This document shows, piece by piece, positions 1 to 64,000 of a stretch of 64,000 bases of DNA. Numbering within the stretch: the stretch's first letter is position 1; each line of letters opens with the position of its first letter. The DNA lies in IMG/VR virus record IMGVR_UViG_3300008117_003079, positions 30,187-94,186 of that record; one strand, 5' to 3'. Both the position numbers and the translations under genes were made by a program. The notes beneath the pieces were generated by a model, which saw nothing but the letters and a program-made list of their open reading frames with translations, ran no database searches and was not told the origin of the DNA. Source of the stretch: a virus.

Positions 1-888
1 TTCATTTTTTATATAATCTTTAGTACACATTAAATTAAAAATATTATCTGAAATTTCTGGTGATAGATTATAATTTATATTAGCATTCAGCATATCATTT
101 ACGAAATTTTTAATTCCATCTACTATTTTTATTTTATCACTAAAGTATTTTTGATTTTCTGTATCGTTTTCGTTTATAAACTCACCATTAACAATATCGA
201 TATATGTTCCAACTTTATCGGTAAATACTGATTCAAAGAATATGATATTGTTTTTAAAATTACATTTTTCAAAATCATAAAAACCTTTTGTATTTTTCAA
301 ATCTATATTTCCTTTATAGGTCATATACCTGCCTTTCAAATCCAAATCAAATGTTTTTTGTAAATAATATTGAGTAGTACCTTGATAACCACTATCTACC
401 ATATATACATTTTTACATTCTCCAATCGTATTATTAATATATTTTCTATACGAATCTCTTAATACCTTTGATTTACCCAATATATCTGGAGCACATAAAT
501 TTAAATTTGGTAATCTATTTGAAGTATCAATTTGAATATCATTTTCAATAATGTAATTTATTTGAAATCTATCTTTAAGTAATTCGGATAAATTACCTTG
601 GTATCTATGTAAATTAAATGATTCATAAACATCATATTCAGATACAAACGAAGATAGTGATGCCAATTTTCTTGATGTTTTAAAATAAACTGAATTTGGT
701 AAATTATATTTTATTTTAAAATCTTGATATAATTGATTAAGAAAATATCCTTCTCGTGAGTTAAATAAAATCAAATCACCGTCTTTTACTTCATCTTTTA
801 ACCAATTAAAATAATTAAATACTAATGGTCCAAAAAAGATATAACCAAGTTCTTCCAATGATTCTGGATTTTTAACAATGTGGTCCAT
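1..888 (-). CDS. HAD-superfamily-like surface polysaccharide protein (COG5610 type), 3' end outside window
   Basis: Reading the minus strand from 888 to the window edge gives 296 uninterrupted codons, so the gene continues past position 1. The start ATG (888-886) shares one base with the stop of the upstream HAD gene (TAATG arrangement). The N-terminus contains a GPLVFNYFNWL stretch followed by LILFNSREGYFLNQLY, which resembles the 'IGPLLxxFxxWL ... FLSREGxFL' signature of predicted HAD hydrolases found beside glycosyltransferases in capsule clusters. The Asp normally expected in a HAD motif is not obvious here, so the assignment rests on that signature and on context: it ends an operon of sugar-modifying enzymes. 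Role in glycan assembly is inferred. Confidence 0.6.
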   Translation of the reverse strand, partial: MDHIVKNPESLEELGYIFFGPLVFNYFNWLKDEVKDGDLILFNSREGYFLNQLYQDFKIKYNLPNSVYFKTSRKLASLSSFVSEYDVYESFNLHRYQGNLSELLKDRFQINYIIENDIQIDTSNRLPNLNLCAPDILGKSKVLRDSYRKYINNTIGECKNVYMVDSGYQGTTQYYLQKTFDLDLKGRYMTYKGNIDLKNTKGFYDFEKCNFKNNIIFFESVFTDKVGTYIDIVNGEFINENDTENQKYFSDKIKIVDGIKNFVNDMLNANINYNLSPEISDNIFNLMCTKDYIKNE

Positions 889-1319
889 TATAAATAAACT
901 TTAAATGAAGGTATACCAAGTGAATTCCACAAATCAATTATTTCTTGTTTATCATCAAATGCACAAAACACATCATCTTTGATAAAATCATTGTACATTT
1001 TTCGTTTTAATTCTACATCTTTAATATAATGATTTTCTTCACCTCTCATAAACAATCCATCATATTTAATCCCATATATTTCTAACCAATCCTGTGTAGA
1101 ATTAAGTATCATTCGTGGTCTACTAGTTAGTATATAAATCCCATAATCATTATATAGGTGATTTATAATATCAATCATAGGTGCGTTTGGTTTATCTGAT
1201 ATTACATTTTTATAATCATATAAAACATCCCAATCGATACTACCATCAGATTTAGTTGCAAGTGCATACCTCTTTTTATTTATTGAAAGAGTATTATCTA
1301 TATCTACTATAACAATCAT
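888..1319 (-). CDS. HAD-family phosphatase, polynucleotide kinase 3'-phosphatase type
   Basis: 143 residues. The N-terminus reads VDIDNTL (Asp6 and Asp8), the DxDxT motif I of HAD phosphatases; TSRPR near residue 65 is motif II, and FDDKQE near residue 130 supplies the motif IV acidic pair. Length and motif spacing resemble the phosphatase domain of T4 polynucleotide kinase (PseT), without a kinase domain. The start overlaps the upstream radical SAM stop by 4 bases. In phages such proteins remove 3'-phosphates from nucleic acid; here the neighbours are sugar enzymes, so a sugar-phosphate substrate is also possible. Family confident, substrate not. Confidence 0.8.
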   Translation of the reverse strand: MIVIVDIDNTLSINKKRYALATKSDGSIDWDVLYDYKNVISDKPNAPMIDIINHLYNDYGIYILTSRPRMILNSTQDWLEIYGIKYDGLFMRGEENHYIKDVELKRKMYNDFIKDDVFCAFDDKQEIIDLWNSLGIPSFKVYL

Positions 1320-2515
1320 TTTCGTAAACCTTGTTCTTTATAAGTTACTGGTATTTTAATACCAGTATTACACCCATTACAATTATCACAAAATGTGATG
1401 TATCCAAGTTCGGTAAATCCCAAATCAAACTTAATTAAATCTTTGGGGTATACTTCTGATAAATTTACATAATCATTTTCGTTTGGTGAAAACAATTTAG
1501 TTAGAACTGCGCTTGTATTAAGGTGACAATAATAAAACTTGCCATCATTCAATCCTCTAAATGGAGCAGTGCAACTATCAAAGTGATTTATGAGTTCTTC
1601 TTCACTCATATTATTTTTAATTCTCAAATCACCAAAATCATACCACTCGATATTATTCCTTACATAGTGATTGATATTTTTCTCTTGGTAAGTTCCTAAA
1701 ACTCTATCAACTTTACTTTTTAATTTTTCTAATTTATTAGAGTAATTACTTACACTTAAAATAACATTATTATTTTTTAACACTTCTAGTATTTCTTCTT
1801 TTGGGAGGACTGTACCATTAGTGGTTATTATAAACTTATCAATCTTATCTGAATACTTTTCTAAAATGTATTCGATTACATCTTTGATATTTGGGTGTAA
1901 AAACGGCTCTCCACCAACTAAATGGAAAATACTTACATAATCAACAAGATTAAAATATAAGTCAATATCATTTAAGATAGTTTGAGTATCTCTGTGTTTT
2001 GGTAGTTCGTAATGTGGTATAAACATATTACAAAACGAACACGCCAAATTACATTTTTCAGTCACCAATACATCTGTTTGAAATATGTGAACCTTTTGTT
2101 TGTGTATAAATGGCCAAATAGATGCAATGTTTTTATACCAAGTATATTTTACATTTAGTTTATCTAAATATTCTTTATAGTATTGTCTATACTCATCTGA
2201 TGTGATAATTACATTTTCACCAGTTGGTTCAAAGTTATCTATATGAACTAATTTTAAATTCTCACGAGTGTTGACGAGGTTTTTTGATTGATGATAAAAT
2301 GAACTAATTTCGTTTACATTCAATATAGTTGATTCATCTTTAACATCGTGGTCAACTATGTATTTTATTTTTAAAACATTATTACCCAACAAATAATCTA
2401 CACTTCTAATAAATTGGACACACTCTTTACTTGCACCGAATAGAACATATTCGGTTTCAGTATCCCATTCTTGGATAAATTTCTCAAAATTATGTAGATT
2501 AGGATTATATTTCAT
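1316..2515 (-). CDS. Radical SAM protein with N-terminal Rossmann-like domain and C-terminal Cys cluster
   Basis: 399 residues. Residues about 20-60 (YVLFGASKECVQFI, then IKYIVDHD) look like a small nucleotide-binding Rossmann domain. The radical SAM core begins near residue 148 with CNLACSFC, the CxxxCxxC iron-sulfur motif at Cys155, Cys159 and Cys162, followed by HLVGGEPFLHP, which matches the GGEP SAM-binding motif. A second cluster, CDNCNGC near residue 375, suggests an auxiliary iron-sulfur cluster of SPASM or twitch type. It lies just downstream of the TPP enzyme in the sugar operon. Substrate unknown; a sugar nucleotide or a peptide are both possible. Confidence 0.85.
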   Translation of the reverse strand: MKYNPNLHNFEKFIQEWDTETEYVLFGASKECVQFIRSVDYLLGNNVLKIKYIVDHDVKDESTILNVNEISSFYHQSKNLVNTRENLKLVHIDNFEPTGENVIITSDEYRQYYKEYLDKLNVKYTWYKNIASIWPFIHKQKVHIFQTDVLVTEKCNLACSFCNMFIPHYELPKHRDTQTILNDIDLYFNLVDYVSIFHLVGGEPFLHPNIKDVIEYILEKYSDKIDKFIITTNGTVLPKEEILEVLKNNNVILSVSNYSNKLEKLKSKVDRVLGTYQEKNINHYVRNNIEWYDFGDLRIKNNMSEEELINHFDSCTAPFRGLNDGKFYYCHLNTSAVLTKLFSPNENDYVNLSEVYPKDLIKFDLGFTELGYITFCDNCNGCNTGIKIPVTYKEQGLRK

Positions 2516-2518
2516 ATA

Positions 2519-3148
2519 TTAAAATACTACCCATTTACCACTTCCGTAGTGCGGATACTTTGATTTATATTTGTAGTGAATTACATCGGATGGAATATCT
2601 TTCTTTTTATTCCAAGTTGCTTCCGTTGGTGTGTAAGTTGAAACATCATTATCTTCAACTATAAAATGTAAAGGTAAATCAAAATTTCTAGCGTATTTAT
2701 GAACTTCATAGAATATACCACTCTCAAAACTCATATCTCCTATAAATACCCAAACCTTTTCATCACTACCTTTGGCCTTAATTCCCATTGCTACACCCAA
2801 TGCAATAGAAAGAGTTCCACCTACAATTGCGGATGAATAAAACTTCTCATCTATCTTACAAAGAGTTATAGATTTACCATCAAGTATTTCATCGGTAATC
2901 CATTGTGGAGATATTCCTTTTAATAAAGCATGGTAGTGAGACCTCCAAGTTGAAAACACCCAATCGTTTTTAGATATTCTTTTGAATACCTCTATTAGTT
3001 GTTCTTCATTTCCGTTTGATAAGTGAATTGGTCCTCTGATTTTACCATCTTCCCAGTTTTGAACTATATCATTCTCAAACTGAATGAGTTCTTCTGCATT
3101 CCAATTATGTTCTCTAACTATTGGATATTGTTCTAAATTTTGTATCAT
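2519..3148 (-). CDS. Short thiamine-pyrophosphate enzyme, dehydrogenase E1-alpha/AcoA-like
   Basis: 209 residues, against roughly 320 or more for E1-alpha proteins. RSHYHALLKGISP (residues 69-81) matches the RxHxxxLxxG block of E1-alpha, GGTLSIALGVAMG (110-122) the next conserved block, and GDMSFESGIFYE (137-148) to EDND (165-168) is a TPP/Mg motif in which the usual GDG is GDM. The protein stops cleanly after GKWVVF, and no frameshifted remainder is seen before the next gene at 2515. No E1-beta partner is visible in the window. It overlaps the RmlC-like gene by 4 bases (ATGA), so it probably acts on a sugar or keto-acid intermediate. Activity uncertain because of the missing C-terminal third. 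Confidence 0.75.
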   Translation of the reverse strand: MIQNLEQYPIVREHNWNAEELIQFENDIVQNWEDGKIRGPIHLSNGNEEQLIEVFKRISKNDWVFSTWRSHYHALLKGISPQWITDEILDGKSITLCKIDEKFYSSAIVGGTLSIALGVAMGIKAKGSDEKVWVFIGDMSFESGIFYEVHKYARNFDLPLHFIVEDNDVSTYTPTEATWNKKKDIPSDVIHYKYKSKYPHYGSGKWVVF

Positions 3149-3681
3149 CTATCTCTTTTTTGTAGTATTGGATTGTTTGTTGGCCATTCCATTTGATATT
3201 CAGGGTCATTCCACTTTACCACACCTTGTTCATTTGCATCCACATAACCGTCTTTGTAAAATAAGTTATAGTGAAACATACAATCAGTTAATGCATAGTG
3301 TCCGTTTGCAAATCCTGGTGGAACTAATACCTGATTTCTTAATCTTTCCGTTATAATAAAACTTTCCCACTCCCCAAAGGTAGGACTATTTTCTCTCATA
3401 TCCAAAACAACTAAATAGATATCACCTACTGCTGCTTGTACCAATTTCCAAGTCTTTTTATCCCAGTGTAATCCTCTCAATACACCTTTATAAGAACGAG
3501 AGAATCTACCATGTACTTCACATTTGCCATCGATATAATCAACTATTGGGTGCTCAATTGAATGAAATGTTGTCCATATTTCACCTCTGTATTCTCTAAA
3601 TACGGATGGTTGAAATACTGGAACCTCATGTCCAAATTTTTTTGATGGAGTAATTTGAAACTCATCCCATTTACTACTCAT
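3145..3681 (-). CDS. rmlC: dTDP-4-dehydrorhamnose 3,5-epimerase-like cupin
   Basis: 178 residues, the usual RmlC length. GVLRGLHWD (residues 67-74) matches the RmlC RGLHYQ block carrying the catalytic His (His72). VPPGFANGHYAL (120-131) is the second cupin block, and the C-terminal VKWNDPEYQMEWP matches the 'WNDPxxxIxWP' end of the family. Tyr138 or Tyr142 would be the catalytic Tyr. Family members epimerise C3 and C5 of 4-keto-6-deoxy sugar nucleotides. It sits between an NAD-dependent epimerase (upstream by one base) and a TPP enzyme, which supports a deoxysugar pathway. The exact sugar cannot be read from sequence. Confidence 0.88.
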   Translation of the reverse strand: MSSKWDEFQITPSKKFGHEVPVFQPSVFREYRGEIWTTFHSIEHPIVDYIDGKCEVHGRFSRSYKGVLRGLHWDKKTWKLVQAAVGDIYLVVLDMRENSPTFGEWESFIITERLRNQVLVPPGFANGHYALTDCMFHYNLFYKDGYVDANEQGVVKWNDPEYQMEWPTNNPILQKRDR

Positions 3682-3682
3682 A

Positions 3683-4648
3683 TTATGTATTATTTGCGTA
3701 TCCTAAAGGAAATCCATTTCTAAATTCTGCTCCCATTTTTGGAACAATCATTTGGTATGCGTGAATTAATTCTTCGATACCTCTATCTAACCCCCACTCT
3801 GGTACCCATCCAGTTTCCTCTAGCTTTGCGTTAGAAACTATGTAATCCCTCTTATCGGGGTCTTCGTAATAATCGTTGTATGATACGGCAAAATCCTTTA
3901 CCTGGGATTGAATCTTTTCTAATAATTCTTGCTTTGAAAGATTGGCATTACTCAACCCTACATTAAATACTTGTCCTTTATATTTTTCGTAATTTATAAT
4001 CATAAATAAAAATGTAAATGCTACATCTTGAATATGAATAAAATTTCTCTTAAAGTTTTTCTCAAATACTACAATGTATTTATCAGTAATTGCTTTATAA
4101 ACAAAATCGTTTACCAATAAATCGGTTCTCATACGAGGTGATACACCAAATACAGTTGCCAATCTAAATGTAATTGCCGATGTGGTTGCTCTTAAAAAAG
4201 TTTCAGCATCACACTTTGTTTGTCCATACACTGATATAGGTGTTAAAGGTGAATCTTCGGTGCATTCAGTTTGTCCAACTCCAATACCATAACCACTATT
4301 TGTATTTGGATATAAAATTTTTTTATCCTTTGCAAATTTTACTATGTTACATATTTGGTCAAAATTGATTTCCCTTGCCAGCTTTGGGTCTGCTGCGCAA
4401 GCTGGGAACCCAACAATTGCAGCTAATGGAATTATTACATCAGCTTCATTACACAACTTTTCTAAAAGAGATTCATTACGAACATCTCCATATATGAATT
4501 TGAATTTAGGATTTGAAGTATATTGTAATAATGAGGTTTGATTAAATAATAGTTTATCCAATACTACTACCTTATAGTTTTGTTCCAATAACATACCAAC
4601 TAATACAGAACCCAAATAACCTGCACCACCTGTAATTAATACTTTCAT
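3683..4648 (-). CDS. NAD-dependent sugar-nucleotide epimerase/dehydratase (extended SDR)
   Basis: 321 residues, normal for the family. GGAGYLG at residues 7-13 is the NAD-binding GxxGxxG motif; YGDVR near 53 and PLAAIVG near 74 are further SDR blocks; SVYGQTK has the catalytic Tyr141 and Lys145 (YxxxK). Family members epimerise or dehydrate UDP-, GDP- or dTDP-sugars. It heads a short run with the RmlC-like and TPP genes, so it probably supplies the activated sugar consumed by the glycosyltransferases upstream in the same operon. Exact substrate not readable. Confidence 0.88.
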   Translation of the reverse strand: MKVLITGGAGYLGSVLVGMLLEQNYKVVVLDKLLFNQTSLLQYTSNPKFKFIYGDVRNESLLEKLCNEADVIIPLAAIVGFPACAADPKLAREINFDQICNIVKFAKDKKILYPNTNSGYGIGVGQTECTEDSPLTPISVYGQTKCDAETFLRATTSAITFRLATVFGVSPRMRTDLLVNDFVYKAITDKYIVVFEKNFKRNFIHIQDVAFTFLFMIINYEKYKGQVFNVGLSNANLSKQELLEKIQSQVKDFAVSYNDYYEDPDKRDYIVSNAKLEETGWVPEWGLDRGIEELIHAYQMIVPKMGAEFRNGFPLGYANNT

Positions 4649-4652
4649 AATT

Positions 4653-5414
4653 TTAAAAATAAATGTTCTTTTCTATGTAAAATTGTGGATAGTTTCCACT
4701 AAAACTAACATCCCATACTTTATATCTATTGTAATGGTTAAAATCACATAAAAATGCAAAATTATTTCTATATGGATAATCGTAATTTAATTTTCGTAAA
4801 TCATTAAAAACTATATGTGAATACTGTTTTTCATAATTATCAATAAAATCTTGAATTTCTTCAATTTTTAATTTTTTGTTTAATACAAACGCCATTTCAA
4901 ATTCAAAATCTCCAATATGTTGATGTTCCTCTGGTCCAATCATACTACCACATCCGAACCAATAGAAAGAATTTTCGTATTTCACTTTTTCACCATCTTC
5001 AAATTCAATAATTCCTACCAACTTTCCATTTTTATAGCATTTAATATTTCTTTCCAAAAAATGGTCACAAATCATAGCGTACTCATTGAATTCATTAGTT
5101 TCTTCTGGTAATAATCCGGTAAAAATTTGTTTTGAATACATTTCTGTTTTACCATCTATTTCTTTTGAAAACCAATATGTAAATGCAATTGAAACAATTC
5201 CCAAATTATCTTTATAAGCAGAAATACCAGAATGCATTCCATTTCTGGCAATAGCAAATGATTCTTTATTTTGAGCTACAGTATCAGGAAATATTTTAAA
5301 CTTTAAGAATAAAGAAAAATCTTCATCCATATGTTTATCAATTCTAGATGATACGGAGTATCTACTTTCCGGCAAAACGAAAAATATATTATCTTTGTTT
5401 ACTCTTAAACTCAT
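4653..5414 (-). CDS. LamG/concanavalin-like domain protein
   Basis: 253 residues from ATG at 5414-5412, chosen because it forms an ATGA overlap with the stop of the upstream radical SAM gene; an in-frame ATG at 5432 would give 6 more residues and a 22-base overlap. The body alternates short beta-strand-like stretches with the 'IKCYKNGKLVGIIEFEDG' and 'GDFEFEMAFVLNKKLKIEEIQ' patterns seen in LamG sandwiches (strand with NG turn, then a 'xxxxAxxxxLxxxEI' end). The same pattern recurs inside the three galactosyltransferase-like genes upstream. Likely a carbohydrate-binding protein; partner of the adjacent radical SAM is conceivable but unproven. Confidence 0.55.
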   Translation of the reverse strand: MSLRVNKDNIFFVLPESRYSVSSRIDKHMDEDFSLFLKFKIFPDTVAQNKESFAIARNGMHSGISAYKDNLGIVSIAFTYWFSKEIDGKTEMYSKQIFTGLLPEETNEFNEYAMICDHFLERNIKCYKNGKLVGIIEFEDGEKVKYENSFYWFGCGSMIGPEEHQHIGDFEFEMAFVLNKKLKIEEIQDFIDNYEKQYSHIVFNDLRKLNYDYPYRNNFAFLCDFNHYNRYKVWDVSFSGNYPQFYIEKNIYF

Positions 5415-6826
5415 ATTTTTATTGTTGAACAAAAGTTATAAAATTCTTCTAATTCAGGAAATGTTTTACAAAAATCAGTTCCTCTACGTTTATCGTGGTT
5501 TGAAAAATATTGATAAAAACTATATCTATTTTTCATTTGTTGAGTCGCATCCTGTGGAGAAATCATCCAATCATAAATTCTTTTTACTTTTTGAACCTCA
5601 ACATCGGAGTAACCAATGTGTTTTGGGTCAAATGATGGAGCTGCGTAGTAAGTGATTAATTTAGCCTGGTCAGTTATATATTTAGCATAATCAAATGGAA
5701 GTACTTGGACAGTTTGATGTAAAGGGTATCGTAGATATGATGAATCTAAAAACACTGCAGAATTCCAATATCTATCAGTGGATGCGTATACATCTTTTAA
5801 TGTGTAAATATTATGAATTAATTGTTCATAATTAAAAACACTTAACGCATTATATGTCGACATGAATGTTATAATAGTTCTTGGGCATTTTGTAAGAATT
5901 TTATTTACATTATCCCAAAATTTATTAAATTCTAATCCAGTACGAATGTATTCTGCTTGCTCTCCCCATGTATCAACCGATGTAAATATGACAATTTCTT
6001 TTGCTCTACCTTCATCTTCTATTTTTTGTATCTTTTCGATTAATTTATCTATCAACTTATCTGGAACTCCCAAATTAGAATTAATAGCCAGTTTCAATTC
6101 AGTATTTGGATTTGGATGTTCTATGATATAATCAAGTACTCCCCAAGTATCTTTACTCATAAGAGGTTCTCCGCCTGTGATTCTAAATGTATGAAGGTCT
6201 CTATACAAATCAGGCCACCATTTCCAAAATGCTTCTACATATGGATTATGTTCTTTATTTGGAATTGGTAATTTATCTTCGTTTTTCATCCAATCAACGG
6301 AATTAAAATTATCCAAAGTTGGGTATGCACCATGCTTTTCAATTTCTTCCATCCACGCCGAACTATACGCAGGACCACAATATGAACATTTGAAATTACA
6401 CGCATTACTAAATGCAACTTCTACATATTTTGGATTAAAATCATCTCTCCAATCAGATTGAATAATGTCATTGATAAATGGATAAGACCAACTTTCACCA
6501 GATTTAAATATTCTATCCGAAAATCTATCCGAATTATCTTCTACATTCCAACAATAATCACATTCAGAAGGTCTTGCTCCCTGTAACATTTCCTTTCTAC
6601 GAAGTTTCTTATATCTCGTATTATGAAGTGCTGATGGGTTTCTAGCAATTTCAGTTTCTGAAATTTTATGTGTTTTGGGGTGGTGACATGAATGATTATG
6701 TCCACTTTGTAATTGTAGTGTAACTTGCGTCCATTTGGCAGCACACATACCAGGACCAACCACATTTAACTCGTCTTTAACGCGTAAATAAATTGGATTT
6801 TCACTATAAGTTTTATCTTCTGCCAT
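5411..6826 (-). CDS. Twitch-domain radical SAM protein
   Basis: 471 residues. The N-terminal 100 residues contain CHHP (47-50) and CDYCWNVED (89-97), a Cys-rich region typical of phage 'twitch' radical SAM proteins. The radical SAM motif CNFKCSYC gives Cys143, Cys147 and Cys150, followed by RITGGEPLMSKD, the GGEP motif. No C-terminal SPASM cluster is obvious. It lies between a LamG protein and a LamG-bearing galactosyltransferase. Family known from marine T4-like phages without an assigned substrate. Confidence 0.85.
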   Translation of the reverse strand: MAEDKTYSENPIYLRVKDELNVVGPGMCAAKWTQVTLQLQSGHNHSCHHPKTHKISETEIARNPSALHNTRYKKLRRKEMLQGARPSECDYCWNVEDNSDRFSDRIFKSGESWSYPFINDIIQSDWRDDFNPKYVEVAFSNACNFKCSYCGPAYSSAWMEEIEKHGAYPTLDNFNSVDWMKNEDKLPIPNKEHNPYVEAFWKWWPDLYRDLHTFRITGGEPLMSKDTWGVLDYIIEHPNPNTELKLAINSNLGVPDKLIDKLIEKIQKIEDEGRAKEIVIFTSVDTWGEQAEYIRTGLEFNKFWDNVNKILTKCPRTIITFMSTYNALSVFNYEQLIHNIYTLKDVYASTDRYWNSAVFLDSSYLRYPLHQTVQVLPFDYAKYITDQAKLITYYAAPSFDPKHIGYSDVEVQKVKRIYDWMISPQDATQQMKNRYSFYQYFSNHDKRRGTDFCKTFPELEEFYNFCSTIKI

Positions 6827-6830
6827 ATTT

Positions 6831-8297
6831 TTATTTTAAACAATGAACATTTATTAATTTGTGTTTATCAAAAATGATTTTAGTACTGATATGTTTATAC
6901 TTCATATTATTTATACCATCTTTTTTATAATCAATTTTACCTTGCTGCATTTCTAATACATATCTTCTTTCGTTTCTTGCAGTGGTTTCACCTTTAGCCC
7001 ATTTTTCAATACCACCTTCTTTAATTAAACCTTCAGTTTCATGTGGTAAACAGAAAAATTTACCATCTCTTCTATGTGGTAGTATTACATGGGGTATTTG
7101 TATTTCTCTTTCTTCAATACCAACATTATACAATACACCATCGTTTAATTCGGCCTGGTCTATTACAAATTTATCATCAACTATTTCATCAAAGTTATAG
7201 TGTAATACCAAACTATCGGTTGAATACTGCTTATGTAATAAATTAACTTCTTCACCAGTTAACGCTCTATCCCACATTTTAATATCAGCTATTTCACCTT
7301 TAAAAAATGCGTTTGGTTCAAATGGTTCAACCGTTGTCGTATGCCCTACATAAAATGGTTCATTTCCATATCGTTTTAAGTTATACTGATATTCAAACGG
7401 TGATTGCGTACCCGTTCCATTTCTAGCATCACTTTCATTTCCATTTAGATAAAAATGCATTTTCTTTTCCAAATCATCAATTACCATCGTAACCCACGTC
7501 CATTCTCCCTCATACCTTTTAAACCATTGGTAGATATGTTCTCTATGAGCATTCCATAACATACCAGTATATGCCCTACTATTGTTAAATGATAATCCCC
7601 AATCATAACCTGGTTTTCTGAATATAGGATATTCTACGAATTTTCTGTTTGAATCACCAATTAACCAAATAGGGACTTTTTCTATTTGTTGGTCTGCCTT
7701 TACTAATACAGAAATTGTATGTGAATTGGATATTGCTATTCTATTTTTTTCAGAAGATGGTATTTTGATGTATGAACTTTTACCATCAAATACTGCTACA
7801 TTTTTTACTTTAGCGAAATCAATAGTTTGTTTATTAACATATCCTTCCATCACACATCTCCAAAACAAATCATCATCTTCCATGCCCCAATCCCAATAAT
7901 CATTTGAATAACCATTGGTTGCTAAAACTTGCTCTTTTGTAAAAACAACCGCACCACCAAAGTATTCCTGATATTTTAATTGGTAATCCGATTGTGAGAT
8001 ACGAACTGCAATGTGTTGTGGATTTTCCATAGGATATGAATAATCACAACTATCATCTTCGGGTACCATATCAATATCATGCCAAACTATGTAATCACAT
8101 CCATCATCAATTGCATGTTTTGCAGCAATGTTTTTCATCAATCCTCTATTGAATAGATATTCATCACACTGATGTGCAATATAAATGGTGTGGTCAATTC
8201 CTTTCTTTGTTAAGAAATTAGTAACCCAAGGAACAAATTGATTCATATGTTCCTCTCTGTTTCTATATGGTACGCAGACCCCTAACTTATGCCCCAT
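6831..8297 (-). CDS. Beta-1,4-galactosyltransferase-like (GT7) with an internal LamG domain
   Basis: 488 residues. The first 155 follow the GT7 order: PYRNREEH (10-17), the FNRG block (49-52), HDIDMVP (73-79, the DxD metal motif), YFGG (112-115), and NGYSNDYWDWGMEDDD (128-143). The GT7 fold should continue, but about 240 residues of LamG-like sequence (YLNG turn near 283, FFKGEIADIKMWDRAL at 331-346) follow. The GT7 end then resumes with RNERR (441-445) and DGINNMKY (460-467), the counterpart of the family's DGLNSLTY. Thus the LamG is inserted inside the enzyme. Two paralogues follow downstream in the same operon. Donor and acceptor unknown; catalytic residues look intact. Confidence 0.85.
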   Translation of the reverse strand: MGHKLGVCVPYRNREEHMNQFVPWVTNFLTKKGIDHTIYIAHQCDEYLFNRGLMKNIAAKHAIDDGCDYIVWHDIDMVPEDDSCDYSYPMENPQHIAVRISQSDYQLKYQEYFGGAVVFTKEQVLATNGYSNDYWDWGMEDDDLFWRCVMEGYVNKQTIDFAKVKNVAVFDGKSSYIKIPSSEKNRIAISNSHTISVLVKADQQIEKVPIWLIGDSNRKFVEYPIFRKPGYDWGLSFNNSRAYTGMLWNAHREHIYQWFKRYEGEWTWVTMVIDDLEKKMHFYLNGNESDARNGTGTQSPFEYQYNLKRYGNEPFYVGHTTTVEPFEPNAFFKGEIADIKMWDRALTGEEVNLLHKQYSTDSLVLHYNFDEIVDDKFVIDQAELNDGVLYNVGIEEREIQIPHVILPHRRDGKFFCLPHETEGLIKEGGIEKWAKGETTARNERRYVLEMQQGKIDYKKDGINNMKYKHISTKIIFDKHKLINVHCLK

Positions 8298-8298
8298 T

Positions 8299-9729
8299 TT
8301 ACAATAATACTGATAGATGATGATAGTTATTCATTGATACATCATTTAATACCTGATATAAACAATTGTTTAAACCATCCTTATCTGTGTTATATAATTT
8401 AGTTTTAATTTGATTTAAAAATCTTAATTGGTTTATACGAGTTTCTCTATGAACCCAGTTTTTCTCATTCCAACTATTTGTTTTATGAGATAATAATTTA
8501 AATAAAGATTTTCTTCTATACGGAACCGTCATTTCTCTACCTAATGATTCATGTGATTTTATGAAATGGCAATTATTAATTTCACCATTATTACCGTTAA
8601 AAGATAAATCTAATAGAGTATTTTCTTTGTAGAATTTAAAATCATAATATAATTTTAAATGTTCCGCCGATTTATACGCTCTAAAATTTTCTAATAAAGA
8701 ATTTTCCAAAACATTATCTGCTAATATAGAAATTTCTTTATCTTTCAATTTACAATCGTATATTGCAAATTCAGAAATCATTCCATAAAAAAAGTTTGGG
8801 TTAGAATCCCTTTCAGGTGAACCAACGCCTAAATAAAAGTATTCTTCATCTGAATAATCCTTTGGAGCATTCTTTAGTTTTTCTGTACCTACTAATTCAC
8901 CATCTTTATAAAAAGAAATTTCATTTTTTTTATAATCAAAAGTTAAACAAATTTGAGTAAAATGATTAGTTAGTATTTCTGAATTAATAGAAGTGCAATC
9001 ATCGGTATCATCCCAAAAATCTACTTTATATCTTCTAAAAGAATTATAACTTATATTCGTATCGTATCCAGGTATTGAAAATACAGTATATTCATCATAA
9101 TCATTATTTGGATTTGATATTATTTCATCAGGTTTAAATGTAATTATTATTGATGTATCTTTTTCAAAATCTAATAAGTCTTTCTTTAGTATCCTGATGT
9201 AAGAATCATTTCCACTAAAAGATAACCCATATAATTTTTTGGTTTCATTTTTACCAATAATTTTTGAATCCAATGGAATGCTCTTTTGATTAACCCTAAA
9301 TAAAAGGTCATCATCTTCAAACCCCCATCCCCAATATAAATTAGAATATCCATTTACTCTTTCAAATGTATCAGAACTAAACATAGTTACACCTCCAAAA
9401 TAATCATCAAATGATAAGTTTTTGGATTTATCATATTCTAATTCAAAATTGGTTGCAAGGTGCATGGGTAATTCAGAATAAGAATAATCAACCTCAATTG
9501 GTAGCATATCCACATCGTGAAATACAATATATCCACATCCTAATTCTTTTGCTTTGATATACCCAATATTTAATAACTTCCCTCTATTAAACGGTTTATC
9601 ATCGGTCTGTTCAACTACGATAATCTCGTGTTTAATTTTTTTGGATTTTAAATATGAAGACATAGTTTCACCGAATCGTGCTAAATGCGATTCTCTATCT
9701 CTGTATGGTACAATTATTCCTAACTTCAT
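8299..9729 (-). CDS. Beta-1,4-galactosyltransferase-like (GT7) with an internal LamG domain, best-conserved copy
   Basis: 476 residues. The closest of the three to animal-type beta-1,4-galactosyltransferases: PYRDRESHL (8-16), VVEQ with FNRGKLLNIGY (47-57), FHDVDMLP (70-77), YFGGV (110-114), NGYSNLYWGWGFEDDD (126-141). LamG-like sequence spans about 165-395 (FYKDGELVG at 273-281; FFYGMISEFAIYDCKL at 313-328). GT7 C-terminus resumes with PYRRKSLF and ends DKDGLNNCLYQVLN (449-462), which matches DGLNSLTYQVLD. All metal and acid residues are present, so activity is likely. Start is 2 bases after the neighbouring stop. Confidence 0.88.
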   Translation of the reverse strand: MKLGIIVPYRDRESHLARFGETMSSYLKSKKIKHEIIVVEQTDDKPFNRGKLLNIGYIKAKELGCGYIVFHDVDMLPIEVDYSYSELPMHLATNFELEYDKSKNLSFDDYFGGVTMFSSDTFERVNGYSNLYWGWGFEDDDLLFRVNQKSIPLDSKIIGKNETKKLYGLSFSGNDSYIRILKKDLLDFEKDTSIIITFKPDEIISNPNNDYDEYTVFSIPGYDTNISYNSFRRYKVDFWDDTDDCTSINSEILTNHFTQICLTFDYKKNEISFYKDGELVGTEKLKNAPKDYSDEEYFYLGVGSPERDSNPNFFYGMISEFAIYDCKLKDKEISILADNVLENSLLENFRAYKSAEHLKLYYDFKFYKENTLLDLSFNGNNGEINNCHFIKSHESLGREMTVPYRRKSLFKLLSHKTNSWNEKNWVHRETRINQLRFLNQIKTKLYNTDKDGLNNCLYQVLNDVSMNNYHHLSVLL

Positions 9730-9734
9730 TTAGA

Positions 9735-10076
9735 TTATACTTTTTCTATATCTTTTTTAGGTCTTGCTCTACGAGGTGGCGGTAATTCTGCATCATTTTC
9801 AATTTGAGCAGGTTCGGTGGGAATACTTCCTTTAAAAGATGTTTCTGAACTAGATGATGACCCATTTTCTTTTGCAATGTTGTAGAATTCATAAAGATAA
9901 TACGCAACTCTATCACTCCATTCTGATTTGTTAATTTCTTCAAACCAAATAGTAAGTGCATCTAAAGAATTGGCAATTTTTTCCAATGCTTTAACTTTTC
10001 TAGTTTCCAATACTACCGATTCCAAATTTTGTTCAGGTGTAGTTGTTGTGTCAGATTGTAACTTAACTTTCGCCAT
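9735..10076 (-). CDS. Hypothetical protein between two galactosyltransferase paralogues
   Basis: 113 residues, not recognised. A helical middle (KALEKIANSLDALTIWFEEI, then a Trp/Tyr-rich helix around residues 50-70) is flanked by a Thr/Ser-rich N-terminus and a Ser run followed by an acidic, Pro-rich tail that ends RRARPKKDIEKV. It fits exactly between two GT7-LamG genes (5-6 base gaps), so it is probably co-transcribed with them. No membrane segment or signal peptide. Function unknown. Confidence 0.75.
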   Translation of the reverse strand: MAKVKLQSDTTTTPEQNLESVVLETRKVKALEKIANSLDALTIWFEEINKSEWSDRVAYYLYEFYNIAKENGSSSSSETSFKGSIPTEPAQIENDAELPPPRRARPKKDIEKV

Positions 10077-10082
10077 TTATTT

Positions 10083-11540
10083 TTATATTTTAATTTGATG
10101 CTTATAAACTCCTGTTTTAATTTCTTCTGTTGATACTAAATCATATGATAATGTATTTAATCCAAATTTATCAGTATCTAATATATCAGTTGCAATTTCA
10201 TAAAAGAAAATACCTTCATTTTCTTCAAAAATATCATCTTTTACTTTCCAACTATAATTTTGTAATTTAGTGAATTTTTTTGAATTTTCCAAGATTTGAA
10301 ACCGTCCATTTGATTGTTCTGGCATATCAAATTCATAAGACAGGTTTAATTGTTCAGAATACAATTCCTGATGTAACCCAGTTGATACTATTCTTGGATT
10401 TGAAAATGTTTTAGAATCATCTACATAAAAATCTCCAAACTTTTTATCAAATGGTACATTTATAACTGCTTCAAAATTTGTAGTTATTGTATCATTTATT
10501 GTTTTATACCCATCGGTGTATAGTTTTAATATTTCGGATTCTGCCAATGGGTAATCGAATAATAATAGGTTAGATATTTTGCCATTAAATGAATTTTTAA
10601 ATGCCAAACTACCAATCCACAAATCTTTTCCTTTAAAGTCCATTAAATAATTTGGTAATCCATCCAGTGCTTGTACAAGTTTGCCATCAATGTATAGACC
10701 GGCTTTTTTCTTATCCATATCAACCTTTAATGACAGGTTTATCCATTGATTGACATGTGCTTTGTGTGAATACCACATTTGATGTAAACTCTTATTATCA
10801 TCCCACAATTGAACTACAATTGCATCGTTTTTCATAATAAAAATTCCCATATCATAACCTTGTTTCCCAATAATACACGCATCGTTTGATTGATTATCGT
10901 TAATGAAAACATTCATTGATATTGTAAATGAATCTTCAAAAATATAATCGGTTGTTTTGCTTGCTCTTATAAACACACAATTATTTTCATTTGAATCAAA
11001 AGGATATATTGTTTTTTTAATATATTTATTTACCTCTTTTACATCTGTTAAAACATGCGGTTTATATATATTTTTAGTAAAAAATCTCTTTGCAGATAAT
11101 AATTTGTGTTTTTTTAATCTATATAAGAAATCTATCCAATGAAAAGAACCTCCCCAATAATCGTTACTGAACCCGTTTGCTTCGAAGAAATTTTCTTTTG
11201 TAATTTTAAAAGCTCCGCCTATCCAATGAGGATACGGTTTTAAATTTGCGGCTAAATGTGTTGGGTAGTATTCAAAATCATAATTACACGATTCTTGTCT
11301 TGGTAGAATATCAATATCGTGGAATATATAATAATCGGAACGATTTTGTGTTATATCCGCACCAATATTACACAGTTTTCCATAATTAAAATAAACATCC
11401 GCATCTATTTGTTCGATGAAATGTATTTCGTAATCTATTTTATCTTTTAAAAAGTATTCCATGTGACCCACAAAGGTATACAGGTCTTGTAAACGATTGG
11501 AGTACGGTACTATAATTGATAACTTTTTACTATTCGCCAT
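10083..11540 (-). CDS. GT7-LamG paralogue with altered catalytic motif
   Basis: 485 residues with the same architecture as the two downstream paralogues. GT7 blocks: VPYSNR (11-16), FIEQ (41-44), FNYGKLCNIG (51-60), FHDIDILP (73-80), WIGGAF (106-111), NGFSNDYWGG (122-131). The family's WGWGxEDDD is replaced here by WGGSFHWID, so the EDDD acidic cluster is lost. LamG follows (LYIDGKLVQAL near residue 285; FNGKISNLLLFDYPL near 330), then the GT7 end with FGLNTLSYDLV. The change suggests a non-catalytic, binding-only or altered-specificity protein. It begins 14 bases after the upstream gene's stop. Confidence 0.8.
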   Translation of the reverse strand: MANSKKLSIIVPYSNRLQDLYTFVGHMEYFLKDKIDYEIHFIEQIDADVYFNYGKLCNIGADITQNRSDYYIFHDIDILPRQESCNYDFEYYPTHLAANLKPYPHWIGGAFKITKENFFEANGFSNDYWGGSFHWIDFLYRLKKHKLLSAKRFFTKNIYKPHVLTDVKEVNKYIKKTIYPFDSNENNCVFIRASKTTDYIFEDSFTISMNVFINDNQSNDACIIGKQGYDMGIFIMKNDAIVVQLWDDNKSLHQMWYSHKAHVNQWINLSLKVDMDKKKAGLYIDGKLVQALDGLPNYLMDFKGKDLWIGSLAFKNSFNGKISNLLLFDYPLAESEILKLYTDGYKTINDTITTNFEAVINVPFDKKFGDFYVDDSKTFSNPRIVSTGLHQELYSEQLNLSYEFDMPEQSNGRFQILENSKKFTKLQNYSWKVKDDIFEENEGIFFYEIATDILDTDKFGLNTLSYDLVSTEEIKTGVYKHQIKI

Positions 11541-11554
11541 CTTAATAACCTATT

Positions 11555-12403
11555 TTATATAGATATAATTTTTTTAAATAATTGTTTCCATTTTGAGTAT
11601 CCTGAATAATGATAAGTTGGTGATAATTCGAATCCAAATCTCACATCATCCAATGGTAATTTAAATCTAAATTTTGCCAATTCTCTATACATTTTTCGAT
11701 ATTCTTCTGAATATGAGTAATCTTTATTTATGTTTGCAACTGCTCTAATTCTTTCTCCACAAGTACTATCCCATTTAAAATGATGTACTTGCACACTGCA
11801 TTTGTTAATTGGTGCAATCAGTGGATGATTCCAACCTTGCCATTTCCAAGTAGTATGTCCGTCTATTTTTGCATAATGCTGTCCGTTTGTAATTTCAACA
11901 TACCCCTTTGCTATACAAATTTTATTAGGATTAGCACCACTTAACGGAAATCTAAAAAATCCTGCGTATGGAAACTTTTCAAATATGTCATCCGTATCTA
12001 ATAATTCAACAAATTCACCATCCTCTCCAATTCTATCTATAAATCCACCTCTTACCATTTCCCATCCATTTACATCACAATTTGATGTGATACTTCGTAA
12101 TGAATCCGAATAGACATGGAACTCATCATCATCGGATATTACCCACCAATCGTTTGGATGAGTTGATTTTACTTCATTGTAAAGTCTTGTTACCTTTTCC
12201 CAATTATACTTCTCTTCAATTACCGTTTTTACAATTTTAGCATTTGGAAATTGAGATACTATGGTTTTAACTTCTGATAAATTAGATTGCTCTTCCCAAT
12301 CATATACAACAATATACATTTCATCCACTTTATCTTTGTAGTGGTTTAACATATGTTTTAATGTTGTTGTTCTAGAACCTGTTACCGTAACTAATCTAAT
12401 CAT
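11555..12403 (-). CDS. GT-A-type glycosyltransferase-like protein
   Basis: 282 residues. The N-terminus MIRLVTVTGSRTTTLKHML and the later WWVISDDDEFHVY (acidic DDDE metal motif near residue 95) fit a GT-A nucleotide-diphospho-sugar fold. His-containing stretches NGQHYAKIDGH and VQVHHFKWD near residues 170 and 207 are reminiscent of phage GT2-like or DUF glycosyltransferases. It overlaps the upstream methyltransferase by 4 bases and precedes the GT7-LamG genes, which supports a role in the same glycan. Donor unknown. Confidence 0.65.
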   Translation of the reverse strand: MIRLVTVTGSRTTTLKHMLNHYKDKVDEMYIVVYDWEEQSNLSEVKTIVSQFPNAKIVKTVIEEKYNWEKVTRLYNEVKSTHPNDWWVISDDDEFHVYSDSLRSITSNCDVNGWEMVRGGFIDRIGEDGEFVELLDTDDIFEKFPYAGFFRFPLSGANPNKICIAKGYVEITNGQHYAKIDGHTTWKWQGWNHPLIAPINKCSVQVHHFKWDSTCGERIRAVANINKDYSYSEEYRKMYRELAKFRFKLPLDDVRFGFELSPTYHYSGYSKWKQLFKKIISI

Positions 12404-13158
12404 TTTCTTTTAACTAATGTTAATCCAGTTGATGATGGTTTATTTTTTACTATTCCAAAATTGAATAAATCAAATGTTTCCCACTTTGGATTATCTTTAA
12501 GTTCTTTAGCAAATGTAATTGGTCCATGCCAATCATCAAAATCACCTCTATCTTTTACTTCGTTTGTAACAATGTAACTATCTGCATAATTAGGGTCCGT
12601 ATCGTGGATAGAAATGATACCATTTGGAGAAAGTAACTGCGAATATAGTTCAAAATCCTCTTTTACATTCTCATAACTATGACCAGCATCTATATGTAAA
12701 TAATCTATCTGAATATCATTAAGAATAAAGTAATTATGAAAAGCGTCTTCTGTTGTTTTATTAATAATTCGTGGATGAAATGTTCTTCTGAAAAATGATT
12801 CTTCTCTAAACCAATTTACATGTCCACCAATACCGTTCATAGCATCAACAACATAAGTAACACCAATATCTCCCCAATTTAAATCAGAATTTCCTTCAAA
12901 AATGCCTTGTTTATGTAAATCGTAACGAGCCTGTGTCATTAATCTAGGTACAAATCCTCCACCTGAACCTAAACATACACAAGTTTTTGCTCTCATATAC
13001 TGAATAAGAGAATAGATTATTAAACCATCTCCTAAATGATTATCAGTTGCTCCATGTGACCATCTATACGGAACTGGAACTTCTTCTTGCTCCTGATATT
13101 CGTTATATTCTAAATTGTTTGTTAGATAATTCTTTAAGTATTGTAAATCTTGTAGCAT
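12400..13158 (-). CDS. SAM-dependent methyltransferase (Methyltransf_24/TylF-like)
   Basis: 252 residues. CVCLGSGGGFVPRLM (near residues 56-70) is a class I methyltransferase SAM-binding glycine loop, and the block IDYLHIDAGHSYENVKED followed by GIISIHDTDP is the typical C-terminal half of the Methyltransf_24 family. Such enzymes often methylate sugars in surface glycans. It is first in its operon: a TTG-N20-TATATTGT promoter lies in the 62-base gap upstream (13186-13216). Sugar O-methylation is inferred from neighbours. Confidence 0.82.
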   Translation of the reverse strand: MLQDLQYLKNYLTNNLEYNEYQEQEEVPVPYRWSHGATDNHLGDGLIIYSLIQYMRAKTCVCLGSGGGFVPRLMTQARYDLHKQGIFEGNSDLNWGDIGVTYVVDAMNGIGGHVNWFREESFFRRTFHPRIINKTTEDAFHNYFILNDIQIDYLHIDAGHSYENVKEDFELYSQLLSPNGIISIHDTDPNYADSYIVTNEVKDRGDFDDWHGPITFAKELKDNPKWETFDLFNFGIVKNKPSSTGLTLVKRK

Positions 13159-13185
13159 TAGATTAGTTGATAAAGTAAAGTGAAT

Positions 13186-13216
13186 ACAATATACTAAAAA
13201 AAATCTAAATTTACAA
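13186..13216 (-). promoter_or_regulatory. Host-like promoter candidate, TTG-N20-TATATTGT
   Basis: On the minus strand TTG (13216-13214) is followed after exactly 20 bases by TATATTGT (13193-13186), close to the Bacteroidota TTG / TAnnTTTG consensus. It lies 27 bases upstream of the methyltransferase start at 13158. Confidence 0.6.
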
Positions 13217-13220
13217 CACT

Positions 13221-14108
13221 TTATTCATTTATTTTAGTATGATATTTTTCTACATCATCTTTAATTTTTGGCCATAGGAAATTTGTAAAGAAATCAATTG
13301 ATTGTTCTTTTGATGGATGAAACCAACCACCCAACATTGTTTGATTTTTGTTGGCAAAGTATTCCAATATACCACCTCCAAATCCTTTTATCCTAACATC
13401 ATCGGTAAATATAAATTTATCAAAATCAATTTTTTCTAATAGTTCTGGTATTATATCTGCTTCAAACCAAGAATTTTCAAATGGTTCTAATTTATCAAAT
13501 AAACTTTCTGTTTTTAATGTAGCGTAATTTCCTGTATCCACATCAGCTCTTTTTTGAAGATTATATAATTTGTCTACCGCAACATCCATTTGAAACAAAT
13601 TACCAATTGTAATCATTTTATATGGTATATTTTTTTCTTTAAAATACTGTTGAGTGTGATATATACTTTCTAATGTTTGTAATATAGCACCATATATTGA
13701 ATAATAATTTTCAAAAAATTCTTTCCCATACCCAAATATATCAGTTCCATTTAACATATAGTTTATTTTACCAATTCTTTCAGGATGCATACTCATTCTT
13801 GGAAAATTTTTTGCTCTATCTTCGTTTACAAATACAGGATAATCCCATCTATCGATTGTAGACCATTGAACTATTGCATAATCTACATTCGAGTGTGGTT
13901 TAGTTGGATTTTTGTAATGTGGTGAATTTAAAAATCTGAATACCTTTCTTCGCATTATATCATTTCCAGAACCACCACATGCTGCATTATACACATCAAA
14001 CGGGTCTGATGTTTTTTTTGGATTAAATAAGGAATATCCTTCCATTTCAAACCCAATAGGCCAGTTTTCATCTCCTGCAGTAAAAGAGCATCCGTTTATT
14101 AATATCAT
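13221..14108 (-). CDS. SGNH/GDSL-type protein
   Basis: 295 residues. NGCSFTAG (residues 5-12) stands where SGNH hydrolases have GDS, with Ser8 as nucleophile; CGGSGND (44-50) is the G/N oxyanion block; FHPSKEQ near residue 265 could give the catalytic His. It overlaps the upstream gene by 4 bases. Family members esterify or de-esterify glycans and lipids; O-acetylation control of the phage glycan is plausible. Two further SGNH-type genes lie at 54663 and 57896. Confidence 0.7.
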   Translation of the reverse strand: MILINGCSFTAGDENWPIGFEMEGYSLFNPKKTSDPFDVYNAACGGSGNDIMRRKVFRFLNSPHYKNPTKPHSNVDYAIVQWSTIDRWDYPVFVNEDRAKNFPRMSMHPERIGKINYMLNGTDIFGYGKEFFENYYSIYGAILQTLESIYHTQQYFKEKNIPYKMITIGNLFQMDVAVDKLYNLQKRADVDTGNYATLKTESLFDKLEPFENSWFEADIIPELLEKIDFDKFIFTDDVRIKGFGGGILEYFANKNQTMLGGWFHPSKEQSIDFFTNFLWPKIKDDVEKYHTKINE

Positions 14109-15427
14109 AGCAATTTATTTATATTATTCATTATATTACAATAATGTGTTATTAATTTTTGTTTGTTTTCTCGTAATATTACTGTATTTTTTATAAAAAC
14201 ATTTTTAATGTTATCTACATTTTTATCTTTTAAAAAATTCACTATCATATCGATTTGTTCTAATTCATTTTTATTTTCAATTCCATTTAATCCAAAATCT
14301 TCTAAAAATAAATTTATACCTATTCTATTATATTCTTCATATACTTTATTTGAACCAAATATTAATGCAAACTTTTCAGATAATACTGGTTTTATTGATT
14401 TTTCTGTAAAGAATCCATATTTTAAATTAAAAATACAATGAGTTTCTCCAACCACTTCAAAATATGATAAATCGTATTCTTTTTCTCTAAAATAATAAAG
14501 TAAATGGTCAAATTCAAATGGAGCATTTAATGGTGTAACATTTATTTCATTTCGTAAAGATTTGAGTTTATCAAAATTTTTAGTTGTAAAGTATTTTATA
14601 TGATTATCGGTATGTGTTTTAGTATGGTCTGTGTATATATGCCCTTCACTAACCATTTGTGAGTATTCTAATAAAAATTTTTCATTTATACAATTCAAAC
14701 CTGTTTTTAATATATCAAATTCTTTTGCTTTTAACAAAAATTGAACTCTGTGAAATCTCGGTTTCAATGCCTGACTAGAATATACATATGGTTTTTCAGC
14801 ATTATGTGTTATATTGAGATTTTTAAACACATCAGAAAAATTGTTATTATACGGTAATTTACCATTAGTATGATGTGGAAATAAAAAATGTGTAAATTGT
14901 CCCTCCGCCATTAAATGAAACATACAATAGAATGAATCATAGTGAAAGTTTTTACCTTCATTAAATAATTCATAGTCTGTTATTTTAATATAATTAAATT
15001 TAAAATCATATCTAAAATATTTTTCATCTATTTCATATTCGTTTGCTTCTAAAAATGCAAAATTGAATAAAACTTTTGTGTTTCTTTCAACATATAATTT
15101 TTCCAATTTATCAAATTCAATTGGATTTTTTTTCATCAATGGTAAATAGAATTCACTCCATATTTTTCTATCAACCACAATTATTAAATTATCAATTGGG
15201 TTTGAATACAATAAATCAAAAGTAGTTATACCATCAAATGATTTTAAATGATTTAATATATTATATGGGTTTTGTATATAATGATGTATTTCAATTTCTT
15301 CACCACCATTATTTATAACAATTTTATGATGCTTTTCTATTTCTATTACATTTACAGAAATTAAATTTGCTTCTGGAAACAAATTTTGTAACTCATTATA
15401 TGTTGCTAATATATTTAGTGACCTCAT
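14105..15427 (-). CDS. Putative GT-B-type glycosyltransferase
   Basis: 440 residues. The C-terminal part near residues 330-380 contains FEVVGETHCIF, FFTEKSIKPVLSEKFALIF and RIGINLF, which matches the 'xxET...FxTEKxxKPLxxxxPFIxxG...LGF' donor-binding region shared by many phage and bacterial glycosyltransferases. The N-terminal 320 residues are not recognised. The gene 16644-17744 has the same C-terminal pattern. Start at 15427 overlaps the upstream gene by 32 bases, longer than usual here, but no better start is seen. Confidence 0.55.
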   Translation of the reverse strand: MRSLNILATYNELQNLFPEANLISVNVIEIEKHHKIVINNGGEEIEIHHYIQNPYNILNHLKSFDGITTFDLLYSNPIDNLIIVVDRKIWSEFYLPLMKKNPIEFDKLEKLYVERNTKVLFNFAFLEANEYEIDEKYFRYDFKFNYIKITDYELFNEGKNFHYDSFYCMFHLMAEGQFTHFLFPHHTNGKLPYNNNFSDVFKNLNITHNAEKPYVYSSQALKPRFHRVQFLLKAKEFDILKTGLNCINEKFLLEYSQMVSEGHIYTDHTKTHTDNHIKYFTTKNFDKLKSLRNEINVTPLNAPFEFDHLLYYFREKEYDLSYFEVVGETHCIFNLKYGFFTEKSIKPVLSEKFALIFGSNKVYEEYNRIGINLFLEDFGLNGIENKNELEQIDMIVNFLKDKNVDNIKNVFIKNTVILRENKQKLITHYCNIMNNINKLL

Positions 15428-16379
15428 TTATCCAATTTTGTTTGTTTGTATAAAAATATAATCTTGTTGATAGTTTATGAAATTCAGAACTAACTATATC
15501 CATATCATCTTCTAAAATTTGTAAATACATTTGATGAAATTCTCCTTTACTATTTGCCCTATATTTGTAATCGATGTGTGGCATCCAATCGGTATGTATA
15601 ATTGGAATTTTACCATTATCAACTGCGTCAAAAATTGCATATCCAAATGGTTCTTTTGTATAACATCCGTGAAATATTTGAAAATTACTTTCAAAAAACT
15701 TTTGATGGAATCGATAATCGAATTCTATAAACCTATGGTAATCTGAATTGATTTTAGAACCTTCTAACATTCGTTTGTAATCATATTTGTTTGAAAATAT
15801 AATTGATGGAATGTAATCTAAATAATGTGCGTTTTTTCTGGTTTCACATCTAGCAGCATATCCAATTTTGTTAGATATAACGCCTGTAAATGGTTTTTTA
15901 TTTTTCCATTCGTAATAATTTGTGATTGTAATGGTATTTGGATACATTTTATGCATAGTATCGTTTTCATATCCAATCCAAACTATATTATCGGAATTAT
16001 CTAGTATTTCTTTTTGCCATTTCCAATCCACTTTAGTCATTAGATTTTCATACTCATCGTTCAATCCTAACATATCAGGAATAAAAGCATGCACAAAAGT
16101 AGTATGAATTTTGTGTAAATAATCTTTCAGTAAATCGTATGGTTTGTAGGGGTGATGTAAGATTACAATTTTATCACATTGTTGAAAAATTTTACGAACT
16201 TCATTATCGTTTTCGTAAGTATAAACCGCACCTTCTTCTCTAATCAAAGGTCTGCCAACTACAACTATTTTGTAATCTTCTTTTACTAATGGCAATATAT
16301 TTTCTACAAAGTTATTGCACCAAATATCTGAACCACCAATAATGTTTTTACCATAACCTGTTGTGATAAATACTATCAT
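15396..16379 (-). CDS. GT4-like glycosyltransferase
   Basis: 327 residues. GYGKNIIGGSDIW near the N-terminus is a GT-B glycine loop; GYAARCETRKNAHYL near 196 starts the donor domain; EPFGYAIFDAVDNGKIPII near 255-273 corresponds to the GT4 E-x7-E block, with EPFG and the second acidic position as Asp. Length is typical of short GT4 enzymes. It is followed by the GT-B-like gene at 14105, so two sugars may be added in sequence. Confidence 0.75.
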   Translation of the reverse strand: MIVFITTGYGKNIIGGSDIWCNNFVENILPLVKEDYKIVVVGRPLIREEGAVYTYENDNEVRKIFQQCDKIVILHHPYKPYDLLKDYLHKIHTTFVHAFIPDMLGLNDEYENLMTKVDWKWQKEILDNSDNIVWIGYENDTMHKMYPNTITITNYYEWKNKKPFTGVISNKIGYAARCETRKNAHYLDYIPSIIFSNKYDYKRMLEGSKINSDYHRFIEFDYRFHQKFFESNFQIFHGCYTKEPFGYAIFDAVDNGKIPIIHTDWMPHIDYKYRANSKGEFHQMYLQILEDDMDIVSSEFHKLSTRLYFYTNKQNWINEVTKYISNI

Positions 16380-16414
16380 ATATAACCACTAATCAATAAC
16401 TTTTTAATTTCAGA

Positions 16415-16591
16415 TTATTCTGCAGATTCTACGGGAATTAAAATGTATTTGTGAGTATCACCACATTCGTTTGGTTCATCAAAAATTTCTTGATGTTCGG
16501 CAATCCATTCCATTGCTTGCTCATTAGTTAATGATTCACAACCTTCAATGGGTGTATCTGTTCCTGATAATACTATTTTCCAAAGTTCCAT
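16415..16591 (-). CDS. Small acidic hypothetical protein
   Basis: 58 residues, start ATG 16591-16589, stop TAA 16417-16415. The sequence begins MELWKIVLSGTDTPIEG and ends HKYILIPVESAE; it is acidic and contains two Cys. A TATATTTATA motif lies 19 bases upstream and an A-rich leader precedes the ATG, features shared with other phage starts. Nothing in it identifies a function. It fills the 264-base gap between two glycosyltransferases. Confidence 0.7.
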   Translation of the reverse strand: MELWKIVLSGTDTPIEGCESLTNEQAMEWIAEHQEIFDEPNECGDTHKYILIPVESAE

Positions 16592-16610
16592 AATTGTTAG
16601 TTTTATTTAG

Positions 16611-16620
16611 TATAAATATA
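16611..16620 (-). promoter_or_regulatory. TATATTTATA motif (late-promoter candidate)
   Basis: Exact minus-strand TATATTTATA, 19 bases before the ATG at 16591. There is no TTG 20 bases upstream, unlike the host-like class. Six further intergenic copies in front of minus-strand genes support a role. Confidence 0.4.
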
Positions 16621-16643
16621 ATATTTTTTTGATAAAAGTGATA

Positions 16644-17744
16644 TTAGTTCAACAGTTTCTTAAAAGTGGTTTCCATTTCCGAATAATCATTTAGGTATTC
16701 TATCAACTTATATCTATTTTCTATAGATTTTTCTAAAGAATGATTATATCTTTCTTCTATTTCATCATCTGATGTATTATATAACCATTCTGAAAACAGA
16801 TTTATACTTCTTTCCACATCTTGGGCATTTGTTATATTTTGTACAAAATCAAAATTTAATAAATAAAATCCCATATTTTTAAGTTCATTTAATGTTTCAC
16901 TACATGCTACTAAAATTATCGGTTTTCCAAAAAATAAACCCTTATATATTTTTTCTGTAATAAATCTTTCTGGATTATTTCTATAATCCAATGTCTCAAA
17001 TATTAAATTATAATTACAATATACATAATCATTTATTGCTTCGAAATGTTTGTACTTTGGATATAACAAATCATACGCATCGTTTGCAGAATCTTTTGGA
17101 TTTAACATTTTTTCAATTAAAGGATTATTATTAAGAATATCCATTCTCCAGCTACCAGTACGATGTGCTCTTATATATGAAAATAACTTTGATTTAGATT
17201 TATCATATTTAGGTAATGATATATTATTTACCAATTCTTCTAAATAATAATATCCAATATAGTATCTGAAATATCTAAATGGAAATAACAAATCAAAATA
17301 AAAATTAGATTCCGTTTCCAGTATTGGTCTTTTTGACCCCGAAAGGATTAAATCATAATTAATTTCCTGTACTCTTTTTACAAATGCAATATCAAATACT
17401 TCACCATAATGCCATATAAATACTTTTTTTATGTTTATATGATTGGTGTTTAACTCAAATAGTTTATCCTCTAATAATTTATTTTCTAATTCTCCTGCAA
17501 ATACTATACATCTATTAAATTTTTTAAAAAATTCAATTGGTTCTTTTATAAAATTACTTAAATTGTTGTAAAAATATATTTTACTGTTTAGTTCTTTATG
17601 ATAGTATATTTGCTTTTCAGAATTATCAAATTTTGTTGCATCAAATTCAGATAAATAATCTACATTTTCTTTACCGAACATACCAAGCATTATTGGTAAT
17701 TGGTTTGAATAAGTTATAAAAACCATTAGATTTTCCTCTATCAT
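16644..17744 (-). CDS. GT-B-type glycosyltransferase-like protein
   Basis: 366 residues. The C-terminal region near 240-290 reads YNLIFETLDYR, RFITEKIYKGLFFGKPIILV and LKNMGFYLLNFDF, which is the conserved donor-site block of alpha-1,3-fucosyltransferase-like/phage glycosyltransferases (ExxxxxxxFxTEKxxKxLxxxKPxIL). The N-terminal half is AT-rich and unrecognised. ATGA overlap with the fibre-tip gene upstream (17741-17744) links it transcriptionally to the fibre, which would be a natural acceptor. Confidence 0.65.
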   Translation of the reverse strand: MIEENLMVFITYSNQLPIMLGMFGKENVDYLSEFDATKFDNSEKQIYYHKELNSKIYFYNNLSNFIKEPIEFFKKFNRCIVFAGELENKLLEDKLFELNTNHINIKKVFIWHYGEVFDIAFVKRVQEINYDLILSGSKRPILETESNFYFDLLFPFRYFRYYIGYYYLEELVNNISLPKYDKSKSKLFSYIRAHRTGSWRMDILNNNPLIEKMLNPKDSANDAYDLLYPKYKHFEAINDYVYCNYNLIFETLDYRNNPERFITEKIYKGLFFGKPIILVACSETLNELKNMGFYLLNFDFVQNITNAQDVERSINLFSEWLYNTSDDEIEERYNHSLEKSIENRYKLIEYLNDYSEMETTFKKLLN

Positions 17745-18469
17745 ATTCCTCCTCCTCCTGAATCTGCTTCAATAAAATGGACAAATATTGCTTGTACATT
17801 ATTAATATCGTTCCAAGGTATAGTTATTGTCAAATCGGAAACAGTTCCACCATCAGAAAAATAAGTATTAAAACTATTAACTGGAGTCCCATCTGGTCCG
17901 TTTCCATTGATACTACAATTTTCTATTGTTGGAGATACACCACATTGGTCGGATATTCCTCTATATCTTCCACTCGATTTACTATTAACTACAATTTCAA
18001 AACCACTTGAATAATTATTTGAGTAATCCCAATAGATATCAAATCTACCACACCCACCCAAGCTATTATCATTACCAAGAACTCCTGCCAACGAACGAGG
18101 ATTAAATGAACCACAATTGGAAACATAAATTGATGTGTAATTGTTATGAATTTTACTTCTTGGGATTTTTATTTCACCATAAGTATAGGCAAGACTATCT
18201 ACCATAAAAGCTTGAATTCCACCTGCTAATCCAATGTTGGTTTCAAAATCAAAAAATAAAGAATTACCAAATCCACTTACATCTTGTGTTTGGTCATTAG
18301 CAGAAAATTGTGTCAAATCAGGAATATATTGATTTTCTGCTATATTAGGCCAACGAATTTCAATTGGAAAAAATGCGTACGGAGTTGATGAGGTAGGTAA
18401 AACAGCACCTTGTCCTGATAAGTGATGTTTTAATTGTATTCTCGATGTTGGTATTGTTATAGCTGACAT
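17741..18469 (-). CDS. Putative fibre-associated virion protein
   Basis: 242 residues, not recognised. Rich in Gly, Ser, Asn and Thr with short beta-like segments, one Cys-containing patch (GGCGRFDIYWDY, QCGVSP, ENCSINGNG) and a Gly-rich end (DSGGGGI). It starts 1 base after the stop of the giant fibre gene (18471-23711) and is co-transcribed with it, so a tip or receptor-binding role is plausible. No enzymatic motif seen. Confidence 0.6.
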   Translation of the reverse strand: MSAITIPTSRIQLKHHLSGQGAVLPTSSTPYAFFPIEIRWPNIAENQYIPDLTQFSANDQTQDVSGFGNSLFFDFETNIGLAGGIQAFMVDSLAYTYGEIKIPRSKIHNNYTSIYVSNCGSFNPRSLAGVLGNDNSLGGCGRFDIYWDYSNNYSSGFEIVVNSKSSGRYRGISDQCGVSPTIENCSINGNGPDGTPVNSFNTYFSDGGTVSDLTITIPWNDINNVQAIFVHFIEADSGGGGI

Positions 18470-18470
18470 A

Positions 18471-21400
18471 TTACCTATTTAATAACTTTTTAATTGATAT
18501 TATTTCATTTTTTAATTCAACAATTTCACTATTTTGTTCTTTTATTCCCTCAATCAATAAAGCAATTATCTTTTCATAATCAACTCCTAAATACCCATCT
18601 CCTTTTTCTCTTACAACTTCTGGTAAAACTTCTTGAATTTCTTGTGCTAAAACCCCAACCTCTTGAATATTTTTTGGTTTGTTAGAAATACCGTTCCAAT
18701 TAAAAGTATATCCTCCAATTTTTTTAATCTTATCCATTGGGTTTGAAATGGGAATAATATTTTCTTTTAATCTTTTATCAGAACTAGATAGTGCGTACAT
18801 ATCACCAGTTGCTCTAATATCACCATTAATAGTTAATACCCCACTTGATATTGAGATTTCACCAACTGATAAATTTGTTATTGCACCATTTGTTGCACTT
18901 AATGTTGAGAATGTACTCAAACCTGTAAAGTTTGATGACCCTTTTACTGTCAGAAAATTGGTAGAAGATAAACTGGTATCAACTTTGAATTGGTTTGACC
19001 CATACAAAGATTGTAAACCTGCTTGGCAAATTTCAACACTTCTTGGAGCACTACCTACCACTGCGTTAACACCACTAAAGTTTGGTGTTTTTAATGTTAT
19101 ACTTTCACCACTAACTAAATAATTTACACCAATTTGATGTTTTATTCTAACATCATATGTTCCGCCTGAAGGGATTATTATGGATGCTCCACCAGTAGAA
19201 GTTATACTTCTTTCATAATTTGGATTATTATAAAAAACATATCCAGATGCAATTAACGCTTCCCCTACACCTACAACTTCCAAACTTATCCAATGATAGG
19301 TCTGAACGTAAGTAGCAGTAGATATTTGCATTAAGTACGAAGTACCAAGAGAGTTTGAAATCATTGCCGATATTTCCGCATCTGTCATAGAAACCTCTGT
19401 TCCAGCTGCAACAACACCCGTTGATACGGTATTTGAATTAAAAGTAGTACTCGCTTCAGCTTGTAAGTTTTGTCCAAATACAGGACCGTTTCTTGTTGTT
19501 GAACTTGTGCCACTAAAATCGGATAAAGCGGATGTAGAACTTGCTATTCTAAATGAAGTATCATCCGTCATAATTACTGCGTTTCTAGACCCATCTTTTA
19601 TGAAGAATCCTAAATCGGATGAATTTATTTCAATTGTACCAGTACTAGTTTTACTTATCTTATCATTAGAAATTGACCAACCTCCAATTGTAGCACCTAA
19701 TGCGGATAATTCACTTACTGTTATTTTATTAGCGGTTACCGCGCCAGCTGCTATTGTGGTTGCGGTTACTGCGTCAGCTGCAATTTTACCTGCAATAATT
19801 GCACCAGCTGCTATTGTGGTTGCAGTTACTGCGTCAGCTGCAATTTTACCTGCAACTATTGCATTTGCAACTATTTTACCAGAAGTAACTGCATCTGCTG
19901 CTATTTTACCTTCCGTTACTGCATTAGCCGCTAATTCTGCATTTGTTACGGTACTTAAAGTTGCCAATCCACCTAATCCAGTAACTTGTCCAGTTGATAC
20001 GGTGTTTTGAGTTGCTAATGTTCCAAGACCAGTAACTTGACCAGTTGTAACACTATTTGCAGTTGCTAATGTTCCCAATCCAGTTACTACAGTATTTGGA
20101 ACTGTACTACCAACACTTAAATTACCAACTATGTTTAGATTTGTTCCATCCCAAGTTAAAGAATTTGTTGCAGATTTTAAAGAAAGTTTGGAAACTCCAC
20201 TATCTTGACCTAAAAATATACCAGTATTATTAAACCCTTGAGAGGATTGTCCAATCGAAATATAAGGATTTGTAGAACCACCCGCTATAGTTATATTTGC
20301 CGAACTTAATGTGGTTGAAGTCGTACCAATGTTTATTGTATTTTGAACAAATGAATCTTCAAATATACCTATTTTAGCTGCAACAAAGAAATCTTGTGCA
20401 CCCAATGATATCCAACCCGTTTGTGATGATTGATGTGGTGCACCATCCGCGACGTTTCCTGTAGCTGAAAGATGTTGTCTAGTGGTTGCGTAGTAAGTAT
20501 TATACGGTGGTGAGCCAGTTGAACTCCATAGAACAGTATCTCTTCTACCTGTCCCAGTTGTTAACCCATCTGAAAATTGGTATGTTCTACCACTTGTCCA
20601 AACTCCAGTATGAACTACACCAGGTCCAGTTTGGCCATTGGCACCATTTGCACCATTTGCTCCCGTTGCTCCCGTTGCTCCCGTTGCTCCGGTATTACCG
20701 ATTCCACTTACTCCAACTTCAAAATCAATAGTTCTGCCAGTAAATGCAGTACCTTCAGAGTTTCTGTAAGAAATAGTTATTACACCACTTGTACCACTAA
20801 TACTAGTTGGAGTGTTTGGGGTGATTGTACCATTGCCATTATTTGTAGCGTTTGTGACACCAGTTATATTAAAAGTATTTGCTCCACTTGTATTGTATGT
20901 ATAATTTGACCCACCTTCGTTTACTACAACGGTTACATTACTAGGTGTCCCTATACCAACTAACGAACCACTAACTACGGTTTGTGATTGTGGATTTGCA
21001 GAAATGTTTACAACGGGTGCAGAACTTCTTACTCTAGAAATCGTAGCAGTTACATTCTTTGTACCTGAAACACCTTCACTATCGGTGAAATTGACAGGAA
21101 TTGTTACTGTTCCACTATCGGATGTCATCGAAGATGCATTACTTGAAAACACTATTGTATTAGAAGAAACACTACCCGCTAATCCATTTGTATAAGTAGG
21201 TGTTCCTAATGATGTAAATCTACTTATACCACCTTCTAATGCAGTTACAGTTAGGGTTTGTGGTGTAGCTGAACCACTACCACGAGAATTTGATTGGATT
21301 GATTGTGCAGTTGGTGAAACTGAAACTTCCACATTTGGTACTCCTCTCTTACTTTTTGAATAGGTTACCACCTTTGTTACATCAGTTGTATCTCCTGCTC

Positions 21401-23711
21401 CATCTTTATATCTTACTAATAACGTTAAAGAACCACTATCGGCAGTTAAAGTAGTAATACCATAAGTTGCATCATCAGGTGTTGAATCGTTTGCAATACA
21501 ATTCACAGCAGTTGCAGAAATTACATCAAATCTATTATTTGTTGATAATCCTTCCTCTCTTGTAATATCTTCTCCACCAACTTTAACACTTACCGAACCA
21601 CTTGTTGCTGCAAATGAAGCACTTGCTACAAATCCAGTTGATAATGCTGGTAATGTTGCGTTCTCATTTGTAAGATTTACCGATAATCCATCTAATATTT
21701 TTACAGGAGTTACTTTTATAGCATCTGAAAATTGATTACCAAATTGGTCTGAACCCGAAATGAAGTATGTAGTTTCGCCTGTTAAAAATGGATAAGATGC
21801 ACCCGATAATGTGTAGGTATCTACTCCGTTTGTCGCATTTGTATCTACAAATGTTAACGGTGGTTTACCACTACCCGAATTTACGGTCAATGGAGTTGTT
21901 GCCGATGCTAAATTCTTACGTTTAGCTTCGATTGTTATTATTTGACCTACTGGGTTTAAAGATAAATCAGTTGCTTTATAAATGAATTGGTTTGTATTAG
22001 ATGTTACAAATAATCCAGGTGCATTTTCACCATCTTCAAATCTGTATACAGTTTCAAATTGTTCCAATCCCTCACAAGATGCAGTATATACAATTGAACC
22101 AACTAATACTGATGATATACTACCACTAAAATTTGCAATAGTTAGTGTTGCACCCGCATCACTTACATTTGTTAATGTTCCAGGATAAGTTCCTCCGTAT
22201 GATGATGGGTCTATGTAATTTCCTAAAGTGTCAAACGCAGACCTACCGTATGTAACAGAACCTGTTAAATTTGATTTTGAAACCTTAAATCCCAATTGTT
22301 GAAAAGCAGGATTACCAAATGAACCACTAGAAAATCTAAATGCAGTTCTATCCGAATCAAATGTTAATAATTTAGTGGTTATTCCTGCAGTTCCACCTGT
22401 AAAATTTGCACTTTGTGTTACCGATACTGGAACAAAATTATTGTTCACATCGTAAAATTCAAATTTAAAATTATATGTTTCATTACCAATAACTGTAGGC
22501 ATTGTTGTAATAAACGAAATCTCATCTGGTGAAAATGCGGTATCTTCGGAAAGTCTTAAACTTATATTTCCAACATGCCATTCTCCTTGTGATTGAGAAA
22601 AATATAAAGAACCACTTTCAAAATCAGAATCTACTTTAAAAGGAACTACTGTATCTAATAAATTTTTTGTAGGAGTTATTCCATTTAATGTAGTAATTAA
22701 AACATCACCCCCATCGGACCCACTTATGTATATTCCTAAATTACTTGCAGTAGATGATGAATAGAACGCATCCAAATTTAACTCGTAAGTATTTGATGCT
22801 TTTATATTCAATGATTGTGAATAAGTTAATAATCCACTTCCATTCAATTTCAATCCACCCTCAACTCTACTAGATGTTAATTCAGTGGTTAATGAACCAG
22901 TGTTCCAAAATAAAGGCAATACTTCGGATGTAAATGTACCAGTGTTACCTATAACACTTCCACTTAATTGTGTAGTTGTTAATAATTCTTTTGATTCTAC
23001 TAATATATCTTGTATTAAATTAAAATCAGAAATATCTCCTTCAGAAGTTCTAAATACTTTTACTCTTTTTACATCACCCGCGAATGTTTCTAAATTTGAA
23101 AGTTTTATATCAGCAAATGATTGATTTACTCCAGAATCAACTTTTGAACCACTTTCTATTCTGTATATTGGGGATAGTATTTCGTTAATAGTGGCAGTTG
23201 GTCTTTTATAAAAACGAATTTTGGTAGTATTTGCTAATGTAGGATTAACATTAACAGTTCTTTGCCACTTTACATTGTAAGTACCCTGCCAATCAATTGG
23301 TATAGGTGTTAATAACCCGTTGCCATCATAGTATGAACTTAATTCACCTAGTATTGTAATTGTACATGGACCATACGCGGTTGTATCTGGATAAACATAT
23401 ACTGCTACAACTTTTGATACTCCTTCGTAGTATTCTGTAACAAATGTTTCACCATCTATGGAAGAGGATACTATACCTTCTCCAGGTTCGTGATATATAG
23501 TATTTCCCGCAGCATCTTTAATTTCAATTTTAACTAAAGTATCGGCTACCAATTCTTTTGAACCTGCTATTAAAAATGCGTTTTTACCACCAGTAAATGC
23601 ATCAGGTATTTCTGTTACATTGAAGTAAGTACTGTTTGGAGCACTATCTACTACGAATGTATTATACTTGTCTAAATTTTCAGCAAAAAGCGTTTTCTTT
23701 ATTACGGCCAT
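18471..23711 (-). CDS. Giant tail fibre with collagen-like segment and S74 intramolecular chaperone
   Basis: 1746 residues. N-terminal two thirds is a series of Ser/Thr/Gly-rich beta-type domains, including tandem Ig-like units (TVTALEGG, SVSPTAQSIQSNSRG, TVVVNEGGSNY). Near residue 1005-1030 is a collagen-like run of G-x-T/N triplets ending GQTGPG. Then come repeats of A-x-x-IAA-type decamers (near 1285-1325) and LGTLA units. The C-terminus (about 1645-1746) begins SSDKRLKENI and matches the Peptidase_S74 chaperone of endosialidases and T5-type fibres, whose Ser/Lys pair self-cleaves after trimerisation; its end is a coiled coil. A late-type motif lies upstream (23728-23737). Receptor binding is inferred. 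Confidence 0.88.
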   Translation of the reverse strand: MAVIKKTLFAENLDKYNTFVVDSAPNSTYFNVTEIPDAFTGGKNAFLIAGSKELVADTLVKIEIKDAAGNTIYHEPGEGIVSSSIDGETFVTEYYEGVSKVVAVYVYPDTTAYGPCTITILGELSSYYDGNGLLTPIPIDWQGTYNVKWQRTVNVNPTLANTTKIRFYKRPTATINEILSPIYRIESGSKVDSGVNQSFADIKLSNLETFAGDVKRVKVFRTSEGDISDFNLIQDILVESKELLTTTQLSGSVIGNTGTFTSEVLPLFWNTGSLTTELTSSRVEGGLKLNGSGLLTYSQSLNIKASNTYELNLDAFYSSSTASNLGIYISGSDGGDVLITTLNGITPTKNLLDTVVPFKVDSDFESGSLYFSQSQGEWHVGNISLRLSEDTAFSPDEISFITTMPTVIGNETYNFKFEFYDVNNNFVPVSVTQSANFTGGTAGITTKLLTFDSDRTAFRFSSGSFGNPAFQQLGFKVSKSNLTGSVTYGRSAFDTLGNYIDPSSYGGTYPGTLTNVSDAGATLTIANFSGSISSVLVGSIVYTASCEGLEQFETVYRFEDGENAPGLFVTSNTNQFIYKATDLSLNPVGQIITIEAKRKNLASATTPLTVNSGSGKPPLTFVDTNATNGVDTYTLSGASYPFLTGETTYFISGSDQFGNQFSDAIKVTPVKILDGLSVNLTNENATLPALSTGFVASASFAATSGSVSVKVGGEDITREEGLSTNNRFDVISATAVNCIANDSTPDDATYGITTLTADSGSLTLLVRYKDGAGDTTDVTKVVTYSKSKRGVPNVEVSVSPTAQSIQSNSRGSGSATPQTLTVTALEGGISRFTSLGTPTYTNGLAGSVSSNTIVFSSNASSMTSDSGTVTIPVNFTDSEGVSGTKNVTATISRVRSSAPVVNISANPQSQTVVSGSLVGIGTPSNVTVVVNEGGSNYTYNTSGANTFNITGVTNATNNGNGTITPNTPTSISGTSGVITISYRNSEGTAFTGRTIDFEVGVSGIGNTGATGATGATGANGANGANGQTGPGVVHTGVWTSGRTYQFSDGLTTGTGRRDTVLWSSTGSPPYNTYYATTRQHLSATGNVADGAPHQSSQTGWISLGAQDFFVAAKIGIFEDSFVQNTINIGTTSTTLSSANITIAGGSTNPYISIGQSSQGFNNTGIFLGQDSGVSKLSLKSATNSLTWDGTNLNIVGNLSVGSTVPNTVVTGLGTLATANSVTTGQVTGLGTLATQNTVSTGQVTGLGGLATLSTVTNAELAANAVTEGKIAADAVTSGKIVANAIVAGKIAADAVTATTIAAGAIIAGKIAADAVTATTIAAGAVTANKITVSELSALGATIGGWSISNDKISKTSTGTIEINSSDLGFFIKDGSRNAVIMTDDTSFRIASSTSALSDFSGTSSTTRNGPVFGQNLQAEASTTFNSNTVSTGVVAAGTEVSMTDAEISAMISNSLGTSYLMQISTATYVQTYHWISLEVVGVGEALIASGYVFYNNPNYERSITSTGGASIIIPSGGTYDVRIKHQIGVNYLVSGESITLKTPNFSGVNAVVGSAPRSVEICQAGLQSLYGSNQFKVDTSLSSTNFLTVKGSSNFTGLSTFSTLSATNGAITNLSVGEISISSGVLTINGDIRATGDMYALSSSDKRLKENIIPISNPMDKIKKIGGYTFNWNGISNKPKNIQEVGVLAQEIQEVLPEVVREKGDGYLGVDYEKIIALLIEGIKEQNSEIVELKNEIISIKKLLNR
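19741..19860. repeat. 60-bp tandem direct repeat inside the fibre gene
   Basis: 19741-19800 and 19801-19860 are two near-identical 60-bp units (5 differences by eye). They encode two copies of a 20-residue unit built of two decamers of the type AxxATTIAAG / AIIAGKIAAD. A degenerate third half-unit follows to about 19920. Confidence 0.9.
20620..20700 (-). repeat. Collagen-like Gly-x-Thr/Asn coding repeat
   Basis: 9-bp units (plus strand gttgctccc and variants) encode Gly-Ala-Thr and Gly-Ala-Asn triplets, ending GQTGPG. Thr and Asn dominate the third triplet position, so possible glycosylation sites are dense. Part of the fibre gene. Confidence 0.85.
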
Positions 23712-23727
23712 TATATAATATCTTTAC

Positions 23728-23737
23728 TATAAATATC
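23728..23737 (-). promoter_or_regulatory. TATATTTATA-like motif (late-promoter candidate)
   Basis: Minus strand GATATTTATA (9 of 10), 16 bases upstream of the fibre start at 23711. No TTG element 20 bases above it. Confidence 0.35.
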
Positions 23738-23814
23738 CTTAAAAAATAAATCTAACATATTTATATAAAGAAAACTAATAAATACTTTAATAAACTAAAG
23801 ATAACTAAAGAGTT

Positions 23815-23988
23815 ATGAAATACGCAATGTTACAAATCAAAAAAGAAACCCACGAACTTCTCAAAAATTATTGTGAAGAACATGGATTTAAAATGGGAAG
23901 TTTAGTTGAAAACTTAATTAAGAAACATGTTGGTGTTCCTAAAATTCAAAACGGTGTGTTAAAAGCAGATAAAATTAAATCTTTTTAA
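23815..23988 (+). CDS. Small ribbon-helix-helix-like protein
   Basis: 57 residues, the only plus-strand gene between 1 and 62646. ATG at 23815, stop TAA 23986-23988, which overlaps by 2 bases the stop of the convergent oxygenase gene (23985-23987). The sequence MLQIKKETHELLKNYCEEHG, then a helix ending ENLIKK, is the strand-helix-helix pattern of CopG/Arc-type DNA-binding proteins. It lies opposite the fibre promoter and could act as an operon regulator. No TTG-N20 promoter seen; upstream DNA is AT-rich. Confidence 0.7.
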   Translation: MKYAMLQIKKETHELLKNYCEEHGFKMGSLVENLIKKHVGVPKIQNGVLKADKIKSF

Positions 23989-24698
23989 TCCTCGTGTGAG
24001 TAGAATGATACTATATTATATTTAATATCATTCTTTACTTTTTCAACTTCATGGAATAAATTTTTATCAGAATCTAATACTACAAAATTAGGAAAAATTG
24101 GATTTACTTTAATATCATTTCCATTTAAATCATGTAATATCAAATGCCCACCGTTTGATTCACCCCATTCATTATTTAAAAAATACAAAAATACACATAT
24201 TCTGTTGTTAGGTTGTCCATCATCGTGTAATTTTATTTCGCAACCTTCATTGTAAAATTGCAGTTTTGTATTTTCAGTAAATCTACCAAACGATTTTTCA
24301 GGATAGTATTTTTTTACAAAGTTTTTTTGAAAATTTCTTAATACTTCATTGTTTATTTTTCCATTTATTTCTGAATTCATAGAGGTACCAAATACCCAAG
24401 TTGGATAAAATCCACATTCTTCAATTTTTTTCAATTGATATTGATGTGCTTTATTATAAACATAATCGGCAGTATTTAAATCTTTATCATTTTTTAAATA
24501 CCCATCATACACCAATTCTTCCATATATGATTGGTCGTTGTATTTAAACCAATAATCATATCTAGAATGTCTTACAAAATTTGTATTATCTATATAATCT
24601 TTTATTTGTTTAAACCCATCTAAATCGATTAGTTCGGAATAATCTTCCAACTTACCGTAAATGTATCCACTATTTCTGTAATTTTCTATACTTTCCAT
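23985..24698 (-). CDS. 2-oxoglutarate/Fe(II) oxygenase, prolyl-4-hydroxylase type
   Basis: 237 residues. KLHDDG (157-161) gives His158 and Asp160, and FHEVEK gives His216, together the HxD...H iron triad. The residue that usually binds 2-oxoglutarate (Arg) is Lys226 in IKYNIVSFY, which is seen in other family members. GGHLILHDLNG fits the double-stranded beta-helix. It shares one base with the SbcCD fusion start (TAATG). Target not known; three more members lie at 56363-57893, and the collagen-like fibre is a candidate. Confidence 0.8.
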   Translation of the reverse strand: MESIENYRNSGYIYGKLEDYSELIDLDGFKQIKDYIDNTNFVRHSRYDYWFKYNDQSYMEELVYDGYLKNDKDLNTADYVYNKAHQYQLKKIEECGFYPTWVFGTSMNSEINGKINNEVLRNFQKNFVKKYYPEKSFGRFTENTKLQFYNEGCEIKLHDDGQPNNRICVFLYFLNNEWGESNGGHLILHDLNGNDIKVNPIFPNFVVLDSDKNLFHEVEKVKNDIKYNIVSFYSHED

Positions 24699-27600
24699 TA
24701 GAAATTAATTTTACTATATCCATTTTCTTTTTTAATTTCAATCAATCCATCTACTATATCTCTCATTTGTTCTAAATGGGAAATTATCCATATAAAATCA
24801 AATTGAGTTTTAAGATATTGCATCATCATAAATAGTGATGATAAATTATCTGAATCCAATGTGCCAAATCCTTCATCGATTACCAAAAAATTTGGACGAG
24901 GTAAGTTACACACATTGATAAGAGCAACTCTAATTGCCAATCCACTAACAAATTTTTCCATACCACTACACATCTCCAATGGCCATTCTTGGTCATCATA
25001 AACAATTTTGGCATTGATTGATTTTCCATCCATCTCCATCGTAACTCCAAAATCAACTACTTGTGCCAAAATATTATTTACCTCATTCTCAATTACAGGT
25101 AATGCTTTTGAAATTAACTCATATGGGATTCCATCTCTCTTTACTGAATCCAAATAATAGGTATACAGGCGGTTCTTTTCTTCCAATGCCTTAACATCAT
25201 TCATCTTCTGTTTTATGTCCTCTATAAACGAAGATATGGATGTAATAGAACCATTTAAATTTGTTATATCTTTATTTAATTTACTAATATCATTTGCAAT
25301 AGTATTTTTTGCTTTATTTAATTCAGAAATTTCACTTTCTATTTCTTTATTTCTAGAAATAGTATCTTCATTTTCATAATACTTATCTATATTTTCATCA
25401 ATTGTATCTAATTGATTTTGTAATAATTGTTCTTTAGTTTTTAAAGCACTTAATTCTATTTGTGTTTTTTCTAAAATAATTTTACTTCTAGAGTATTTGT
25501 TTTTTAGTTCATTCCACTCATTATATTGCTCTTCAACTCCATTTAAGGAATCTAAAACACAATTGATTGCAGCAACTTCATTAAAAGTATGCTCTACTGA
25601 TATTTGCAATCCTTCTAAATCTGATTTTGCTTTTACTGCATCTTTCACAAATTCATTATCACAACAGAATTTACAATTAGGGTCATATTGGTGATTATTT
25701 AAATGTCCAATCTTTTCTTCAGCTACTTCTAATTGTTGTTTTGCTTTTTGGTATACTTTTTCTGCTTCAACTAAATCTTTGGATTGTTTTACAAAATCGT
25801 TATGAGCAATTTCTATATCAACTTCATTGTCATCTATTGTGAATTTACATTTTTCAAATAGGGATTGTGAAACTTCGGTAAGTAAAATTTTATGTTGTTC
25901 AATTTTACTTTCTTTTAATTCATAATCAGTTTCTGCATCTTCAATCTGTTTCGATATAGAGTTTCTTTTTGATTCTAATAAAGATAAATCAAGATTAGAA
26001 TCAATTGGAGTTAATTCTCTACTTAAATTTACAATTTTATCATTTAATTCACTTACTTCCGTATTTTTATCACTTAATAATACTTCTAATCCCTTTAATT
26101 GTGATTTTTTTTCCAATAATTCCTTACCCTTTTCGGCAAGTTCTGTTGTAAAATCTGTTTTCTTAAAGTTTTTAATCAATACGGAAACTTCTCTAATATC
26201 TTCAGTTGCAGTATCATATAGTTTATCAAAAATAGTTAAACCCATAAATTGTGCAAGAAGGTCTTTCCTTTCTGATTGTGATTTATCAATAAAAAGGGCA
26301 TTATTACCTTGCAGTGATAGTGCAGTTAGTACAAAATCTTCATATTTTCCAACATATTGTTCAATAATTTGGTTTGTATCTCTTCTTTCGGTTCCATTTA
26401 GTGATGTTTTAGTATCACCATCTTGTCTCCAAAATTGAACATCTACTTTTACATTTTTTCCTTTGTTAATCGTTTTAGCAGTTCTCTGAATACCATATTC
26501 TACCCCATCTATTTGAAAATATAGTGTACAATCAAAATCCGTTTTACGATTATTTAAGATATTAGATGCTTTATATGCTCTACTACTCTTATCATATAAA
26601 CAAAACGATACTGCATCAAATAAAGAAGATTTGCCCGCTGCATTTGGGGCAAATAATCCAACTAATCCGTTTAATTTTGTAAAATCAATTTTGTTACTTT
26701 CTCCATAACTAAACATATTTGAAAACTCAAAACGAATTGGTTTCCATTGAATGTTGCGTTGGATGTCATCTTGAACGATTCTACTATTTATATCTCTGTT
26801 AATCAATTCTAGCCCTTTTAAATCTTCAGGAACTACAAAAGGCATCATTCTCTCAATATACTCATTTATAAGTGAGTTTTGATAATTGATGTCTGAAATA
26901 TCTTCAAAGTCTAATTTGTTTAATCTATCACCTGTTTTAGATTTAGAAAGGGAATCGGTTCTAATAATTGTAAAATCCTCAACACCATATCTCATTTTAA
27001 TTTCAGCCATTACTCTTTTAGTATCAGCGGAATCGGTATTAGATAAACGAACTCTCAAACGAGGTTTCTTTGGCATATCGGATACGATAGGAACTTTCCC
27101 ATTATCAATATCCATAGTATAATACCCATAATCGTTTTGGATATCAACTGCTTCGTAAGTAAAAGTATCCAAATCCCAAACGAGGAACCCATGTTTATCT
27201 AGGGTTTCACCAAAGTTTTGTTGAATAAGAGAACCAGCATAGACAACCTTACAACCTTTTGGAGAAATCATCTCTTGTCGTTTGTGAATATCACCTAATA
27301 AGGCTAAATCGTATCCATCAAACATATCAGTTGTAAAATGACGAGATGAAACGGTGTATCCAATATCTGTTTGAGAATTATCAACTGGCCCGTGAAATAA
27401 AGCAATCTTTTTGTTTCCAAATATAGTATTTGCTTTTGGCCAATTTGCTTTATTATCAAAGATACTGAATACCGCAAAATCTATTCCACCAATACCATAC
27501 ACTTGAGTATCTTTGAGATATGTAAAGTTTGGTAAGTTTAAAGCATCTACAATTGGAGTAAGAACATCCAATCTATCAGAGTTATTCATATTACAATCGT

Positions 27601-27856
27601 GATTACCTGTAATAAGGATTGTTTCACAATGTTTAGAACACTCCGTAAATAACCAACTAATCTCCCTAACTAATTCAGGAGATAATTCTAATTTAGCATG
27701 AGCAATATCACCTGCTAAATAAATGATTGAATCATCCGTACCTCTTTTACGAATCTCCTCAAACATCTTTTCAAAAACCTGTCTGTACTCATTGTGTCTT
27801 TTCACATTACGGATGTGTATATCTGCAATATGATAAATCTTTTTCAATCTACTCAT
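24698..27856 (-). CDS. Fused Mre11-Rad50 (gp47-gp46/SbcD-SbcC) recombination nuclease
   Basis: 1052 residues in one frame. Residues 1-345 are the Mre11/SbcD nuclease: ADIHIR (11-16), YLAGDIAH (46-53), ITGNHD (82-87), then LFHGPV and LLGDIH. From about 370 the Rad50/SbcC ATPase follows: FAPNAAGKSSLFD (Walker A), a long coiled coil, CKFC zinc hook near 728, a second coil, CSGMEKFVSG (signature) near 965 and FLVIDEGFGTLD (Walker B) near 990. In T4 these are two genes of 339 and 560 residues. It joins recombination and replication in a complex with the nearby primase. The fusion is continuous with no stop or frameshift. Confidence 0.92.
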   Translation of the reverse strand: MSRLKKIYHIADIHIRNVKRHNEYRQVFEKMFEEIRKRGTDDSIIYLAGDIAHAKLELSPELVREISWLFTECSKHCETILITGNHDCNMNNSDRLDVLTPIVDALNLPNFTYLKDTQVYGIGGIDFAVFSIFDNKANWPKANTIFGNKKIALFHGPVDNSQTDIGYTVSSRHFTTDMFDGYDLALLGDIHKRQEMISPKGCKVVYAGSLIQQNFGETLDKHGFLVWDLDTFTYEAVDIQNDYGYYTMDIDNGKVPIVSDMPKKPRLRVRLSNTDSADTKRVMAEIKMRYGVEDFTIIRTDSLSKSKTGDRLNKLDFEDISDINYQNSLINEYIERMMPFVVPEDLKGLELINRDINSRIVQDDIQRNIQWKPIRFEFSNMFSYGESNKIDFTKLNGLVGLFAPNAAGKSSLFDAVSFCLYDKSSRAYKASNILNNRKTDFDCTLYFQIDGVEYGIQRTAKTINKGKNVKVDVQFWRQDGDTKTSLNGTERRDTNQIIEQYVGKYEDFVLTALSLQGNNALFIDKSQSERKDLLAQFMGLTIFDKLYDTATEDIREVSVLIKNFKKTDFTTELAEKGKELLEKKSQLKGLEVLLSDKNTEVSELNDKIVNLSRELTPIDSNLDLSLLESKRNSISKQIEDAETDYELKESKIEQHKILLTEVSQSLFEKCKFTIDDNEVDIEIAHNDFVKQSKDLVEAEKVYQKAKQQLEVAEEKIGHLNNHQYDPNCKFCCDNEFVKDAVKAKSDLEGLQISVEHTFNEVAAINCVLDSLNGVEEQYNEWNELKNKYSRSKIILEKTQIELSALKTKEQLLQNQLDTIDENIDKYYENEDTISRNKEIESEISELNKAKNTIANDISKLNKDITNLNGSITSISSFIEDIKQKMNDVKALEEKNRLYTYYLDSVKRDGIPYELISKALPVIENEVNNILAQVVDFGVTMEMDGKSINAKIVYDDQEWPLEMCSGMEKFVSGLAIRVALINVCNLPRPNFLVIDEGFGTLDSDNLSSLFMMMQYLKTQFDFIWIISHLEQMRDIVDGLIEIKKENGYSKINF

Positions 27857-28794
27857 AAACTATTTATTTTATTTAATAGTAATTCTTCCGAAGTAAACTC
27901 TTTAGTTTTATTTAGTTCTTCGTAGAATTTTTCATACCCCATATCAGCGGCATCTTTATCTTTCAAATACATCATCTTAACTTGAATTCCATTCTTTCTA
28001 AAGTATTCCGCAGCTTTTAATGCTTCATTCATCGCATCGTTATCTAATGAAATTACAATATCACTAACTCCACTCATAAAGATTTTCTCAACCAATTGTT
28101 TGGATGGAAACTTACCTAAAAGTGGAATTGCATTTCTTTTGATTGTGATTGCATCAAATACACCCTCACATAGTATAATTGGTTCATTCCAATTAACCTG
28201 TGATTCTAAACAAATTATATTTTTACTGATTGGAGGGTTTTTGTATTTCATCTTCTCATCTGGATAATAAGAACGAGAAACAAAATAGTTTAGTAAACCA
28301 TCCGAACTGTACGATGGTATAATTATTCTCCTACTATACAACCCATCTTTGCAATAACCAATGTTATATTTAACAATTTCCTTTATACCAATTCCTCTTT
28401 GAGAAAGATAGAACATAGCATGTTTATATTCTGGATTGAATCCAGTTGGTTCATCTGCTAATGAAATAAATTCCTTTGGGAGTTGTATAAATACTCTAGT
28501 TTCAGCATCTTCTTGTTGAGGTGTCCAATTACTATCTCCGTAGATTTGTCTAATTATGGATATAGTTTGTCTATCCACATCCAACTTACGAAGTAGAGAT
28601 GTAAGTTTTTTACCACCACTATTACAATTCCAACAATGCCATTTCTGACTTTCTGTATTTACTTGCAATTTAGGTTTGTGGTGGTTACAGAAAGGGCAAT
28701 AAAAGGCCAATTCATTACCTTTTAAATAATTGTATGTACCCAACACATTTGATAGTGTGGATGTAACGAGATTTTTATCAGTTTGATTCAACAC
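27853..28794 (-). CDS. DnaG/gp61-type primase
   Basis: 313 residues. CPFC (33-36) and CWNC (54-57) form a CHC2-like zinc finger; a TOPRIM domain begins LCEGVFDAI near 210, with SLDNDAMN and KDKDAADMG providing the acidic residues. T4 gp61 is of similar size. The listed start is GTG at 28794, with TTG at 28791 also possible; no ATG is close. ATGA overlap with the nuclease fusion. A promoter with TTG-N20-TATCTTTG, an exact -7 consensus, ends only 5 bases above the GTG, so the message could be leaderless or the true start lies slightly downstream. Confidence 0.85.
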   Translation of the reverse strand: MLNQTDKNLVTSTLSNVLGTYNYLKGNELAFYCPFCNHHKPKLQVNTESQKWHCWNCNSGGKKLTSLLRKLDVDRQTISIIRQIYGDSNWTPQQEDAETRVFIQLPKEFISLADEPTGFNPEYKHAMFYLSQRGIGIKEIVKYNIGYCKDGLYSRRIIIPSYSSDGLLNYFVSRSYYPDEKMKYKNPPISKNIICLESQVNWNEPIILCEGVFDAITIKRNAIPLLGKFPSKQLVEKIFMSGVSDIVISLDNDAMNEALKAAEYFRKNGIQVKMMYLKDKDAADMGYEKFYEELNKTKEFTSEELLLNKINSL

Positions 28795-28798
28795 AAAT

Positions 28799-28829
28799 CA
28801 AAGATAGTATAAATATTTTAGATTTACAA
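28799..28829 (-). promoter_or_regulatory. Host-like promoter, TTG-N20-TATCTTTG
   Basis: Minus strand TTG (28829-28827), 20 bases, then TATCTTTG (28806-28799), a perfect TAnnTTTG. A TATATTTATA-like motif lies inside the spacer (28808-28817, 9 of 10), so early and late classes may overlap here. Confidence 0.7.
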
Positions 28830-28834
28830 GTCTT

Positions 28835-29239
28835 TTAAAACCAATCCTCTGGAATAATCTTATCAGAGTATTTGAATCCGTTTTTATCACACCAATCTCC
28901 ATACGAAGTTTTAGAGCTTTTTGTGATTTTGTTTTTTGAATTAGAAAATACGAATCTTATATCCAGTTCTGGATTTTGAGATTTAACTAACAGATGCTTT
29001 TTCCTATCAGCTGCAACAAATCTACCTTTAGTTTCTACAAAAATACCATTAGGTAATTTGAAATCAGGATTATAAGTGTGGTTCGAAGCGGGTATGATGT
29101 AAGGAATCTTTTCAGATTCATATTTAACATCAATACCCCTCTCTTTGATTTGGCTTGAAATAGTTTCTTCAAGACCAGATTTGAATCCGTGTTTTCTAGC
29201 AACCCAACTTTTAGACTTCTTTGTAACTTTTTTAGCCAT
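28835..29239 (-). CDS. T7-type endonuclease I (Holliday-junction resolvase)
   Basis: 134 residues, close to the 149 of T7 gp3. Matches T7 gp3 through most of its length: SGLEE (Glu24, near the N-terminus), PYIIPASNHTYNPDF (Asp59), GIFVETKG (Glu69 and Lys71), DRKKHLL, then ELDIRFVFS and TSYGDWCDKNG. All four catalytic residues (Glu, Asp, Glu, Lys) are present. The enzyme resolves branched DNA during packaging and recombination. Its position beside the SbcCD fusion and primase suits that role; such a protein is unusual in a T4-like genome, where gp49 normally does this. Confidence 0.93.
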   Translation of the reverse strand: MAKKVTKKSKSWVARKHGFKSGLEETISSQIKERGIDVKYESEKIPYIIPASNHTYNPDFKLPNGIFVETKGRFVAADRKKHLLVKSQNPELDIRFVFSNSKNKITKSSKTSYGDWCDKNGFKYSDKIIPEDWF

Positions 29240-29245
29240 TAAAAA

Positions 29246-29455
29246 TTATCGTTTTACTGATTCCGAATACTTTGCAAAGTTCTTTTCACCACCTCTACCT
29301 GTTTTGAATTTTGTAGCAGTTAAAACTTGCTCATCTGCTTTTTTCAAATCATTTGTAGAATATGGAGTGTTTGCAGCTTTTCCAGCTTCGAATGAAATCT
29401 TATCAACACCTAGTGATGTTTGTTGTGCTTTGTATAATTCTTCTAATGTTGCCAT
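29246..29455 (-). CDS. Small hypothetical protein upstream of endonuclease I
   Basis: 69 residues, not recognised. It begins MATLEELYKAQQTSLGVDKI, has a Lys-rich middle (KKADEQVLTATKFKTG) and ends AKYSESVKR. A TATATTTATA motif lies 17 bases upstream. Co-transcribed with the endonuclease (6-base gap). It might be a DNA-binding or assembly factor, without evidence. Confidence 0.7.
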   Translation of the reverse strand: MATLEELYKAQQTSLGVDKISFEAGKAANTPYSTNDLKKADEQVLTATKFKTGRGGEKNFAKYSESVKR

Positions 29456-29472
29456 TTGTTTTGTAGTTTAAG

Positions 29473-29482
29473 TATAAATATA
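29473..29482 (-). promoter_or_regulatory. TATATTTATA motif (late-promoter candidate)
   Basis: Exact minus-strand copy 17 bases above the ATG at 29455; no TTG element at the 20-base position. Confidence 0.4.
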
Positions 29483-29485
29483 AGA

Positions 29486-30658
29486 TTATGTGTCAAATCG
29501 TATAATAAAGTTAACCGGAATATCTCTTTCTGATTTAATTGGTTGAGGAAGTTTAGCTACTGCAACTAAATCACAATTATCATCATATAAACCAATTGTT
29601 GTAATGAATGGTGTTAAGAAAGAACCAGTTGAATCAATAGAACTACTTAAATCGTAATGTTCAAATCCTGCAAAGTGAGTTGAAGAACTTACGGATGATG
29701 TATAACGATAATCCAAAGTATTTCCATTTTCTAATACAGATTTTTTACGAATATATTTAACAGGTTGTTTAGAGTATACTCTATGTGTGTTTCCAGAAGA
29801 GTCAACAAATGATTCGTATTCACCACCTTCCGTTACAACTGCGGATGGGTTTTGTGAAACATTGAATTCATCTTCATTAACAATTAGCAGATATTCATGC
29901 TCATAAATTGTTTTTGTAGATTTGAATGATACCTCCCAATTAGATATTAATACATCATTAAGTGCACGAGTGATTACAATCAAACCTTGAGTATAAAATA
30001 TATTACCAATTGAATTTGTTCCTGCTGCGCCTGATAAGAATGGTATATTATCTACTACCATTACACCACTTTCAATGTTAAAACTAACAATGTTCATATC
30101 ATAATTCACACCATTATAAACTAAATTGAATGTTTCTGATTGAATATCAAAATCACCAACTGCAGTTTGGAAAGAAGCAGTATATGGAGAAGAAGCCAAG
30201 TCTGTAAATATGATTTCATTATCTTGAATATCTACAGATACTATAGTAATAGTATCACCTGCCGAATCTATTAAATTTCCAAAGGTATCATCTATATATG
30301 TTTTACCATTATCCAATAAACTGATTGAACCTTTTTTGATTCCCTCACCAACATATATCTGTGGAATAGAAATTACTTTTGCAGACCCACTTAAAAATCT
30401 ATCTCTACCTGAATCAGAGGTTTCGTATGTATTATTTTTGGAACCAAATCTCAAAAATGGATTATCTTCTAAACCATTATAAAATTGCGCTCTTAATTGT
30501 CCGTATATAGAGTTTTTAGGATACCCGTTTGATAATTCAGATGATGATATATTGGCTTCTAAAAAAGTAATTTGATTGGAACCACTGGAAAAGTTCCATT
30601 CTTTGTAGGCTTTGAAAGGCCTAATACTAATATCCGATTTTGGTATTCGTTTTAACAT
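29486..30658 (-). CDS. Virion structural protein, tail module A
   Basis: 390 residues. The C-terminal 70 residues (FITTIGLYDDNCDLVAVAK, then PIKSERDIPVNFIIRFDT) align by eye with the end of the next gene, whose ITTVGLYNDANELLAVAK and PIAKSFDKEVAIKVKLDF are clearly related. The two are thus paralogues in the tail region. Beta-rich and Ser/Thr-rich. A terminator and a late motif sit just above the start; the motif is only 6 bases from the ATG. Precise place in the tail unknown. Confidence 0.75.
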   Translation of the reverse strand: MLKRIPKSDISIRPFKAYKEWNFSSGSNQITFLEANISSSELSNGYPKNSIYGQLRAQFYNGLEDNPFLRFGSKNNTYETSDSGRDRFLSGSAKVISIPQIYVGEGIKKGSISLLDNGKTYIDDTFGNLIDSAGDTITIVSVDIQDNEIIFTDLASSPYTASFQTAVGDFDIQSETFNLVYNGVNYDMNIVSFNIESGVMVVDNIPFLSGAAGTNSIGNIFYTQGLIVITRALNDVLISNWEVSFKSTKTIYEHEYLLIVNEDEFNVSQNPSAVVTEGGEYESFVDSSGNTHRVYSKQPVKYIRKKSVLENGNTLDYRYTSSVSSSTHFAGFEHYDLSSSIDSTGSFLTPFITTIGLYDDNCDLVAVAKLPQPIKSERDIPVNFIIRFDT

Positions 30659-30664
30659 ATCACA

Positions 30665-30674
30665 TATAAATATA
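30665..30674 (-). promoter_or_regulatory. TATATTTATA motif (late-promoter candidate)
   Basis: Exact copy 6 bases above the ATG at 30658, directly after the terminator at 30682-30705. The short distance would give a nearly leaderless message. Confidence 0.35.
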
Positions 30675-30681
30675 AAGAAAT

Positions 30682-30705
30682 AAAAAACCCCATATTACTA
30701 TGGGG
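30682..30705 (-). terminator. Rho-independent terminator after gene 30758-31993
   Basis: Minus strand CCCCATA-GTAA-TATGGGG stem-loop (7 bp) followed by TTTTTT (plus-strand aaaaaa at 30682-30687). It ends transcription of the upstream tail gene and lets the next one be expressed from its own motif. Confidence 0.85.
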
Positions 30706-30757
30706 TTGAAACTCCAACGAGTCGGTCCTACGAGTCTATCATAGGAGTGGTAATTTA

Positions 30758-31993
30758 TTAGAAATCTAATTTTACTTTTATAGCTACCTCTTTATCAAAT
30801 GATTTAGCAATTGGTTTAGAAGTTTTTGCTACTGCTAATAATTCGTTTGCGTCATTATACAAACCAACGGTTGTAATATATACATGCGGGTCTCTCTCAA
30901 ACAAAGGTTGTACAAATGCACCTACTGAACCAGTTACGAATGTAGGATTGTTAGAGAAGTTAAATTCTCTATTGTTTGCTCTTACAAAGTAATGAGATGT
31001 AGAAACATTTTCAGTTCTACGAGCTTGGAAATCAGCTCCTTTCTTCAATGCATCATATAATTTCAATGAACCAGATACTGAACCTGATTGATGATATAAT
31101 GCGGTTGTTGAACCCGCTGCTGCTGATAATTCACCACCAACCGATGCAGAAAGTGCAGTTGGGTTTAATAAGATGATACCCATATCAGGATAGAATAAAC
31201 CGTATCCTTGTTGTGTATATGTATCGGAATACTGTGCAATTGAAGCAGTTAAAGATGTTCCAATGTTTAATGCACCACTAACCATATTATAAACTCTACC
31301 CGCAGTTGTTACATTTTCACCAGTTCCACCTGAATCATCAATTAAGGTGATATATCCAGCTGAACCTGATAGTGCAATTTGTATATTTCCTGGGTCTAAT
31401 TTTTCTTTATATCTAGCTCTATTAATGTTAAGTACATAGAATGATGATAAATCATGTCCTCCTGCAGTTGAACCAGTATAAACACTAAAATATGCATCAG
31501 CTGCATCTAACAATACATTCTTAAATTGGTTATAAACCGCAGTTGTTTGTAAATTTGAATCATCATTTTGAGATAATGTAGGTGTTCCTTTTCCATCTAC
31601 ATCACCATACGCAATTGAGAATTGAACCTCTGCGGAAGTGGATGATGTTGCAAGATTGTATACATCCAAATAGTATTTACCACTTACAGAGTTCAACTGT
31701 GTCGATGATGTGAAAAAATTAGTTAATGAACCCTCATCACCACTCCATATTCCAGAAGTTACAATTTCTGTTCTGTTGGTTACCTTATCAATTGCTCCAA
31801 ATTTCTTATATATACCATTTGTAATGGTGGTTATATCCGAACTAATCTGTTCACCCTGACCTAAAAATTGGTTTACAATGCTAACTAATTCATTTGTATC
31901 GATAGGAGTACCTGCTACATTTGACTGTCCTGCCAAGTATTGAGCTATATTACTTGCTAAAAGGGCTCCTCTATTGTCTCTAATTAATGCCAT
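30758..31993 (-). CDS. Virion structural protein, tail module B
   Basis: 411 residues. Contains the C-terminal TTVGLYNDANELLAVAK module shared with 29486-30658, plus Ala/Gly/Ser-rich middle (YGLFYPDMGIILLNP at 256-270; SASVGGELSAAAGST near 280). It begins ALIRDNRGALLASNIAQYLAGQ. The 99-base region below it holds a terminator. Virion assembly role is inferred from the tail cluster. Confidence 0.8.
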   Translation of the reverse strand: MALIRDNRGALLASNIAQYLAGQSNVAGTPIDTNELVSIVNQFLGQGEQISSDITTITNGIYKKFGAIDKVTNRTEIVTSGIWSGDEGSLTNFFTSSTQLNSVSGKYYLDVYNLATSSTSAEVQFSIAYGDVDGKGTPTLSQNDDSNLQTTAVYNQFKNVLLDAADAYFSVYTGSTAGGHDLSSFYVLNINRARYKEKLDPGNIQIALSGSAGYITLIDDSGGTGENVTTAGRVYNMVSGALNIGTSLTASIAQYSDTYTQQGYGLFYPDMGIILLNPTALSASVGGELSAAAGSTTALYHQSGSVSGSLKLYDALKKGADFQARRTENVSTSHYFVRANNREFNFSNNPTFVTGSVGAFVQPLFERDPHVYITTVGLYNDANELLAVAKTSKPIAKSFDKEVAIKVKLDF

Positions 31994-32001
31994 AGTTTAT
32001 T

Positions 32002-32625
32002 TTATTGAACGTAAGTTATCGTTACTGGTATTGTTTGTGAACCACCAGTTTCGTTACCATAAACTGTAATTGTAGTTTTGATAGTCGAAGTTAATGATGG
32101 GTTTGGAATAAATTTAAATGTCAATCCTTTTGCAATTGCCGCAGTTGCAGATACATCATCACCAATAAATACTGGTACTGAACCTACATCGGAAGTCACA
32201 CCTTCACCTACAATATCACCTGCGTTTTTGTTAGAAAGAACAATAGTATATCCTAAACTTCTATTTCCAGCTGGGGATGTAGTTGGAGATAATGATACCT
32301 CACCACTTCTTTGATTAACCGAAATAGTTGGTATACCGAACTCTACAACAGGAATACGAGTTGTGTTTTTAGGTAATGTTACTAATTTGTATTTCATTAC
32401 TTGAGTTTCATCAGGATTAGCTTCCAATACTGGCATACCCTTAATAGCTGCATCATAATATGCAGAACCAAGTGGGTGTGCTGGTTCGTATAAAGTGTAA
32501 TCAATCTCATCATCTGCTAACGCAAATTGAGTGATGTTTAATCCTTGACCTGATGCTAATTTTTCTCTACCCTTTTTAGTAAGAATTGCATCGACAGTTA
32601 ATTCGCTATTACTTAAATATCCCAT
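32002..32625 (-). CDS. Tail/virion structural protein
   Basis: 207 residues. MGYLSNSELTVDAILTKKGREKLASG, then FALADDEIDYTLY, is a segment I recognise from tail proteins of large phages, where a 'LTxxGRExLAxG...FALADDEIDY' block recurs. The C-terminal half is a beta-rich, Thr/Ser-rich domain. Late motif 22 bases upstream. Located between two tail genes. Confidence 0.75.
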   Translation of the reverse strand: MGYLSNSELTVDAILTKKGREKLASGQGLNITQFALADDEIDYTLYEPAHPLGSAYYDAAIKGMPVLEANPDETQVMKYKLVTLPKNTTRIPVVEFGIPTISVNQRSGEVSLSPTTSPAGNRSLGYTIVLSNKNAGDIVGEGVTSDVGSVPVFIGDDVSATAAIAKGLTFKFIPNPSLTSTIKTTITVYGNETGGSQTIPVTITYVQ

Positions 32626-32647
32626 AATATTTTATTATTCTTTTGTT

Positions 32648-32657
32648 TATAAATATA
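32648..32657 (-). promoter_or_regulatory. TATATTTATA motif (late-promoter candidate)
   Basis: Exact minus-strand copy 22 bases above the ATG at 32625, in the 49-base gap below the giant tail gene. No TTG partner at 20 bases. Confidence 0.4.
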
Positions 32658-32674
32658 ATAATTTTTAAATTTCG

Positions 32675-35600
32675 TTATTCTACTTCCAAAATAGGTTCGG
32701 AAGAATCTCTACCAGTCTTATTTACTCTTAATGTATTTGGATTAGATGTAAATGTTTCAATAGGTGAACTTCCATCCAATGTAGTTGCCGAAGTATTTTT
32801 AGAACCTCTAAAGAAACTATTTTGCAATCCTCTTGTTAAATCGGATGTAAATTTATTATGTGTTGGTAAATAACCATCTACATTTTTTACTTCTATTATA
32901 TTACCTTTAACAGTGGGTACGGTAGAACCACTAAATGGTTGTATATTTAATTTTGTTTCAGTATATGTTTCAATATCCGAAACATAACCACCACGAGGGT
33001 CACCCAATCCGTTAGCCGAAGCAGTTATTGCAAATTTCTGTATAATTCTTTCTTTTTCTTCCGTAACCAATTGTACTCTAACTCTTTCTTTTACTACTCT
33101 GTTATCCTTATTAAAATATGTTCTAATTGCGGAGCCACTCTGTGCATAAATACCAAACCCAATTGTTTCAAATTCAGTTTGTCCTATAATTTGATTTGAA
33201 TTTGAACTAACAATTTCACTTACAATTGTAGGGTCTCCCAATTCTGCATCTATAGTAATTTCTTTTTGGTAATAATCCGAATTAAAAACAAAATTAGAAT
33301 TCATATCAATAGTAGAATCCTGTTGATAGTTTTCGGCCAATAAATTATTTACCGATGCAGTTGAAATTAATGCTTCATACTGATTATTTTCTGCCGTTAA
33401 ATTTTGTGATATATTGGCATCTATTAATGTTTCTTTTTGAATATCTTCAAATGAAATAACACTAGTATCAGATAATTTTATTTCAGTTTCTTTCTGATAA
33501 TCATCTGCAGTAGGTTTTTTGTGAACAACTTTACTTCTTTCTAAAAAGTGTGGTTCTATTAATAGACCAGTGGTTGCTTTAACCCTTGCAGGTAACATTT
33601 TCTTTAAATCTTCAAACATAGATTTCTCATATAGTTTGATTAGATTTATATAAGAATAAATATCTCTATTATCAAATCTTTGGAAATAATAATTTCTTAA
33701 ATTATCCAATGATTTGTAATTTGGTTTATAATCATCTGATGGGTCCCCAATATAATTATCGATATTCAATCCACCAAAAGTTTTGGCAATATCCATATTC
33801 AACTCTTTTGTAGGAGAAAAGAATAAACCAACCCTGTTAGAATCGGTTGGAGATTGGTCAAATGCCTTTTTAGTTGCTCTACTTTTTATTGATAAATCTA
33901 CACCGACACTTCCGGATATTTTTTGATTAGTTAGAGTATATTGGTCTTCAAATCTAATCTTATTAGTTGAGAACCTACTCGCTCCACCATCTGGATATTC
34001 CATCACAATCGTTCTATCAATTACTTCAAATTGGAATGGGTATTCACTTACAGATGGAAAACCAATTGCTGATGCGGATAATAATGGTGTAAGGTTTACT
34101 GAATATAATGAAGCGGTAGTTCCGTTTTCATAATGATTTCTAGTCAAACCATTTTCAAAATAAATGTTAGTATCAACATTTATTAACGAAGATGTTTCTG
34201 CTAAATTTTTAGGATATTCAAAATCTAAACGGAAATATAAATCATCGGTTGAAGATGAAACACTATTTCCATTAATCATTTCAGGGAATGAAACGTGTTC
34301 GTAGAATTTTTCAGTATCCAATACTTCAGACCATAAACGAAATTCATCCACACTACCAATATAGTTTCCACCCAATTTAATCGTAGAACCATTATTCCAA
34401 TTTGTATAATTAGAAGATGATATTGATTCTTGGAATATAGTTCTTTCTTTATCGGCTTGTCTTACATCTAATTTTAATCCAGCGGAACCACTACTTACGG
34501 ATATACCAAAAAACTTACCATTAAATATTGGTAATGTTGAAGTTTCTATTGATAGTGAACCACTATAATTAAATTTAACTTTACCATAATCACTATTTGT
34601 AGAACCACTTAAATTTACATTCCAACCACTACCACTTATTAAAGTATATTGGGATGATTCTAATGGTTTTACAAATAACTCAATCGTATTTGGTTTAAGA
34701 CTAGAAGTATTATTTGTTTGTTTCCACTCCATCTCTATTGATGAAGTTAATGTCATATTAAGACCTGTAGTGATATTATCTAATACCAACTTACTTTTGG
34801 ATGTATCACCTACTTCAGGACCTCCAAATTCTAAAATTGAAAGATTAGATGATGGAATTCCATAACATGCCATTAAAGCATGTATACCTCTTCTAGTACC
34901 TTTATGTTTAAGTAAATATGGTAAGTTGTTTACAATTCTTCTCCAAACTTCGTTAGTTCTTTGTTTTGCTGGGTTTGATTCCCTATCATTACCTTCTTTA
35001 TCTTTACCAAACACATAACTCCACAAATCAGCATCTGCTGCTAAATTTTTAGCGTCCCAACTAAATGATTTTAATGTATCAAAAAGTAATTTGTCAGAAA
35101 TACCATCTTTCGATTTATATCCTAATCCCCTACTTTTTTCAATTGATTTGGTATGGAAATAGATATTATCAAAATGATGTCCAATCATTGAAAAGAATAA
35201 TAATAAACTTTCATTTTCATTATTATTAACAATGTATTGAGGTATATTGTTTAATACATAATTTGAATTATTGGCATCATATATATTTGCAAGTTCTTCT
35301 ATATTACTGTACCAATTAGAAACTTCATTAGATGTACTCAATCTTCGAGTCGCTCCGTTATAAGGCCAACTTAAAGAAGATGATGTGTATAAGAATTTTT
35401 CAAATCCATCAAATCCGTTTACTAATTGATTTTTCTTTAATTGTTGTCTTTCTGCTTCCTGTATAGATGGTAACGAACCACTATGTGCCTGTGATGCGTT
35501 AGCTGCTGCTAAAGCAGTTTCATACACTTCAATGAGTTGAACTTTATAAACAAAATTAGCAATACGTTCATTTGCAGAACTAAAATGAACAAAATTTTCC

Positions 35601-37651
35601 CATAAATAAGTAGAACCAGATGAGTATTCGATATTTAATTCATCCGTAGTTATTAACGATGAACTTAAATATAGTGATATTAACTCATTAGAAGATGTAG
35701 AACTATCTAGTATTATATTATCTAATGATTCATAATTAGTAGATTGTCCTTTTACAAAATCTACATCAATTGTAAAATTAGGTCCTTTTATTGGTGGACA
35801 ACTTACATCATTATTTTCCGTTAATACAACCGTTTCAATTAAAGGATTACTCATTAATTTTGTAATCCAGAATGTTGAATTATTCTGTATATTAGCAGGT
35901 AATGGTGAATATAATTTTAATATAATTGAATTAACAACATCATTTGGAGCAACAAACGTATTACCTAAATTATCCGTAGATTTTTTAGATAATGTAAAAT
36001 CATCGGTTTCCCATGATGAAATTATAATTTGTTCATCGTTTCCAAAATTAGCAAGGTGAGTTAAATACTTACTTTCTTTTGAAGGTTCATCAATTTTTAA
36101 TTTTTCAGAAAAAGCATTAAATAAAGCGTTAGTAATTATATCTTCATTTAATGAAAGTGTTGGAAGTGTTAATTTTGTCAACACTTCGTATTCATTACCA
36201 ATTAACTCCTCTGCTCCACTTCGATTATATGGTTTTAGTATTAATGTTATATTGTCACTACCAACCCAATTTGGATAATTTTCTCTTAATTTTTTAAGAT
36301 TAATTTTTATAGAACCGTTTGGTGGTTGATTACTTAATAATCCAATTTTACTGCCATCTTTTTGTTTTAACCAAACATCAACCGATGAAACTGCAAAAGA
36401 GGAATATGAAACTTCATAATCAATGTTAAAATCAGAAAATGATGGTACATCAATTGATTCTGCATATATAACCTCCGTAATAGCAGGGAAATCATTTATT
36501 GCAGTAAATGTTACAATTGCTTCTACTCTAGTGCCTGTTCCGAATTTATTACTGGTTGGAACAAAAAATATCTTTTTAGAACCGTAAACCTCATTGAAAT
36601 CTTTTTGAAAGAATAAGGTTACTTCTTTATCTGAAGCTGGAATTTCTAAAACTTTATCAGCTGAAAGATATACTAAAACAGAATCTGCAAATTCAGTATT
36701 AAATGGAATTGCTATACTTTTTTCTGTATCAGAATCTTTTACGTTAACATTATATTGTATTTGATTTAATACTACTACAGGTGCTTCTGATTTAACTTCT
36801 TTTTCCGCTTCGATTACAACTCCTAATCCAGAATTTAGTAATGATGCTGGTAATTGGAATGCATAATTTTGTTTTGTTAATCTATCGTAATTAACTGAAT
36901 CTGAACCAAATTGTTGAGTAGTTCCTGAATATATGTTTTTAATAAAAATGCCATCGGGTACATTACCTTTAATTTCAAAATTAACAACAGCACTATCTAA
37001 AACATTTTTAGGTATACTTCCAATCTGATTATTAGATAATTGCAATTCTCCATCTACACCTATGTTACCTTCAAATACAATTTGATATTTTAAACTTAAA
37101 GTAGTTAATTCTTTTATATTTGAATCAAACAAAATTTCATATCCAACCATCGGATTATCAACGGTTACCACATCTGCAGGAGGTGGAGGTGGAGTTTGTG
37201 TTCGTCTTGCTACTTCTGTTTTAAATCTTAAACTTATAGTTCCAAAATTGAAATTTTGAGTTTGTTGTTCTTCCCATACATCATCTATTAATGAGTATTC
37301 AGTTACACCAATTCCTTCAACTATTTCATTTGCATATTGTAGTTGTTTGGTATTAATTATAAATTTAGATAATACTTTACCATTATCTAAATTTGCAGTA
37401 TAAGTTTTGGGACCATTAAATTGTAAAGATGAATTATATACAATATCAACAGATTTACCATATCCAGTAGATACACCTTCTTCAAAAAACTCTAAATCAT
37501 TAGTTTCACTTACTAAATAAATTTTTAAACTAGAGGGAGGACTACTTGGTCTATATGTGGGGGCATTAAAAGGAGCCTCTCCATTGCTAGATGGGATTCC
37601 TGCGTTATTAGTAAAATCAGGATAGGAGTATAGACCGTTTTGTTCTGCCAT
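32675..37651 (-). CDS. Giant tail/baseplate protein with a LamG-like domain
   Basis: 1658 residues. The Pro-rich N-terminus leads into beta-domains. Near residue 900 lies a segment RRIVNNLPYLLKHKGTRRGIHALMACYGIP, shared with baseplate/tail proteins of related phages. A LamG-like part follows (LFVKPLESSQYTLISGSGW near 991, then LGGNYIGSVDEFRLWSEVLD near 1092). The C-terminus has five divergent repeats of 'YQKETxID' type (about 1380-1470) and ends RDSSEPILEVE. It is one of the largest tail proteins and probably forms part of the baseplate periphery or a fibre anchor. Not assigned to a T4 gene. Confidence 0.7.
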   Translation of the reverse strand: MAEQNGLYSYPDFTNNAGIPSSNGEAPFNAPTYRPSSPPSSLKIYLVSETNDLEFFEEGVSTGYGKSVDIVYNSSLQFNGPKTYTANLDNGKVLSKFIINTKQLQYANEIVEGIGVTEYSLIDDVWEEQQTQNFNFGTISLRFKTEVARRTQTPPPPPADVVTVDNPMVGYEILFDSNIKELTTLSLKYQIVFEGNIGVDGELQLSNNQIGSIPKNVLDSAVVNFEIKGNVPDGIFIKNIYSGTTQQFGSDSVNYDRLTKQNYAFQLPASLLNSGLGVVIEAEKEVKSEAPVVVLNQIQYNVNVKDSDTEKSIAIPFNTEFADSVLVYLSADKVLEIPASDKEVTLFFQKDFNEVYGSKKIFFVPTSNKFGTGTRVEAIVTFTAINDFPAITEVIYAESIDVPSFSDFNIDYEVSYSSFAVSSVDVWLKQKDGSKIGLLSNQPPNGSIKINLKKLRENYPNWVGSDNITLILKPYNRSGAEELIGNEYEVLTKLTLPTLSLNEDIITNALFNAFSEKLKIDEPSKESKYLTHLANFGNDEQIIISSWETDDFTLSKKSTDNLGNTFVAPNDVVNSIILKLYSPLPANIQNNSTFWITKLMSNPLIETVVLTENNDVSCPPIKGPNFTIDVDFVKGQSTNYESLDNIILDSSTSSNELISLYLSSSLITTDELNIEYSSGSTYLWENFVHFSSANERIANFVYKVQLIEVYETALAAANASQAHSGSLPSIQEAERQQLKKNQLVNGFDGFEKFLYTSSSLSWPYNGATRRLSTSNEVSNWYSNIEELANIYDANNSNYVLNNIPQYIVNNNENESLLLFFSMIGHHFDNIYFHTKSIEKSRGLGYKSKDGISDKLLFDTLKSFSWDAKNLAADADLWSYVFGKDKEGNDRESNPAKQRTNEVWRRIVNNLPYLLKHKGTRRGIHALMACYGIPSSNLSILEFGGPEVGDTSKSKLVLDNITTGLNMTLTSSIEMEWKQTNNTSSLKPNTIELFVKPLESSQYTLISGSGWNVNLSGSTNSDYGKVKFNYSGSLSIETSTLPIFNGKFFGISVSSGSAGLKLDVRQADKERTIFQESISSSNYTNWNNGSTIKLGGNYIGSVDEFRLWSEVLDTEKFYEHVSFPEMINGNSVSSSTDDLYFRLDFEYPKNLAETSSLINVDTNIYFENGLTRNHYENGTTASLYSVNLTPLLSASAIGFPSVSEYPFQFEVIDRTIVMEYPDGGASRFSTNKIRFEDQYTLTNQKISGSVGVDLSIKSRATKKAFDQSPTDSNRVGLFFSPTKELNMDIAKTFGGLNIDNYIGDPSDDYKPNYKSLDNLRNYYFQRFDNRDIYSYINLIKLYEKSMFEDLKKMLPARVKATTGLLIEPHFLERSKVVHKKPTADDYQKETEIKLSDTSVISFEDIQKETLIDANISQNLTAENNQYEALISTASVNNLLAENYQQDSTIDMNSNFVFNSDYYQKEITIDAELGDPTIVSEIVSSNSNQIIGQTEFETIGFGIYAQSGSAIRTYFNKDNRVVKERVRVQLVTEEKERIIQKFAITASANGLGDPRGGYVSDIETYTETKLNIQPFSGSTVPTVKGNIIEVKNVDGYLPTHNKFTSDLTRGLQNSFFRGSKNTSATTLDGSSPIETFTSNPNTLRVNKTGRDSSEPILEVE
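33250..33510 (-). repeat. Degenerate Tyr-Gln-x-Glu repeats in the giant tail protein
   Basis: Five roughly 20-residue units, with DDYQKETEI, EDIQKETLI, NNQYEALI, ENYQQDSTI and DYYQKEITI as their cores, each followed by an acidic or Asn-rich spacer. No DNA-level identity is visible. Confidence 0.6.
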
Positions 37652-37684
37652 CGATTACTTTTGTTTTATATAAGTATTTTAATA

Positions 37685-38989
37685 TTATTTTATTGCCCCA
37701 CGAGGTCTTTTAGTTGTTACCAATCCAGCTGCTTCATCTCTAAACGAAATTTCACCAGGTGTGAACACATCAACAGTTCCTTCACCCATTGTTACAGTTT
37801 GTTCACCAGTTCCTCCGCCTGTTGTTACAACTGGTGGTTCAAAAACAGGCTCTGGCATTGTTACAGGAGCCTTCTCTTCTACTACAGGTATTTTCGGAGG
37901 AGGTTGTAATGCAGGTGGTTGTGGTGGTATAACTTCAACTGGTGTGGGTGGAGTTACATTTGAGATACCTTCAAATGATACTGCTACCAATTCTGGGGAA
38001 TACACATTTCTTACAATTTCTACTTTAGTATCATAAGCTTCCACTAAATTTTGAATTTCTTTTTTAACTTCTTCTACTCCAAATTCAATAGGTAACTTTT
38101 CATATTTTACAACCCTTCTACTTAATGTTTTTATATTAAATGTTATAGAATTATTTAAAATATTTTTTATTTCATTTAATAAATAATTGAAATCATATTG
38201 TTCACAATCATCAAATCGTTTCTCCGATGGAGAACCAAATGTAGATTGAGCAATATCATAATTTTTATTGTTTAACCAATAATTAACACTATCTCTGAAA
38301 TCTGTAAATATTTTAGTTTTAAATGCATTAAAGTTACTTAATCCAAAATCTTTTTTAAGAACTGATTGAAAATCATTTCCAAATTTTGCTGTCAATGCAT
38401 CATCTATAGATTGTAAAGATGTTCTTTCAAACGAATCCAATCCATCTAATATATTTTTTTTATAGTATTTAAAATCTCTATTTAGATTGTTTAAGTTTAA
38501 AAATTGTTTAGTATTAGTTGCGTTTATTTCAGGACTGTTAGTTTTTAATGGTATAATACGAAGTTCTGCTCTTGATGGGGATATTTCATGTATCCAAACT
38601 CTTTCTAGTTCGTTTTCACTACCAATTCTACTACGAACAAAGTTTATATTAACTTTAAGGATTCCGTTTGTAAATCCTAAATCATTCAATAATTTTTCAA
38701 TATTAATAGCAAGTTCTTTTTTACCTAATGTATTAGTAAGTGAATACATATATGAACCTATATTATTTTTTTTTATATATGCTACATTTTTTCCTGATTT
38801 TTGGGGTAAGAGTATATTGTTAATATCATATACAGATACTTCCATTACATCATATTTACATTCACCAAATTCGGCTTCCTCTGTTTGATTTTTAGTAACA
38901 ATAAATAAATCTTCAGCAACGAGAAATTGTCCTTCATTGGTTGAATTTGAATTTATGCTATCAAAATTTGTATATTTTCTAATACTCAT
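37685..38989 (-). CDS. Tail-region protein with a Pro-rich linker
   Basis: 434 residues, not recognised. The N-terminal 330 residues are mixed alpha/beta; from about 340 a Pro/Val-rich linker (VTPPTPVEVIPPQPPALQPPP) leads to a Gly/Thr-rich tail (VVTTGGGTGEQTV) and ends TKRPRGAIK. It sits between the coiled-coil protein and the giant tail protein in the baseplate cluster. The extended linker suggests a tether. Start ATG 38989. Confidence 0.7.
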   Translation of the reverse strand: MSIRKYTNFDSINSNSTNEGQFLVAEDLFIVTKNQTEEAEFGECKYDVMEVSVYDINNILLPQKSGKNVAYIKKNNIGSYMYSLTNTLGKKELAINIEKLLNDLGFTNGILKVNINFVRSRIGSENELERVWIHEISPSRAELRIIPLKTNSPEINATNTKQFLNLNNLNRDFKYYKKNILDGLDSFERTSLQSIDDALTAKFGNDFQSVLKKDFGLSNFNAFKTKIFTDFRDSVNYWLNNKNYDIAQSTFGSPSEKRFDDCEQYDFNYLLNEIKNILNNSITFNIKTLSRRVVKYEKLPIEFGVEEVKKEIQNLVEAYDTKVEIVRNVYSPELVAVSFEGISNVTPPTPVEVIPPQPPALQPPPKIPVVEEKAPVTMPEPVFEPPVVTTGGGTGEQTVTMGEGTVDVFTPGEISFRDEAAGLVTTKRPRGAIK

Positions 38990-38999
38990 AATTTATATA

Positions 39000-40148
39000 T
39001 TAATACGAACCCGGATTTGCTTTTACAATATTACATGGGTATTCTTTAAATTCAGTTGTACCATCTTTTTTAGTTGCAATAACTTTTATAGTTCCTTTAT
39101 ATTCGGTAGTAGACCCCCAACCAATAAATTTGGATTCGGATTCAGCACTTTTTGGTACTGCGTTAGCTTTTATTTTAAATTCTATAGTTTCATTTCCACC
39201 ACCAGCTAAATCAAAATTATTCTTTGGTATAATTAACCAATTCCAATTGTTTGCCAATTTAACTTGAAATGTTATGTTTACAGGTTGAGTATCGTTGTTT
39301 GTTATAGCCAATTGACCACCTGCTTCCCATTTAGTTGCATTGTAATCTTTTGCATTAATTTTACCAGCTAATCCCTTTGTTATATCAGTTCTAGTTGTTG
39401 CGCCTGACCACTTAATGATTGTGGTTTTAACTAAAATATCACCACCACTTGCTAATGCGGTATTGGATGCAGATTGTTGTATGGCCTGTTGTTGTTGAAC
39501 TGCTCCTAATTGAGATTGTAATCCTTCAATTATGGAATTCAACGAATCAATTTGTTTAATTAGGGCTTCAATTTGTGCTTTAAATCCTGCATTTTGAGAT
39601 TGTAATGATGCTCTTAAAATGGATTCATCTACTGATTTTTGTACTGCAGATTGTATCTGTGTTGCAAATTGTTCAATCACTTTTGATAACGCATCCAACT
39701 GATTAGCCAATATATCATTGGTTTGCTCTATTGCTAATCTTTTATTAGTTTCAGATAACACTTGTGATGTTAAAGTGTTGATTTCAGCATTTAAAACTTC
39801 AATATCCGTTGTTAATTTTTGAACCTGTTTTCTTAAATCCGCATTAGTAAGAACTTCAGCGTCGTATAATGGTTTAGGTACTAAATCAAGATTTACTGTA
39901 GGGATATTTGGTTTTAATTCCTTAACTTCAGTATCAATTGCTTTTAAAAGTTCAACATCATCTAATTTAGATTTAACCAATGGTTTGAATATCAAAGATG
40001 ATGCGATATTATCTTCACTAACTACGGTTACACCATATTCATTTTTAGAAACAGCAGCAGACCCTGATACTTTTAGAATGTTTTCTAAATCAGTGTTTCT
40101 TTTTTCTTCTAATTTTAATGCAATTGCTTCTAATGATGTTAATGCCAT
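39000..40148 (-). CDS. Coiled-coil tail/baseplate protein with beta C-terminus
   Basis: 382 residues. Residues about 105-230 form a long heptad coil (LRKQVQKLTTDIEVLNAEI, then QLDALSKVIEQFATQI and GLQSQLGAVQQQQ). The last 140 residues switch to a beta domain with KWEAGGQLAITNND and FQVKLANNWNWLIIP, the look of an Ig-like virion domain. It follows the DNRLRE-type gene by 2 bases. A trimeric fibre or whisker role is plausible; not assigned. Confidence 0.7.
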   Translation of the reverse strand: MALTSLEAIALKLEEKRNTDLENILKVSGSAAVSKNEYGVTVVSEDNIASSLIFKPLVKSKLDDVELLKAIDTEVKELKPNIPTVNLDLVPKPLYDAEVLTNADLRKQVQKLTTDIEVLNAEINTLTSQVLSETNKRLAIEQTNDILANQLDALSKVIEQFATQIQSAVQKSVDESILRASLQSQNAGFKAQIEALIKQIDSLNSIIEGLQSQLGAVQQQQAIQQSASNTALASGGDILVKTTIIKWSGATTRTDITKGLAGKINAKDYNATKWEAGGQLAITNNDTQPVNITFQVKLANNWNWLIIPKNNFDLAGGGNETIEFKIKANAVPKSAESESKFIGWGSTTEYKGTIKVIATKKDGTTEFKEYPCNIVKANPGSY

Positions 40149-40150
40149 TG

Positions 40151-41212
40151 TTATACTATTTGAAATGTTAATTTATCATCAATTATAGTAGATATTTCAC
40201 CATCAATTATTTTTAATTTTAATCGGTATGTTCTATACAATGGTAATGTATTTAAATCTAAAATAAAATAATTAGATGTGTTATCACATGAAATTTTAGT
40301 GTATTCTCCAAATGGAAATATAACATCGTTTGTGATATAATCTTCTAATTGATAATATGATGTTGTAGGTAAATACTTTGATTGGTCGTATTCAAATGTT
40401 GTTGAAAATGACTTTAAAGGAAACATATCTCTACCTTTAATTCTAATTTTTATTCTACTATCTTTAGTATATTCCGTTTTTAAATTGGTAATAACTACCT
40501 TATAATCATCTTCAGCATAGCCAGTTACTGGTAATAAACTTCCAGTTGCAAAGGATGTGTCATTCCAAACTACCTCTAATTTTGGTTCATATATCGTATT
40601 GGTTTCTTTAGAAAAGAATTTTAATACACCATAATCTAATGTATTTTCTTCGTTTTCTAATCCATGATGTACGATAAACCCATTATTTGGTATAGAACCA
40701 CTTAACCATCCATTAACTATACCTGTCACATTGATTCTAATATCTGCATCTTCGTAGTTGTAAGATTGAGATGCCTGTGATGCCGTATACCATGTACCAC
40801 CTTCCGCATTTGCAGAACCAGTTGTACCCGGTGTAAACACTGCGGTTCCTGCCGTAACATTATCTTGCCAAGTATTAACACCATTTCTGTATTTCCAACT
40901 TACACCATCTGATGTAATGTTATCGAATTTAGTACCAGTACCCATTGACCAACTCTGTGATATTGCGTTAGCGTGTATCGTATATTCTAAAGGAATTTCT
41001 TCCGCTTGGGAGGATTTTAGATTTAAATATACAATAGAACCACTTGGGATTCCCATATTAGCTACATCAAATTTTATTAAAGTTCTAGCTATATCTTTAC
41101 TAGAACCATAATACAATTTACCAACCTCTAATATCTCATCTCTACCTGCATTTTGGTCTGGTTGTTGTAAGTAAATACTGGCATCGAACGATGATGTGAA
41201 TAATTTATGCAT
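40151..41212 (-). CDS. DNRLRE-like virion protein
   Basis: 353 residues. The N-terminal 215 residues follow the DNRLRE pattern: ASIYLQQPDQNAGRDEILEVG, ARTLIKFDVANMGIPSG, a Trp-rich block (SWKYRNGVNTWQDN), VTGIVNGWLSGSIPNNGFIV and FFSKETNTIYEPKLEV. The rest is a second beta domain (IRIKGRDMFPLKSFS). Such domains occur in phage and bacterial surface proteins. It lies directly downstream of gp6, so it belongs to the baseplate or tail tip. Confidence 0.7.
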   Translation of the reverse strand: MHKLFTSSFDASIYLQQPDQNAGRDEILEVGKLYYGSSKDIARTLIKFDVANMGIPSGSIVYLNLKSSQAEEIPLEYTIHANAISQSWSMGTGTKFDNITSDGVSWKYRNGVNTWQDNVTAGTAVFTPGTTGSANAEGGTWYTASQASQSYNYEDADIRINVTGIVNGWLSGSIPNNGFIVHHGLENEENTLDYGVLKFFSKETNTIYEPKLEVVWNDTSFATGSLLPVTGYAEDDYKVVITNLKTEYTKDSRIKIRIKGRDMFPLKSFSTTFEYDQSKYLPTTSYYQLEDYITNDVIFPFGEYTKISCDNTSNYFILDLNTLPLYRTYRLKLKIIDGEISTIIDDKLTFQIV

Positions 41213-41213
41213 A

Positions 41214-43241
41214 TTATAAAGCTCTTCCTTTTATATCTTTGTTAGGGTATCTTACTTCGAAAACACAAGGGTCTAATGATGGGTATACCACTTTACCTCT
41301 AGTTGCTTCATCGATATTGTATTTATTTGGTGAATAATTTCCATCTCCACCACATAAGTTTGAAATCTTAACAGATGGAACACTCATGACTCCTTCTACA
41401 TTTGCAAGTATTAATTCTAATTCAGAAATGTTTATTGGTTTATTGAATGTCCAATTATCTATATTAAAATAATCTTGTATTTTAACTAAACAATTAGCAA
41501 CCACTTCTCTTTTATTGTAATTTGAATAACATATTACATCAAAGTCAACACCTATGTTTACAATGAATCCATCAATCATATTTACCGCATCGGTAATCAA
41601 TCGATATTCACCTAAATAAGTTTTAAGATTTTGTTTAACTGCTTGATTTAAATTTACCAAATGTTTGTTAGAATCATACCCCAAAACATACATATTGATA
41701 GCAAATGGATTATTTACTTCATTTAATGATGATTTTTTAGTTGAAAGGTATTTAATTAATTGTCCTTGAATATCCGATTTACTCATACCCTTAAATCCAT
41801 CTACTAAATTAGTAAATTCTGCAATAGATGCTGGGCTAGATAAAATAGATGCAGGTGAATTGTTGTCTATCTCTCCATCTTGAGATACATACACCTTCGC
41901 AACTGAACCATATCTTTCTGGCAATGATAATGCTCTTACTATATAATCCTGTTTAGTTACTGCTCTGTTTTGTGAACCAAATGTTGCTAAAGCGTTTTGT
42001 CTGATTTCTTCAATAGATTCTGCCCCTCTACCACCTATTGCAGGTTCTAAATTTTCTACTGCAATTGATGATTTGAATGAGTTATACATACCAACAATGT
42101 CCGTTGGGATAGCCAGTAAATCATCATCGAATTCAATTTTTTGAATTTTTGTTAAATCACCAACATTAACATTTGATGCAATTCCTCCACCTGTTAAGTA
42201 TTTTATACTCAACACTTGCCCAGCAGGTGCTATGCCAAATGTGTTTGTTTTTAAAAAGTTAGATGGGTCAATTCCTTGATTCAATCTATTAATAGAATTT
42301 GCCAAACCTAATCCTATATTTTTTGTATTAGGTAGTATTTGCTCATCTCTTAAATTAACATCACCACTACCAAATTGTATTTCAGTTGTATTATCCGAAT
42401 TAATTTTTACAGAAAATCTACGAGGTACTTTTTGTACTTCTAAAATATATGGTACTGAACCAGAATACTGTGATAAATCATTCACATTGGGTTGTTCTAC
42501 AAATATACTTTCTTGAGCCAAATATGGAACTTCATAATATCTGTTGTTATTGGAATCAGTTATTGATACTATTTGTATGATATTAGTTTCGGATAATTGA
42601 ATAGATGGGTAATCAGTATCACTACCCAATGTAATAGCAGTAGTATTTTCTTTAGCTGAAATGGCTTTAATTTTTTTGGATACTAAATATTGAGTAGGGG
42701 TACCAGTTGTAGCATCCCTTTCGTATACTTCAATTGTTCTATCCGTTGGATTTTCAAAATCGATTGCATCGGTAGTTATAAAAGATACATTACTATTTGT
42801 GGAGGATTGTACCTCAAATCCAGCTTTTATTTTAAAATAAAATCTACTATCTGCGGAATAATTAACACCACCATTTTCAACTTCAAAAACCGATGGTATT
42901 AATTGATAAACAGTCAGTGTGGTTATAGCGGGTGAAGTTACTTTAGGTTTATATCCCATAGATTGAGCCAATGAAACCACATTTTTACGTTCCGTAGCAT
43001 GGGATAACATTGATTCTTTTAATTGAGTATCTTGGTAAAATGAAAGAACATCTCCAATTGCAGCAGCCTGTTCAATAAACACCATACCAGGTGATGCTTC
43101 ATTAAAATCTGAATATGTATTTGGGAAATAGGTTTTAGTAAAATCTATTAAATTTTGCTTAAACGTGGCAAAATCTTTACCAATGTAATTGATGTTTTTA
43201 GTATCACTACCCCAACTTTTGTTTGATGGATTAATTGCCAT
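41214..43241 (-). CDS. gp6: Baseplate wedge protein, gp6/gpJ-like
   Basis: 675 residues (T4 gp6 is 660). INYIGKDFATFKQNLIDF near the N-terminus, then FNEASPGMVFIEQAAAIGDVLSFY (34-57), TERKNVVSLAQSMGYKPK (83-100) and AVTKQDYIVRALSLPERYG (426-444) are the gp6/gpJ landmarks. In T4 it forms the iris of the baseplate with gp7 and gp53. It is preceded by the gp25-like gene (2-base gap), the same pairing as in T4-like phages. Confidence 0.9.
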   Translation of the reverse strand: MAINPSNKSWGSDTKNINYIGKDFATFKQNLIDFTKTYFPNTYSDFNEASPGMVFIEQAAAIGDVLSFYQDTQLKESMLSHATERKNVVSLAQSMGYKPKVTSPAITTLTVYQLIPSVFEVENGGVNYSADSRFYFKIKAGFEVQSSTNSNVSFITTDAIDFENPTDRTIEVYERDATTGTPTQYLVSKKIKAISAKENTTAITLGSDTDYPSIQLSETNIIQIVSITDSNNNRYYEVPYLAQESIFVEQPNVNDLSQYSGSVPYILEVQKVPRRFSVKINSDNTTEIQFGSGDVNLRDEQILPNTKNIGLGLANSINRLNQGIDPSNFLKTNTFGIAPAGQVLSIKYLTGGGIASNVNVGDLTKIQKIEFDDDLLAIPTDIVGMYNSFKSSIAVENLEPAIGGRGAESIEEIRQNALATFGSQNRAVTKQDYIVRALSLPERYGSVAKVYVSQDGEIDNNSPASILSSPASIAEFTNLVDGFKGMSKSDIQGQLIKYLSTKKSSLNEVNNPFAINMYVLGYDSNKHLVNLNQAVKQNLKTYLGEYRLITDAVNMIDGFIVNIGVDFDVICYSNYNKREVVANCLVKIQDYFNIDNWTFNKPINISELELILANVEGVMSVPSVKISNLCGGDGNYSPNKYNIDEATRGKVVYPSLDPCVFEVRYPNKDIKGRAL

Positions 43242-43243
43242 TA

Positions 43244-43681
43244 CTAATTATTTATGTTTATTTGTACTGATTCTGTTAAATTTGGATTTGATGCTAAAGA
43301 AAATTGAATGTCCAATGATATTCTGTTTGTATCAATATCATTATCATCGTAATCAAATACTATTGAAGTTAAACTTAAATATGGTAACCAAGTATCAACT
43401 GCATCTACAATAGATGTTTCAATTCTTGACTCAATAGTAGCACCGTCCATCTGTTCAAATAACACCAACCAAACATCACACCCAAATTCAGGATTCATTA
43501 ATCTTTCTCCTTTTTTTGTTAGGATTAGGTTTTTTAAATTATCTTTTGCTTGAGTTAGAGTAGTATAATTTGTAGAAAATACACCATTAGAATTTGAAGA
43601 TTTGTTTATCCCAATTCCTAATACTTTATAATCATTTTCAGCTAAATCCGCTACTTTTACATTACCTAACTCTATTGCCAT
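43244..43681 (-). CDS. gp25: Baseplate wedge protein gp25
   Basis: 145 residues (T4 gp25 is 132). NLILTKKGERLMNPEFGCD (51-69) is the hallmark of the GPW/gp25 family (xLLTxxGERxxxPxFG), followed by ESRIETSIVDAVDTWLPYL. It nucleates sheath assembly on the baseplate. It shares one base with the neighbour at 43681 and leads directly to gp6. Confidence 0.9.
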   Translation of the reverse strand: MAIELGNVKVADLAENDYKVLGIGINKSSNSNGVFSTNYTTLTQAKDNLKNLILTKKGERLMNPEFGCDVWLVLFEQMDGATIESRIETSIVDAVDTWLPYLSLTSIVFDYDDNDIDTNRISLDIQFSLASNPNLTESVQININN

Positions 43682-44205
43682 TATTTAAATCTTTTTACTA
43701 ATTCTGAATAATCTCTTGATAATGCCTTTATTGTAGCATCTTGTAATCCATCACCCGTAGATTCAAAGTTTGGAACATTAGATGGTACATTTACCTCTCT
43801 AAAATCCATAGTTTCCCATTCACTCTCATCAACTCTTAATTCAGGTTTAATCATATCTAATACACTCCCAACTGCTTGAGCACCTTCCTTACGTTGTTCT
43901 GATGAAAATGGTTGGGTCATATTTAGAATCTCATTTATCATCGGGTCTTTTGAAAATTCCTTTTTGATTTGAGGTTTTTGTTGAGGTTGTACCACCTTTC
44001 TACTTTGTTGTAAAGCATTATTCGCAGCTGCAAATGGGTCTACTGATTTAATAGCCTCCTTTAAAGTAGGTGCGGTTGATGCTTTAGGTAAATTTGGAGT
44101 AACTGCACCAGATTTGATAAGTTTAGCAACTTCCTCTTTTACTTGTGCTTTTACTTCATTCTTAACCACTTCTTTAATTAGTGATACTAAAATGTCTGAT
44201 TTCAT
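43681..44205 (-). CDS. Baseplate-region hypothetical protein
   Basis: 174 residues, not recognised. N-terminal Lys/Val-rich helix (SLIKEVVKNEVKAQVKEEVA), a Gln-rich linker, and a C-terminal tail ending IKALSRDYSELVKRFK, which resembles the last segment of a small structural protein seen beside gp25 in other T4-like phages. A TATATTTATA-like motif lies 22 bases upstream. Co-transcribed with gp25. Confidence 0.7.
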   Translation of the reverse strand: MKSDILVSLIKEVVKNEVKAQVKEEVAKLIKSGAVTPNLPKASTAPTLKEAIKSVDPFAAANNALQQSRKVVQPQQKPQIKKEFSKDPMINEILNMTQPFSSEQRKEGAQAVGSVLDMIKPELRVDESEWETMDFREVNVPSNVPNFESTGDGLQDATIKALSRDYSELVKRFK

Positions 44206-44227
44206 AAAAATTATTGTTCTGTTTGTT

Positions 44228-44237
44228 AATAAATATA
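44228..44237 (-). promoter_or_regulatory. TATATTTATA-like motif (late-promoter candidate)
   Basis: Minus strand TATATTTATT (9 of 10), 22 bases above the ATG at 44205. No TTG partner. Confidence 0.35.
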
Positions 44238-44259
44238 ATAAGTTAAAATTTACACCGAT

Positions 44260-45246
44260 TTATCTTGAGGCAAGTAGTGTAGATGATTCTATTAGTTCTG
44301 CTTCATCTCCATATATTATAGATTTTATAGCTGCTGCGATTTCTGGTTCTTGAGTTTGCTCACCTTCTATAAATCCTTTAGCGATAGCAGTTCCAATTGC
44401 AGAAAGTGTATCAGTTTGATTTTCCGTTTGAGTTATAGCACTCGTTGCATCTAATGCAGTATCTACACCAACTATTGCTATACCACCCGCGAGTGATACC
44501 ATATCTTTAAAATCTAAAGAAGATAATGGACTACCACTAAATGGTTTAACAAAATAACCAGCCCATGGTAAAACTCCAGGAGCAGGTGGGGCAGGTGGAG
44601 GGTATGTACAATTACAAGTAAATAATCCACCTACCGTTAGTAAATGTACTGATGCGGATATTATAAAATTTAATAAAAATGGTGAAATACTAGCCATTGG
44701 TGGTACAACAATTGGTGTCCATATTCCAGGAGATAAATTCAAACCAGTATTTGTTGTTAAATTTGCAACTGCACCAATACATGGTATATTTGGAACAGGT
44801 ATTTTAGCAGAAGTTGCACCTAACCAATATGCCTGAATCGCAGGTCCAATATCTCTTAACAAATCTCCAGTTTTACTTAATGTAGTTGTATTCAAAATTA
44901 AAAGTAAAGTTGACTCCATTAAAGCAACATTGCCTCCTGTGAATGGAACACCTCCTATCAAAGTTTTACCACCTCGTATAGCTTTATCATATTCTTCGGT
45001 TAAAGATTGAGCGAATGAGTAGTTGTTTGCTATATTATTTAAATCTGTTTCAGGGAAAAAATCACCAATAACACCAGTATCACCCAATACAGAAGTACCT
45101 CCCACAACCGAAGAAGCTACCGCTGCTATTTTAGATTTAGCAACATTTTCTGCCATTTCTAATGACATATTTAAATAAAAGTCCGACCAACTATTAGAAA
45201 TTCCTCCTTTAAAAAGTTGTTTTGCCGCATTTAAATTTATAGCCAT
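44260..45246 (-). CDS. Baseplate-region protein with hydrophobic core
   Basis: 328 residues, not recognised. The central part (IQAYWLGATSAKIPVPNI, then ISPFLLNFIISASVHLLTVGG) is hydrophobic, with a CNCTYPPPAPPAPG Pro-rich motif after it. It could be a baseplate hub component or a tape-measure chaperone; no motif decides. ATG shares a base with the needle gene's stop at 45246. Confidence 0.65.
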   Translation of the reverse strand: MAINLNAAKQLFKGGISNSWSDFYLNMSLEMAENVAKSKIAAVASSVVGGTSVLGDTGVIGDFFPETDLNNIANNYSFAQSLTEEYDKAIRGGKTLIGGVPFTGGNVALMESTLLLILNTTTLSKTGDLLRDIGPAIQAYWLGATSAKIPVPNIPCIGAVANLTTNTGLNLSPGIWTPIVVPPMASISPFLLNFIISASVHLLTVGGLFTCNCTYPPPAPPAPGVLPWAGYFVKPFSGSPLSSLDFKDMVSLAGGIAIVGVDTALDATSAITQTENQTDTLSAIGTAIAKGFIEGEQTQEPEIAAAIKSIIYGDEAELIESSTLLASR

Positions 45247-46490
45247 TAGGTTTTACTTAAATAATTATTAGCAGATAATATGGTTTTTAATTGTGAGTTT
45301 ATTGATTGAAATGCTGCAGCGTTTTCTGGACCAACTTTCGATGGACCAGATGGTGTTAAGTAATTTTGTTGTAAAATCGCACTTATTAAATCTTTTAATA
45401 TCTTAACAAGTTCCCCACCCAATACCATTTGTTGTACAGCCGCTCCTTCTTGTCCTACTCCACTATTCTTTCCTATAAATACTTTACCACTATCGGAATT
45501 AAGAAATATCTGATTAGAACCTTTTGAGTGTAATGTTATATTTTTATTATTGTGAATATAAACTTCTTGCTCTGCATCAACTGTAAAATTACCATCAGTT
45601 AGTATTCCAGTATTTCCTTTTCCAAATATAATAAATTCACTTGCTTTTGATGAAAGGATTATTCTATCTGAATTTATAAATAATTGGTCACCTTTTAACG
45701 AATCGGATGATGGATATCCTTTGAATGCAGTTTTAGTTTTAGCTACGGTTTCTTTAAAAGGTACTTTAACTTTATTAGAAGTTATATAAATTGATGTACC
45801 ATCTTTGTTAATATCTTCATCTACTAATTCACCTATTTTTTTTGAATCTAATTCTGGATTCTGTTTATTACGAATGAATATAGATGGGGATGATGTTTTA
45901 CTATCTTCAGTTAAAAAAAACTCACTAAAACGAATTGTGTTGCCAACTCTACCACTTATAATAGTATCACCGTTTGATGGTTTTAAAAATTTAATTTTTT
46001 CATTTACCGAATACTCGTTTTTATCTTTAGTTTTAGTTTTTGCATTTGTCTTACCACCAGTAGCAGCAGTATTAGCCATAGAACCACCACCTTGTTTTCC
46101 AGCAGGCACTTCTACATCTTCCTCTAACGTAGCGTAATAGGTTGTGTAATCTCTTCTATAATTTGAATAAGGAGTATTGGTATATGGTAGATAAAATGAT
46201 TGATTGTGTAATTTTACTATCACTACCGTTTCTCCTTTGATTGGAAATGTAAAATTATTTTTATCAAATGGAAATGCGTAATCATCTACTTTGATATTAC
46301 TTTCTCTTCGATAAGTAATGGCACCGTACATTCTAGCATCTTTGTCAGAAAATGCTTTATTATCGTTGTATACCGAAATAGCATCAAGTCCAGCTTCACC
46401 TGCTTCTTTAGTTAATAATTCGGTTGTTGTACCATATACATTATCTACTGTTGCTAAAAATCCAAATATGTTACTTTGGGTATCTGCCAT
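45246..46490 (-). CDS. Baseplate hub/needle protein, gp5-like, without lysozyme domain
   Basis: 414 residues. The N-terminal 120 residues suit an OB-fold domain (FPIKGETVVIVKLHNQSFYLP). From about 270 beta-helix-like strands appear (DQLFINSDRIILSSKASEFI, then FTVDAEQEVYIHNNKNITLHS), typical of gp5-type trimeric needles. The C-terminus (QQMVLGGELVKILKDLISAI ... LTPSGPSKVGPENAAAFQSI) matches needle ends of marine T4-like phages. No lysozyme motif is present, unlike T4 gp5. It overlaps its downstream neighbour by one base. Confidence 0.8.
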   Translation of the reverse strand: MADTQSNIFGFLATVDNVYGTTTELLTKEAGEAGLDAISVYNDNKAFSDKDARMYGAITYRRESNIKVDDYAFPFDKNNFTFPIKGETVVIVKLHNQSFYLPYTNTPYSNYRRDYTTYYATLEEDVEVPAGKQGGGSMANTAATGGKTNAKTKTKDKNEYSVNEKIKFLKPSNGDTIISGRVGNTIRFSEFFLTEDSKTSSPSIFIRNKQNPELDSKKIGELVDEDINKDGTSIYITSNKVKVPFKETVAKTKTAFKGYPSSDSLKGDQLFINSDRIILSSKASEFIIFGKGNTGILTDGNFTVDAEQEVYIHNNKNITLHSKGSNQIFLNSDSGKVFIGKNSGVGQEGAAVQQMVLGGELVKILKDLISAILQQNYLTPSGPSKVGPENAAAFQSINSQLKTILSANNYLSKT

Positions 46491-46894
46491 TATAATTTAG
46501 TTTTTATCTCTTCAATTTCGACCTGAATATCTAATAACTTTTCATCGTTCTTCTTGTCCAATTCATTTACCGTATCTTCTAATTCGGTAAGCAATTGAGC
46601 CTTTTCATGTTCACTCAACCAACCATCTTCACCTATACCTTTAGCTTCAGCCTGTGCCAATCTCTGTGCAATTGTAGCCAACTTAATTAAATGGTCATCA
46701 TTCTTAATGGATGAATCGATTAGGTCTCTAATAATGGGAGCTATTACAGTTGCTTCACCTACACTTTTAATTAACTTACGAAGTGATTCAATCATTTCTG
46801 AAATGTTCTTCTTCTTTACTTGTTGATTATCGTAAATATCTTTGAATAGTGATGATAAGTTTTTACCATCAAATAATTGAAATTCTGCGCTCAT
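46490..46894 (-). CDS. Helical protein at the head of the baseplate operon
   Basis: 134 residues, not recognised. Nearly all helical: SSLFKDIYDNQQVKKKNISE, then a Lys/Glu-rich end (ELEDTVNELDKKNDEKLLDI). It is the first gene before the needle, sharing one base at 46490. The 59-base gap upstream has TATAATTATATAG but no TTG element. Possibly an assembly chaperone. Confidence 0.65.
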   Translation of the reverse strand: MSAEFQLFDGKNLSSLFKDIYDNQQVKKKNISEMIESLRKLIKSVGEATVIAPIIRDLIDSSIKNDDHLIKLATIAQRLAQAEAKGIGEDGWLSEHEKAQLLTELEDTVNELDKKNDEKLLDIQVEIEEIKTKL

Positions 46895-46953
46895 ATTATG
46901 TTGTTCTTTACTATATAATTATAAAGTTATTCACTTATTAGATTGTATTCGTA

Positions 46954-48651
46954 TTATATCTTACTTATTATGTAATTACCAATAACTAAATAATCCATAT
47001 CACAATTTTTAAATGTGTTAACCGCAGTGTACGGGTCATTAACCATTGTTTGTCCTCTTAAATTAAAAGATGTATTCAATAGTATAGGTGTTCCACTTAC
47101 TTTTTCAAATGCTTTTAACAATTCATAATACAGAGGATTTTGTTGACTTTTTACCGTTTGAATTCGTGCACTATTATCTACATGAGTTACGGATGGGATT
47201 GGTATTTCGGAAATTACTTGTACAACCTGATTCATGTATGGAACATCTTCTTCTGATTTAAAGTATTGTTGATAATCTTCGTGAGTTACGGATGGAGCAA
47301 ATGGTCTAAACATTTCCCTCTTTTTGACAACCTTATTTATCCTATCTCTAACATCTGGTAAATGTGGATTGGCTAAAATAGAACGATTACCTAATGCTCT
47401 TGCACCGAATTCAGTTCTACCTTGAAACCATCCTATGATATTACCTTCATTGATTAACTCTGCGGTTTTATTTAATAACTCATCTGAATTTTTATAGTAT
47501 TTAAACGATATATCTCCGATTCTATCTATAATGTTTAATACATATTCTTTACTAAATTCGGGTCCTAAATATGGGGATTGGTTATCACCACCTTTTACTT
47601 TAGGATTTCCAATTACATCATGCCACACATATAAACATGCTCCAATTGCAGAACCCGCATCAGATGGTGCGTATGGAATCCAAACATTTTTTATTGCACA
47701 ATGTTTTTTTATTTTACCATTAGCAGTTCCATTATATGCACATCCTCCACCTAATACTAAATTTGAATTATCGGAATGACTGCATGAGTTATTGATAATA
47801 TAATACAAACATCTCTCATACCATCGTTGTAAAGCAGCAGCTAAATCCATATGATGTTGTTCTAATTTAGATTCAGGTTCACGTGGTTCAAATCCTATCA
47901 ATTTAACCAAATCCAATGTAAACATATCCGTATTAGAATACTCCCATGTAAAATACTTCTGATTTATATCAACCAAATTAACAGTATCCAATGATGCGAA
48001 TGTATCAAATAATTCGTTATATTTTGAAGAATCTCCGTATGGAGCCAATCCCATTACTTTGTACTCACCACTATTTGGTTTAAATCCCAAATATGAAGTT
48101 ATAGTTGAATATATTAATCCCAATGAATTTGGGAATTTGACTGTTTTAATTTCAATAATACCATTTGAATTACATTCTGCAATGGATATGGTATCCCATT
48201 CACCAACCCCATCAATTGAAATTCCAATAGCTTTATCAAAAGGTGAGGTATAAAAAGATAAAGCCAAATGAGATAAGTGATGTTTTGTAAATGTAATTAC
48301 TCCATCGTATCCAATAGCATCTTTTATATATTTTTTTAAATTACCTTGAGTTGCTTTAAATTCTTTTTTAAATTTATTCCAAGTTTTGAAATACTTAATC
48401 CATCTCTTTCCTAATGTCTTACTAACTCTATCATATTTGATATTTGGTACTTCATACCAACACACCATATCAACTTCATCTATTGTAATTTGTGCATGAG
48501 ATAGACATGCTTCTATGGCCTTAAACGGAAAAGAGTTGTCGTGCTTTATACCCGACAACTTCTCTTCTTCTATTGCAAATACTACCTTACCATCTATAAC
48601 TAATGCCGCAGCTGAATCGTGGTAAAATGCTGATAATCCTAATTGAATCAT
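46954..48651 (-). CDS. Carbamoyltransferase, NodU/TobZ family
   Basis: 565 residues, normal for the family. MIQLGLSAFYHDSAAALVIDG (1-21) starts the YrdC-like/ASKHA half, with GISIDGVGEWDT near 135; LGGGCAYN near 300 and GWFQGRTEFGARALGNRSIL near 400 to 420 are the family's hallmarks, and the C-terminus has FRPFAPSV. It transfers carbamoyl from carbamoyl phosphate to a sugar. In this phage it may decorate the glycan produced by the sugar island. It stands downstream of the sigma-like gene (4-base gap). Confidence 0.9.
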   Translation of the reverse strand: MIQLGLSAFYHDSAAALVIDGKVVFAIEEEKLSGIKHDNSFPFKAIEACLSHAQITIDEVDMVCWYEVPNIKYDRVSKTLGKRWIKYFKTWNKFKKEFKATQGNLKKYIKDAIGYDGVITFTKHHLSHLALSFYTSPFDKAIGISIDGVGEWDTISIAECNSNGIIEIKTVKFPNSLGLIYSTITSYLGFKPNSGEYKVMGLAPYGDSSKYNELFDTFASLDTVNLVDINQKYFTWEYSNTDMFTLDLVKLIGFEPREPESKLEQHHMDLAAALQRWYERCLYYIINNSCSHSDNSNLVLGGGCAYNGTANGKIKKHCAIKNVWIPYAPSDAGSAIGACLYVWHDVIGNPKVKGGDNQSPYLGPEFSKEYVLNIIDRIGDISFKYYKNSDELLNKTAELINEGNIIGWFQGRTEFGARALGNRSILANPHLPDVRDRINKVVKKREMFRPFAPSVTHEDYQQYFKSEEDVPYMNQVVQVISEIPIPSVTHVDNSARIQTVKSQQNPLYYELLKAFEKVSGTPILLNTSFNLRGQTMVNDPYTAVNTFKNCDMDYLVIGNYIISKI

Positions 48652-48655
48652 AATC

Positions 48656-49345
48656 TTAAATTTTTATGTCACCATCTCTTTCGAACTCATTATATAGTTC
48701 CATTTGTCTTTCTCTCATCTTATTAACAACTTTAGTAATATAATGAGTTGGGTGTCCTGTCATTTCTCTAATAAGTAGATATAATGATTTTTTATTAAAA
48801 TTTTCTATGTATTCTGCTCTTCTAAATAATTCCAATACGGAATCTGCTATTTGTAAATCTCTTTTTTTAGGAAAGAAGTTTTCCAAATGTTTATCCCAAT
48901 AGTTCAACATTACTACATTAAAAGTTCTATGGTCATCATTACGAACTTCTTCTGTAAAATTGTTTTCAGTATCCCAATGGTCTGGCATTGCAGACATTAT
49001 ATCGGTATCTTTGTATCTTTTGTAATTTGCGTTGTTATTTAAAATTAAATAATTCCTAGCAACAATTGTAAAATACGAAAAGGCTTTACCCTTTCCATTT
49101 TTATACATATGAATCTTCTCAATCATAAACGCAACTACTTCACACATCACATCCTGTGGGTCATCATCGAAATATGAAAACTTCCATTTGTTATAAACTA
49201 TTTCTGCTAGTTTATCAAATGCAGGTTTAATTCTATCTCTATATAATAAATCTTTAACACGCTGATTATCCGATAGATTATATTCGATAATAGCTTGTTC
49301 CGTATCTGATGTAAAGTATTGTTTATTTTTGGCTTTTCTAGGCAT
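48656..49345 (-). CDS. Phage RNA polymerase sigma factor, likely late-gene (gp55-like)
   Basis: 229 residues. EQAIIEYNLSDNQRVKDLLY, then FDKLAEIVYNKWKF and GKGKAFSYFTIVARNYLI (84-101), matches the region-2 signature of sigma factors annotated in marine T4-like phages (KGKAFSYFSIVAKNYLI). The C-terminal half (LLIREMTGHPTHYITKVVNKM) could be region 4. In T4, gp55 directs polymerase to TATAAATA late promoters that have no -35 element. It fits the TATATTTATA motif recurring here. Confidence 0.8.
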   Translation of the reverse strand: MPRKAKNKQYFTSDTEQAIIEYNLSDNQRVKDLLYRDRIKPAFDKLAEIVYNKWKFSYFDDDPQDVMCEVVAFMIEKIHMYKNGKGKAFSYFTIVARNYLILNNNANYKRYKDTDIMSAMPDHWDTENNFTEEVRNDDHRTFNVVMLNYWDKHLENFFPKKRDLQIADSVLELFRRAEYIENFNKKSLYLLIREMTGHPTHYITKVVNKMRERQMELYNEFERDGDIKI

Positions 49346-49346
49346 T

Positions 49347-49589
49347 TTAATTAAATTGTTTGAATCTTTCGATAGTTTCTTTTATTTGATAAAATATAGA
49401 ACCTACTTCATCATCCTTCTCAAACATTTCACGACTATCAATTTGTCGTAATGCCTCCAGTAATGCTTCGTTTCTTTGAGTTTCTATTTCTACAAACTCT
49501 TCGTATTTTTCTAACTTTTTTAATAAGTTAAAAATAATGTAAATACATAATACGAATAATAAGGTGATTATAAATAAAGCTATTTCCAT
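49347..49589 (-). CDS. Small membrane-anchored coiled-coil protein
   Basis: 80 residues. Residues 2-22 (EIALFIITLLFVLCIYIIFNL) form one hydrophobic segment; the rest is a charged helical stretch (KKLEKYEEFVEIETQRNEAL). Inserted between the sigma factor and peptide deformylase, with 1-2 base gaps. Function unknown. Confidence 0.7.
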   Translation of the reverse strand: MEIALFIITLLFVLCIYIIFNLLKKLEKYEEFVEIETQRNEALLEALRQIDSREMFEKDDEVGSIFYQIKETIERFKQFN

Positions 49590-49591
49590 AA

Positions 49592-50239
49592 TTACACTAT
49601 TTCATATCCTTGTAAAAAATAATTATTTGCTTTTTTGTATTTAACCTCAACCAGTTCACCAGTTGGTGATTTCATTACAATTTTATCATTTCTACCATAA
49701 TTATTTTTCTTTACGATAGTTGTAGAATAAACCCTATCTTTAATAGTTATTCCATCTAAATGGTCAATTTCATGCTGAACGATAACAGTCATCATTGTTT
49801 CAATTGAAACTCTTTCATCAGCTTTATCTCCTTCTGGATTGATTTCAAATTCCAATTCTCCCAAATTATCAGTTTGAACTTTAATTTTACAAGACCTAAT
49901 AGTTCGTAATGGGTTTTCAATGGTTTTAGGAATGGATAAACATCCTTCATAAAAAAGAAATCCTTCTTTAGACCGTTCTGTAATAACGGGATTCACTAAA
50001 AATAGTTCTCTACTATCTTCATCGTACCCAAACTTAATATAACATGCTCTTTTTTTAATACCCAATTGAGTTGCAGATATACCTAATCCTGGGTATTCGT
50101 TTAATCCATCTTTCAGAGTTTGTTCTAATTCATCTGCTTCTTTAGCAGTAATTTCGGTTTTGGGGACGCGTGTTAAAAGAAACTCGCTAAATTCTTTAGA
50201 TTGTAATCCGTTTGATGCTTTGTCTGTAATTAATTTCAT
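49592..50239 (-). CDS. def: Peptide deformylase
   Basis: 215 residues. GLGISATQLG (51-60) is motif I (GxGxAAxQ), EGCLSIP (98-104) has Cys100, and HEIDHLDG (156-163) has the metal His156, His160 and catalytic Glu157. It removes the formyl group from nascent proteins. Phage deformylases are known from marine T4-like phages, usually smaller; this one has a longer C-terminus (about 40 residues). Follows the DUF2061 gene by 4 bases. Confidence 0.93.
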   Translation of the reverse strand: MKLITDKASNGLQSKEFSEFLLTRVPKTEITAKEADELEQTLKDGLNEYPGLGISATQLGIKKRACYIKFGYDEDSRELFLVNPVITERSKEGFLFYEGCLSIPKTIENPLRTIRSCKIKVQTDNLGELEFEINPEGDKADERVSIETMMTVIVQHEIDHLDGITIKDRVYSTTIVKKNNYGRNDKIVMKSPTGELVEVKYKKANNYFLQGYEIV

Positions 50240-50243
50240 ATTT

Positions 50244-50453
50244 TTATTTATTTTTAAGTCCGTATTTTATAAATTTATACCATATTCTTTCATGTAGAAA
50301 GTATTGTATGGGTTTGTACACTAATTCAACCACTCCGAAAGCAGCACCTATTTTAATAGAACCACTTATCCACCACATTATTAAGAATCCAATTAAAGTA
50401 CTTACAATGCGGTATGAGATGGTTTTAGCTATGTGTCTTTTTACCTGTGGCAT
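50244..50453 (-). CDS. DUF2061 small membrane protein
   Basis: 69 residues. KTISYRIVSTLIGFLIMWWISG, then FGVVELVYKPIQYFLHERIW, is the DUF2061 pattern (KTxSYRxxxTxxxFxI...HERxW) with two hydrophobic helices. The start overlaps the nucleotidyltransferase gene by 29 bases. Function unknown. Confidence 0.85.
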   Translation of the reverse strand: MPQVKRHIAKTISYRIVSTLIGFLIMWWISGSIKIGAAFGVVELVYKPIQYFLHERIWYKFIKYGLKNK

Positions 50454-50790
50454 CTATTTCTCCATTTCTGATTGCAGTTCCACTAATTTCGGCTATATTT
50501 GTGGGTGGTTCGTGATAAATTACATCATACCCTACTCCTCTACCATAATTTACTGATTCAATATCAGGAATAATTGATATATGAATTTTATCCCAATTAT
50601 CAATAAAAAAAGATTCTTTAGTTAAATCTATCATAACCTGTTGAGCAGTTTTTGGATTATTCTCATCTGTTGGAACATCTCTAATTGCTAACCAAACATT
50701 TTTACCCTTTTCTAATTGTTGATTGATTAACCACTCATGTCCTTTGTGCCAATTCTGCCATCTTCCGATGTATAGTGCGTATTTTTTCAT
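50425..50790 (-). CDS. Cytidylyltransferase-fold nucleotidyltransferase (NMNAT-like)
   Basis: 121 residues. ALYIGRWQNWHKGHEWLI (5-22) carries the HxGH nucleotide-binding motif (HKGH), and AEISGTAIRNG near 104 corresponds to the ISGTxIR motif. The middle PDIESVNYGRGVGYDV also occurs in phage proteins that couple this domain to other enzymes. It transfers a nucleotide to a phosphate acceptor; nicotinamide mononucleotide is the best guess, as in phage NAD salvage. Overlaps UvdE by 4 bases. Confidence 0.82.
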   Translation of the reverse strand: MKKYALYIGRWQNWHKGHEWLINQQLEKGKNVWLAIRDVPTDENNPKTAQQVMIDLTKESFFIDNWDKIHISIIPDIESVNYGRGVGYDVIYHEPPTNIAEISGTAIRNGEIDATGKKTHS

Positions 50791-51686
50791 AACATTATTT
50801 TTATAAAAGGTAAAATTGCTAATTCTTTTCCTTTTGCTTCAACCATAATGTCCAAATCCAACTCGTATGTATTGGGGAGGGCATTAATAAGATAGGAATG
50901 TGCTTGCGGTTTTTCTTTTGGGTTGTTTTCATGTAATGCCTTCGATTCTGAATAATGAACTTCTTGCGTAATACCTTTTGGCCAAGTAGTTGCTGCTAAT
51001 TTAAGAGCTTCTTCTTCCGTTAATCCACCTGTACAAAATTGGTGGTGGTGATAATCGAAAACAATAGGAATACCAGTATGTTCGTGGATATACATCAAAT
51101 CTTTAACAGAGTACATAGATGCTTTATCATCATTCTCCAATGTCAATCGTTTTTGTACGCTTGGTGAGAGTCTTTTGAAGTTTTGTATCAATCTATCCAT
51201 TGCAGACTTTTTATCTCCGTAGACACCATTACAATGGATATTTATATTGTTGTAATGTGTTTTTGATAACCCCATCATATCAAAAATCTTACCATGTAGT
51301 TCCAAATCGGCAAAAGTCTTTTGAATAACTTCTTCGTTTGGAGATGGTAATACATTAAATGGACCTGGATGTGAATTAATACGGATATTATGAAATTTAG
51401 CAAAATCACCTGCTTTTTTAAGCTCTGATTTGATTTCTTTGTAATCCTTTAATTGAGTAATGTCGAAATTATCACCCCACGGAATGATAGTAGATGAAAG
51501 ACGGAAGAACTTAATACCATTCATCCTATTCCACTCTAAAATCTTAATAACATCCTTTGCATTGAGTAATGCAAGTTCGGAAACGTAATCTAAACCTTTT
51601 TGATTGAAGGTTTTTTTGACCATTGTACGATTAGTGGTAATTTTCTTACCTACGGTCATATTAATACATGCATATCCTATATTCAT
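50787..51686 (-). CDS. uvdE: UV damage endonuclease (UvdE/UvsE family)
   Basis: 299 residues. MNIGYACINM at the start, FFRLSSTIIPWG (59-70), RINSHPGPFNVLPSPNEEV (104-122), HCNGVYGDK (near 150), LTLENDDKASMY (near 185), and FDYHHHQFC (near 213) are the TIM-barrel UvdE blocks with metal-binding His and Glu residues. It nicks DNA 5' to UV photoproducts and abasic sites. It has its own promoter (51691-51721). Confidence 0.93.
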   Translation of the reverse strand: MNIGYACINMTVGKKITTNRTMVKKTFNQKGLDYVSELALLNAKDVIKILEWNRMNGIKFFRLSSTIIPWGDNFDITQLKDYKEIKSELKKAGDFAKFHNIRINSHPGPFNVLPSPNEEVIQKTFADLELHGKIFDMMGLSKTHYNNINIHCNGVYGDKKSAMDRLIQNFKRLSPSVQKRLTLENDDKASMYSVKDLMYIHEHTGIPIVFDYHHHQFCTGGLTEEEALKLAATTWPKGITQEVHYSESKALHENNPKEKPQAHSYLINALPNTYELDLDIMVEAKGKELAILPFIKIML

Positions 51687-51690
51687 ATGT

Positions 51691-51721
51691 TAAATATAAG
51701 AAAATTATTTCGTATTTACAA
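51691..51721 (-). promoter_or_regulatory. Host-like promoter, TTG-N20-TATATTTA
   Basis: Minus strand TTG (51721-51719), 20 bases, TATATTTA (51698-51691). It ends 4 bases upstream of the UvdE ATG at 51686, so the transcript start would be close to the ATG. Confidence 0.6.
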
Positions 51722-51725
51722 GCGT

Positions 51726-52808
51726 TTAGTAAATTTTGATGTTTTCATCCTCTGTGCGGAATCTAGCTAAATCTCTAACATTCCCTTTTTTAGTATTTAA
51801 CCAATAATTTACCGCTTTTGGATTATTTATCCACAATTTACGATTATTCCATGGAAATTCTGGATGCATATACTCTTCCCATTTTAAATTCGGTAATTCT
51901 TCTTCTTCTTTAGGGGGATTTTCTACTATATCTTCATTTACCGTTGGTTTATCTTCCAATCCGTCGTTCAAAATTACATCCCAATCATCATACAGACCAT
52001 CTTTCTCATCTGCTTGTATGATTTCTTTAAGAAGTTCTCTTTGTTTTTCTTTATCACCGTATACTTCGTATTCTTTTTCTTTTTTATCAGAAATTAATCC
52101 GTTAAATGCGATAATTAGAGCAACTGCGAGTGGGTCAAAGACAATTACAATCAAAAATATGAAGAATTTTACTACATTTTTCAATTCTATATCAAATGCC
52201 TCTGCTACAAATCGAAATCCACCCACTTCTTTCTCTAAATCTAGGTTAGTAACCTTAATTTCGTTAATTTTTTCGGTTTCGGCTGCATTTTCTTCTTGTA
52301 AAATTGAAATTTTATCATTAATTTTACTGATTTCTTTATCTCTAGCATCAATTGAACGCAGTAAACGAGAATTTACCGTACCTCCATCGATAATTTTACC
52401 TTGATTAGTATTAAATTCACTAATTTGAGTAGAAAGTTGAGTGATTTGAGCAGTGTTTTGGTCAATTTTAGTTTGATGAACTTCAATTTCTCTATCTACC
52501 TGTTGTAACTGAAGAGATTGTGCCTGAAAAGCATTAGAAAGGTATCCGAAAATACCTGCAGAGGTGATTAACATAAGAACTCCTACTGAAAGTGTAAGAT
52601 ACCATTTGTTAAACCCACCAATTACATCCCATTTTTGTTTTAAGTATGTTGCAGCAACTAATTTAGCTAACTCCAACGAAGATGCCATCACTATAACAGA
52701 TGTAGATGCTCCTGCAAAAAGAACACCTAATCCAGTTACAGAGAAATAAGCAGCACATCCGGCTATAATAATAGCAGATAACCCCACTAATACTTTTAGC
52801 CAATTCAT
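51726..52808 (-). CDS. Membrane protein with central coiled coil
   Basis: 360 residues. Hydrophobic segments near 5-25, 30-52, 70-92 and 212-235 (FIFLIVIVFDPLAVALIIAF) flank a long coiled coil (about 95-195, QQVDREIEVHQTKIDQNTAQ and onward). The C-terminus is acidic, ending with NWIN-type motifs (WEEYMHPEFPWNNRKLW). Known as an uncharacterised protein of T4-like marine phages. A role in membrane remodelling or lysis timing is possible but unproven. Confidence 0.75.
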   Translation of the reverse strand: MNWLKVLVGLSAIIIAGCAAYFSVTGLGVLFAGASTSVIVMASSLELAKLVAATYLKQKWDVIGGFNKWYLTLSVGVLMLITSAGIFGYLSNAFQAQSLQLQQVDREIEVHQTKIDQNTAQITQLSTQISEFNTNQGKIIDGGTVNSRLLRSIDARDKEISKINDKISILQEENAAETEKINEIKVTNLDLEKEVGGFRFVAEAFDIELKNVVKFFIFLIVIVFDPLAVALIIAFNGLISDKKEKEYEVYGDKEKQRELLKEIIQADEKDGLYDDWDVILNDGLEDKPTVNEDIVENPPKEEEELPNLKWEEYMHPEFPWNNRKLWINNPKAVNYWLNTKKGNVRDLARFRTEDENIKIY

Positions 52809-52809
52809 A

Positions 52810-52986
52810 TTATCGATTTATTCTGGATAATTCTGCTACGCGTTCTACTAACATTCTAGCATCTGCTAATGTAGCATGTGCTTCAGATGGTGATAAATGT
52901 TGTGCACCACTAATTCCATTCTGTAAAATTCTCAATTTACCATCAATGGCTTCCAATAGGTTTTTTATTTTTTCGTCGTATATCAT
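52810..52986 (-). CDS. Small hypothetical helical protein
   Basis: 58 residues, start ATG 52986-52984, stop 52812-52810, one base before the membrane protein's ATG. The sequence MIYDEKIKNLLEAIDGKLRI, then LSPSEAHATLADARMLVERV, is amphipathic helix-rich. It sits just below the Hsp20 terminator. No function assigned. Confidence 0.75.
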   Translation of the reverse strand: MIYDEKIKNLLEAIDGKLRILQNGISGAQHLSPSEAHATLADARMLVERVAELSRINR

Positions 52987-53006
52987 AGTAATAAGTATTT
53001 TTAAAT

Positions 53007-53036
53007 AAAAAAAGGTGGTAAGTTTACCCTACCACC
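53007..53036 (-). terminator. Rho-independent terminator after hsp20
   Basis: Minus strand GGTGGTA (53036-53030), 9-base loop, TACCACC (53020-53014), then TTTTTTT. It lies 26 bases below the Hsp20 stop, and separates it from the small gene at 52810. Confidence 0.85.
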
Positions 53037-53061
53037 TATAAATATACAAAAAATAATTCAC

Positions 53062-53442
53062 TTAATCAACTTTAATTGAAATTGATTTTGATTTCCTTTC
53101 GTCTTTCTTATCAATTGTTAAAGTAAGTAACCCATTAGTGAATTTTGCCTCCGTTTTAGTTCCATCATAATCTTTGCCTACACTGAATGTGGAATCGATG
53201 TCCTGTACTAACGGAGAACTACCTTCTTGCTTTTTTGCTTTAATTGTTACCTTATCTTCGGTAACTTCTAATTTAATGTTTTTAACATCATGCCCTAATA
53301 CATTAAATGTTAATTGTTGTTTACCATCCTCCAACTGCGTTACATCGTAATCTGCCGCAAATGTATTGTAATTAGTTGTGGTAGTGTACCAGTTTGGAGA
53401 ATTAAATAAATTTACTAATTTTTTTAAATCTGAATTGTACAT
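53062..53442 (-). CDS. Hsp20/alpha-crystallin small heat-shock protein
   Basis: 126 residues from ATG at 53442; ATG 53481 (139 residues) and TTG 53505 (147 residues) are also in frame. 53442 was preferred because the promoter candidate at 53488-53518 would start RNA near 53481, and because AAATTAACT before the ATG resembles other phage leaders. FNVLGHDVKNIKLEV (alpha-crystallin strand), then KVTIKAKK, and the C-terminal NGLLTLTIDKKD with SKSISIKV (IxI/V end) define the family. T4-like marine phages often carry one. Its promoter overlaps a paired operator-like element. Confidence 0.88.
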   Translation of the reverse strand: MYNSDLKKLVNLFNSPNWYTTTTNYNTFAADYDVTQLEDGKQQLTFNVLGHDVKNIKLEVTEDKVTIKAKKQEGSSPLVQDIDSTFSVGKDYDGTKTEAKFTNGLLTLTIDKKDERKSKSISIKVD

Positions 53443-53487
53443 AGTTAATTTGTTTAAGTTTTTGAAATAATTTAAATTCATATTATC

Positions 53488-53518
53488 CAATACTATACCA
53501 ACCAAATTAATATGACAA
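53488..53518 (-). promoter_or_regulatory. Host-like promoter of hsp20, TTG-N20-TAGTATTG
   Basis: Minus strand TTG (53518-53516), 20 bases, TAGTATTG (53495-53488; one mismatch to TAnnTTTG). The TTG lies inside the palindrome at 53513-53525. Confidence 0.55.
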
Positions 53519-53556
53519 AGTGTCAGTATTCTTTAATAAATATCTGACACAATGTC
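53513..53556. promoter_or_regulatory. Paired operator-like palindromes at the hsp20 promoter
   Basis: Two sites of GACA-N3-TGTC: TGACA-aag-TGTCA at 53513-53525 and GACA-caa-TGTC at 53546-53556. Their starts are 32 bp apart (about three helical turns), and together they form a larger imperfect inverted repeat (13-base arms, 17-base loop). No T-tract follows on either strand, so this is not a terminator. One site covers the -33 TTG of hsp20. Confidence 0.6.
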
Positions 53557-53560
53557 TGTA

Positions 53561-54214
53561 TTATTTAGATTTATTGTAATTTTGTCTTTCAATAACAGTA
53601 CTCATATGGTCTGCCCAATGCATTATATACTGAATGTTTGATTTAAGATACTTGGATACATCAAATACTTTATAGTATTTTACATTATCCTCATCATACA
53701 TACCATCTGTAAGTTTAATACCAAAGTATTCATTTTCATTATACTGAATACCATACCTATTAAGTAAGAAGAAAGTTCTATCAGTAATAGCCATATACGA
53801 GTTCTTACTATTTCTAGTATAGACTTCACCTTTATTTTTTACATGCCAATCTGATTCATTAGGATGATAATGTAATTCTTCTTTGGTTCCTAACTTACCT
53901 AAATCATGATGTAGTGCTACAAAAATTAATTCTTCATCTGTAAAATCAGGTTCACCACCTTGTGATGTAAATAGATTTTTTACAGCAAGTGCATTCTTGC
54001 AAACATTAAAAATATGGTCGATATAACCACCTGGATATGCATTATGAAAATTTAAATTACCAGAAGCTGGTGAAATCATAAGGTTACCACCTAATTCTGA
54101 TTCAGAATACATATGAAGAAGTTTTTCTAATCTTTCACCTGTGAAGTACTTTTCTAGGATTTTGAGAAACTTTTCGTAATTTGCTTTTAATTCTTGTTCT
54201 GTTTTTTGCTTCAT
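53561..54214 (-). CDS. HD-domain phosphohydrolase
   Basis: 217 residues. HIF (His67), then LHHDLGK (His103, Asp104) and YIMHWADHMST near 197-207, with the last Asp, form the H...HD...D metal set of HD hydrolases. Family members hydrolyse nucleotides or cyclic nucleotides. Upstream is a -7 match (TATGTTTG at 54253-54260). The stop is just next to the hsp20 operator pair. Substrate unknown. Confidence 0.8.
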   Translation of the reverse strand: MKQKTEQELKANYEKFLKILEKYFTGERLEKLLHMYSESELGGNLMISPASGNLNFHNAYPGGYIDHIFNVCKNALAVKNLFTSQGGEPDFTDEELIFVALHHDLGKLGTKEELHYHPNESDWHVKNKGEVYTRNSKNSYMAITDRTFFLLNRYGIQYNENEYFGIKLTDGMYDEDNVKYYKVFDVSKYLKSNIQYIMHWADHMSTVIERQNYNKSK

Positions 54215-54252
54215 TTTCTTGAGTAGTAATGAGTTTAACTATTAATAATACC

Positions 54253-54260
54253 CAAACATA
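54253..54260 (-). promoter_or_regulatory. Possible -7 element TATGTTTG upstream of the HD gene
   Basis: Exact TAnnTTTG on the minus strand, but no TTG stands 20 bases upstream (TAG instead). The preceding TTTTTCG matches bases before the -7 of the plus-strand early promoters. Confidence 0.4.
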
Positions 54261-54287
54261 CGAAAAATTTTCAAATTTTCCTAGTCA

Positions 54288-54602
54288 TTACATAAAAAGT
54301 TTTTTCTTTGTTAGGATTTCATACAGAATTTCAACTTCTTCTTCAGTAGTTAATTCAGGTAAATCATCATCAAATAATCGAACGGTGTAGATTGTGTTTC
54401 CGTTTTCATCAAAAAATTCATCAGATTCGGAACTGAATAATACTGGAGCAAATTCTATATTTTCTATATCATCTTCATCTATATCTACCAATGGTATGAC
54501 GTAATAATGGTAGGAATCTATACCATCTTCTACTTCTATTTTATGACACTTCCATCTATTGAAGCTATTTTCGGTTATTGGATTCTGCGGTAATATAATC
54601 AT
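54288..54602 (-). CDS. Acidic hypothetical protein
   Basis: 104 residues, not recognised. Strongly acidic (VPLVDIDEDDIENIEF, SSESDEFFDENG, TEEEVEILYE) and beginning MIILPQNPITENSFNRWKC. Its own host-like promoter lies at 54621-54651, so it is probably an early gene, possibly a DNA-mimic or regulator by analogy with other acidic early proteins (speculative). Confidence 0.7.
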   Translation of the reverse strand: MIILPQNPITENSFNRWKCHKIEVEDGIDSYHYYVIPLVDIDEDDIENIEFAPVLFSSESDEFFDENGNTIYTVRLFDDDLPELTTEEEVEILYEILTKKKLFM

Positions 54603-54620
54603 AATTAAAATTTTTACAAG

Positions 54621-54651
54621 TAAATATAGTAAAAAAATATGAATTTTACAA
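54621..54651 (-). promoter_or_regulatory. Host-like promoter, TTG-N20-TATATTTA
   Basis: Minus strand TTG (54651-54649), 20 bases, TATATTTA (54628-54621), 18 bases upstream of the ATG at 54602. Confidence 0.65.
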
Positions 54652-54662
54652 ATTACCGTTTC

Positions 54663-55313
54663 TTATAATAATTTTTTACCATCTTCATTAAATAATGATG
54701 AGTATACATAATTAGCGAATTGTTTATGCCCAAGAAAACTTAAATGGTAATCTTCCATTTTACCTTTGGTAGCATCTTTTATATTCTGTGCGTGTGAATC
54801 CTCCCAAATAGTTTGTGTATAAAATTCAAAATATTTATAACATTTTATTATAGATTTTAAAAAATCATATCGTTTCTCGTGACGTTTACGATATACATCG
54901 TGTCCACTAAAGTAATATGAAAAATTAACAATAGTTTCATATTTTTCTTTATTTTCAATTGTGGTCTTATAACCAGTATCGGATTTAATAACCTCACCAC
55001 ATACATTATAAAATTCATCTGGATTATGAGATGGTATATCAAATCTATATGAAAAAGTTTTATTAACAATTACAATATCGTTTTCCGAAATTGAATGATA
55101 ATTATCTATTATCTTATCAAATATATAATCGTTAGATGCTCCACATTTTCCTAAATTATTTAATTTATAACCTAATTTATTAGCCAATATAACAGGCCAA
55201 ATCAAATCATCATCTGATTTTTTATATTTTTTATAGTATTCATCTCCCTCATAATTTGGTACACACCCGTGTCCAAAGGTCATTGAATCACCAAAAGTCC
55301 AAAGTGTTGCCAT
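54663..55313 (-). CDS. SGNH/GDSL-type protein
   Basis: 216 residues. WTFGDSMTFGHG (5-16) holds the GDS block with Ser10, GASND (58-62) is the oxyanion block, and DYHLSFLGHKQFA near 188-200 gives the Asp/His pair (DxHLSxxGH). All three catalytic blocks are present, unlike a degenerate member. Last gene of the operon 58477-54663, next to a radical SAM gene. Possibly an acyltransferase or esterase acting on a glycan. Confidence 0.8.
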   Translation of the reverse strand: MATLWTFGDSMTFGHGCVPNYEGDEYYKKYKKSDDDLIWPVILANKLGYKLNNLGKCGASNDYIFDKIIDNYHSISENDIVIVNKTFSYRFDIPSHNPDEFYNVCGEVIKSDTGYKTTIENKEKYETIVNFSYYFSGHDVYRKRHEKRYDFLKSIIKCYKYFEFYTQTIWEDSHAQNIKDATKGKMEDYHLSFLGHKQFANYVYSSLFNEDGKKLL

Positions 55314-55316
55314 TAT

Positions 55317-56366
55317 TTAAATTAAAGGTTTTTCAGTTGTATATAAATGATGAAAATTATGTATTACATTTGGAATATTTTTAACTTTATCCAATTCTAA
55401 CAAAAACGAATTATATTCAGCATGGTCTGGATTTGCTACATTTTTAATTTTAAATTCAGCTTCACTAAATGTACCCCAATCAGAAATCACATTGGTTCTA
55501 ATATCCCATTTTACTTTAGTTTCTCTTTTATCCATATATGATTTAATCATTTTATAAAAATCGTACATTTCTTTATAATTAGTATCTTGCACTACAAATG
55601 AAAAAATATATTCTTTTATAGTTGGTATTTTTGTTATAAACTTTAAATTTTCATGCAACACATCCCAATTACCTCCAATTCTAGTTTTAGTTTCGTATGT
55701 TTCTTTTGTAGCAGCATCTATTGAAATCTCACAAGTATTAACATAACGATGTATACCATTCATTTTCTCCCACATTTCAGGAGTCCATAATGAACCATTT
55801 GTATGTAAATGAATTGATTTTAATTTTTTAAATCTATTTGAATCCAATGTAATAAGAAACTGTCTGAATGATTTTGAGAAAAATGGGTCAGCTGAACCAC
55901 TTAATACCAATCGTTCAACGAACGGTGATATTTCATCGTTAATTTCAGTTAGTTTTTTTTCTACGGATATTCGTTTACTACCTTTATAATTTATTAATTC
56001 AACCCTACAAGATGGGCATTGAAAATTACAGCTTCTATCAAATGTAAAATTAATTATTTTAGGCCCCTTTGTTTTATGTAAATAATCAACATTTTCGGAT
56101 GTATTGGGTATGAATTTAGAAGGTATTCTATTACTTTTAAAACTTGCTAAATATGGACACAAAAATTCATTACAGTATTTGTAACTACCATCAGTTACAC
56201 TATCTCTTATTTTTTCAGAAATTTCAGAATTAAAACTATCCAATATCCCTTTACCACTATTAATATCCGTACTTAACCAAGATGGACAACATAAAAATTG
56301 TTTATTATCTTCTACCTCTGTAAAGAAGAATGGAGTTGTGCATATATATTTTGATTTATCAATCAT
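55317..56366 (-). CDS. Radical SAM protein of the oxygenase cassette
   Basis: 349 residues. CNFQCPSC at Cys113, Cys117 and Cys120 is the radical SAM motif; the N-terminus has further Cys (CTTPFFF, FLCCPSW, YCNEFLCPY) in a twitch-like arrangement. The usual GGEP is replaced by LVLSGSADPFFSK, a variant SAM motif in the same place. ATGA overlap with the 2OG oxygenase upstream. Substrate not known; together with the oxygenases it may act on the same peptide or sugar. Confidence 0.82.
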   Translation of the reverse strand: MIDKSKYICTTPFFFTEVEDNKQFLCCPSWLSTDINSGKGILDSFNSEISEKIRDSVTDGSYKYCNEFLCPYLASFKSNRIPSKFIPNTSENVDYLHKTKGPKIINFTFDRSCNFQCPSCRVELINYKGSKRISVEKKLTEINDEISPFVERLVLSGSADPFFSKSFRQFLITLDSNRFKKLKSIHLHTNGSLWTPEMWEKMNGIHRYVNTCEISIDAATKETYETKTRIGGNWDVLHENLKFITKIPTIKEYIFSFVVQDTNYKEMYDFYKMIKSYMDKRETKVKWDIRTNVISDWGTFSEAEFKIKNVANPDHAEYNSFLLELDKVKNIPNVIHNFHHLYTTEKPLI

Positions 56367-56845
56367 ACTAATTTATTCTTTAATAAATCTTTACTTAAAA
56401 ATGCAATTAGAGACCATCGTTCACCACTAGTAACCTCTGTTACTTCGTGTAATCTACTACCATAAAAGGTATAGATATTTCCGGCAATTTTAGGTACAAT
56501 AAATTTTGGATTATAGCAAATGAGTTCTCCTCCTTGATAATCATCATTTAAACAAGCACCTATGTTATATAAACTATGTTTATCAATATGAGGTTCAAAT
56601 TTATTTCCCTTTTGTACATTTTGTAAATGAATCACATTGAGTGGTTTATTCAATGTGATGTTTGTATTCATTTTAAGATAGTTTAACAATCGTTCAAATA
56701 TCCATTCAGTTATTTCATTTCTTTCTATATGCCAAGCAAAATAAATAGTTTCATTACTTTCCCACCATTCATTTGATAAATGTTTTTGAAATAAATTTGA
56801 TAATGATATTATTTCGTTACATTCTTCTTTTGTAAAGTTTATCAT
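56363..56845 (-). CDS. 2-oxoglutarate/Fe(II) oxygenase (P4H type) 1
   Basis: 160 residues. FEPHIDKH (His86, Asp88), SRLHEVTEV (His133) and GERWSLIAFL (Arg143) form the complete HxD...H...R set. YQGGELICYN is the conserved strand following the first motif. Compact, single-domain form. Starts with a 36-base gap after the next oxygenase. Target unknown. Confidence 0.85.
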   Translation of the reverse strand: MINFTKEECNEIISLSNLFQKHLSNEWWESNETIYFAWHIERNEITEWIFERLLNYLKMNTNITLNKPLNVIHLQNVQKGNKFEPHIDKHSLYNIGACLNDDYQGGELICYNPKFIVPKIAGNIYTFYGSRLHEVTEVTSGERWSLIAFLSKDLLKNKLV

Positions 56846-56881
56846 TATAAAAATTATTTTTTTATTAAGTCAATCAGAACA

Positions 56882-57415
56882 CTATATTAGTGATTTATTT
56901 AATGCGAAATTATCAATTGATAACCAAAAAACAATACTATATCGTATACCATCTTTAATTTTATTAACACTATGTTCGATAGATGAATCAAACATTATAA
57001 CATTTCCAATTTCTTTTGAAGATACTATTGTATCATCATTGTGAAAAATACATAATTCACCACCATCATAATCGGTTTCATTTGAAAGTTGTATTATTAA
57101 AGTTTTATATCTGTTTGGATATTCAATGCCTGAATCGGTATGTCTTTTGAACTCTTGATTTTTATCATATTTCAGAATTATAAAAAAATCAGGTAAATTT
57201 TTTATTTCAAATTCTTTCAACTTTTCTAACATCATATTTGATAAATTATGTGTTAGCTCTATAGTTAACTCACTTGAAGTTCTATGTTCTGATATAACAT
57301 CAATATTACTATATCCTGTTACTTTACTGCGTTTGAATGATTCATCATCAGATAATGATTTAAAGTAATGACAATCATCTTTATTGAATAATTTTTTTTG
57401 AATAATAGATTGCAT
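56882..57415 (-). CDS. 2-oxoglutarate/Fe(II) oxygenase (P4H type) 2
   Basis: 177 residues. FKRHTDSGIE (His92, Asp94), SIEHSVNKI (His148) and GIRYSIVFWL (Arg158) form the HxD...H...R set. YDGGELCIF resembles the equivalent strand in the neighbour, showing common descent. One base after the third oxygenase's stop. Target unknown. Confidence 0.85.
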   Translation of the reverse strand: MQSIIQKKLFNKDDCHYFKSLSDDESFKRSKVTGYSNIDVISEHRTSSELTIELTHNLSNMMLEKLKEFEIKNLPDFFIILKYDKNQEFKRHTDSGIEYPNRYKTLIIQLSNETDYDGGELCIFHNDDTIVSSKEIGNVIMFDSSIEHSVNKIKDGIRYSIVFWLSIDNFALNKSLI

Positions 57416-57416
57416 C

Positions 57417-57893
57417 TTACATTAATTTTGGTTCTCTAACTCTCTCGTATGCTAATATCATACCAACTAACCAATCCGATGTTAATGTATCTCTTTCGTG
57501 AAATATTTTACTTCCTTCGAATATTACCCCATCACCTTGTTCTAAAATTATTTCAACTTTTTCACCACCAATCCAAAGATATAAAGGACTTGCAATTGTA
57601 TCAGATTGTTTAATTAAAACACTAATAACAAGTTCACATACATCTTTGTGCTTGTGAAGTTTTTGTCCTTTAAGTGATTTTCTAGTATACCCTAAAACGG
57701 TATTTACTTTGGTTGAATAAAATTTTTCAACTTCTATTTTTAATTTTTCGGTATACCTATCAGATATTTCCCATTTATGTACTATATCAGAATCTTTAAC
57801 TAGCCAATCTTTTTTCTTTTCTAGTTTTTCAAATTCAGAAAAAATGAATTCACATTCATCTAACGATAAAGCATTTTTAAGTATTTTATACAT
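57417..57893 (-). CDS. 2-oxoglutarate/Fe(II) oxygenase-like protein 3
   Basis: 158 residues. LHKHKDVCE gives His82 and Asp84, and KIFHERDTL gives His132, but the expected 2-oxoglutarate Arg near the end is not found (GMILAYE in its place, with Arg only at 150 and 152). It may use another residue or be altered. YLWIGGEK and LEQGDGVIFEGS fit the double-stranded beta-helix. Two bases after the SGNH gene. Confidence 0.7.
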   Translation of the reverse strand: MYKILKNALSLDECEFIFSEFEKLEKKKDWLVKDSDIVHKWEISDRYTEKLKIEVEKFYSTKVNTVLGYTRKSLKGQKLHKHKDVCELVISVLIKQSDTIASPLYLWIGGEKVEIILEQGDGVIFEGSKIFHERDTLTSDWLVGMILAYERVREPKLM

Positions 57894-57895
57894 AA

Positions 57896-58477
57896 TTAAA
57901 TTAAATCTTTATCTTCGATTTTAAAATCAACAAAAGGTTCATTTACATTAAGTAGTGTATGTATTTTTTTATACATTTCATAACACCCCTTTGGTCCAGG
58001 ATGGTCATCTCGTTTTTCACCAGCACCTTCTTGCCAATTTGAACTAACTTGTATTAAGGATACAAAATCTTCTGTACCCTTATTAAAAGTTTCATTCCAA
58101 GTAACAAATACTGGATTATACTCCTTTAGTAAAGTTTGAAGTTTTTTAAAAAATTTTATTTCATTATTTCTCTCACCATCTAACCATCGATAGTGTTCAT
58201 CTACTTTCAAACAAGCTAATTTATTTATTAAATTACCATTTGCATAAAATCGAGTAGGTATTCTACCAGGTTCGGTAAACATAATCAAAACTCTATCCCC
58301 AGGCTCAAATTCTGGTAAATCTCCTAATTGAAATATTATGGAGTTATTATCTGACCCACGCACCGCGAATTTGTAAAATTCGTAATGGTGTGACAGATAA
58401 TATGTCCAATGGTATTTCGGAATATCAAAATCAACGAATGAATCTCCAAAACAAAATAACCTAGGTTTCATAATCAT
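57896..58477 (-). CDS. SGNH/GDSL-type protein
   Basis: 193 residues. FCFGDSFVDF (8-17) holds GDS with Ser13, RGSDNNS near 40 is the second block, and RDDHPGPKG near 161 gives the Asp-His pair (DxH). All blocks present. Follows a small gene (58483-58635) and begins the oxygenase cassette. Similar in size to the SGNH protein at 54663. Possible glycan acyl-modifying enzyme. Confidence 0.8.
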   Translation of the reverse strand: MIMKPRLFCFGDSFVDFDIPKYHWTYYLSHHYEFYKFAVRGSDNNSIIFQLGDLPEFEPGDRVLIMFTEPGRIPTRFYANGNLINKLACLKVDEHYRWLDGERNNEIKFFKKLQTLLKEYNPVFVTWNETFNKGTEDFVSLIQVSSNWQEGAGEKRDDHPGPKGCYEMYKKIHTLLNVNEPFVDFKIEDKDLI

Positions 58478-58482
58478 TTGTA

Positions 58483-58635
58483 TTACAAATGTTTTGCAAT
58501 AAATAATTCAAAAAATTTATTAACTACAAGTTGAACTCTTCCCTTTTCTTCTGGTGTTAATTGAGATGTAGTTCTATTATTGACAGCATTTAATGCCTTT
58601 TTTTTGTACAACGGCGGGTGGTTGGTTATGTTCAT
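58483..58635 (-). CDS. Small basic hypothetical protein
   Basis: 50 residues, start ATG 58635-58633, stop 58485-58483. Starts MNITNHPPLYKKKALNAVNN and ends VNKFFELFIAKHL, basic and helical in the second half. Fits the gap between the Hint protein and the SGNH gene. No function recognised. Confidence 0.65.
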   Translation of the reverse strand: MNITNHPPLYKKKALNAVNNRTTSQLTPEEKGRVQLVVNKFFELFIAKHL

Positions 58636-58654
58636 GATTATTTATTTTTATTTA

Positions 58655-60952
58655 TTATGCATTAATACTTGTTTGATAAAACTCTTGTCTTTTAAAAGTT
58701 TTATTTAGTAATTCATTATCTCCTAAACCGGAAACTATAAAATCCTCTACTATAAAGTTATGTTCACTTTCAAATAAAACATCACCATCTATTTCCAAAT
58801 TATAAAAGTTATCTACATATTGAATACCAAGTTCAACACCTTTTGCTTCACAAATTGGTTTCCATTCTCCATTATCATAGAATGGATGTAATCTATCGGA
58901 AATCATTCCCTTATATTTTACAACTTCAACAACATCATTGGTAGGATGTGGTATTTTATCAGTTACAACACCTCTTACATATTCACCATTTTTATAACTC
59001 AAAACATAATCACCAATCTCAATGTCTACTATGTTTTTAAAACTACCATCTTCCATTTTTACTTTAGTATCGGCAGTGAAACACGAAGGTGGACGTAGGT
59101 TATGAACTAACACATTATTTGCAAAATAATTGTGATATGTTTCAATTTCTGATAAGTTGTATACGATAGTAGATTCTTCTACTATATTTACATTAATCAA
59201 TTTAACATCTCCATTATGTAACTTTACAACATCACCGATTTCTATTTTTTCTACTTCTATTTTTTTAACAGGCTTAATTCCTTCAAATGAATCATCATTA
59301 TATTGTTCTGGTTCACCTAAATAGTTAACCCATCCCTTATTGATGACGTAAATTGGATGGTCTAATGTTGCTTTTAAAATACTTCCATCTGAAAATTCAT
59401 ATTCAACAATCTTATCAATTTGTTTAGAAAAAGTATTTAAAACTTTACTAACTTTTGGTTCGTTATTTTTTAAATCAAATGAAACTACATAATCACCTAC
59501 AACTACATCTTCGATATTTTTTGTAAGTCCATTTTCTAACAAAATTTGTGTACCTGCAACGAAGCAAGGTGCGTTATGAGAAACTACTGAATTGAATGCA
59601 GTAGAACCACTTATAATATAGGTATCGGTATCTTCAACATCTAATTCTATATAAGTTAAATTATTGTCGGTAGATACATAAAAATTTAATTCATCTATAT
59701 CAATTAGATTACCATTGGCATCGTATAAATAATCTACTTCAGGATTTATATTATATATTTCTTTAAATGAACTTGCATTAGAGCTAGAATCAAAAATTAA
59801 AAACGATTTTGCTATTCCAGAGAAAAGAGAATCATCATCTACTTTTAATTCAAACATACTATTATATTTTAAGTTTTCATACTTTTTATAAATTACAATA
59901 GATGATGTTAAGTATGAACCAATTGGAAACTCATTTGTTGGAAAACTATAATTAGTATCCGTCTCCTCTTCAACAGAACGAGATATATAATAAGATTTTA
60001 CATAATCACCCACAACAAACTCTGATATAGGTTTGTAAGTATTTTCATCAGTTAGTATTTGGTGAGTTGATAGTATTCCTGCTGAATCATTTTTGAATAA
60101 GTTAGTTGTAAACTCATAGTAGTGATAATCGGCTATTTTATTTGTATATTGATTTTCAACTACTTCAGAACTTAAATCGGTTGGTAAGTCAAATATTGAA
60201 CTAATTTTATAAGTATGTAAATTTACTACTTCTAAATTAGAGCCATATACTATTCCAAAAAATCTATAAGATGTTATGTGGTTATTATCATCTACATTAG
60301 ATGGGTGAAAATGATATTGCTCTATTAACTTATCTTCTGCTGCGTTTTCACTAATAAAGTTATTCCATCTATCTTCTGATGATTCGTTTTCAGTTTGAAA
60401 ACCTATTTTAAAGAAATCAATTGGATTATGAATTTCATTCACATCCTTTATAGTTACATCTGGTATATTGTTTGGGTTTATCTCATTTGTAAGAGTGTTT
60501 TTTTCACCAAATGATGATGAATGATAATATGAAATAGAATAATCATTTATAGAATTATCCGTAAATAAATTAAAAACATTTAATCTATTTTTACAGTATT
60601 CACTATCAAACAGAGCAGATTCATCATACGCTAATCTCAAAATAAATTTATTATCAGAATCCTCAACTTGTGTTGGGTATATTGTACCATTACTTTCTTT
60701 ATGTAAATTTATAACGGTTGTATCTGATGATAGAGAAGATGTAAGTTGGTTTACAAATTTTTGATGAATATCTGGTTTATAGATAATATCTAATTCAGAG
60801 ATACTATTATCTACAAGTATTTGGTTAAAATCAGAAAAATCAAAATTAACTAATTCCTGATTTATAAATCCAGTATCAGTATTTAATTCTAATAATCTCA
60901 AATTACCAGTTGAGTCTTTTACAAAATCTGCGGAAAATAGTGTTCCTTTCAT
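58655..60952 (-). CDS. Protein with tandem Hint (intein-like) domains
   Basis: 765 residues. The N-terminal part (1-285) starts with FSADFVKDSTGNLRLLELNT, which resembles the end strand of ATP-grasp enzymes (DFVxDxxGNLRLLExNTD), and has a second possible ATP-grasp block RLAYDESALFDSEY. Then three Hint-like units: 290-460 (THQILTDE, VGDYVKS, ends SHN460), 463-618 (CFVAGTQILLENG, LDHPIYV, ends LVHN618) and 624-742 (CFTADTKVKMEDG, LHPFYDN). The 2nd and 3rd begin with Cys; the 1st has Ser295-Thr296 instead. Each HN end is followed by Ala or Leu, not Cys/Ser/Thr, so cleavage without splicing is expected. Late motif upstream. Confidence 0.82.
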   Translation of the reverse strand: MKGTLFSADFVKDSTGNLRLLELNTDTGFINQELVNFDFSDFNQILVDNSISELDIIYKPDIHQKFVNQLTSSLSSDTTVINLHKESNGTIYPTQVEDSDNKFILRLAYDESALFDSEYCKNRLNVFNLFTDNSINDYSISYYHSSSFGEKNTLTNEINPNNIPDVTIKDVNEIHNPIDFFKIGFQTENESSEDRWNNFISENAAEDKLIEQYHFHPSNVDDNNHITSYRFFGIVYGSNLEVVNLHTYKISSIFDLPTDLSSEVVENQYTNKIADYHYYEFTTNLFKNDSAGILSTHQILTDENTYKPISEFVVGDYVKSYYISRSVEEETDTNYSFPTNEFPIGSYLTSSIVIYKKYENLKYNSMFELKVDDDSLFSGIAKSFLIFDSSSNASSFKEIYNINPEVDYLYDANGNLIDIDELNFYVSTDNNLTYIELDVEDTDTYIISGSTAFNSVVSHNAPCFVAGTQILLENGLTKNIEDVVVGDYVVSFDLKNNEPKVSKVLNTFSKQIDKIVEYEFSDGSILKATLDHPIYVINKGWVNYLGEPEQYNDDSFEGIKPVKKIEVEKIEIGDVVKLHNGDVKLINVNIVEESTIVYNLSEIETYHNYFANNVLVHNLRPPSCFTADTKVKMEDGSFKNIVDIEIGDYVLSYKNGEYVRGVVTDKIPHPTNDVVEVVKYKGMISDRLHPFYDNGEWKPICEAKGVELGIQYVDNFYNLEIDGDVLFESEHNFIVEDFIVSGLGDNELLNKTFKRQEFYQTSINA

Positions 60953-60978
60953 AATGCTTTTTTTATATGTGTATTCTT

Positions 60979-60988
60979 ATATAAATAT
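60979..60988 (-). promoter_or_regulatory. TATATTTATA-like motif (late-promoter candidate)
   Basis: Minus strand CATATTTATA (9 of 10), 26 bases upstream of the Hint gene start at 60952. No TTG partner. Confidence 0.3.
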
Positions 60989-60995
60989 GATTGTT

Positions 60996-61586
60996 TTAAA
61001 TTAAACTTCTTTTTGATTTAACATCAATTACATTTCGTAATCTATTTCTATTATCTAAAAGAGAATGAGAATTTATTTTTTGAATCCCCAAATAATGAGT
61101 TAACCTATTAATATCCTCATTACCTTGATATATGTTCTCATATGATACCATTAATTCAATTTGGGGTATATTAGATATTATCTCTTTATATTTCTGCAAT
61201 CTAGATTCCTCCTCTTTGATTTCTTTTTCATTTTCTATTAACCATTGATTAGATATTTCATAGCATTCTCTCCAAGTAATAGAATTTGAAGATAGTGCCC
61301 AATAATGTGATATTGCACACTCTTGTATATCGTTTCGTATTAACCCAATGACCTTATCCCAATTACTCCAATTGAATGTATCTAATTCATTTTCTATTTC
61401 ACTAATCAAATACTTTACTACTATATTGTTTTTATTTTTTTCCAATAACCTGATTTTATAGATACTCAACATATCAAAATTATCTTTTGTTGGTTCATGA
61501 ATAGTTTGATATTTTTTTTCTGAACCTATCCAATTAAGTAAAGAATACCCACCACTTCTACCCATCGCGATTATTAGTATTCTCAT
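60996..61586 (-). CDS. Sulfotransferase-like P-loop protein
   Basis: 196 residues. IIAMGRSGGYSLLNWI (5-20) is the 5'-phosphosulfate loop type seen in sulfotransferases (xxGxxRSGxxxL), and GLIRNDIQECAISHYWA near 101-117 fits the 3'-phosphate loop (RDxxxxxxSxY). His30 and other residues could act in catalysis, but the acceptor is unclear. Sits beside the sugar isomerase, which favours a sugar acceptor. Confidence 0.65.
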   Translation of the reverse strand: MRILIIAMGRSGGYSLLNWIGSEKKYQTIHEPTKDNFDMLSIYKIRLLEKNKNNIVVKYLISEIENELDTFNWSNWDKVIGLIRNDIQECAISHYWALSSNSITWRECYEISNQWLIENEKEIKEEESRLQKYKEIISNIPQIELMVSYENIYQGNEDINRLTHYLGIQKINSHSLLDNRNRLRNVIDVKSKRSLI

Positions 61587-61602
61587 ATTTACAAAATTGA
61601 AA

Positions 61603-62103
61603 TTAAATAACTGAATGTAGTATTAACTCATGTAATCCTTCAACGATTCCGTAATCTTTACTATCTACCCAAAAATGTAATTTTGAATGGCTTCCAAAGT
61701 TAGATTTCAATTTATTCTTTTCAGAATGACCCGACATTGTAATCATATCAATGGAATTATCTACACAATACTTCGCACAATTCAATATGTTTTTTGAATT
61801 ACCAGATGATGATATTAGTATTACCAATGTATCTCCTTCTACAAAATGTTCTAAAAACATCTGATATGCATTATCCCAACCGTAATCATTCGCATAACAA
61901 CTCATTCTAGGTGTATCACCAAATGTAATTGTTTTAATTCCCAACATTTTATGGTAATCTTCGGCTATGTGTAACGCAACCGCATTACTTCCACCATTAC
62001 CCAATATAATGATATTACTATGATGGCGTATTAAGTTATTTAATGTTGCTAATTTACCTGTCTCTATTTCAGCTAAACATTTTTTATATTCTTGTAAATT
62101 CAT
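61603..62103 (-). CDS. gmhA: SIS-domain sugar isomerase, GmhA-like
   Basis: 166 residues. NLIRHHSNIIILGNGGSNAV, then HIAEDYHKM, and the SSSGNSKNIL block (near 100-109) are typical for phosphoheptose isomerase. GmhA converts sedoheptulose-7-P into D-glycero-D-manno-heptose-7-P. It could feed a heptose-type nucleotide sugar, though no HldE-type partner is seen in the window. Family assignment good, substrate not certain. Confidence 0.82.
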   Translation of the reverse strand: MNLQEYKKCLAEIETGKLATLNNLIRHHSNIIILGNGGSNAVALHIAEDYHKMLGIKTITFGDTPRMSCYANDYGWDNAYQMFLEHFVEGDTLVILISSSGNSKNILNCAKYCVDNSIDMITMSGHSEKNKLKSNFGSHSKLHFWVDSKDYGIVEGLHELILHSVI

Positions 62104-62110
62104 ATATTCT

Positions 62111-62347
62111 TTATAAATTTTCTACACTATTCCATTTTTTTAAATCACAACTACCCATAACAGGTGTGAATATCTTTTTACCTAATGGGCATCCACACTC
62201 ACCGCATATCTCTGTAAATACTACGGAAGGAGTTCTTGATGGACAAGTTTGACAAATAGTGTATCGTTTTCCGGCTAATGTAGTTTGTTCGGGAGTTGGA
62301 TTTGCCGCTCTTCTCCAACTTAAAAATATCTCTGATGCTTTATTCAT
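62111..62347 (-). CDS. Zinc-ribbon-like small protein
   Basis: 78 residues with six Cys: CQTC (32-35), CGECGC (48-53) and Cys67 (GSCDLKKW). The pattern CxxCPxR ... CxxCGCPLxxK ... CxLxxW recurs in small proteins of T4-like marine phages. A zinc-binding fold is likely. Overlaps the upstream gene by 4 bases. Confidence 0.75.
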   Translation of the reverse strand: MNKASEIFLSWRRAANPTPEQTTLAGKRYTICQTCPSRTPSVVFTEICGECGCPLGKKIFTPVMGSCDLKKWNSVENL

Positions 62348-62646
62348 AAAGATTTCACTATATCATTGATTCGTTTACATTGCTCAAAGAGTTCAAAATC
62401 TATCATTCTCTGATGTATCCAATCTAATATCGAACTATACTCCTCCTTCTTAACAGTAACGTATGCAGGTACTCCTTCAAATCTAAATATAACTAACTCT
62501 TTAGTTCCTTTGATTTTTTTGAAAATTTCGATTAAATCAATAATCTTAACCATCTGCTCCGCCGTCATTTCTATTTTACAAATATAATCTTTCCAATCTA
62601 ATTGGATATAACTTTTTTCTAAACTAGATAAAACCTTGGCGTTCAT
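62344..62646 (-). CDS. Hypothetical protein at the head of the minus-strand operon
   Basis: 100 residues, not recognised. Helical with two Cys (YICKIEM, FEQCKRIN). First gene of the leftward unit, with the promoter candidate at 62671-62701. The start codon is preceded by TCTGT. Confidence 0.75.
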   Translation of the reverse strand: MNAKVLSSLEKSYIQLDWKDYICKIEMTAEQMVKIIDLIEIFKKIKGTKELVIFRFEGVPAYVTVKKEEYSSILDWIHQRMIDFELFEQCKRINDIVKSL

Positions 62647-62670
62647 ACAGATGTAAATGATTAGAGTATA

Positions 62671-62701
62671 ACAATATACTAATAATTATTAAATTTTCCA
62701 A
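62671..62701 (-). promoter_or_regulatory. Host-like promoter (leftward), TTG-N20-TATATTGT
   Basis: Minus strand TTG (62701-62699), 20 bases, TATATTGT (62678-62671), 24 bases above the ATG at 62646. It forms a divergent pair with the plus-strand promoter at 62719-62749. Confidence 0.65.
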
Positions 62702-62718
62702 AATAATCGATGAAATAC

Positions 62719-62749
62719 TTGTTTTTTATTTCGGAATTTCGTACATTGT
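62719..62749 (+). promoter_or_regulatory. Host-like early promoter (rightward), TTG-N20-TACATTGT
   Basis: TTG (62719-62721), 20 bases, TACATTGT (62742-62749). It is followed by GTAATAAAGA, close to sequences after the two other plus-strand promoters. Confidence 0.65.
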
Positions 62750-62771
62750 GATTGTAATAAAGATACCCTAT

Positions 62772-62918
62772 ATGAAAAACGAAACAGATATTCTAATAAA
62801 AATATCAGAGTTAGAACTTGCACTCTCAAAAGAGATGAAACTCGATATCTTACACGATATTAATATATTAAAAATACAAACTCAAATCGATACTCTTAAT
62901 TGGGTATTAGAAAAATAA
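62772..62918 (+). CDS. Small early hypothetical protein
   Basis: 48 residues, start ATG 62772, stop 62916-62918. Helical and charged (MKNETDILIKISELELALSK). First plus-strand early gene, 22 bases after the promoter's -7 element. No function recognised. Confidence 0.7.
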   Translation: MKNETDILIKISELELALSKEMKLDILHDINILKIQTQIDTLNWVLEK

Positions 62919-62930
62919 TTACGAAAGTAC

Positions 62931-62961
62931 TTGGAATTGCGAAAAGTTTTTCGTAGATTAG
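62931..62961 (+). promoter_or_regulatory. Early promoter copy with internal inverted repeat
   Basis: TTG (62931-62933), 20 bases, TAGATTAG (62954-62961). The spacer contains CGAAAA-GT-TTTTCG (62940-62953), a 6-bp inverted repeat ending at the -7 element. The following AGTAATAAGA recurs after the other early promoters. Confidence 0.65.
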
Positions 62962-62999
62962 TAGAGTAATAAGAAATGAACCTTTAACCCCCCTTAATT

Positions 63000-63329
63000 A
63001 TGAATTACCTTATTGACCCCCAAAGTTTAGTGTTCAACTCTCATAGAGTTAGTGGTTTCACCAAAATGGTTGGTGATGAGCATATCCCACAATGGGATTT
63101 GTTGGAAGTAGCAACCGAAGTTGCTGAAGAATGGACAGATGATTGGCCTGAAGACCAAGGATTTGGTTCATCTGATGGAACTTATATGATGAAAGATTTC
63201 ATCGATAATGTGATTTGGAGATATGCTAGTGGTAGATTGATGACCAAATTTACTCCATCACTTTCGATAGTGGAGTATTCGGAAGCCGAATATCACAATA
63301 GAGTTCAACGAATGGAAAGCGGACTATAA
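63000..63329 (+). CDS. Early hypothetical protein
   Basis: 109 residues, not recognised. Acidic with Trp-rich middle (EEWTDDWPEDQGFGSSDG), a mark of conserved small proteins in large phages. CCCCCC-containing leader just above the ATG. One base before the next gene. Confidence 0.75.
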   Translation: MNYLIDPQSLVFNSHRVSGFTKMVGDEHIPQWDLLEVATEVAEEWTDDWPEDQGFGSSDGTYMMKDFIDNVIWRYASGRLMTKFTPSLSIVEYSEAEYHNRVQRMESGL

Positions 63330-63330
63330 T

Positions 63331-63591
63331 ATGAGAAAGACAGAATTCTTTAAAAACTATGGTGGAGCATTAGTTGCTATAACCGCCGATGATGCAGAGT
63401 ATGGTGATTTCCTACTACTTCATCCAGAAGAAATAGAAATGGCAAAAGTATATGAAAGTTTAGGTTGTACTATCGTATCCGTACATGAAATGGAAGATGG
63501 TGATGATGATATTGATATGAATCAGCCCTGTGATTATGGTAACCAACCATTTAAAATTGGATACTTTGCATTAGATAACCCAAACTTTTAA
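63331..63591 (+). CDS. Early hypothetical protein
   Basis: 86 residues, not recognised. Acidic (EMEDGDDDIDMNQPCDYG) with an aromatic C-terminus (GYFALDNPNF). Co-transcribed with the neighbours on both sides. No motif decides its role. Confidence 0.75.
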   Translation: MRKTEFFKNYGGALVAITADDAEYGDFLLLHPEEIEMAKVYESLGCTIVSVHEMEDGDDDIDMNQPCDYGNQPFKIGYFALDNPNF

Positions 63592-63613
63592 TTAACCAAA
63601 TCCCCTAAATTAT

Positions 63614-63829
63614 ATGTATAATTACAGAACTCTCTCTAAATCCCAACTTATCGAATTGGTAAACGGAATTGAATCCACTCTTTCGAATTCAATCTACACT
63701 GCGGAAAAAGAAGCAAAAGAGTATTCCACCGAACTACCATCCCAACTGGCATTTGAAGTTGGGTATTTCAAAGGGTATGTTAAAACCGTACTATCTCTAA
63801 TTGAAGAATACAAAAATTGTTCAAAATAA
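63614..63829 (+). CDS. Early hypothetical protein
   Basis: 71 residues, not recognised. Starts MYNYRTLSKSQLIELVNGIE, then an amphipathic helix with many Glu/Lys, ending YKNCSK. Preceded by a CCCCTAAA leader motif. Function unknown. Confidence 0.75.
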   Translation: MYNYRTLSKSQLIELVNGIESTLSNSIYTAEKEAKEYSTELPSQLAFEVGYFKGYVKTVLSLIEEYKNCSK

Positions 63830-63852
63830 TTTTAAAATATTTTCACAAACCC

Positions 63853-63883
63853 TTGGAATTACGAAAAGTTTTTCGTACATTTA
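63853..63883 (+). promoter_or_regulatory. Early promoter copy with internal inverted repeat
   Basis: TTG (63853-63855), 20 bases, TACATTTA (63876-63883), with CGAAAA-GT-TTTTCG (63862-63875) in the spacer. Strongly similar to the copy at 62931; followed by AAGTAATAAGAG. Confidence 0.7.
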
Positions 63884-63921
63884 TAAAGTAATAAGAGATA
63901 ACCCCTAAAACCCCTAACAAA

Positions 63922-64000
63922 ATGAGTAAGAAAATCAAAATCCAAATCAGTAACCAAACTTTCGAACTTCCTTCCAACGCATTGTGGTTCGATAAGTGGA
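63922..64000 (+). CDS. Start of an early gene, truncated at the window edge
   Basis: ATG at 63922, open to the end of the window (26 codons). It begins MSKKIKIQISNQTFELPSNA and has a CCCCTAAC leader motif. Not recognised from this fragment. Confidence 0.65.
   Translation, partial: MSKKIKIQISNQTFELPSNALWFDKW

Follow-up and report, generated by a model that had tools for sequence, protein, structure and literature searches.

Three adjacent GT7–LamG genes

The window, by which we mean the whole 64,000-nucleotide stretch that was analysed, lies within a 94,186-base uncultured virus record and carries three adjacent open reading frames on the minus strand, which we name q1 (6831–8297, 488 aa), q2 (8299–9729, 476 aa) and q3 (10083–11540, 485 aa). 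The q1 and q3 products share 32% and 29% identity, respectively, with q2, and in all three the Pfam matches fall in the same order: Glyco_transf_7N, a truncated Glyco_transf_7C and Laminin_G_3. The Glyco_transf_7C match stops at model position 60 or 59 of 78 in q1 and q2 and at position 43 of 78 in q3; q1 and q2 exceed the curated cut-offs for both 7N and 7C, and q3 exceeds that for 7N but lies 0.5 bit below that for 7C.

In q1 the N-terminal catalytic half (aa 1–153; 7839–8297, minus strand as for all segments below) carries PYRNR, FNRG, HDID, YFGG and WDWGMEDDD (Pfam 7N E 7.3e-19, 7C E 2.3e-18; 152 columns aligned with B4GALT1 at 35% identity and rmsd 1.4). It is followed by an inserted segment (aa 154–406; 7080–7838), missing from continuous GT7s, which contains Laminin_G_3 at 171–352 (E 1.4e-13) between long strands at 155–171 and 393–406 in the AlphaFold2 secondary structure, and then by the C-terminal half (aa 407–488; 6834–7079), recognized from alignments and profile matches, with PxRRxGxFxxLPH, including H419 at the metal site, and DGIN. 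The q2 protein is built likewise from an N-terminal half (aa 1–151; 9277–9729; PYRDR, FNRG, HDVD, YFGG and WGWGFEDDD; 7N E 1.2e-19, 7C E 4.1e-17), an inserted segment (aa 152–402; 8524–9276; LamG 173–334, E 2e-13) whose boundaries come from alignment to q1, and a C-terminal half with PYRRxxLFKLLSH and DGLNNCLYQVL (aa 403–476; 8302–8523; alignments and profile matches). In q3 the N-terminal half (aa 1–147; 11100–11540; 7N E 4e-14, 7C E 9.1e-5, just under the cut-off) precedes an inserted segment (aa 148–406; 10323–11099; LamG 202–337, E 8e-12) and a C-terminal half, placed by alignment and the AlphaFold2 model, that includes FGLNTLSYDL (aa 407–485; 10086–10322). The LamG assignment rests on structural matches to the jelly-roll fold as well as on the Laminin_G_3 profile. 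A preliminary description put the LamG-like sequence at about 230–240 residues; with the connecting strands the whole inserted segment comes to about 250 (154–406 in q1).

Across 80 q1/q2 sequences (q1 numbering) the invariant residues of the N-terminal half include R51, H73, D74, D76, Y112–G115, W137, G138, E140, D141 and D143, and past the insert P407, R409, H419, N442 and G461 are invariant, with D460 nearly so; within LamG only three glycines are. From what is known of B4GALT1 we take the invariant GT7 residues to be donor, metal and acceptor residues, H419 presumably being a metal ligand, and on the same grounds we assume that the YFGG tyrosine favours UDP-Gal, which would be the predicted donor for q1 and q2. 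The DxD and YFGG motifs are present in all 95 q1 and all 90 q2 proteins, and a literal EDDD in 95/95 q1, 77/90 q2 and 0/34 q3 proteins. Both q1 and q2 have the C-terminal histidine and the DGLN end, aligned to human B4GALT1 (PDB 2ae7) and to bacterial GT7s. The motif series given in the preliminary description therefore stands for q1 and q2, which retain every catalytic motif, but not for the q3 of the window, in which HDID is retained while YFGG is replaced by WIGG, EDDD is lost (GGSFHWID in place of WGWGxEDDD) and the histidine at the metal position is substituted. Other q3-type proteins retain ExDLD and the histidine. Judged from these substitutions the window q3 is probably not an active GT7 and would be no more than a relative that binds acceptor or has a regulatory role; because it looks catalytically degenerate, the earlier count of three enzymes overstates what this genome encodes.

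The LamG domain and the GT7 fold

Profiles were built separately for the N half (aa 1–155), LamG (166–395) and the C half (400–488) from 80 viral relatives of q1/q2. The C-half profile alone matches continuous bacterial GT7s immediately after their N part, with a best E of 1.5e-8 (in locus L194, N half 2–161 and C half 165–227; in L209, N half 10–174 and C half 177–244), and continuous GT7s of about 243–250 aa were also found in a second phage set (L232–L294). Like the phage proteins, these continuous bacterial (L173, L184, L194 and L209) and viral GT7s have the core followed by the end of the helix, RRxGxFxxLxH and DGL, but their insertion site is empty, whereas in the GT7–LamG proteins the order is EDDD...EG, insert, PHRRDGKFFCLPH...DGIN. 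The two GT7 halves are separated by a median of 244 residues (208–279) in 295 LamG-bearing proteins versus a median of 4 in proteins without a LamG match, where the four other gaps of about 255 residues belong to q3-type proteins in which LamG falls under the threshold. The continuous catalytic domain that characterizes the GT7 family is thus interrupted here, and the insertion is a variation inside the GT7 fold with no catalytic part missing.

These data also bear on the reading that two unrelated domains are simply joined in series and that the GT7 likeness of the C-terminal end is due to chance. It would be consistent with the local Foldseek alignments of q1 with B4GALT1, which end at about 152 residues, and with the alignment of the 80-sequence family profile to human B4GALT1, in which the first part (residues 2–154) is matched with an E of 5.5e-47 but the second (profile 425–472, aligned in order to 2ae7 chain residues 237–282, which include DGLNSLTYQVL) is weak by itself. 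Against this, the C-terminal profile on its own picks out continuous GT7s from dozens of bacteria, its match lying exactly behind their N part, the RRxGxFxxLxH and DGLN motifs are held in common in the same order, and the median gap is 4 residues in one class and 244 in the other, so that tandem domains are refuted, a chance or misread C-terminal end is ruled out and the series arrangement is left with a very small probability.

AlphaFold2 models of q1 (mean pLDDT 94.4, pTM 0.87) and q3 (mean pLDDT 91.6, pTM 0.82) are confident and, together with the sequences and the empty-site homologues of bacteria and phages, bear out the earlier claim of a single insertion point in the GT7 fold. DSSP places the long strands 155–171 and 393–406 at the bounds of LamG in q1, and on this model we read them as a probable two-strand stalk. 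By Foldseek the GT7 part superimposes on B4GALT1 and B4GALT7 across about 152 residues with an rmsd near 1.2–2.2; the LamG part, searched separately, matches pentraxin-type folds and a putative carbohydrate-binding protein, the pentraxin likeness (about 14% identity) being at fold level only. Among the best listed matches in the BFVD viral models, no structure spans the whole protein and only separate GT7 or LamG matches occur.

Distribution, cassette and linked small protein

A database search for GT7 proteins with a nested LamG, as the preliminary description had proposed, found the architecture in well over 100 uncultured viral contigs with two to three copies per genome. Relatives numbered 178 in one viral scan and 174 in another; the best 80 of each, nearly all full length, were kept, many contigs being in both lists. 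Each of 19 large records (83–289 kb) has two to three GT7 copies, all but two of them in open frames of 431–509 aa. No match to q1 or q2 was obtained in 50,697 GenBank phage records (tblastn, 1e-5), and no paper naming a GT7 with a nested LamG was found in the literature library searched. The full-length cellular matches, from one-per-species genomes, amount to four loci on MAG contigs; the phage cassette described below is present at three of these, for which reason a cellular origin of the architecture was rejected, and the contig at the remaining one (L165) is too short to judge. In 396 and 399 genomes of two bacterial phyla (those behind L201 and L194) there was no full-length match, at most four candidates per genome having been scored in the first scan, and a Parachlamydiaceae GT7 used as query returned no viral relatives. 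In a tree made without the LamG columns, a single clade of LamG-bearing proteins is not rejected (the tree constrained to that clade scored 4.2 log units above the unconstrained tree, AU p = 0.59), and therefore the simplest account from the sequences may be one insertion, predating the split of the three copies and followed by duplication, an account compatible with the tree though unproven by the test.

The genes lie in a conserved order: a glycosyltransferase-like gene, Methyltransf_24, a GT2-like gene, q3 (not always present), a small gene (p113), q2, q1 and a radical SAM gene, often followed by genes for a stand-alone LamG protein, an NAD epimerase, an RmlC-like epimerase and a TPP-enzyme half. 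In the window, the methyltransferase is at 12400–13158 (Pfam Methyltransf_24 E 2.9e-12; 28/32 loci), the GT2-like glycosyltransferase upstream of q3 at 11555–12403 (Glyco_tranf_2_4 E 2.2e-4, below the cut-off; 30/32 loci) and the radical SAM protein immediately downstream of q1 at 5411–6826 (Pfam E 2.6e-7; 30/32 loci), all on the minus strand. The stand-alone LamG-like protein (4653–5432, minus strand) was missed by Pfam but is matched among the window ORFs by the GT7–LamG insert profile (E 1e-7) and has syntenic homologues. The TPP-dependent enzyme half of this sugar cassette (2519–3148, minus strand) is a 209-aa E1_dh/transketolase-like protein. The cassette of the window comes after an S74-type fibre gene.

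Between q3 and q2 lies p113 (9735–10076, minus strand), a small conserved protein of 63–113 aa across relatives, in which a core of about 45 residues (ERKVKALEKIANSLDALTIWFEEIDKxEWSDRIQYYLxEFHN) hardly varies and by eye is more conserved than the enzymes. It adjoins q2 in 90/90 cases with enough upstream sequence, either within 16 bases or overlapping by up to 103 bases, these overlaps being upper bounds because the ORF starts were set mechanically. With p113 as the query, a GT7–LamG ORF follows at 77/77 loci with enough sequence; the two sets share many contigs, so the counts are not independent, and no exception was seen. No Pfam match was found for p113 and a PDB search gave a non-significant match only. 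The linkage of p113 to q2 is new here, and its simplest reading makes p113 a candidate dedicated partner of q2.

A tail sheath gene is present in one relative (L314), and therefore the GT7–LamG genomes appear to be those of contractile-tailed phages. LamG also occurs elsewhere in the same genomes, in a protein of 550–586 aa beside the sheath gene, in large proteins of about 1,600 aa and in a two-LamG protein that matches a virion-structural family. The tail-region LamG protein near the sheath gene is at 2006–3733 (minus strand) in L312, 1379–3139 in L314 and 1352–3013 in L315 (553–586 aa); in the L312 protein a block that by eye resembles the Hint/intein type (CLLFGTKI...SHNKG) stands ahead of the C-terminal LamG, Pfam detecting LamG only. 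Other minus-strand genes of the window include that for a 765-aa protein (58655–60952) with two Hint/intein-type modules toward its C-terminus (about 454–582 and 623–759), one for a single 1052-aa polypeptide (24698–27856) in which a calcineurin-like phosphoesterase precedes an SMC/AAA_23 ATPase and which looks like a fused SbcD–SbcC (T4 gp47–gp46-like), and host-type genes for a Nol-like carbamoyltransferase (46954–48651), a peptide deformylase (49592–50239) and a UvdE UV-endonuclease (50787–51686).

Possible function and comparison with known systems

The reading that we favour, by a modest degree of confidence, is that q1 and q2 are cytosolic metal-dependent hexosyl-, probably galactosyltransferases of a glycan-building cassette, in which the nested LamG most likely binds the acceptor. 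They would be phage-encoded, inverting enzymes of the GT7 (beta-1,4-galactosyltransferase) type, in whose core FNR, DxD, YFGG, EDDD and the C-terminal histidine are the predicted contacts to the UDP-sugar; neither q1 nor q2 showed a signal or a membrane segment. LamG would have been inserted once, into the turn between the helix after EDDD and the strand toward the metal-binding histidine, and from its two-strand stalk at that turn it may recognize the growing acceptor glycan or glycoprotein, bring it to the active site and give each paralogue its own acceptor preference. With the GT2-like transferase, the methyltransferase, the radical SAM protein and often the sugar epimerases, these enzymes may build a phage-specified glycan whose target would be virion proteins or else a host-surface precursor.

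That LamG holds the acceptor glycan, as had been suggested in the preliminary description, is plausible by likeness to lectin-assisted glycosyltransferases, and acceptor binding is the most likely role because the insertion is shortly before the metal histidine, a variable lectin sits on a constant core, the LamGs of the paralogues are divergent and there are precedents for lectin modules. The mean majority fraction in q1 is 0.55 for the inserted segment versus 0.78 for the catalytic core; the greater variability of the insert is expected of a specificity domain, and relaxed constraint also fits. LamG folds bind proteins as well as sugars, and it is conceivable, at an appreciably lower probability, that LamG is instead a module for docking to the tail fibre, the baseplate or a cassette protein, with no binding of acceptor sugar, in which case the enzyme would modify the virion as it is assembled, or be carried with it. 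The sheath-neighbouring, two-LamG and approximately 1,600-aa proteins and the position of the cassette after the fibre gene are consistent with docking. No virion-targeting signal was found, however, and of the LamG-bearing proteins examined from the tail region a single one was matched by the profile of the enzyme LamG, so that they are not close copies of it; the virion-bound enzyme offered in the preliminary description as an alternative lacks direct support and is at most conceivable, though these phages do carry LamG in other proteins, one of them with a virion-family match.

Pentraxins are ring oligomers. As they are among the best solved relatives of the insert, and as the few invariant LamG residues are mostly glycines, LamG could also be mainly a structural or oligomerization module that makes the enzyme multivalent and has no specific ligand, but with a resemblance confined to the fold we consider this about as improbable as docking. 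Returning to acceptor binding, an extended form of it that we put forward tentatively, and regard as rather less likely than the general reading, is that q2 and p113 together form an obligate two-component glycosyltransferase in an undescribed virus-specific glycosylation system, in which LamG would read the acceptor glycan and p113 would be a dedicated subunit, either a specificity or activation factor or a glycan-carrying protein. Alpha-lactalbumin, a specificity and activation factor for B4GALT1, would be a model for such a role of p113.

Among known systems, B4GALT1 and B4GALT7 (CAZy GT7; PDB 2ae7 and 4irq) share with q1 and q2 the GT7 motifs in order, about 35% identity across the initial 152 residues and the DGLN end, but in them the EDDD helix, the metal-binding strand and the DGLN end are contiguous and there is no inserted domain. 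Animal B4GALTs are Golgi membrane proteins, whereas the phage GT7–LamG proteins are predicted to be soluble. The LamG jelly-roll fold is shared with stand-alone Laminin_G_3 and pentraxin-like proteins, where it does not interrupt an enzyme. When a lectin domain steers a glycosyltransferase, the two usually follow one another in series. The LacdiNAc synthases B4GALNT3/4, although animal enzymes, likewise have, beside a catalytic part of GT7 type, a beta-sheet module (PA14) that putatively binds glycans and that B4GALNT3 requires for activity (PMC11254600). Non-catalytic sugar-binding modules are known to tune transferases, and the polypeptide GalNAc-transferases (GT27) and GnT-IVa are GT-A transferases in which the tuning is done by a lectin domain that, unlike the LamG described here, is C-terminal, in series and of ricin-type or CBM32-like fold (PMC4432651, PMC9296478). 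In the phage GT7–LamG proteins a lectin-like domain interrupts the catalytic fold a short way ahead of the metal-binding histidine, and since ordinary GT7s are natural empty-site controls, deletion would be a way to test the effect of the nested lectin. The cassette for glycan building that this architecture marks in large uncultured phages is missing from reference phage genomes, and the small protein p113 is strictly linked to the architecture.

Follow-up and report, generated by a model that had tools for sequence, protein, structure and literature searches.

Tandem Hint domains behind an ATP-grasp-like fold suggest a self-cutting or self-linking protein in a large freshwater phage

A large freshwater phage encodes a 765-residue protein in which an ATP-grasp-like domain is followed by three Hint domains in tandem, an architecture that suggests a virus protein able to cut itself or to link itself to other molecules. 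The reading that we favour, with rather more confidence than doubt, is that of a late phage protein carrying a glutathione-synthetase/YgiC-type ATP-grasp domain in front of an array of bacterial intein-like (BIL) domains, which would process itself, likely in the course of virion assembly. Most of what is known of Hint domains concerns single cutting or splicing units. The family of phage proteins described here stacks two to four of them behind an ATP-grasp fold, with nothing to splice and with most active sites intact, which raises the question of what a late phage protein gains by processing itself repeatedly.

Organization of the protein

The window analysed here, a stretch of 64,000 nucleotides, comes from a 94-kb IMG/VR virus record. 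The open reading frame occupies positions 58655..60952, as originally located, and lies on the minus strand, starting with an ATG at 60952; about 30 distinct homologues were recovered, and an identical copy of the 765-aa protein is encoded on a contig of 201,940 bases. All parts of the gene given below are on the same strand. The ATP-grasp-like domain spans residues 1-284 (60101..60952), in which D9, E22 and N24 fit a metal-binding motif. It is followed by a degenerate Hint1 without Cys1 and with a VSHN end (residues about 285-460, 59573..60100), delimited by profiles and by the alignment of the relatives, and by a two-residue linker, Ala461-Pro462 (59567..59572); AP or SP precedes the Cys in 23 of 28 relatives. 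Hint2 (residues 463-618, 59099..59566) contains Cys463, T529xxH532 and H617-N618. Translation places a five-residue linker, LRPPS (59084..59098), between it and Hint3 (residues 624-742, 58727..59083), which retains Cys624 and the block-B His689, with Asp in place of the block-B Thr and SG in place of the C-terminal HN. The C-terminal tail, beginning GLGDNELLNKTFKRQ (residues 743-765, 58658..58726), is conserved only in relatives with an SG-type last Hint. The landmarks of the original prediction are all recovered in the translation: CFVAGTQ begins at residue 463 and CFTADTK at 624, the VSHN and LVHN ends fall at residues 460 and 618, and the residues behind the two HN ends are Ala461 and Leu619.

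Hint identity and catalytic residues

Hint-type Pfam profiles match the window protein, as had been anticipated, at about 454-618 and 623-759 (Hint 3.7e-14, Vint 7.7e-14), with further matches to Intein_splicing and PT-HINT (1.1e-8). When 20 of the family's Hint units were combined into a profile, it matched 58 distinct PDB sequences, with BIL2 from the BUBL1 locus of Tetrahymena (6y75, 3.7e-25) at the top, followed by a Clostridium BIL (2lwy, 3.6e-19) and inteins. The same order of Hint structures was returned by Foldseek from an AlphaFold model of the window protein (mean pLDDT 76.6), BIL2 being found at E about 2e-10 with a TM-score of 0.86-0.91 normalised by target. The unit proposed to lie degenerate before CFVAGTQ is a real Hint: in an hhalign comparison of profiles it matches the active units with a probability of 94.7% and an E of 6e-8, and its own profile matches BIL2 at 3.6e-6 in the PDB search. 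The earlier count of two clear Hints and one degenerate one thus stands in that all three units are Hints, but the last is not fully clear, given the T to D change in its TxxH and its VSG end.

Among the 59 Hint units of the family, a count taken apart from the Cys-less Hint1, none lacks Cys1 or the block-B His (59/59 each); 52 have the block-B Thr and 51 a terminal HN. An SG end is found in 7/59, window Hint3 included, and one further unit (L031) is truncated. Cys, Ser or Thr stands directly behind the HN in no unit of the 59; the +1 residue is K, R, L, F, Y or I across the family, most internal units and almost every terminal one having K or R. Within the window protein the complete catalytic set occurs only in the middle Hint, which combines the Hint fold with Cys463, T529/H532, H617-N618 and Leu619 at +1 and would on these residues be classed as a type A BIL, following the definitions of the two BIL types and the type A chemistry in PMC4031507. 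Hint3, with a VSG end instead of the C-terminal HN of type A, resembles a type B BIL as far as its residues can tell.

As to Hint1, which by the same scheme should start with Cys or Ser, no main-family relative has a Cys there; the terminal Asn is retained throughout, and the His has been lost in a few (L015, L016, L022). A distant relative, L200, has Ser at position 1 of this unit, suggesting that Hint1 may once have been active.

Family, architecture and module shuffling

Scans of IMG/VR with the N-terminal domain returned 36 and then 43 loci, corresponding to the roughly 30 distinct proteins once duplicates were removed, and additional members came from a Hint-based scan that is biased towards similar sequences. 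The layout of the main family is constant, consisting of the N-terminal domain, the Cys-less Hint1 and then 0 (L043, L044), 1, 2 or 3 Hints. With Hint1 counted, the 28 proteins that have further Hints comprise 21 with three, five with four and two with two. Linkers between Hints are often just 2-3 residues long: Hint1 and Hint2 are mostly joined by AP or SP and Hint2 and Hint3 by RA or the like, and Hint4 is preceded by KF or KA. Where the last Hint has an HN end (20 proteins), a single Lys and a stop follow in 19, and one has Arg at +1.

Multiple Hints in one phage protein had been thought unusual. This calls for some qualification, as the stacking recurs in environmental phages with up to four Hints in a row. 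The N-terminal domain to which they are joined had no relative among 50,697 annotated phage records, nor among 84,980 prokaryote genomes searched by pattern and tblastn. Dozens of environmental phages carry relatives with two to four consecutive Hints, and the tandem-Hint observation is more general than was assumed.

A second tandem-Hint clade (L156, L161-L168, L172, L173) has 3-4 Hints, with a Hint1 likewise devoid of Cys. Its proteins start with MSV(Q/K/R/I)... and carry an IYFIExNTN motif; the match of their N-terminus to that of the main family is weak (hhalign E 0.042), and it is perhaps a divergent ATP-grasp. Tandem Hints also occur in proteins without the ATP-grasp-like domain (L195, L199, L212, L214). 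One of these, at positions 1171-3957 of L195, is a Cys-rich protein with three Hints, longer linkers between them and a basic Gly/Arg-rich tail. In L200 (1669-4443) the ATP-grasp-like domain, the Ser1 Hint1 and a Hint2 are followed by a long GG-rich repeat domain, which may be a fibre-type adhesin.

In close pairs dN/dS is well below 1 for every module. For L012 and L013 the respective dN/dS values are 0.10/0.89 in the N-terminal domain, 0.17/0.73 in Hint1, 0.08/0.50 in Hint2 and 0.08/0.83 in Hint3, that is roughly 0.1-0.25 across all four modules, a pattern showing purifying selection on each of them. The histories of the modules differ. The window protein and L037 are 86% identical in Hint3, against 49% in their N-terminal domains, 32% in Hint2 and 30% in Hint1; L014 and L038 show a matching pattern with a different terminal Hint (82%). 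On account of these differing histories, terminal Hints have been exchanged between phages. In L041, the Hint unit at residues 612-761 has the look of a cross between two unit types of L022, Hint3 and Hint4, which would fit a recombination between tandem units with the loss of one of them.

Such swapping of terminal modules resembles the swapping of fibre tips, and together with the inactivity of Hint1 across the main family and the loss of HN in window Hint3 it would fit inactive Hints that serve as beta-domains, in the role of structural or adhesive modules. We consider this rather unlikely, the conservation of the catalytic residues being difficult to reconcile with it: all 59 units retain Cys1 and the block-B His, and 51 of them HN, despite an identity of the active units to window Hint2 of 24-59% (20-unit alignment), and one would hardly expect units with a purely structural role to preserve the active-site Cys as their first residue.

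The N-terminal ATP-grasp-like domain

The N-terminus had been described as ATP-grasp-like, and the predicted fold both agrees with this and narrows it to the glutathione-synthetase/YgiC type. A PDB sequence search with the domain gave nothing of note, so that a comparison of folds was needed. An AlphaFold model obtained with 31 sequences (pLDDT 85.1) had ten Foldseek matches in the PDB at E<=0.001 (4e-6 to 9e-4), all of them ATP-grasp proteins of the GSH/GSP synthetase type, with YgiC and YjfC first. TM-scores by query length were moderate (0.37-0.44), and the homology would thus be remote and at the level of the fold. No significant match was obtained in a viral structure library, and Pfam GSP_synth was not reached above its cut-off, one of the 31 sequences matching at E 0.055.

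Alignment with E. coli YgiC, YjfC and Gss by hhalign was limited to a motif (E 4e-4, probability 35%), in which ADFVKDSxGNLRLLELNTDT of the family faces MDFAWDGxGxxKLLEYNADT of the three enzymes. The Asp, Glu and Asn within it are the metal-binding residues in Gss. In the phage proteins the D/E/N triad (D9, E22, N24) is invariant across the 31 sequences, as are K169 and K182, and nearly so K121, all three being candidates for ATP-binding lysines. No motif like the Gly-rich ATP loop of YgiC (REGxN) could be recognised in the alignment of the domain, which places its ligase activity in doubt; the domain may be inactive as a ligase.

The kinship with these enzymes also bears on an unlikely alternative, that the protein is a conjugation device. 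The thioester of a Hint would then pass the N-terminal part to the amine of a lysine or polyamine, as Tetrahymena BIL2 does with a ubiquitin-like domain, and the fused ATP-grasp would either be the cargo or make the same amide by another route. BIL2, for which ATP-independent formation of isopeptide bonds has been reported (PMC8616854), is the closest solved relative both by profile and by fold; the terminal units that keep HN have Lys at +1 in 19/20 and Arg in one; and the closest ATP-grasp folds, YgiC and YjfC, are peptide-spermidine ligases according to a reference given in PMC12568646. Against this, the Lys or Arg at +1 may be a mere surface preference, and the Pfam scan of the window protein found no ubiquitin-like domain. 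More doubtful still is an elaborate version in which an ATP-grasp ligase and thioester-forming Hints, united in a single polypeptide, make up a phage conjugation system. It would link the protein or its cargo covalently to virion or host amines, with number and type of Hints exchanged between phages, comparable to the BIL-driven ubiquitin-like conjugation of ciliates.

Promoter-like motif and genomic context

A promoter-like motif, ATATTTATA, lies at 60980..60988 on the minus strand, 36 nt upstream of the ATG, and the phage also has it before its tail tube, tail sheath and tail fibre genes. Within the upstream stretch tested, similar motifs occur in 29 of 30 relatives (4.35 expected from shuffles), in nearly all of them 21-43 nt from the ATG. 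Further copies on the minus strand of the window, such as those at 32648-32656, 28808-28816 and 23728-23736, stand 15-45 nt before a subset of genes. The classical T4 late promoter TATAAATA was sought as well and is absent upstream of the Hint gene, whose coding strand carries ATATTTATA instead.

In a 201-kb relative the motif precedes 26 of 202 ORFs, including those for tail tube, tail sheath, tail fibre and head-tail adaptor as well as a second Hint-bearing protein. It was not found directly upstream of the DNA polymerase, GroEL, terminase or major head protein of that genome, and because the last two lack it, it is no proof of a late class. In this phage group the motif probably, if not with certainty, serves as a late promoter, and its presence before the genes for tail tube, sheath and fibre points to late expression of the Hint-array gene.

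The second Hint protein of the 201-kb relative (L109:1506-3233, minus strand; contig 86005-87732) has 575 aa and reads CLLFGTKI...IISHNKG, with a LamG domain behind the Hint, a ATATTTATA-type motif upstream and a Peptidase_S74 fibre protein nearby; similar genes are present in L111 and L112.

Genes for 2OG-Fe(II) oxygenases (in the window at 56363-56845 and 56882-57415, minus strand) are found near the Hint gene in 28 of 29 loci, followed by SET-domain (15), radical SAM (11), carbamoyltransferase (10) and other genes. The family of the window gene at 60996-61586 is found near the Hint gene in 14/29 loci; it has no Pfam match and looks sulfotransferase-like by eye. Between 46954 and 58477 (minus strand) the window holds a cassette of a carbamoyltransferase, a radical SAM gene, at least two 2OG-Fe(II) oxygenases and small genes, adjoining structural genes.

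Proposed mechanism

In the favoured reading, that of a self-processing late protein, Hint2 would form a thioester at Cys463 and cut behind Asn618 through cyclisation of that residue, and Hint3 would act at most at Cys624. Hydrolysis would free the part made of ATP-grasp domain and Hint1 from the Hint array; alternatively, an amine would attack the thioester and this part would become attached to another molecule. Hint1 would be a catalytically dead Hint retained as a structural adaptor. Since a single Lys usually follows the last HN, a C-terminal cut at that point would be pointless as a release and no C-extein is available for splicing; probably the N-terminal thioester is what matters. The lack of a +1 nucleophile noted in the original prediction (Ala461, Leu619) is borne out and favours cleavage over classical splicing, so that cleavage, or transfer to an amine, would be the likelier outcome.

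A Pro at -1 should make the first acyl shift slower. Pro462 occupies this position in Hint2, which counts against the self-processing reading and would make the N-terminal reaction slow or controlled. Virion assembly as the setting is the least certain step, proposed because of the late promoter, the other Hint-bearing tail genes in these genomes and the relative with a repeat-domain end; a modification cassette would fit the metabolic genes nearby (oxygenases, SET, radical SAM) as well.

Selfish inteins, or their relics, inserted into an ATP-grasp gene would account for a fold and residues that are the same as in inteins, yet this origin is very improbable. There is no C-extein to join, just Lys after the last HN in most relatives; the units, of about 135-165 aa, have neither a +1 nucleophile nor a homing endonuclease; and no uninterrupted homologue with a complete C-terminal half was seen, L043 and L044 simply ending after Hint1. 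With Leu619 at +1 and no downstream domain to complete a host protein, the intein reading was rejected. Scarcely tenable is the release of a C-terminal toxin in polymorphic-toxin (PT-HINT) style, to which the Pfam match at 1.1e-8 would point, as it is largely refuted by the absent C-terminal domain: neither the window protein nor most of its relatives have a domain behind the last Hint, and no conserved immunity-type partner gene lies nearby.

Comparison with known systems

In the literature searched, the Hints described in phages were just inteins, in proteins such as terminase and nucleotide reductase, and no paper combined ATP-grasp with a Hint domain. The parts are known; their combination, an ATP-grasp, a dead Hint and a type A BIL-like array in a late phage gene, appears to be undescribed there. 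If true, the proposal would bring to light a new step in large phages, of maturation or of covalent attachment; natural tandem Hint domains would also be of use as protein-engineering tools.

The N-terminal domain shares with YgiC, YjfC and the glutathionylspermidine and eukaryote-type glutathione synthetases the fold (over 284 residues), the D/E/N metal motif and an ...LLExNxDT motif, but it is shorter, has no clear Gly-rich loop or Pfam match above cut-off, and is fused to Hints. Window Hint3 is similar to type B BILs and the Hog-type Hint of Hedgehog in having Cys1 and no C-terminal HN, and differs from them by the T to D change in block B. Hint2 and most family units have the Hint fold, Cys1, TxxH, C-terminal HN and missing +1 nucleophile of type A BILs. 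Known BILs, in contrast, are flanked on both sides by real domains, whereas the phage units are stacked with linkers of 2-10 residues, usually without anything behind the last. The closest solved structure is that of BIL2 from the polyubiquitin locus BUBL1 of Tetrahymena (6y75, 6tmm), which likewise has no Cys or Ser at +1. The ubiquitin-like domains that stand beside the BIL in BUBL proteins were not found in the Pfam scan of the window protein, the flank being ATP-grasp in the phage and ubiquitin-like in the ciliate; in both, intein-like domains lie inside a protein that has other domains too.

Follow-up and report, generated by a model that had tools for sequence, protein, structure and literature searches.

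A fixed 20-base spacer in candidate early/middle promoters of a T4-like phage with a probable Flavobacterium-type host

The window, a 64,000-base stretch of viral DNA, forms the end of a 94,186-base virus record. Nearly all of its genes run leftward; rightward genes occur only at its right end, from about 62.7 kb. A 201,940-base record (G001) is a longer version of the same phage, which carries matches to the T4-type families of major head protein, portal, large terminase, baseplate wedge, tail tube, and sheath. Its nearest isolate is Flavobacterium phage vB_FspM_immuto (MW353175, Immutovirus; hereafter immuto), which infects Flavobacterium sp. LMO8 and has a 160 kb genome; the capsid and terminase proteins of the two phages are 54% identical each, and almost no similarity to known phages is found at the DNA level. 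A single 1052-aa protein encoded at 24698-27856 (minus strand) matches both SbcD-like and SbcC-like families (gp47/gp46 type) and is an apparent fusion. Gene starts were called mechanically, and the records may be fragments.

The first-pass annotation had placed the host in the Bacteroidota, and this assignment is well supported. Identity between the phage GroEL and those of Bacteroidota is 66-75%, and the nearest isolate grows on Flavobacterium. A Shine-Dalgarno-like motif precedes just 3 of 221 genes, with A favoured at -3, -12, and -13 relative to gene starts, and the translation signals of Flavobacterium johnsoniae have been described in the same terms (PMC6847099). Together, nearest isolate, GroEL, and translation signals point to a Flavobacterium-type host.

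At the right end of the window, two promoter candidates lie back to back, each consisting of TTG, 20 bases (N20), and a -7 box of the general form TAnnTTK. These and the further sites of this architecture in the window are as follows (G002 is a relative with a diverged sequence):

62671..62701, minus strand: N20 promoter candidate TTG-N20-TATATTGT, leftward, divergent from the 62719 site; -33 and -7 elements and spacing identical in G002
62719..62749, plus strand: N20 promoter candidate TTG-N20-TACATTGT, before rightward early genes; G002 retains TTG, N20, and TACATTG with a largely changed spacer
62931..62961, plus strand: N20 variant TTG-N20-TAGATTAG, before gene 63000-63329; -7 box and 20-base distance kept in relatives
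63853..63883, plus strand: N20 promoter candidate TTG-N20-TACATTTA, followed by TAAAGTAATAAGAG, before the gene at 63921; conserved in L005, L006, L015, G002, and G003
54621..54651, minus strand: N20 promoter candidate TTG-N20-TATATTTA, before gene 54288-54602; conserved in G002
54253..54283, minus strand: N20 site with TAG for TTG, TAG-N20-TATGTTTG, before gene 53561-54214; conserved in G002
53039..53069, minus strand: TTG-N20-TATATTTA, ambiguous in class as its box also fits the late class described below; conserved in G002
51691..51721, minus strand: N20 promoter candidate TTG-N20-TATATTTA, before endonuclease gene 50787-51686; conserved in G002
28799..28829, minus strand: N20 promoter candidate TTG-N20-TATCTTTG, before the DNA primase gene, whose GTG start at 28794 makes it nearly leaderless; conserved in G002
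13186..13216, minus strand: N20 promoter candidate TTG-N20-TATATTGT, before gene 12400-13158 (weak methyltransferase match); conserved in G002

The first-pass annotation had listed nine promoter candidates under the pattern TTG-N20-TAnnTTK and overlooked the sites at 53039-53069 and 54253-54283. All nine of its strings are found where it placed them; seven match the pattern literally, and those at 62931 (TAGATTAG, TAnnTTA) and 53488 (TAGTATTG, TAnnATT) depart from it. The site at 62931 is a conserved variant, the counterparts of which in L005, L015, and G002 read TAG-N20-TA[CG]ATTAG followed by GTAGAGTAATAA, with TAG in place of TTG. Eight candidates thus stand. The ninth, TTG-N20-TAGTATTG at 53488..53518 (minus strand), was rejected, as its box is not TAnnTTK and is not conserved, reading TAAAAATG in G002; it is further weakened by an Hsp20 gene start that probably lies about 40 bases further on. 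For this Hsp20-like gene (53062-53505, minus strand), comparison with G002 suggests a true start near 53442 rather than at the TTG at 53505. In L006, a close relative, a tandem duplication of about 74 bases (~8640-8790) spans the divergent promoter pair equivalent to 62671/62719.

The 20-base spacer occurs far beyond chance. TTG was counted at each distance of 8-32 bases from TAnnTTK, in sense orientation, in noncoding DNA upstream of mechanically called genes of G000 and the first 108.7 kb of G001 (~200 kb together). Spacer 20 yields 18 sites, against a mean of 1.88 and a maximum of 8 for the other 24 spacers, and 300 dinucleotide shuffles give a mean of 0.74 and a maximum of 4 at this distance. 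In coding DNA on both strands the distribution is flat, with 64 matches at spacer 20 and about 62 at every other spacer. The same peak appears in G001 sequence that the first-pass annotation had not seen (11 vs 1.2), in the 145 kb of G002 (12 vs ~1), and in immuto (32, or 42 with a looser box, vs ~1); G000 and G001 represent one phage, of which G002 and immuto are diverged relatives, and these data sets are not fully independent by descent. Equal density inside genes, the outcome that the annotation had named as fatal to its claim, was not found: hits number 3.2 per kb upstream of genes and 0.16 per kb per strand within them. The six phage matches at 19 or 21 bases can be put down to late boxes or to unrelated or chance strings.

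Conservation tells the same story. Across 11 orthologous promoter pairs, TTG and TAnnTT show no changes at 99 positions, whereas the spacer has changed at 19 of 220 and the bases just upstream at 19 of 110. Spacer length is nonetheless the same in all 11, and at 62719 a spacer largely rewritten in G002 still measures 20 bases. Because boxes and length are kept while the spacer sequence drifts, the length itself is under selection. A scan of IMG/VR that left the gap free before a conserved downstream stretch returned nine matches, seven of them with exactly N20.

The genes served fit the earlier proposal of an early/middle promoter class. N20 sites precede genes for GroEL, primase, single-strand DNA binding protein, a clamp-like protein, and an RNase-H-like exonuclease, as well as many small early ORFs; tail tube, sheath, and fibre genes bear another signal. 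The portal gene of the window's phage, expected to be late, has an N20 site and is an exception. The clamp-like protein (L011:12864-13583) is called from a weak PCNA_C match of 21.9 bits (cut-off 23; E 2.2e-4), and phrog_223 gave no match. Before a series of small ORFs at the left end of G001, several N20 sites have the downstream stretch TATAGAGTAATAAGAG in common. In L009 (1100-3700) it is conserved among early promoters, at the presumed mRNA 5' end.

The other signal is a solitary box, ATATTTATA, which stands without TTG upstream of tail tube, sheath, fibre, and several head genes. Upstream DNA (5.7 kb) holds 28 sense copies of it and 2 antisense copies, compared with 11 in about 394 kb of coding strands. 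The window contains six such late-type boxes:

60980..60988, minus strand: ATATTTATA, without TTG
44228..44236, minus strand: ATATTTATT
32648..32656, minus strand: ATATTTATA
30665..30673, minus strand: ATATTTATA, directly after the T-run of a terminator-like hairpin
29473..29481, minus strand: ATATTTATA
16611..16619, minus strand: ATATTTATA

These six boxes form a strand-specific, promoter-like class, TATATTTATA, upstream of late genes. At window 30659-30757, and in L009 at 7651-7710 and 12394-12488, the late boxes sit right on a hairpin's T-run, which apparently fuses a terminator with the next promoter. In immuto, the core TATTTATA precedes the genes for portal (gp20), terminase, sheath, tape measure, and tail fibre.

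A factor of the gp55 family or with sigma-70 region 2 gave no credible match among the phage proteins, a search that could miss a diverged one. Neither phrog_12791 nor PF04542 was matched, and scanning for motifs of gp55 and of clamp-binding tails brought up no convincing candidate. A match to phrog_234 was rejected as a phage sigma factor, reaching only 12.7 bits at the end of a 145-aa head-region protein without gp55 features. The RNA polymerase beta subunit (PF00562) is absent from the phage records examined.

In base composition the N20 class resembles host promoters in part. In its logo G is nearly absent at -10/-9 (1 of 46 positions), and the surroundings of -18 and -28 are A/T-rich; both traits have been reported for F. 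johnsoniae promoters (PMC6847099). The base at -5 differs: G occurs there in 6 of 22 N20 sites of the window's phage and in none of 42 in immuto. TTTA ends the box in 11 of 22 and 31 of 42 of these sites, respectively; part of the overall TTTA excess in the window's phage comes from late boxes, and the fair figures for -5 are those of the N20 class alone. In host upstream DNA, TAnnTTTG is enriched in sense (99 vs 46) and the TTTA form hardly so (70 vs 63), whereas in the phages the preference is reversed.

Spacing was compared with Flavobacteriales DNA (510 kb), in which the excess of TTG before TAnnTTTG is weaker and broad, covering spacers of 19-21 bases (8, 6, and 14 sites), while in Bacteroidales DNA it peaks at 20. 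The ratio of spacer 20 to spacers 19 and 21 is 18:6 in the phage and 6:22 in Flavobacteriales (Fisher p ~2e-4), the phage being narrower, though the host values derive from unmapped promoters near groEL loci and offer a rough comparison only. In Bacteroides thetaiotaomicron the distance between -33 and -7 elements is variable (PMC7366714), and in F. johnsoniae a -33 element was not seen globally (PMC6847099). The unrelated Flavobacterium phages FL-1 and FCL-2 lack the spacer-20 peak, although they too presumably rely on the polymerase of the host, and this speaks against plain host recognition of the N20 sites; the boxes of FL-1 are host-like TTTG. RM378 lacks the N20 class.

The N20 sites are probably early/middle promoters of a T4-like phage of Flavobacterium-type bacteria that depend on the host RNA polymerase and its primary sigma factor. 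In this view, TTG at -35 to -33 would be contacted by sigma region 4, and the TAnnTT box, which begins at -12, by region 2, with exactly 20 A+T-rich bases keeping both elements at the best distance; transcription would start about 4-5 bases after the box. The rigidity likely compensates for a G at -5 that is mostly missing, by presenting an ideal -33 element in the optimal position. Late genes would instead rely on the separate TATTTATA box, which an altered holoenzyme would probably recognise as infection proceeds. The first-pass annotation had likewise named the host sigma factor as the reader, a proposal made plausible by the host-like architecture and logo but needing qualification, since the usual host G at -5 is mostly missing and the spacing is much stricter than in host DNA. 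Judged by their elements, the N20 sites work like primary-sigma promoters that the host enzyme probably reads, without being plain members of the TAnnTTTG class.

Other explanations account for parts of these data. With -5 mostly A and a spacing stricter than that of the host, a modified polymerase or another factor is conceivable: the N20 sites would then be a lineage-specific class for a holoenzyme that the phage has changed, by a sigma factor of its own, by a co-activator that binds sigma, or by modifying the polymerase, and that favours A at -5 and requires a spacer of exactly 20 bases. The departure at -5 in two phage genomes, the statistical contrast in spacing with Flavobacteriales, and the occurrence of the class in the T4-like Flavobacterium lineage, together with its absence from FL-1, FCL-2, and RM378, all argue for such a change. 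It is nevertheless unlikely, given that the phage records examined yielded no sigma-70 region 2, gp55 family member, or RNA polymerase beta subunit and that the N20 architecture and logo are host-like. Moreover, short of an injected factor, the genes expressed first must depend on the host enzyme in its unmodified form, and the apparently earliest genes bear the N20 class. 7-Deazaguanine was considered as a cause of A at -5 and rejected, as QueC is present in immuto and not credibly in the window's phage. A host alternative sigma factor might read the sites with TATATTGT or TACATTGT (13186, 62671, 62719), in the manner of motif SM5 of Flavobacterium psychrophilum, TAnnTTGY, which is ascribed to such a factor (PMC9723704). 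Boxes of this kind, present in 4 of 22 N20 sites, fit TAnnTTGY as given there, but they share TTG, N20, and an A+T-rich spacer with the remaining set, which renders a separate reader improbable.

Two further proposals concern the spacer itself. A regulator-binding palindrome, CGAAAAGTTTTTCG, might fix the 20-base interval, and an exact palindrome-like motif does occur at 62940 and 63862. Only these two early sites have it, however, and relatives lose the symmetry (GAGAAACTTTTCG, TTCGGTCTTTTTTCG) yet keep the length; a palindromic operator in the spacer was rejected as not conserved, and this origin of the interval is very improbable. That the N20 sites are chance strings in A+T-rich intergenic DNA is barely credible. 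The bare TTG-N20-TAnnTTK string is admittedly unspecific, 19 of its 27 occurrences in the window lying inside genes, but spacer 20 alone stands out in several data sets while coding DNA is flat, and both length and boxes are conserved among relatives.

Beyond host-enzyme recognition of the N20 class lies a wider reading, held tentatively and rather doubtful, in which T4-like Flavobacterium phages possess a two-class promoter code of their own. The early/middle class with N20 and A at -5 would reflect a polymerase specificity shifted by the phage away from host TTTG, and the late TATTTATA class, the reverse complement of the T4 late box, would depend on a late factor that has escaped recognition.

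Establishing a -33 element for Bacteroidota promoters has proved difficult, as it is unseen globally in one species and variably spaced in another. This phage lineage offers dozens of natural promoter candidates in which a sharp TTG keeps one fixed distance and the -5 base has changed naturally, making the roles of the -33 element, spacer length, and G at -5 directly testable. The two signals also allow early and late genes to be called from sequence in uncultured Flavobacterium phages, and the late box points to a dedicated late transcription factor. Together they give a concrete, testable picture of gene switching in this virus group.

Compared with promoters of the Bacteroidota primary sigma factor (sigma-ABfr/sigma-A), TTTG/TAnnTTTG (PMC6847099, PMC7366714, PMC9723704), the phage N20 sites share TTG near -33, TA at -12/-11, and TT at -8/-7, together with the lack of G at -10/-9 (TAHHTTTG) and the A/T-rich positions near -18 and -28. 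They differ in a spacer fixed at the centre of the variable host range (~19-21) and much narrower, and in a -5 base that is mostly A where the host has G, so that the full TAnnTTTG consensus is not reached; their -33 element is sharp where that of F. johnsoniae is hard to see. Immuto has the same class as the window's phage, TTG-N20-TATMTTTA at about 40 sites, with no TTTG among them, and the same solitary TATTTATA box before tail and head genes, but it differs in its smaller genome and in its annotated tRNAs and 7-deazaguanine genes. Promoter studies on immuto or its relatives were not found in the literature searched.

The late promoter box of T4 is TATAAATA. The sense-strand box of the phage is its reverse complement, TATTTATA occurring 30 times and TATAAATA twice, so that the T4 orientation is not the one used. 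In both systems, late promoters lack a -35 element and place the box just upstream of structural genes. The two-class plan is likewise common to both, with two-element promoters for early/middle genes and a single box without -35 for late ones, whereas the early boxes of the phage differ from those of T4 and are of the Bacteroidota type.
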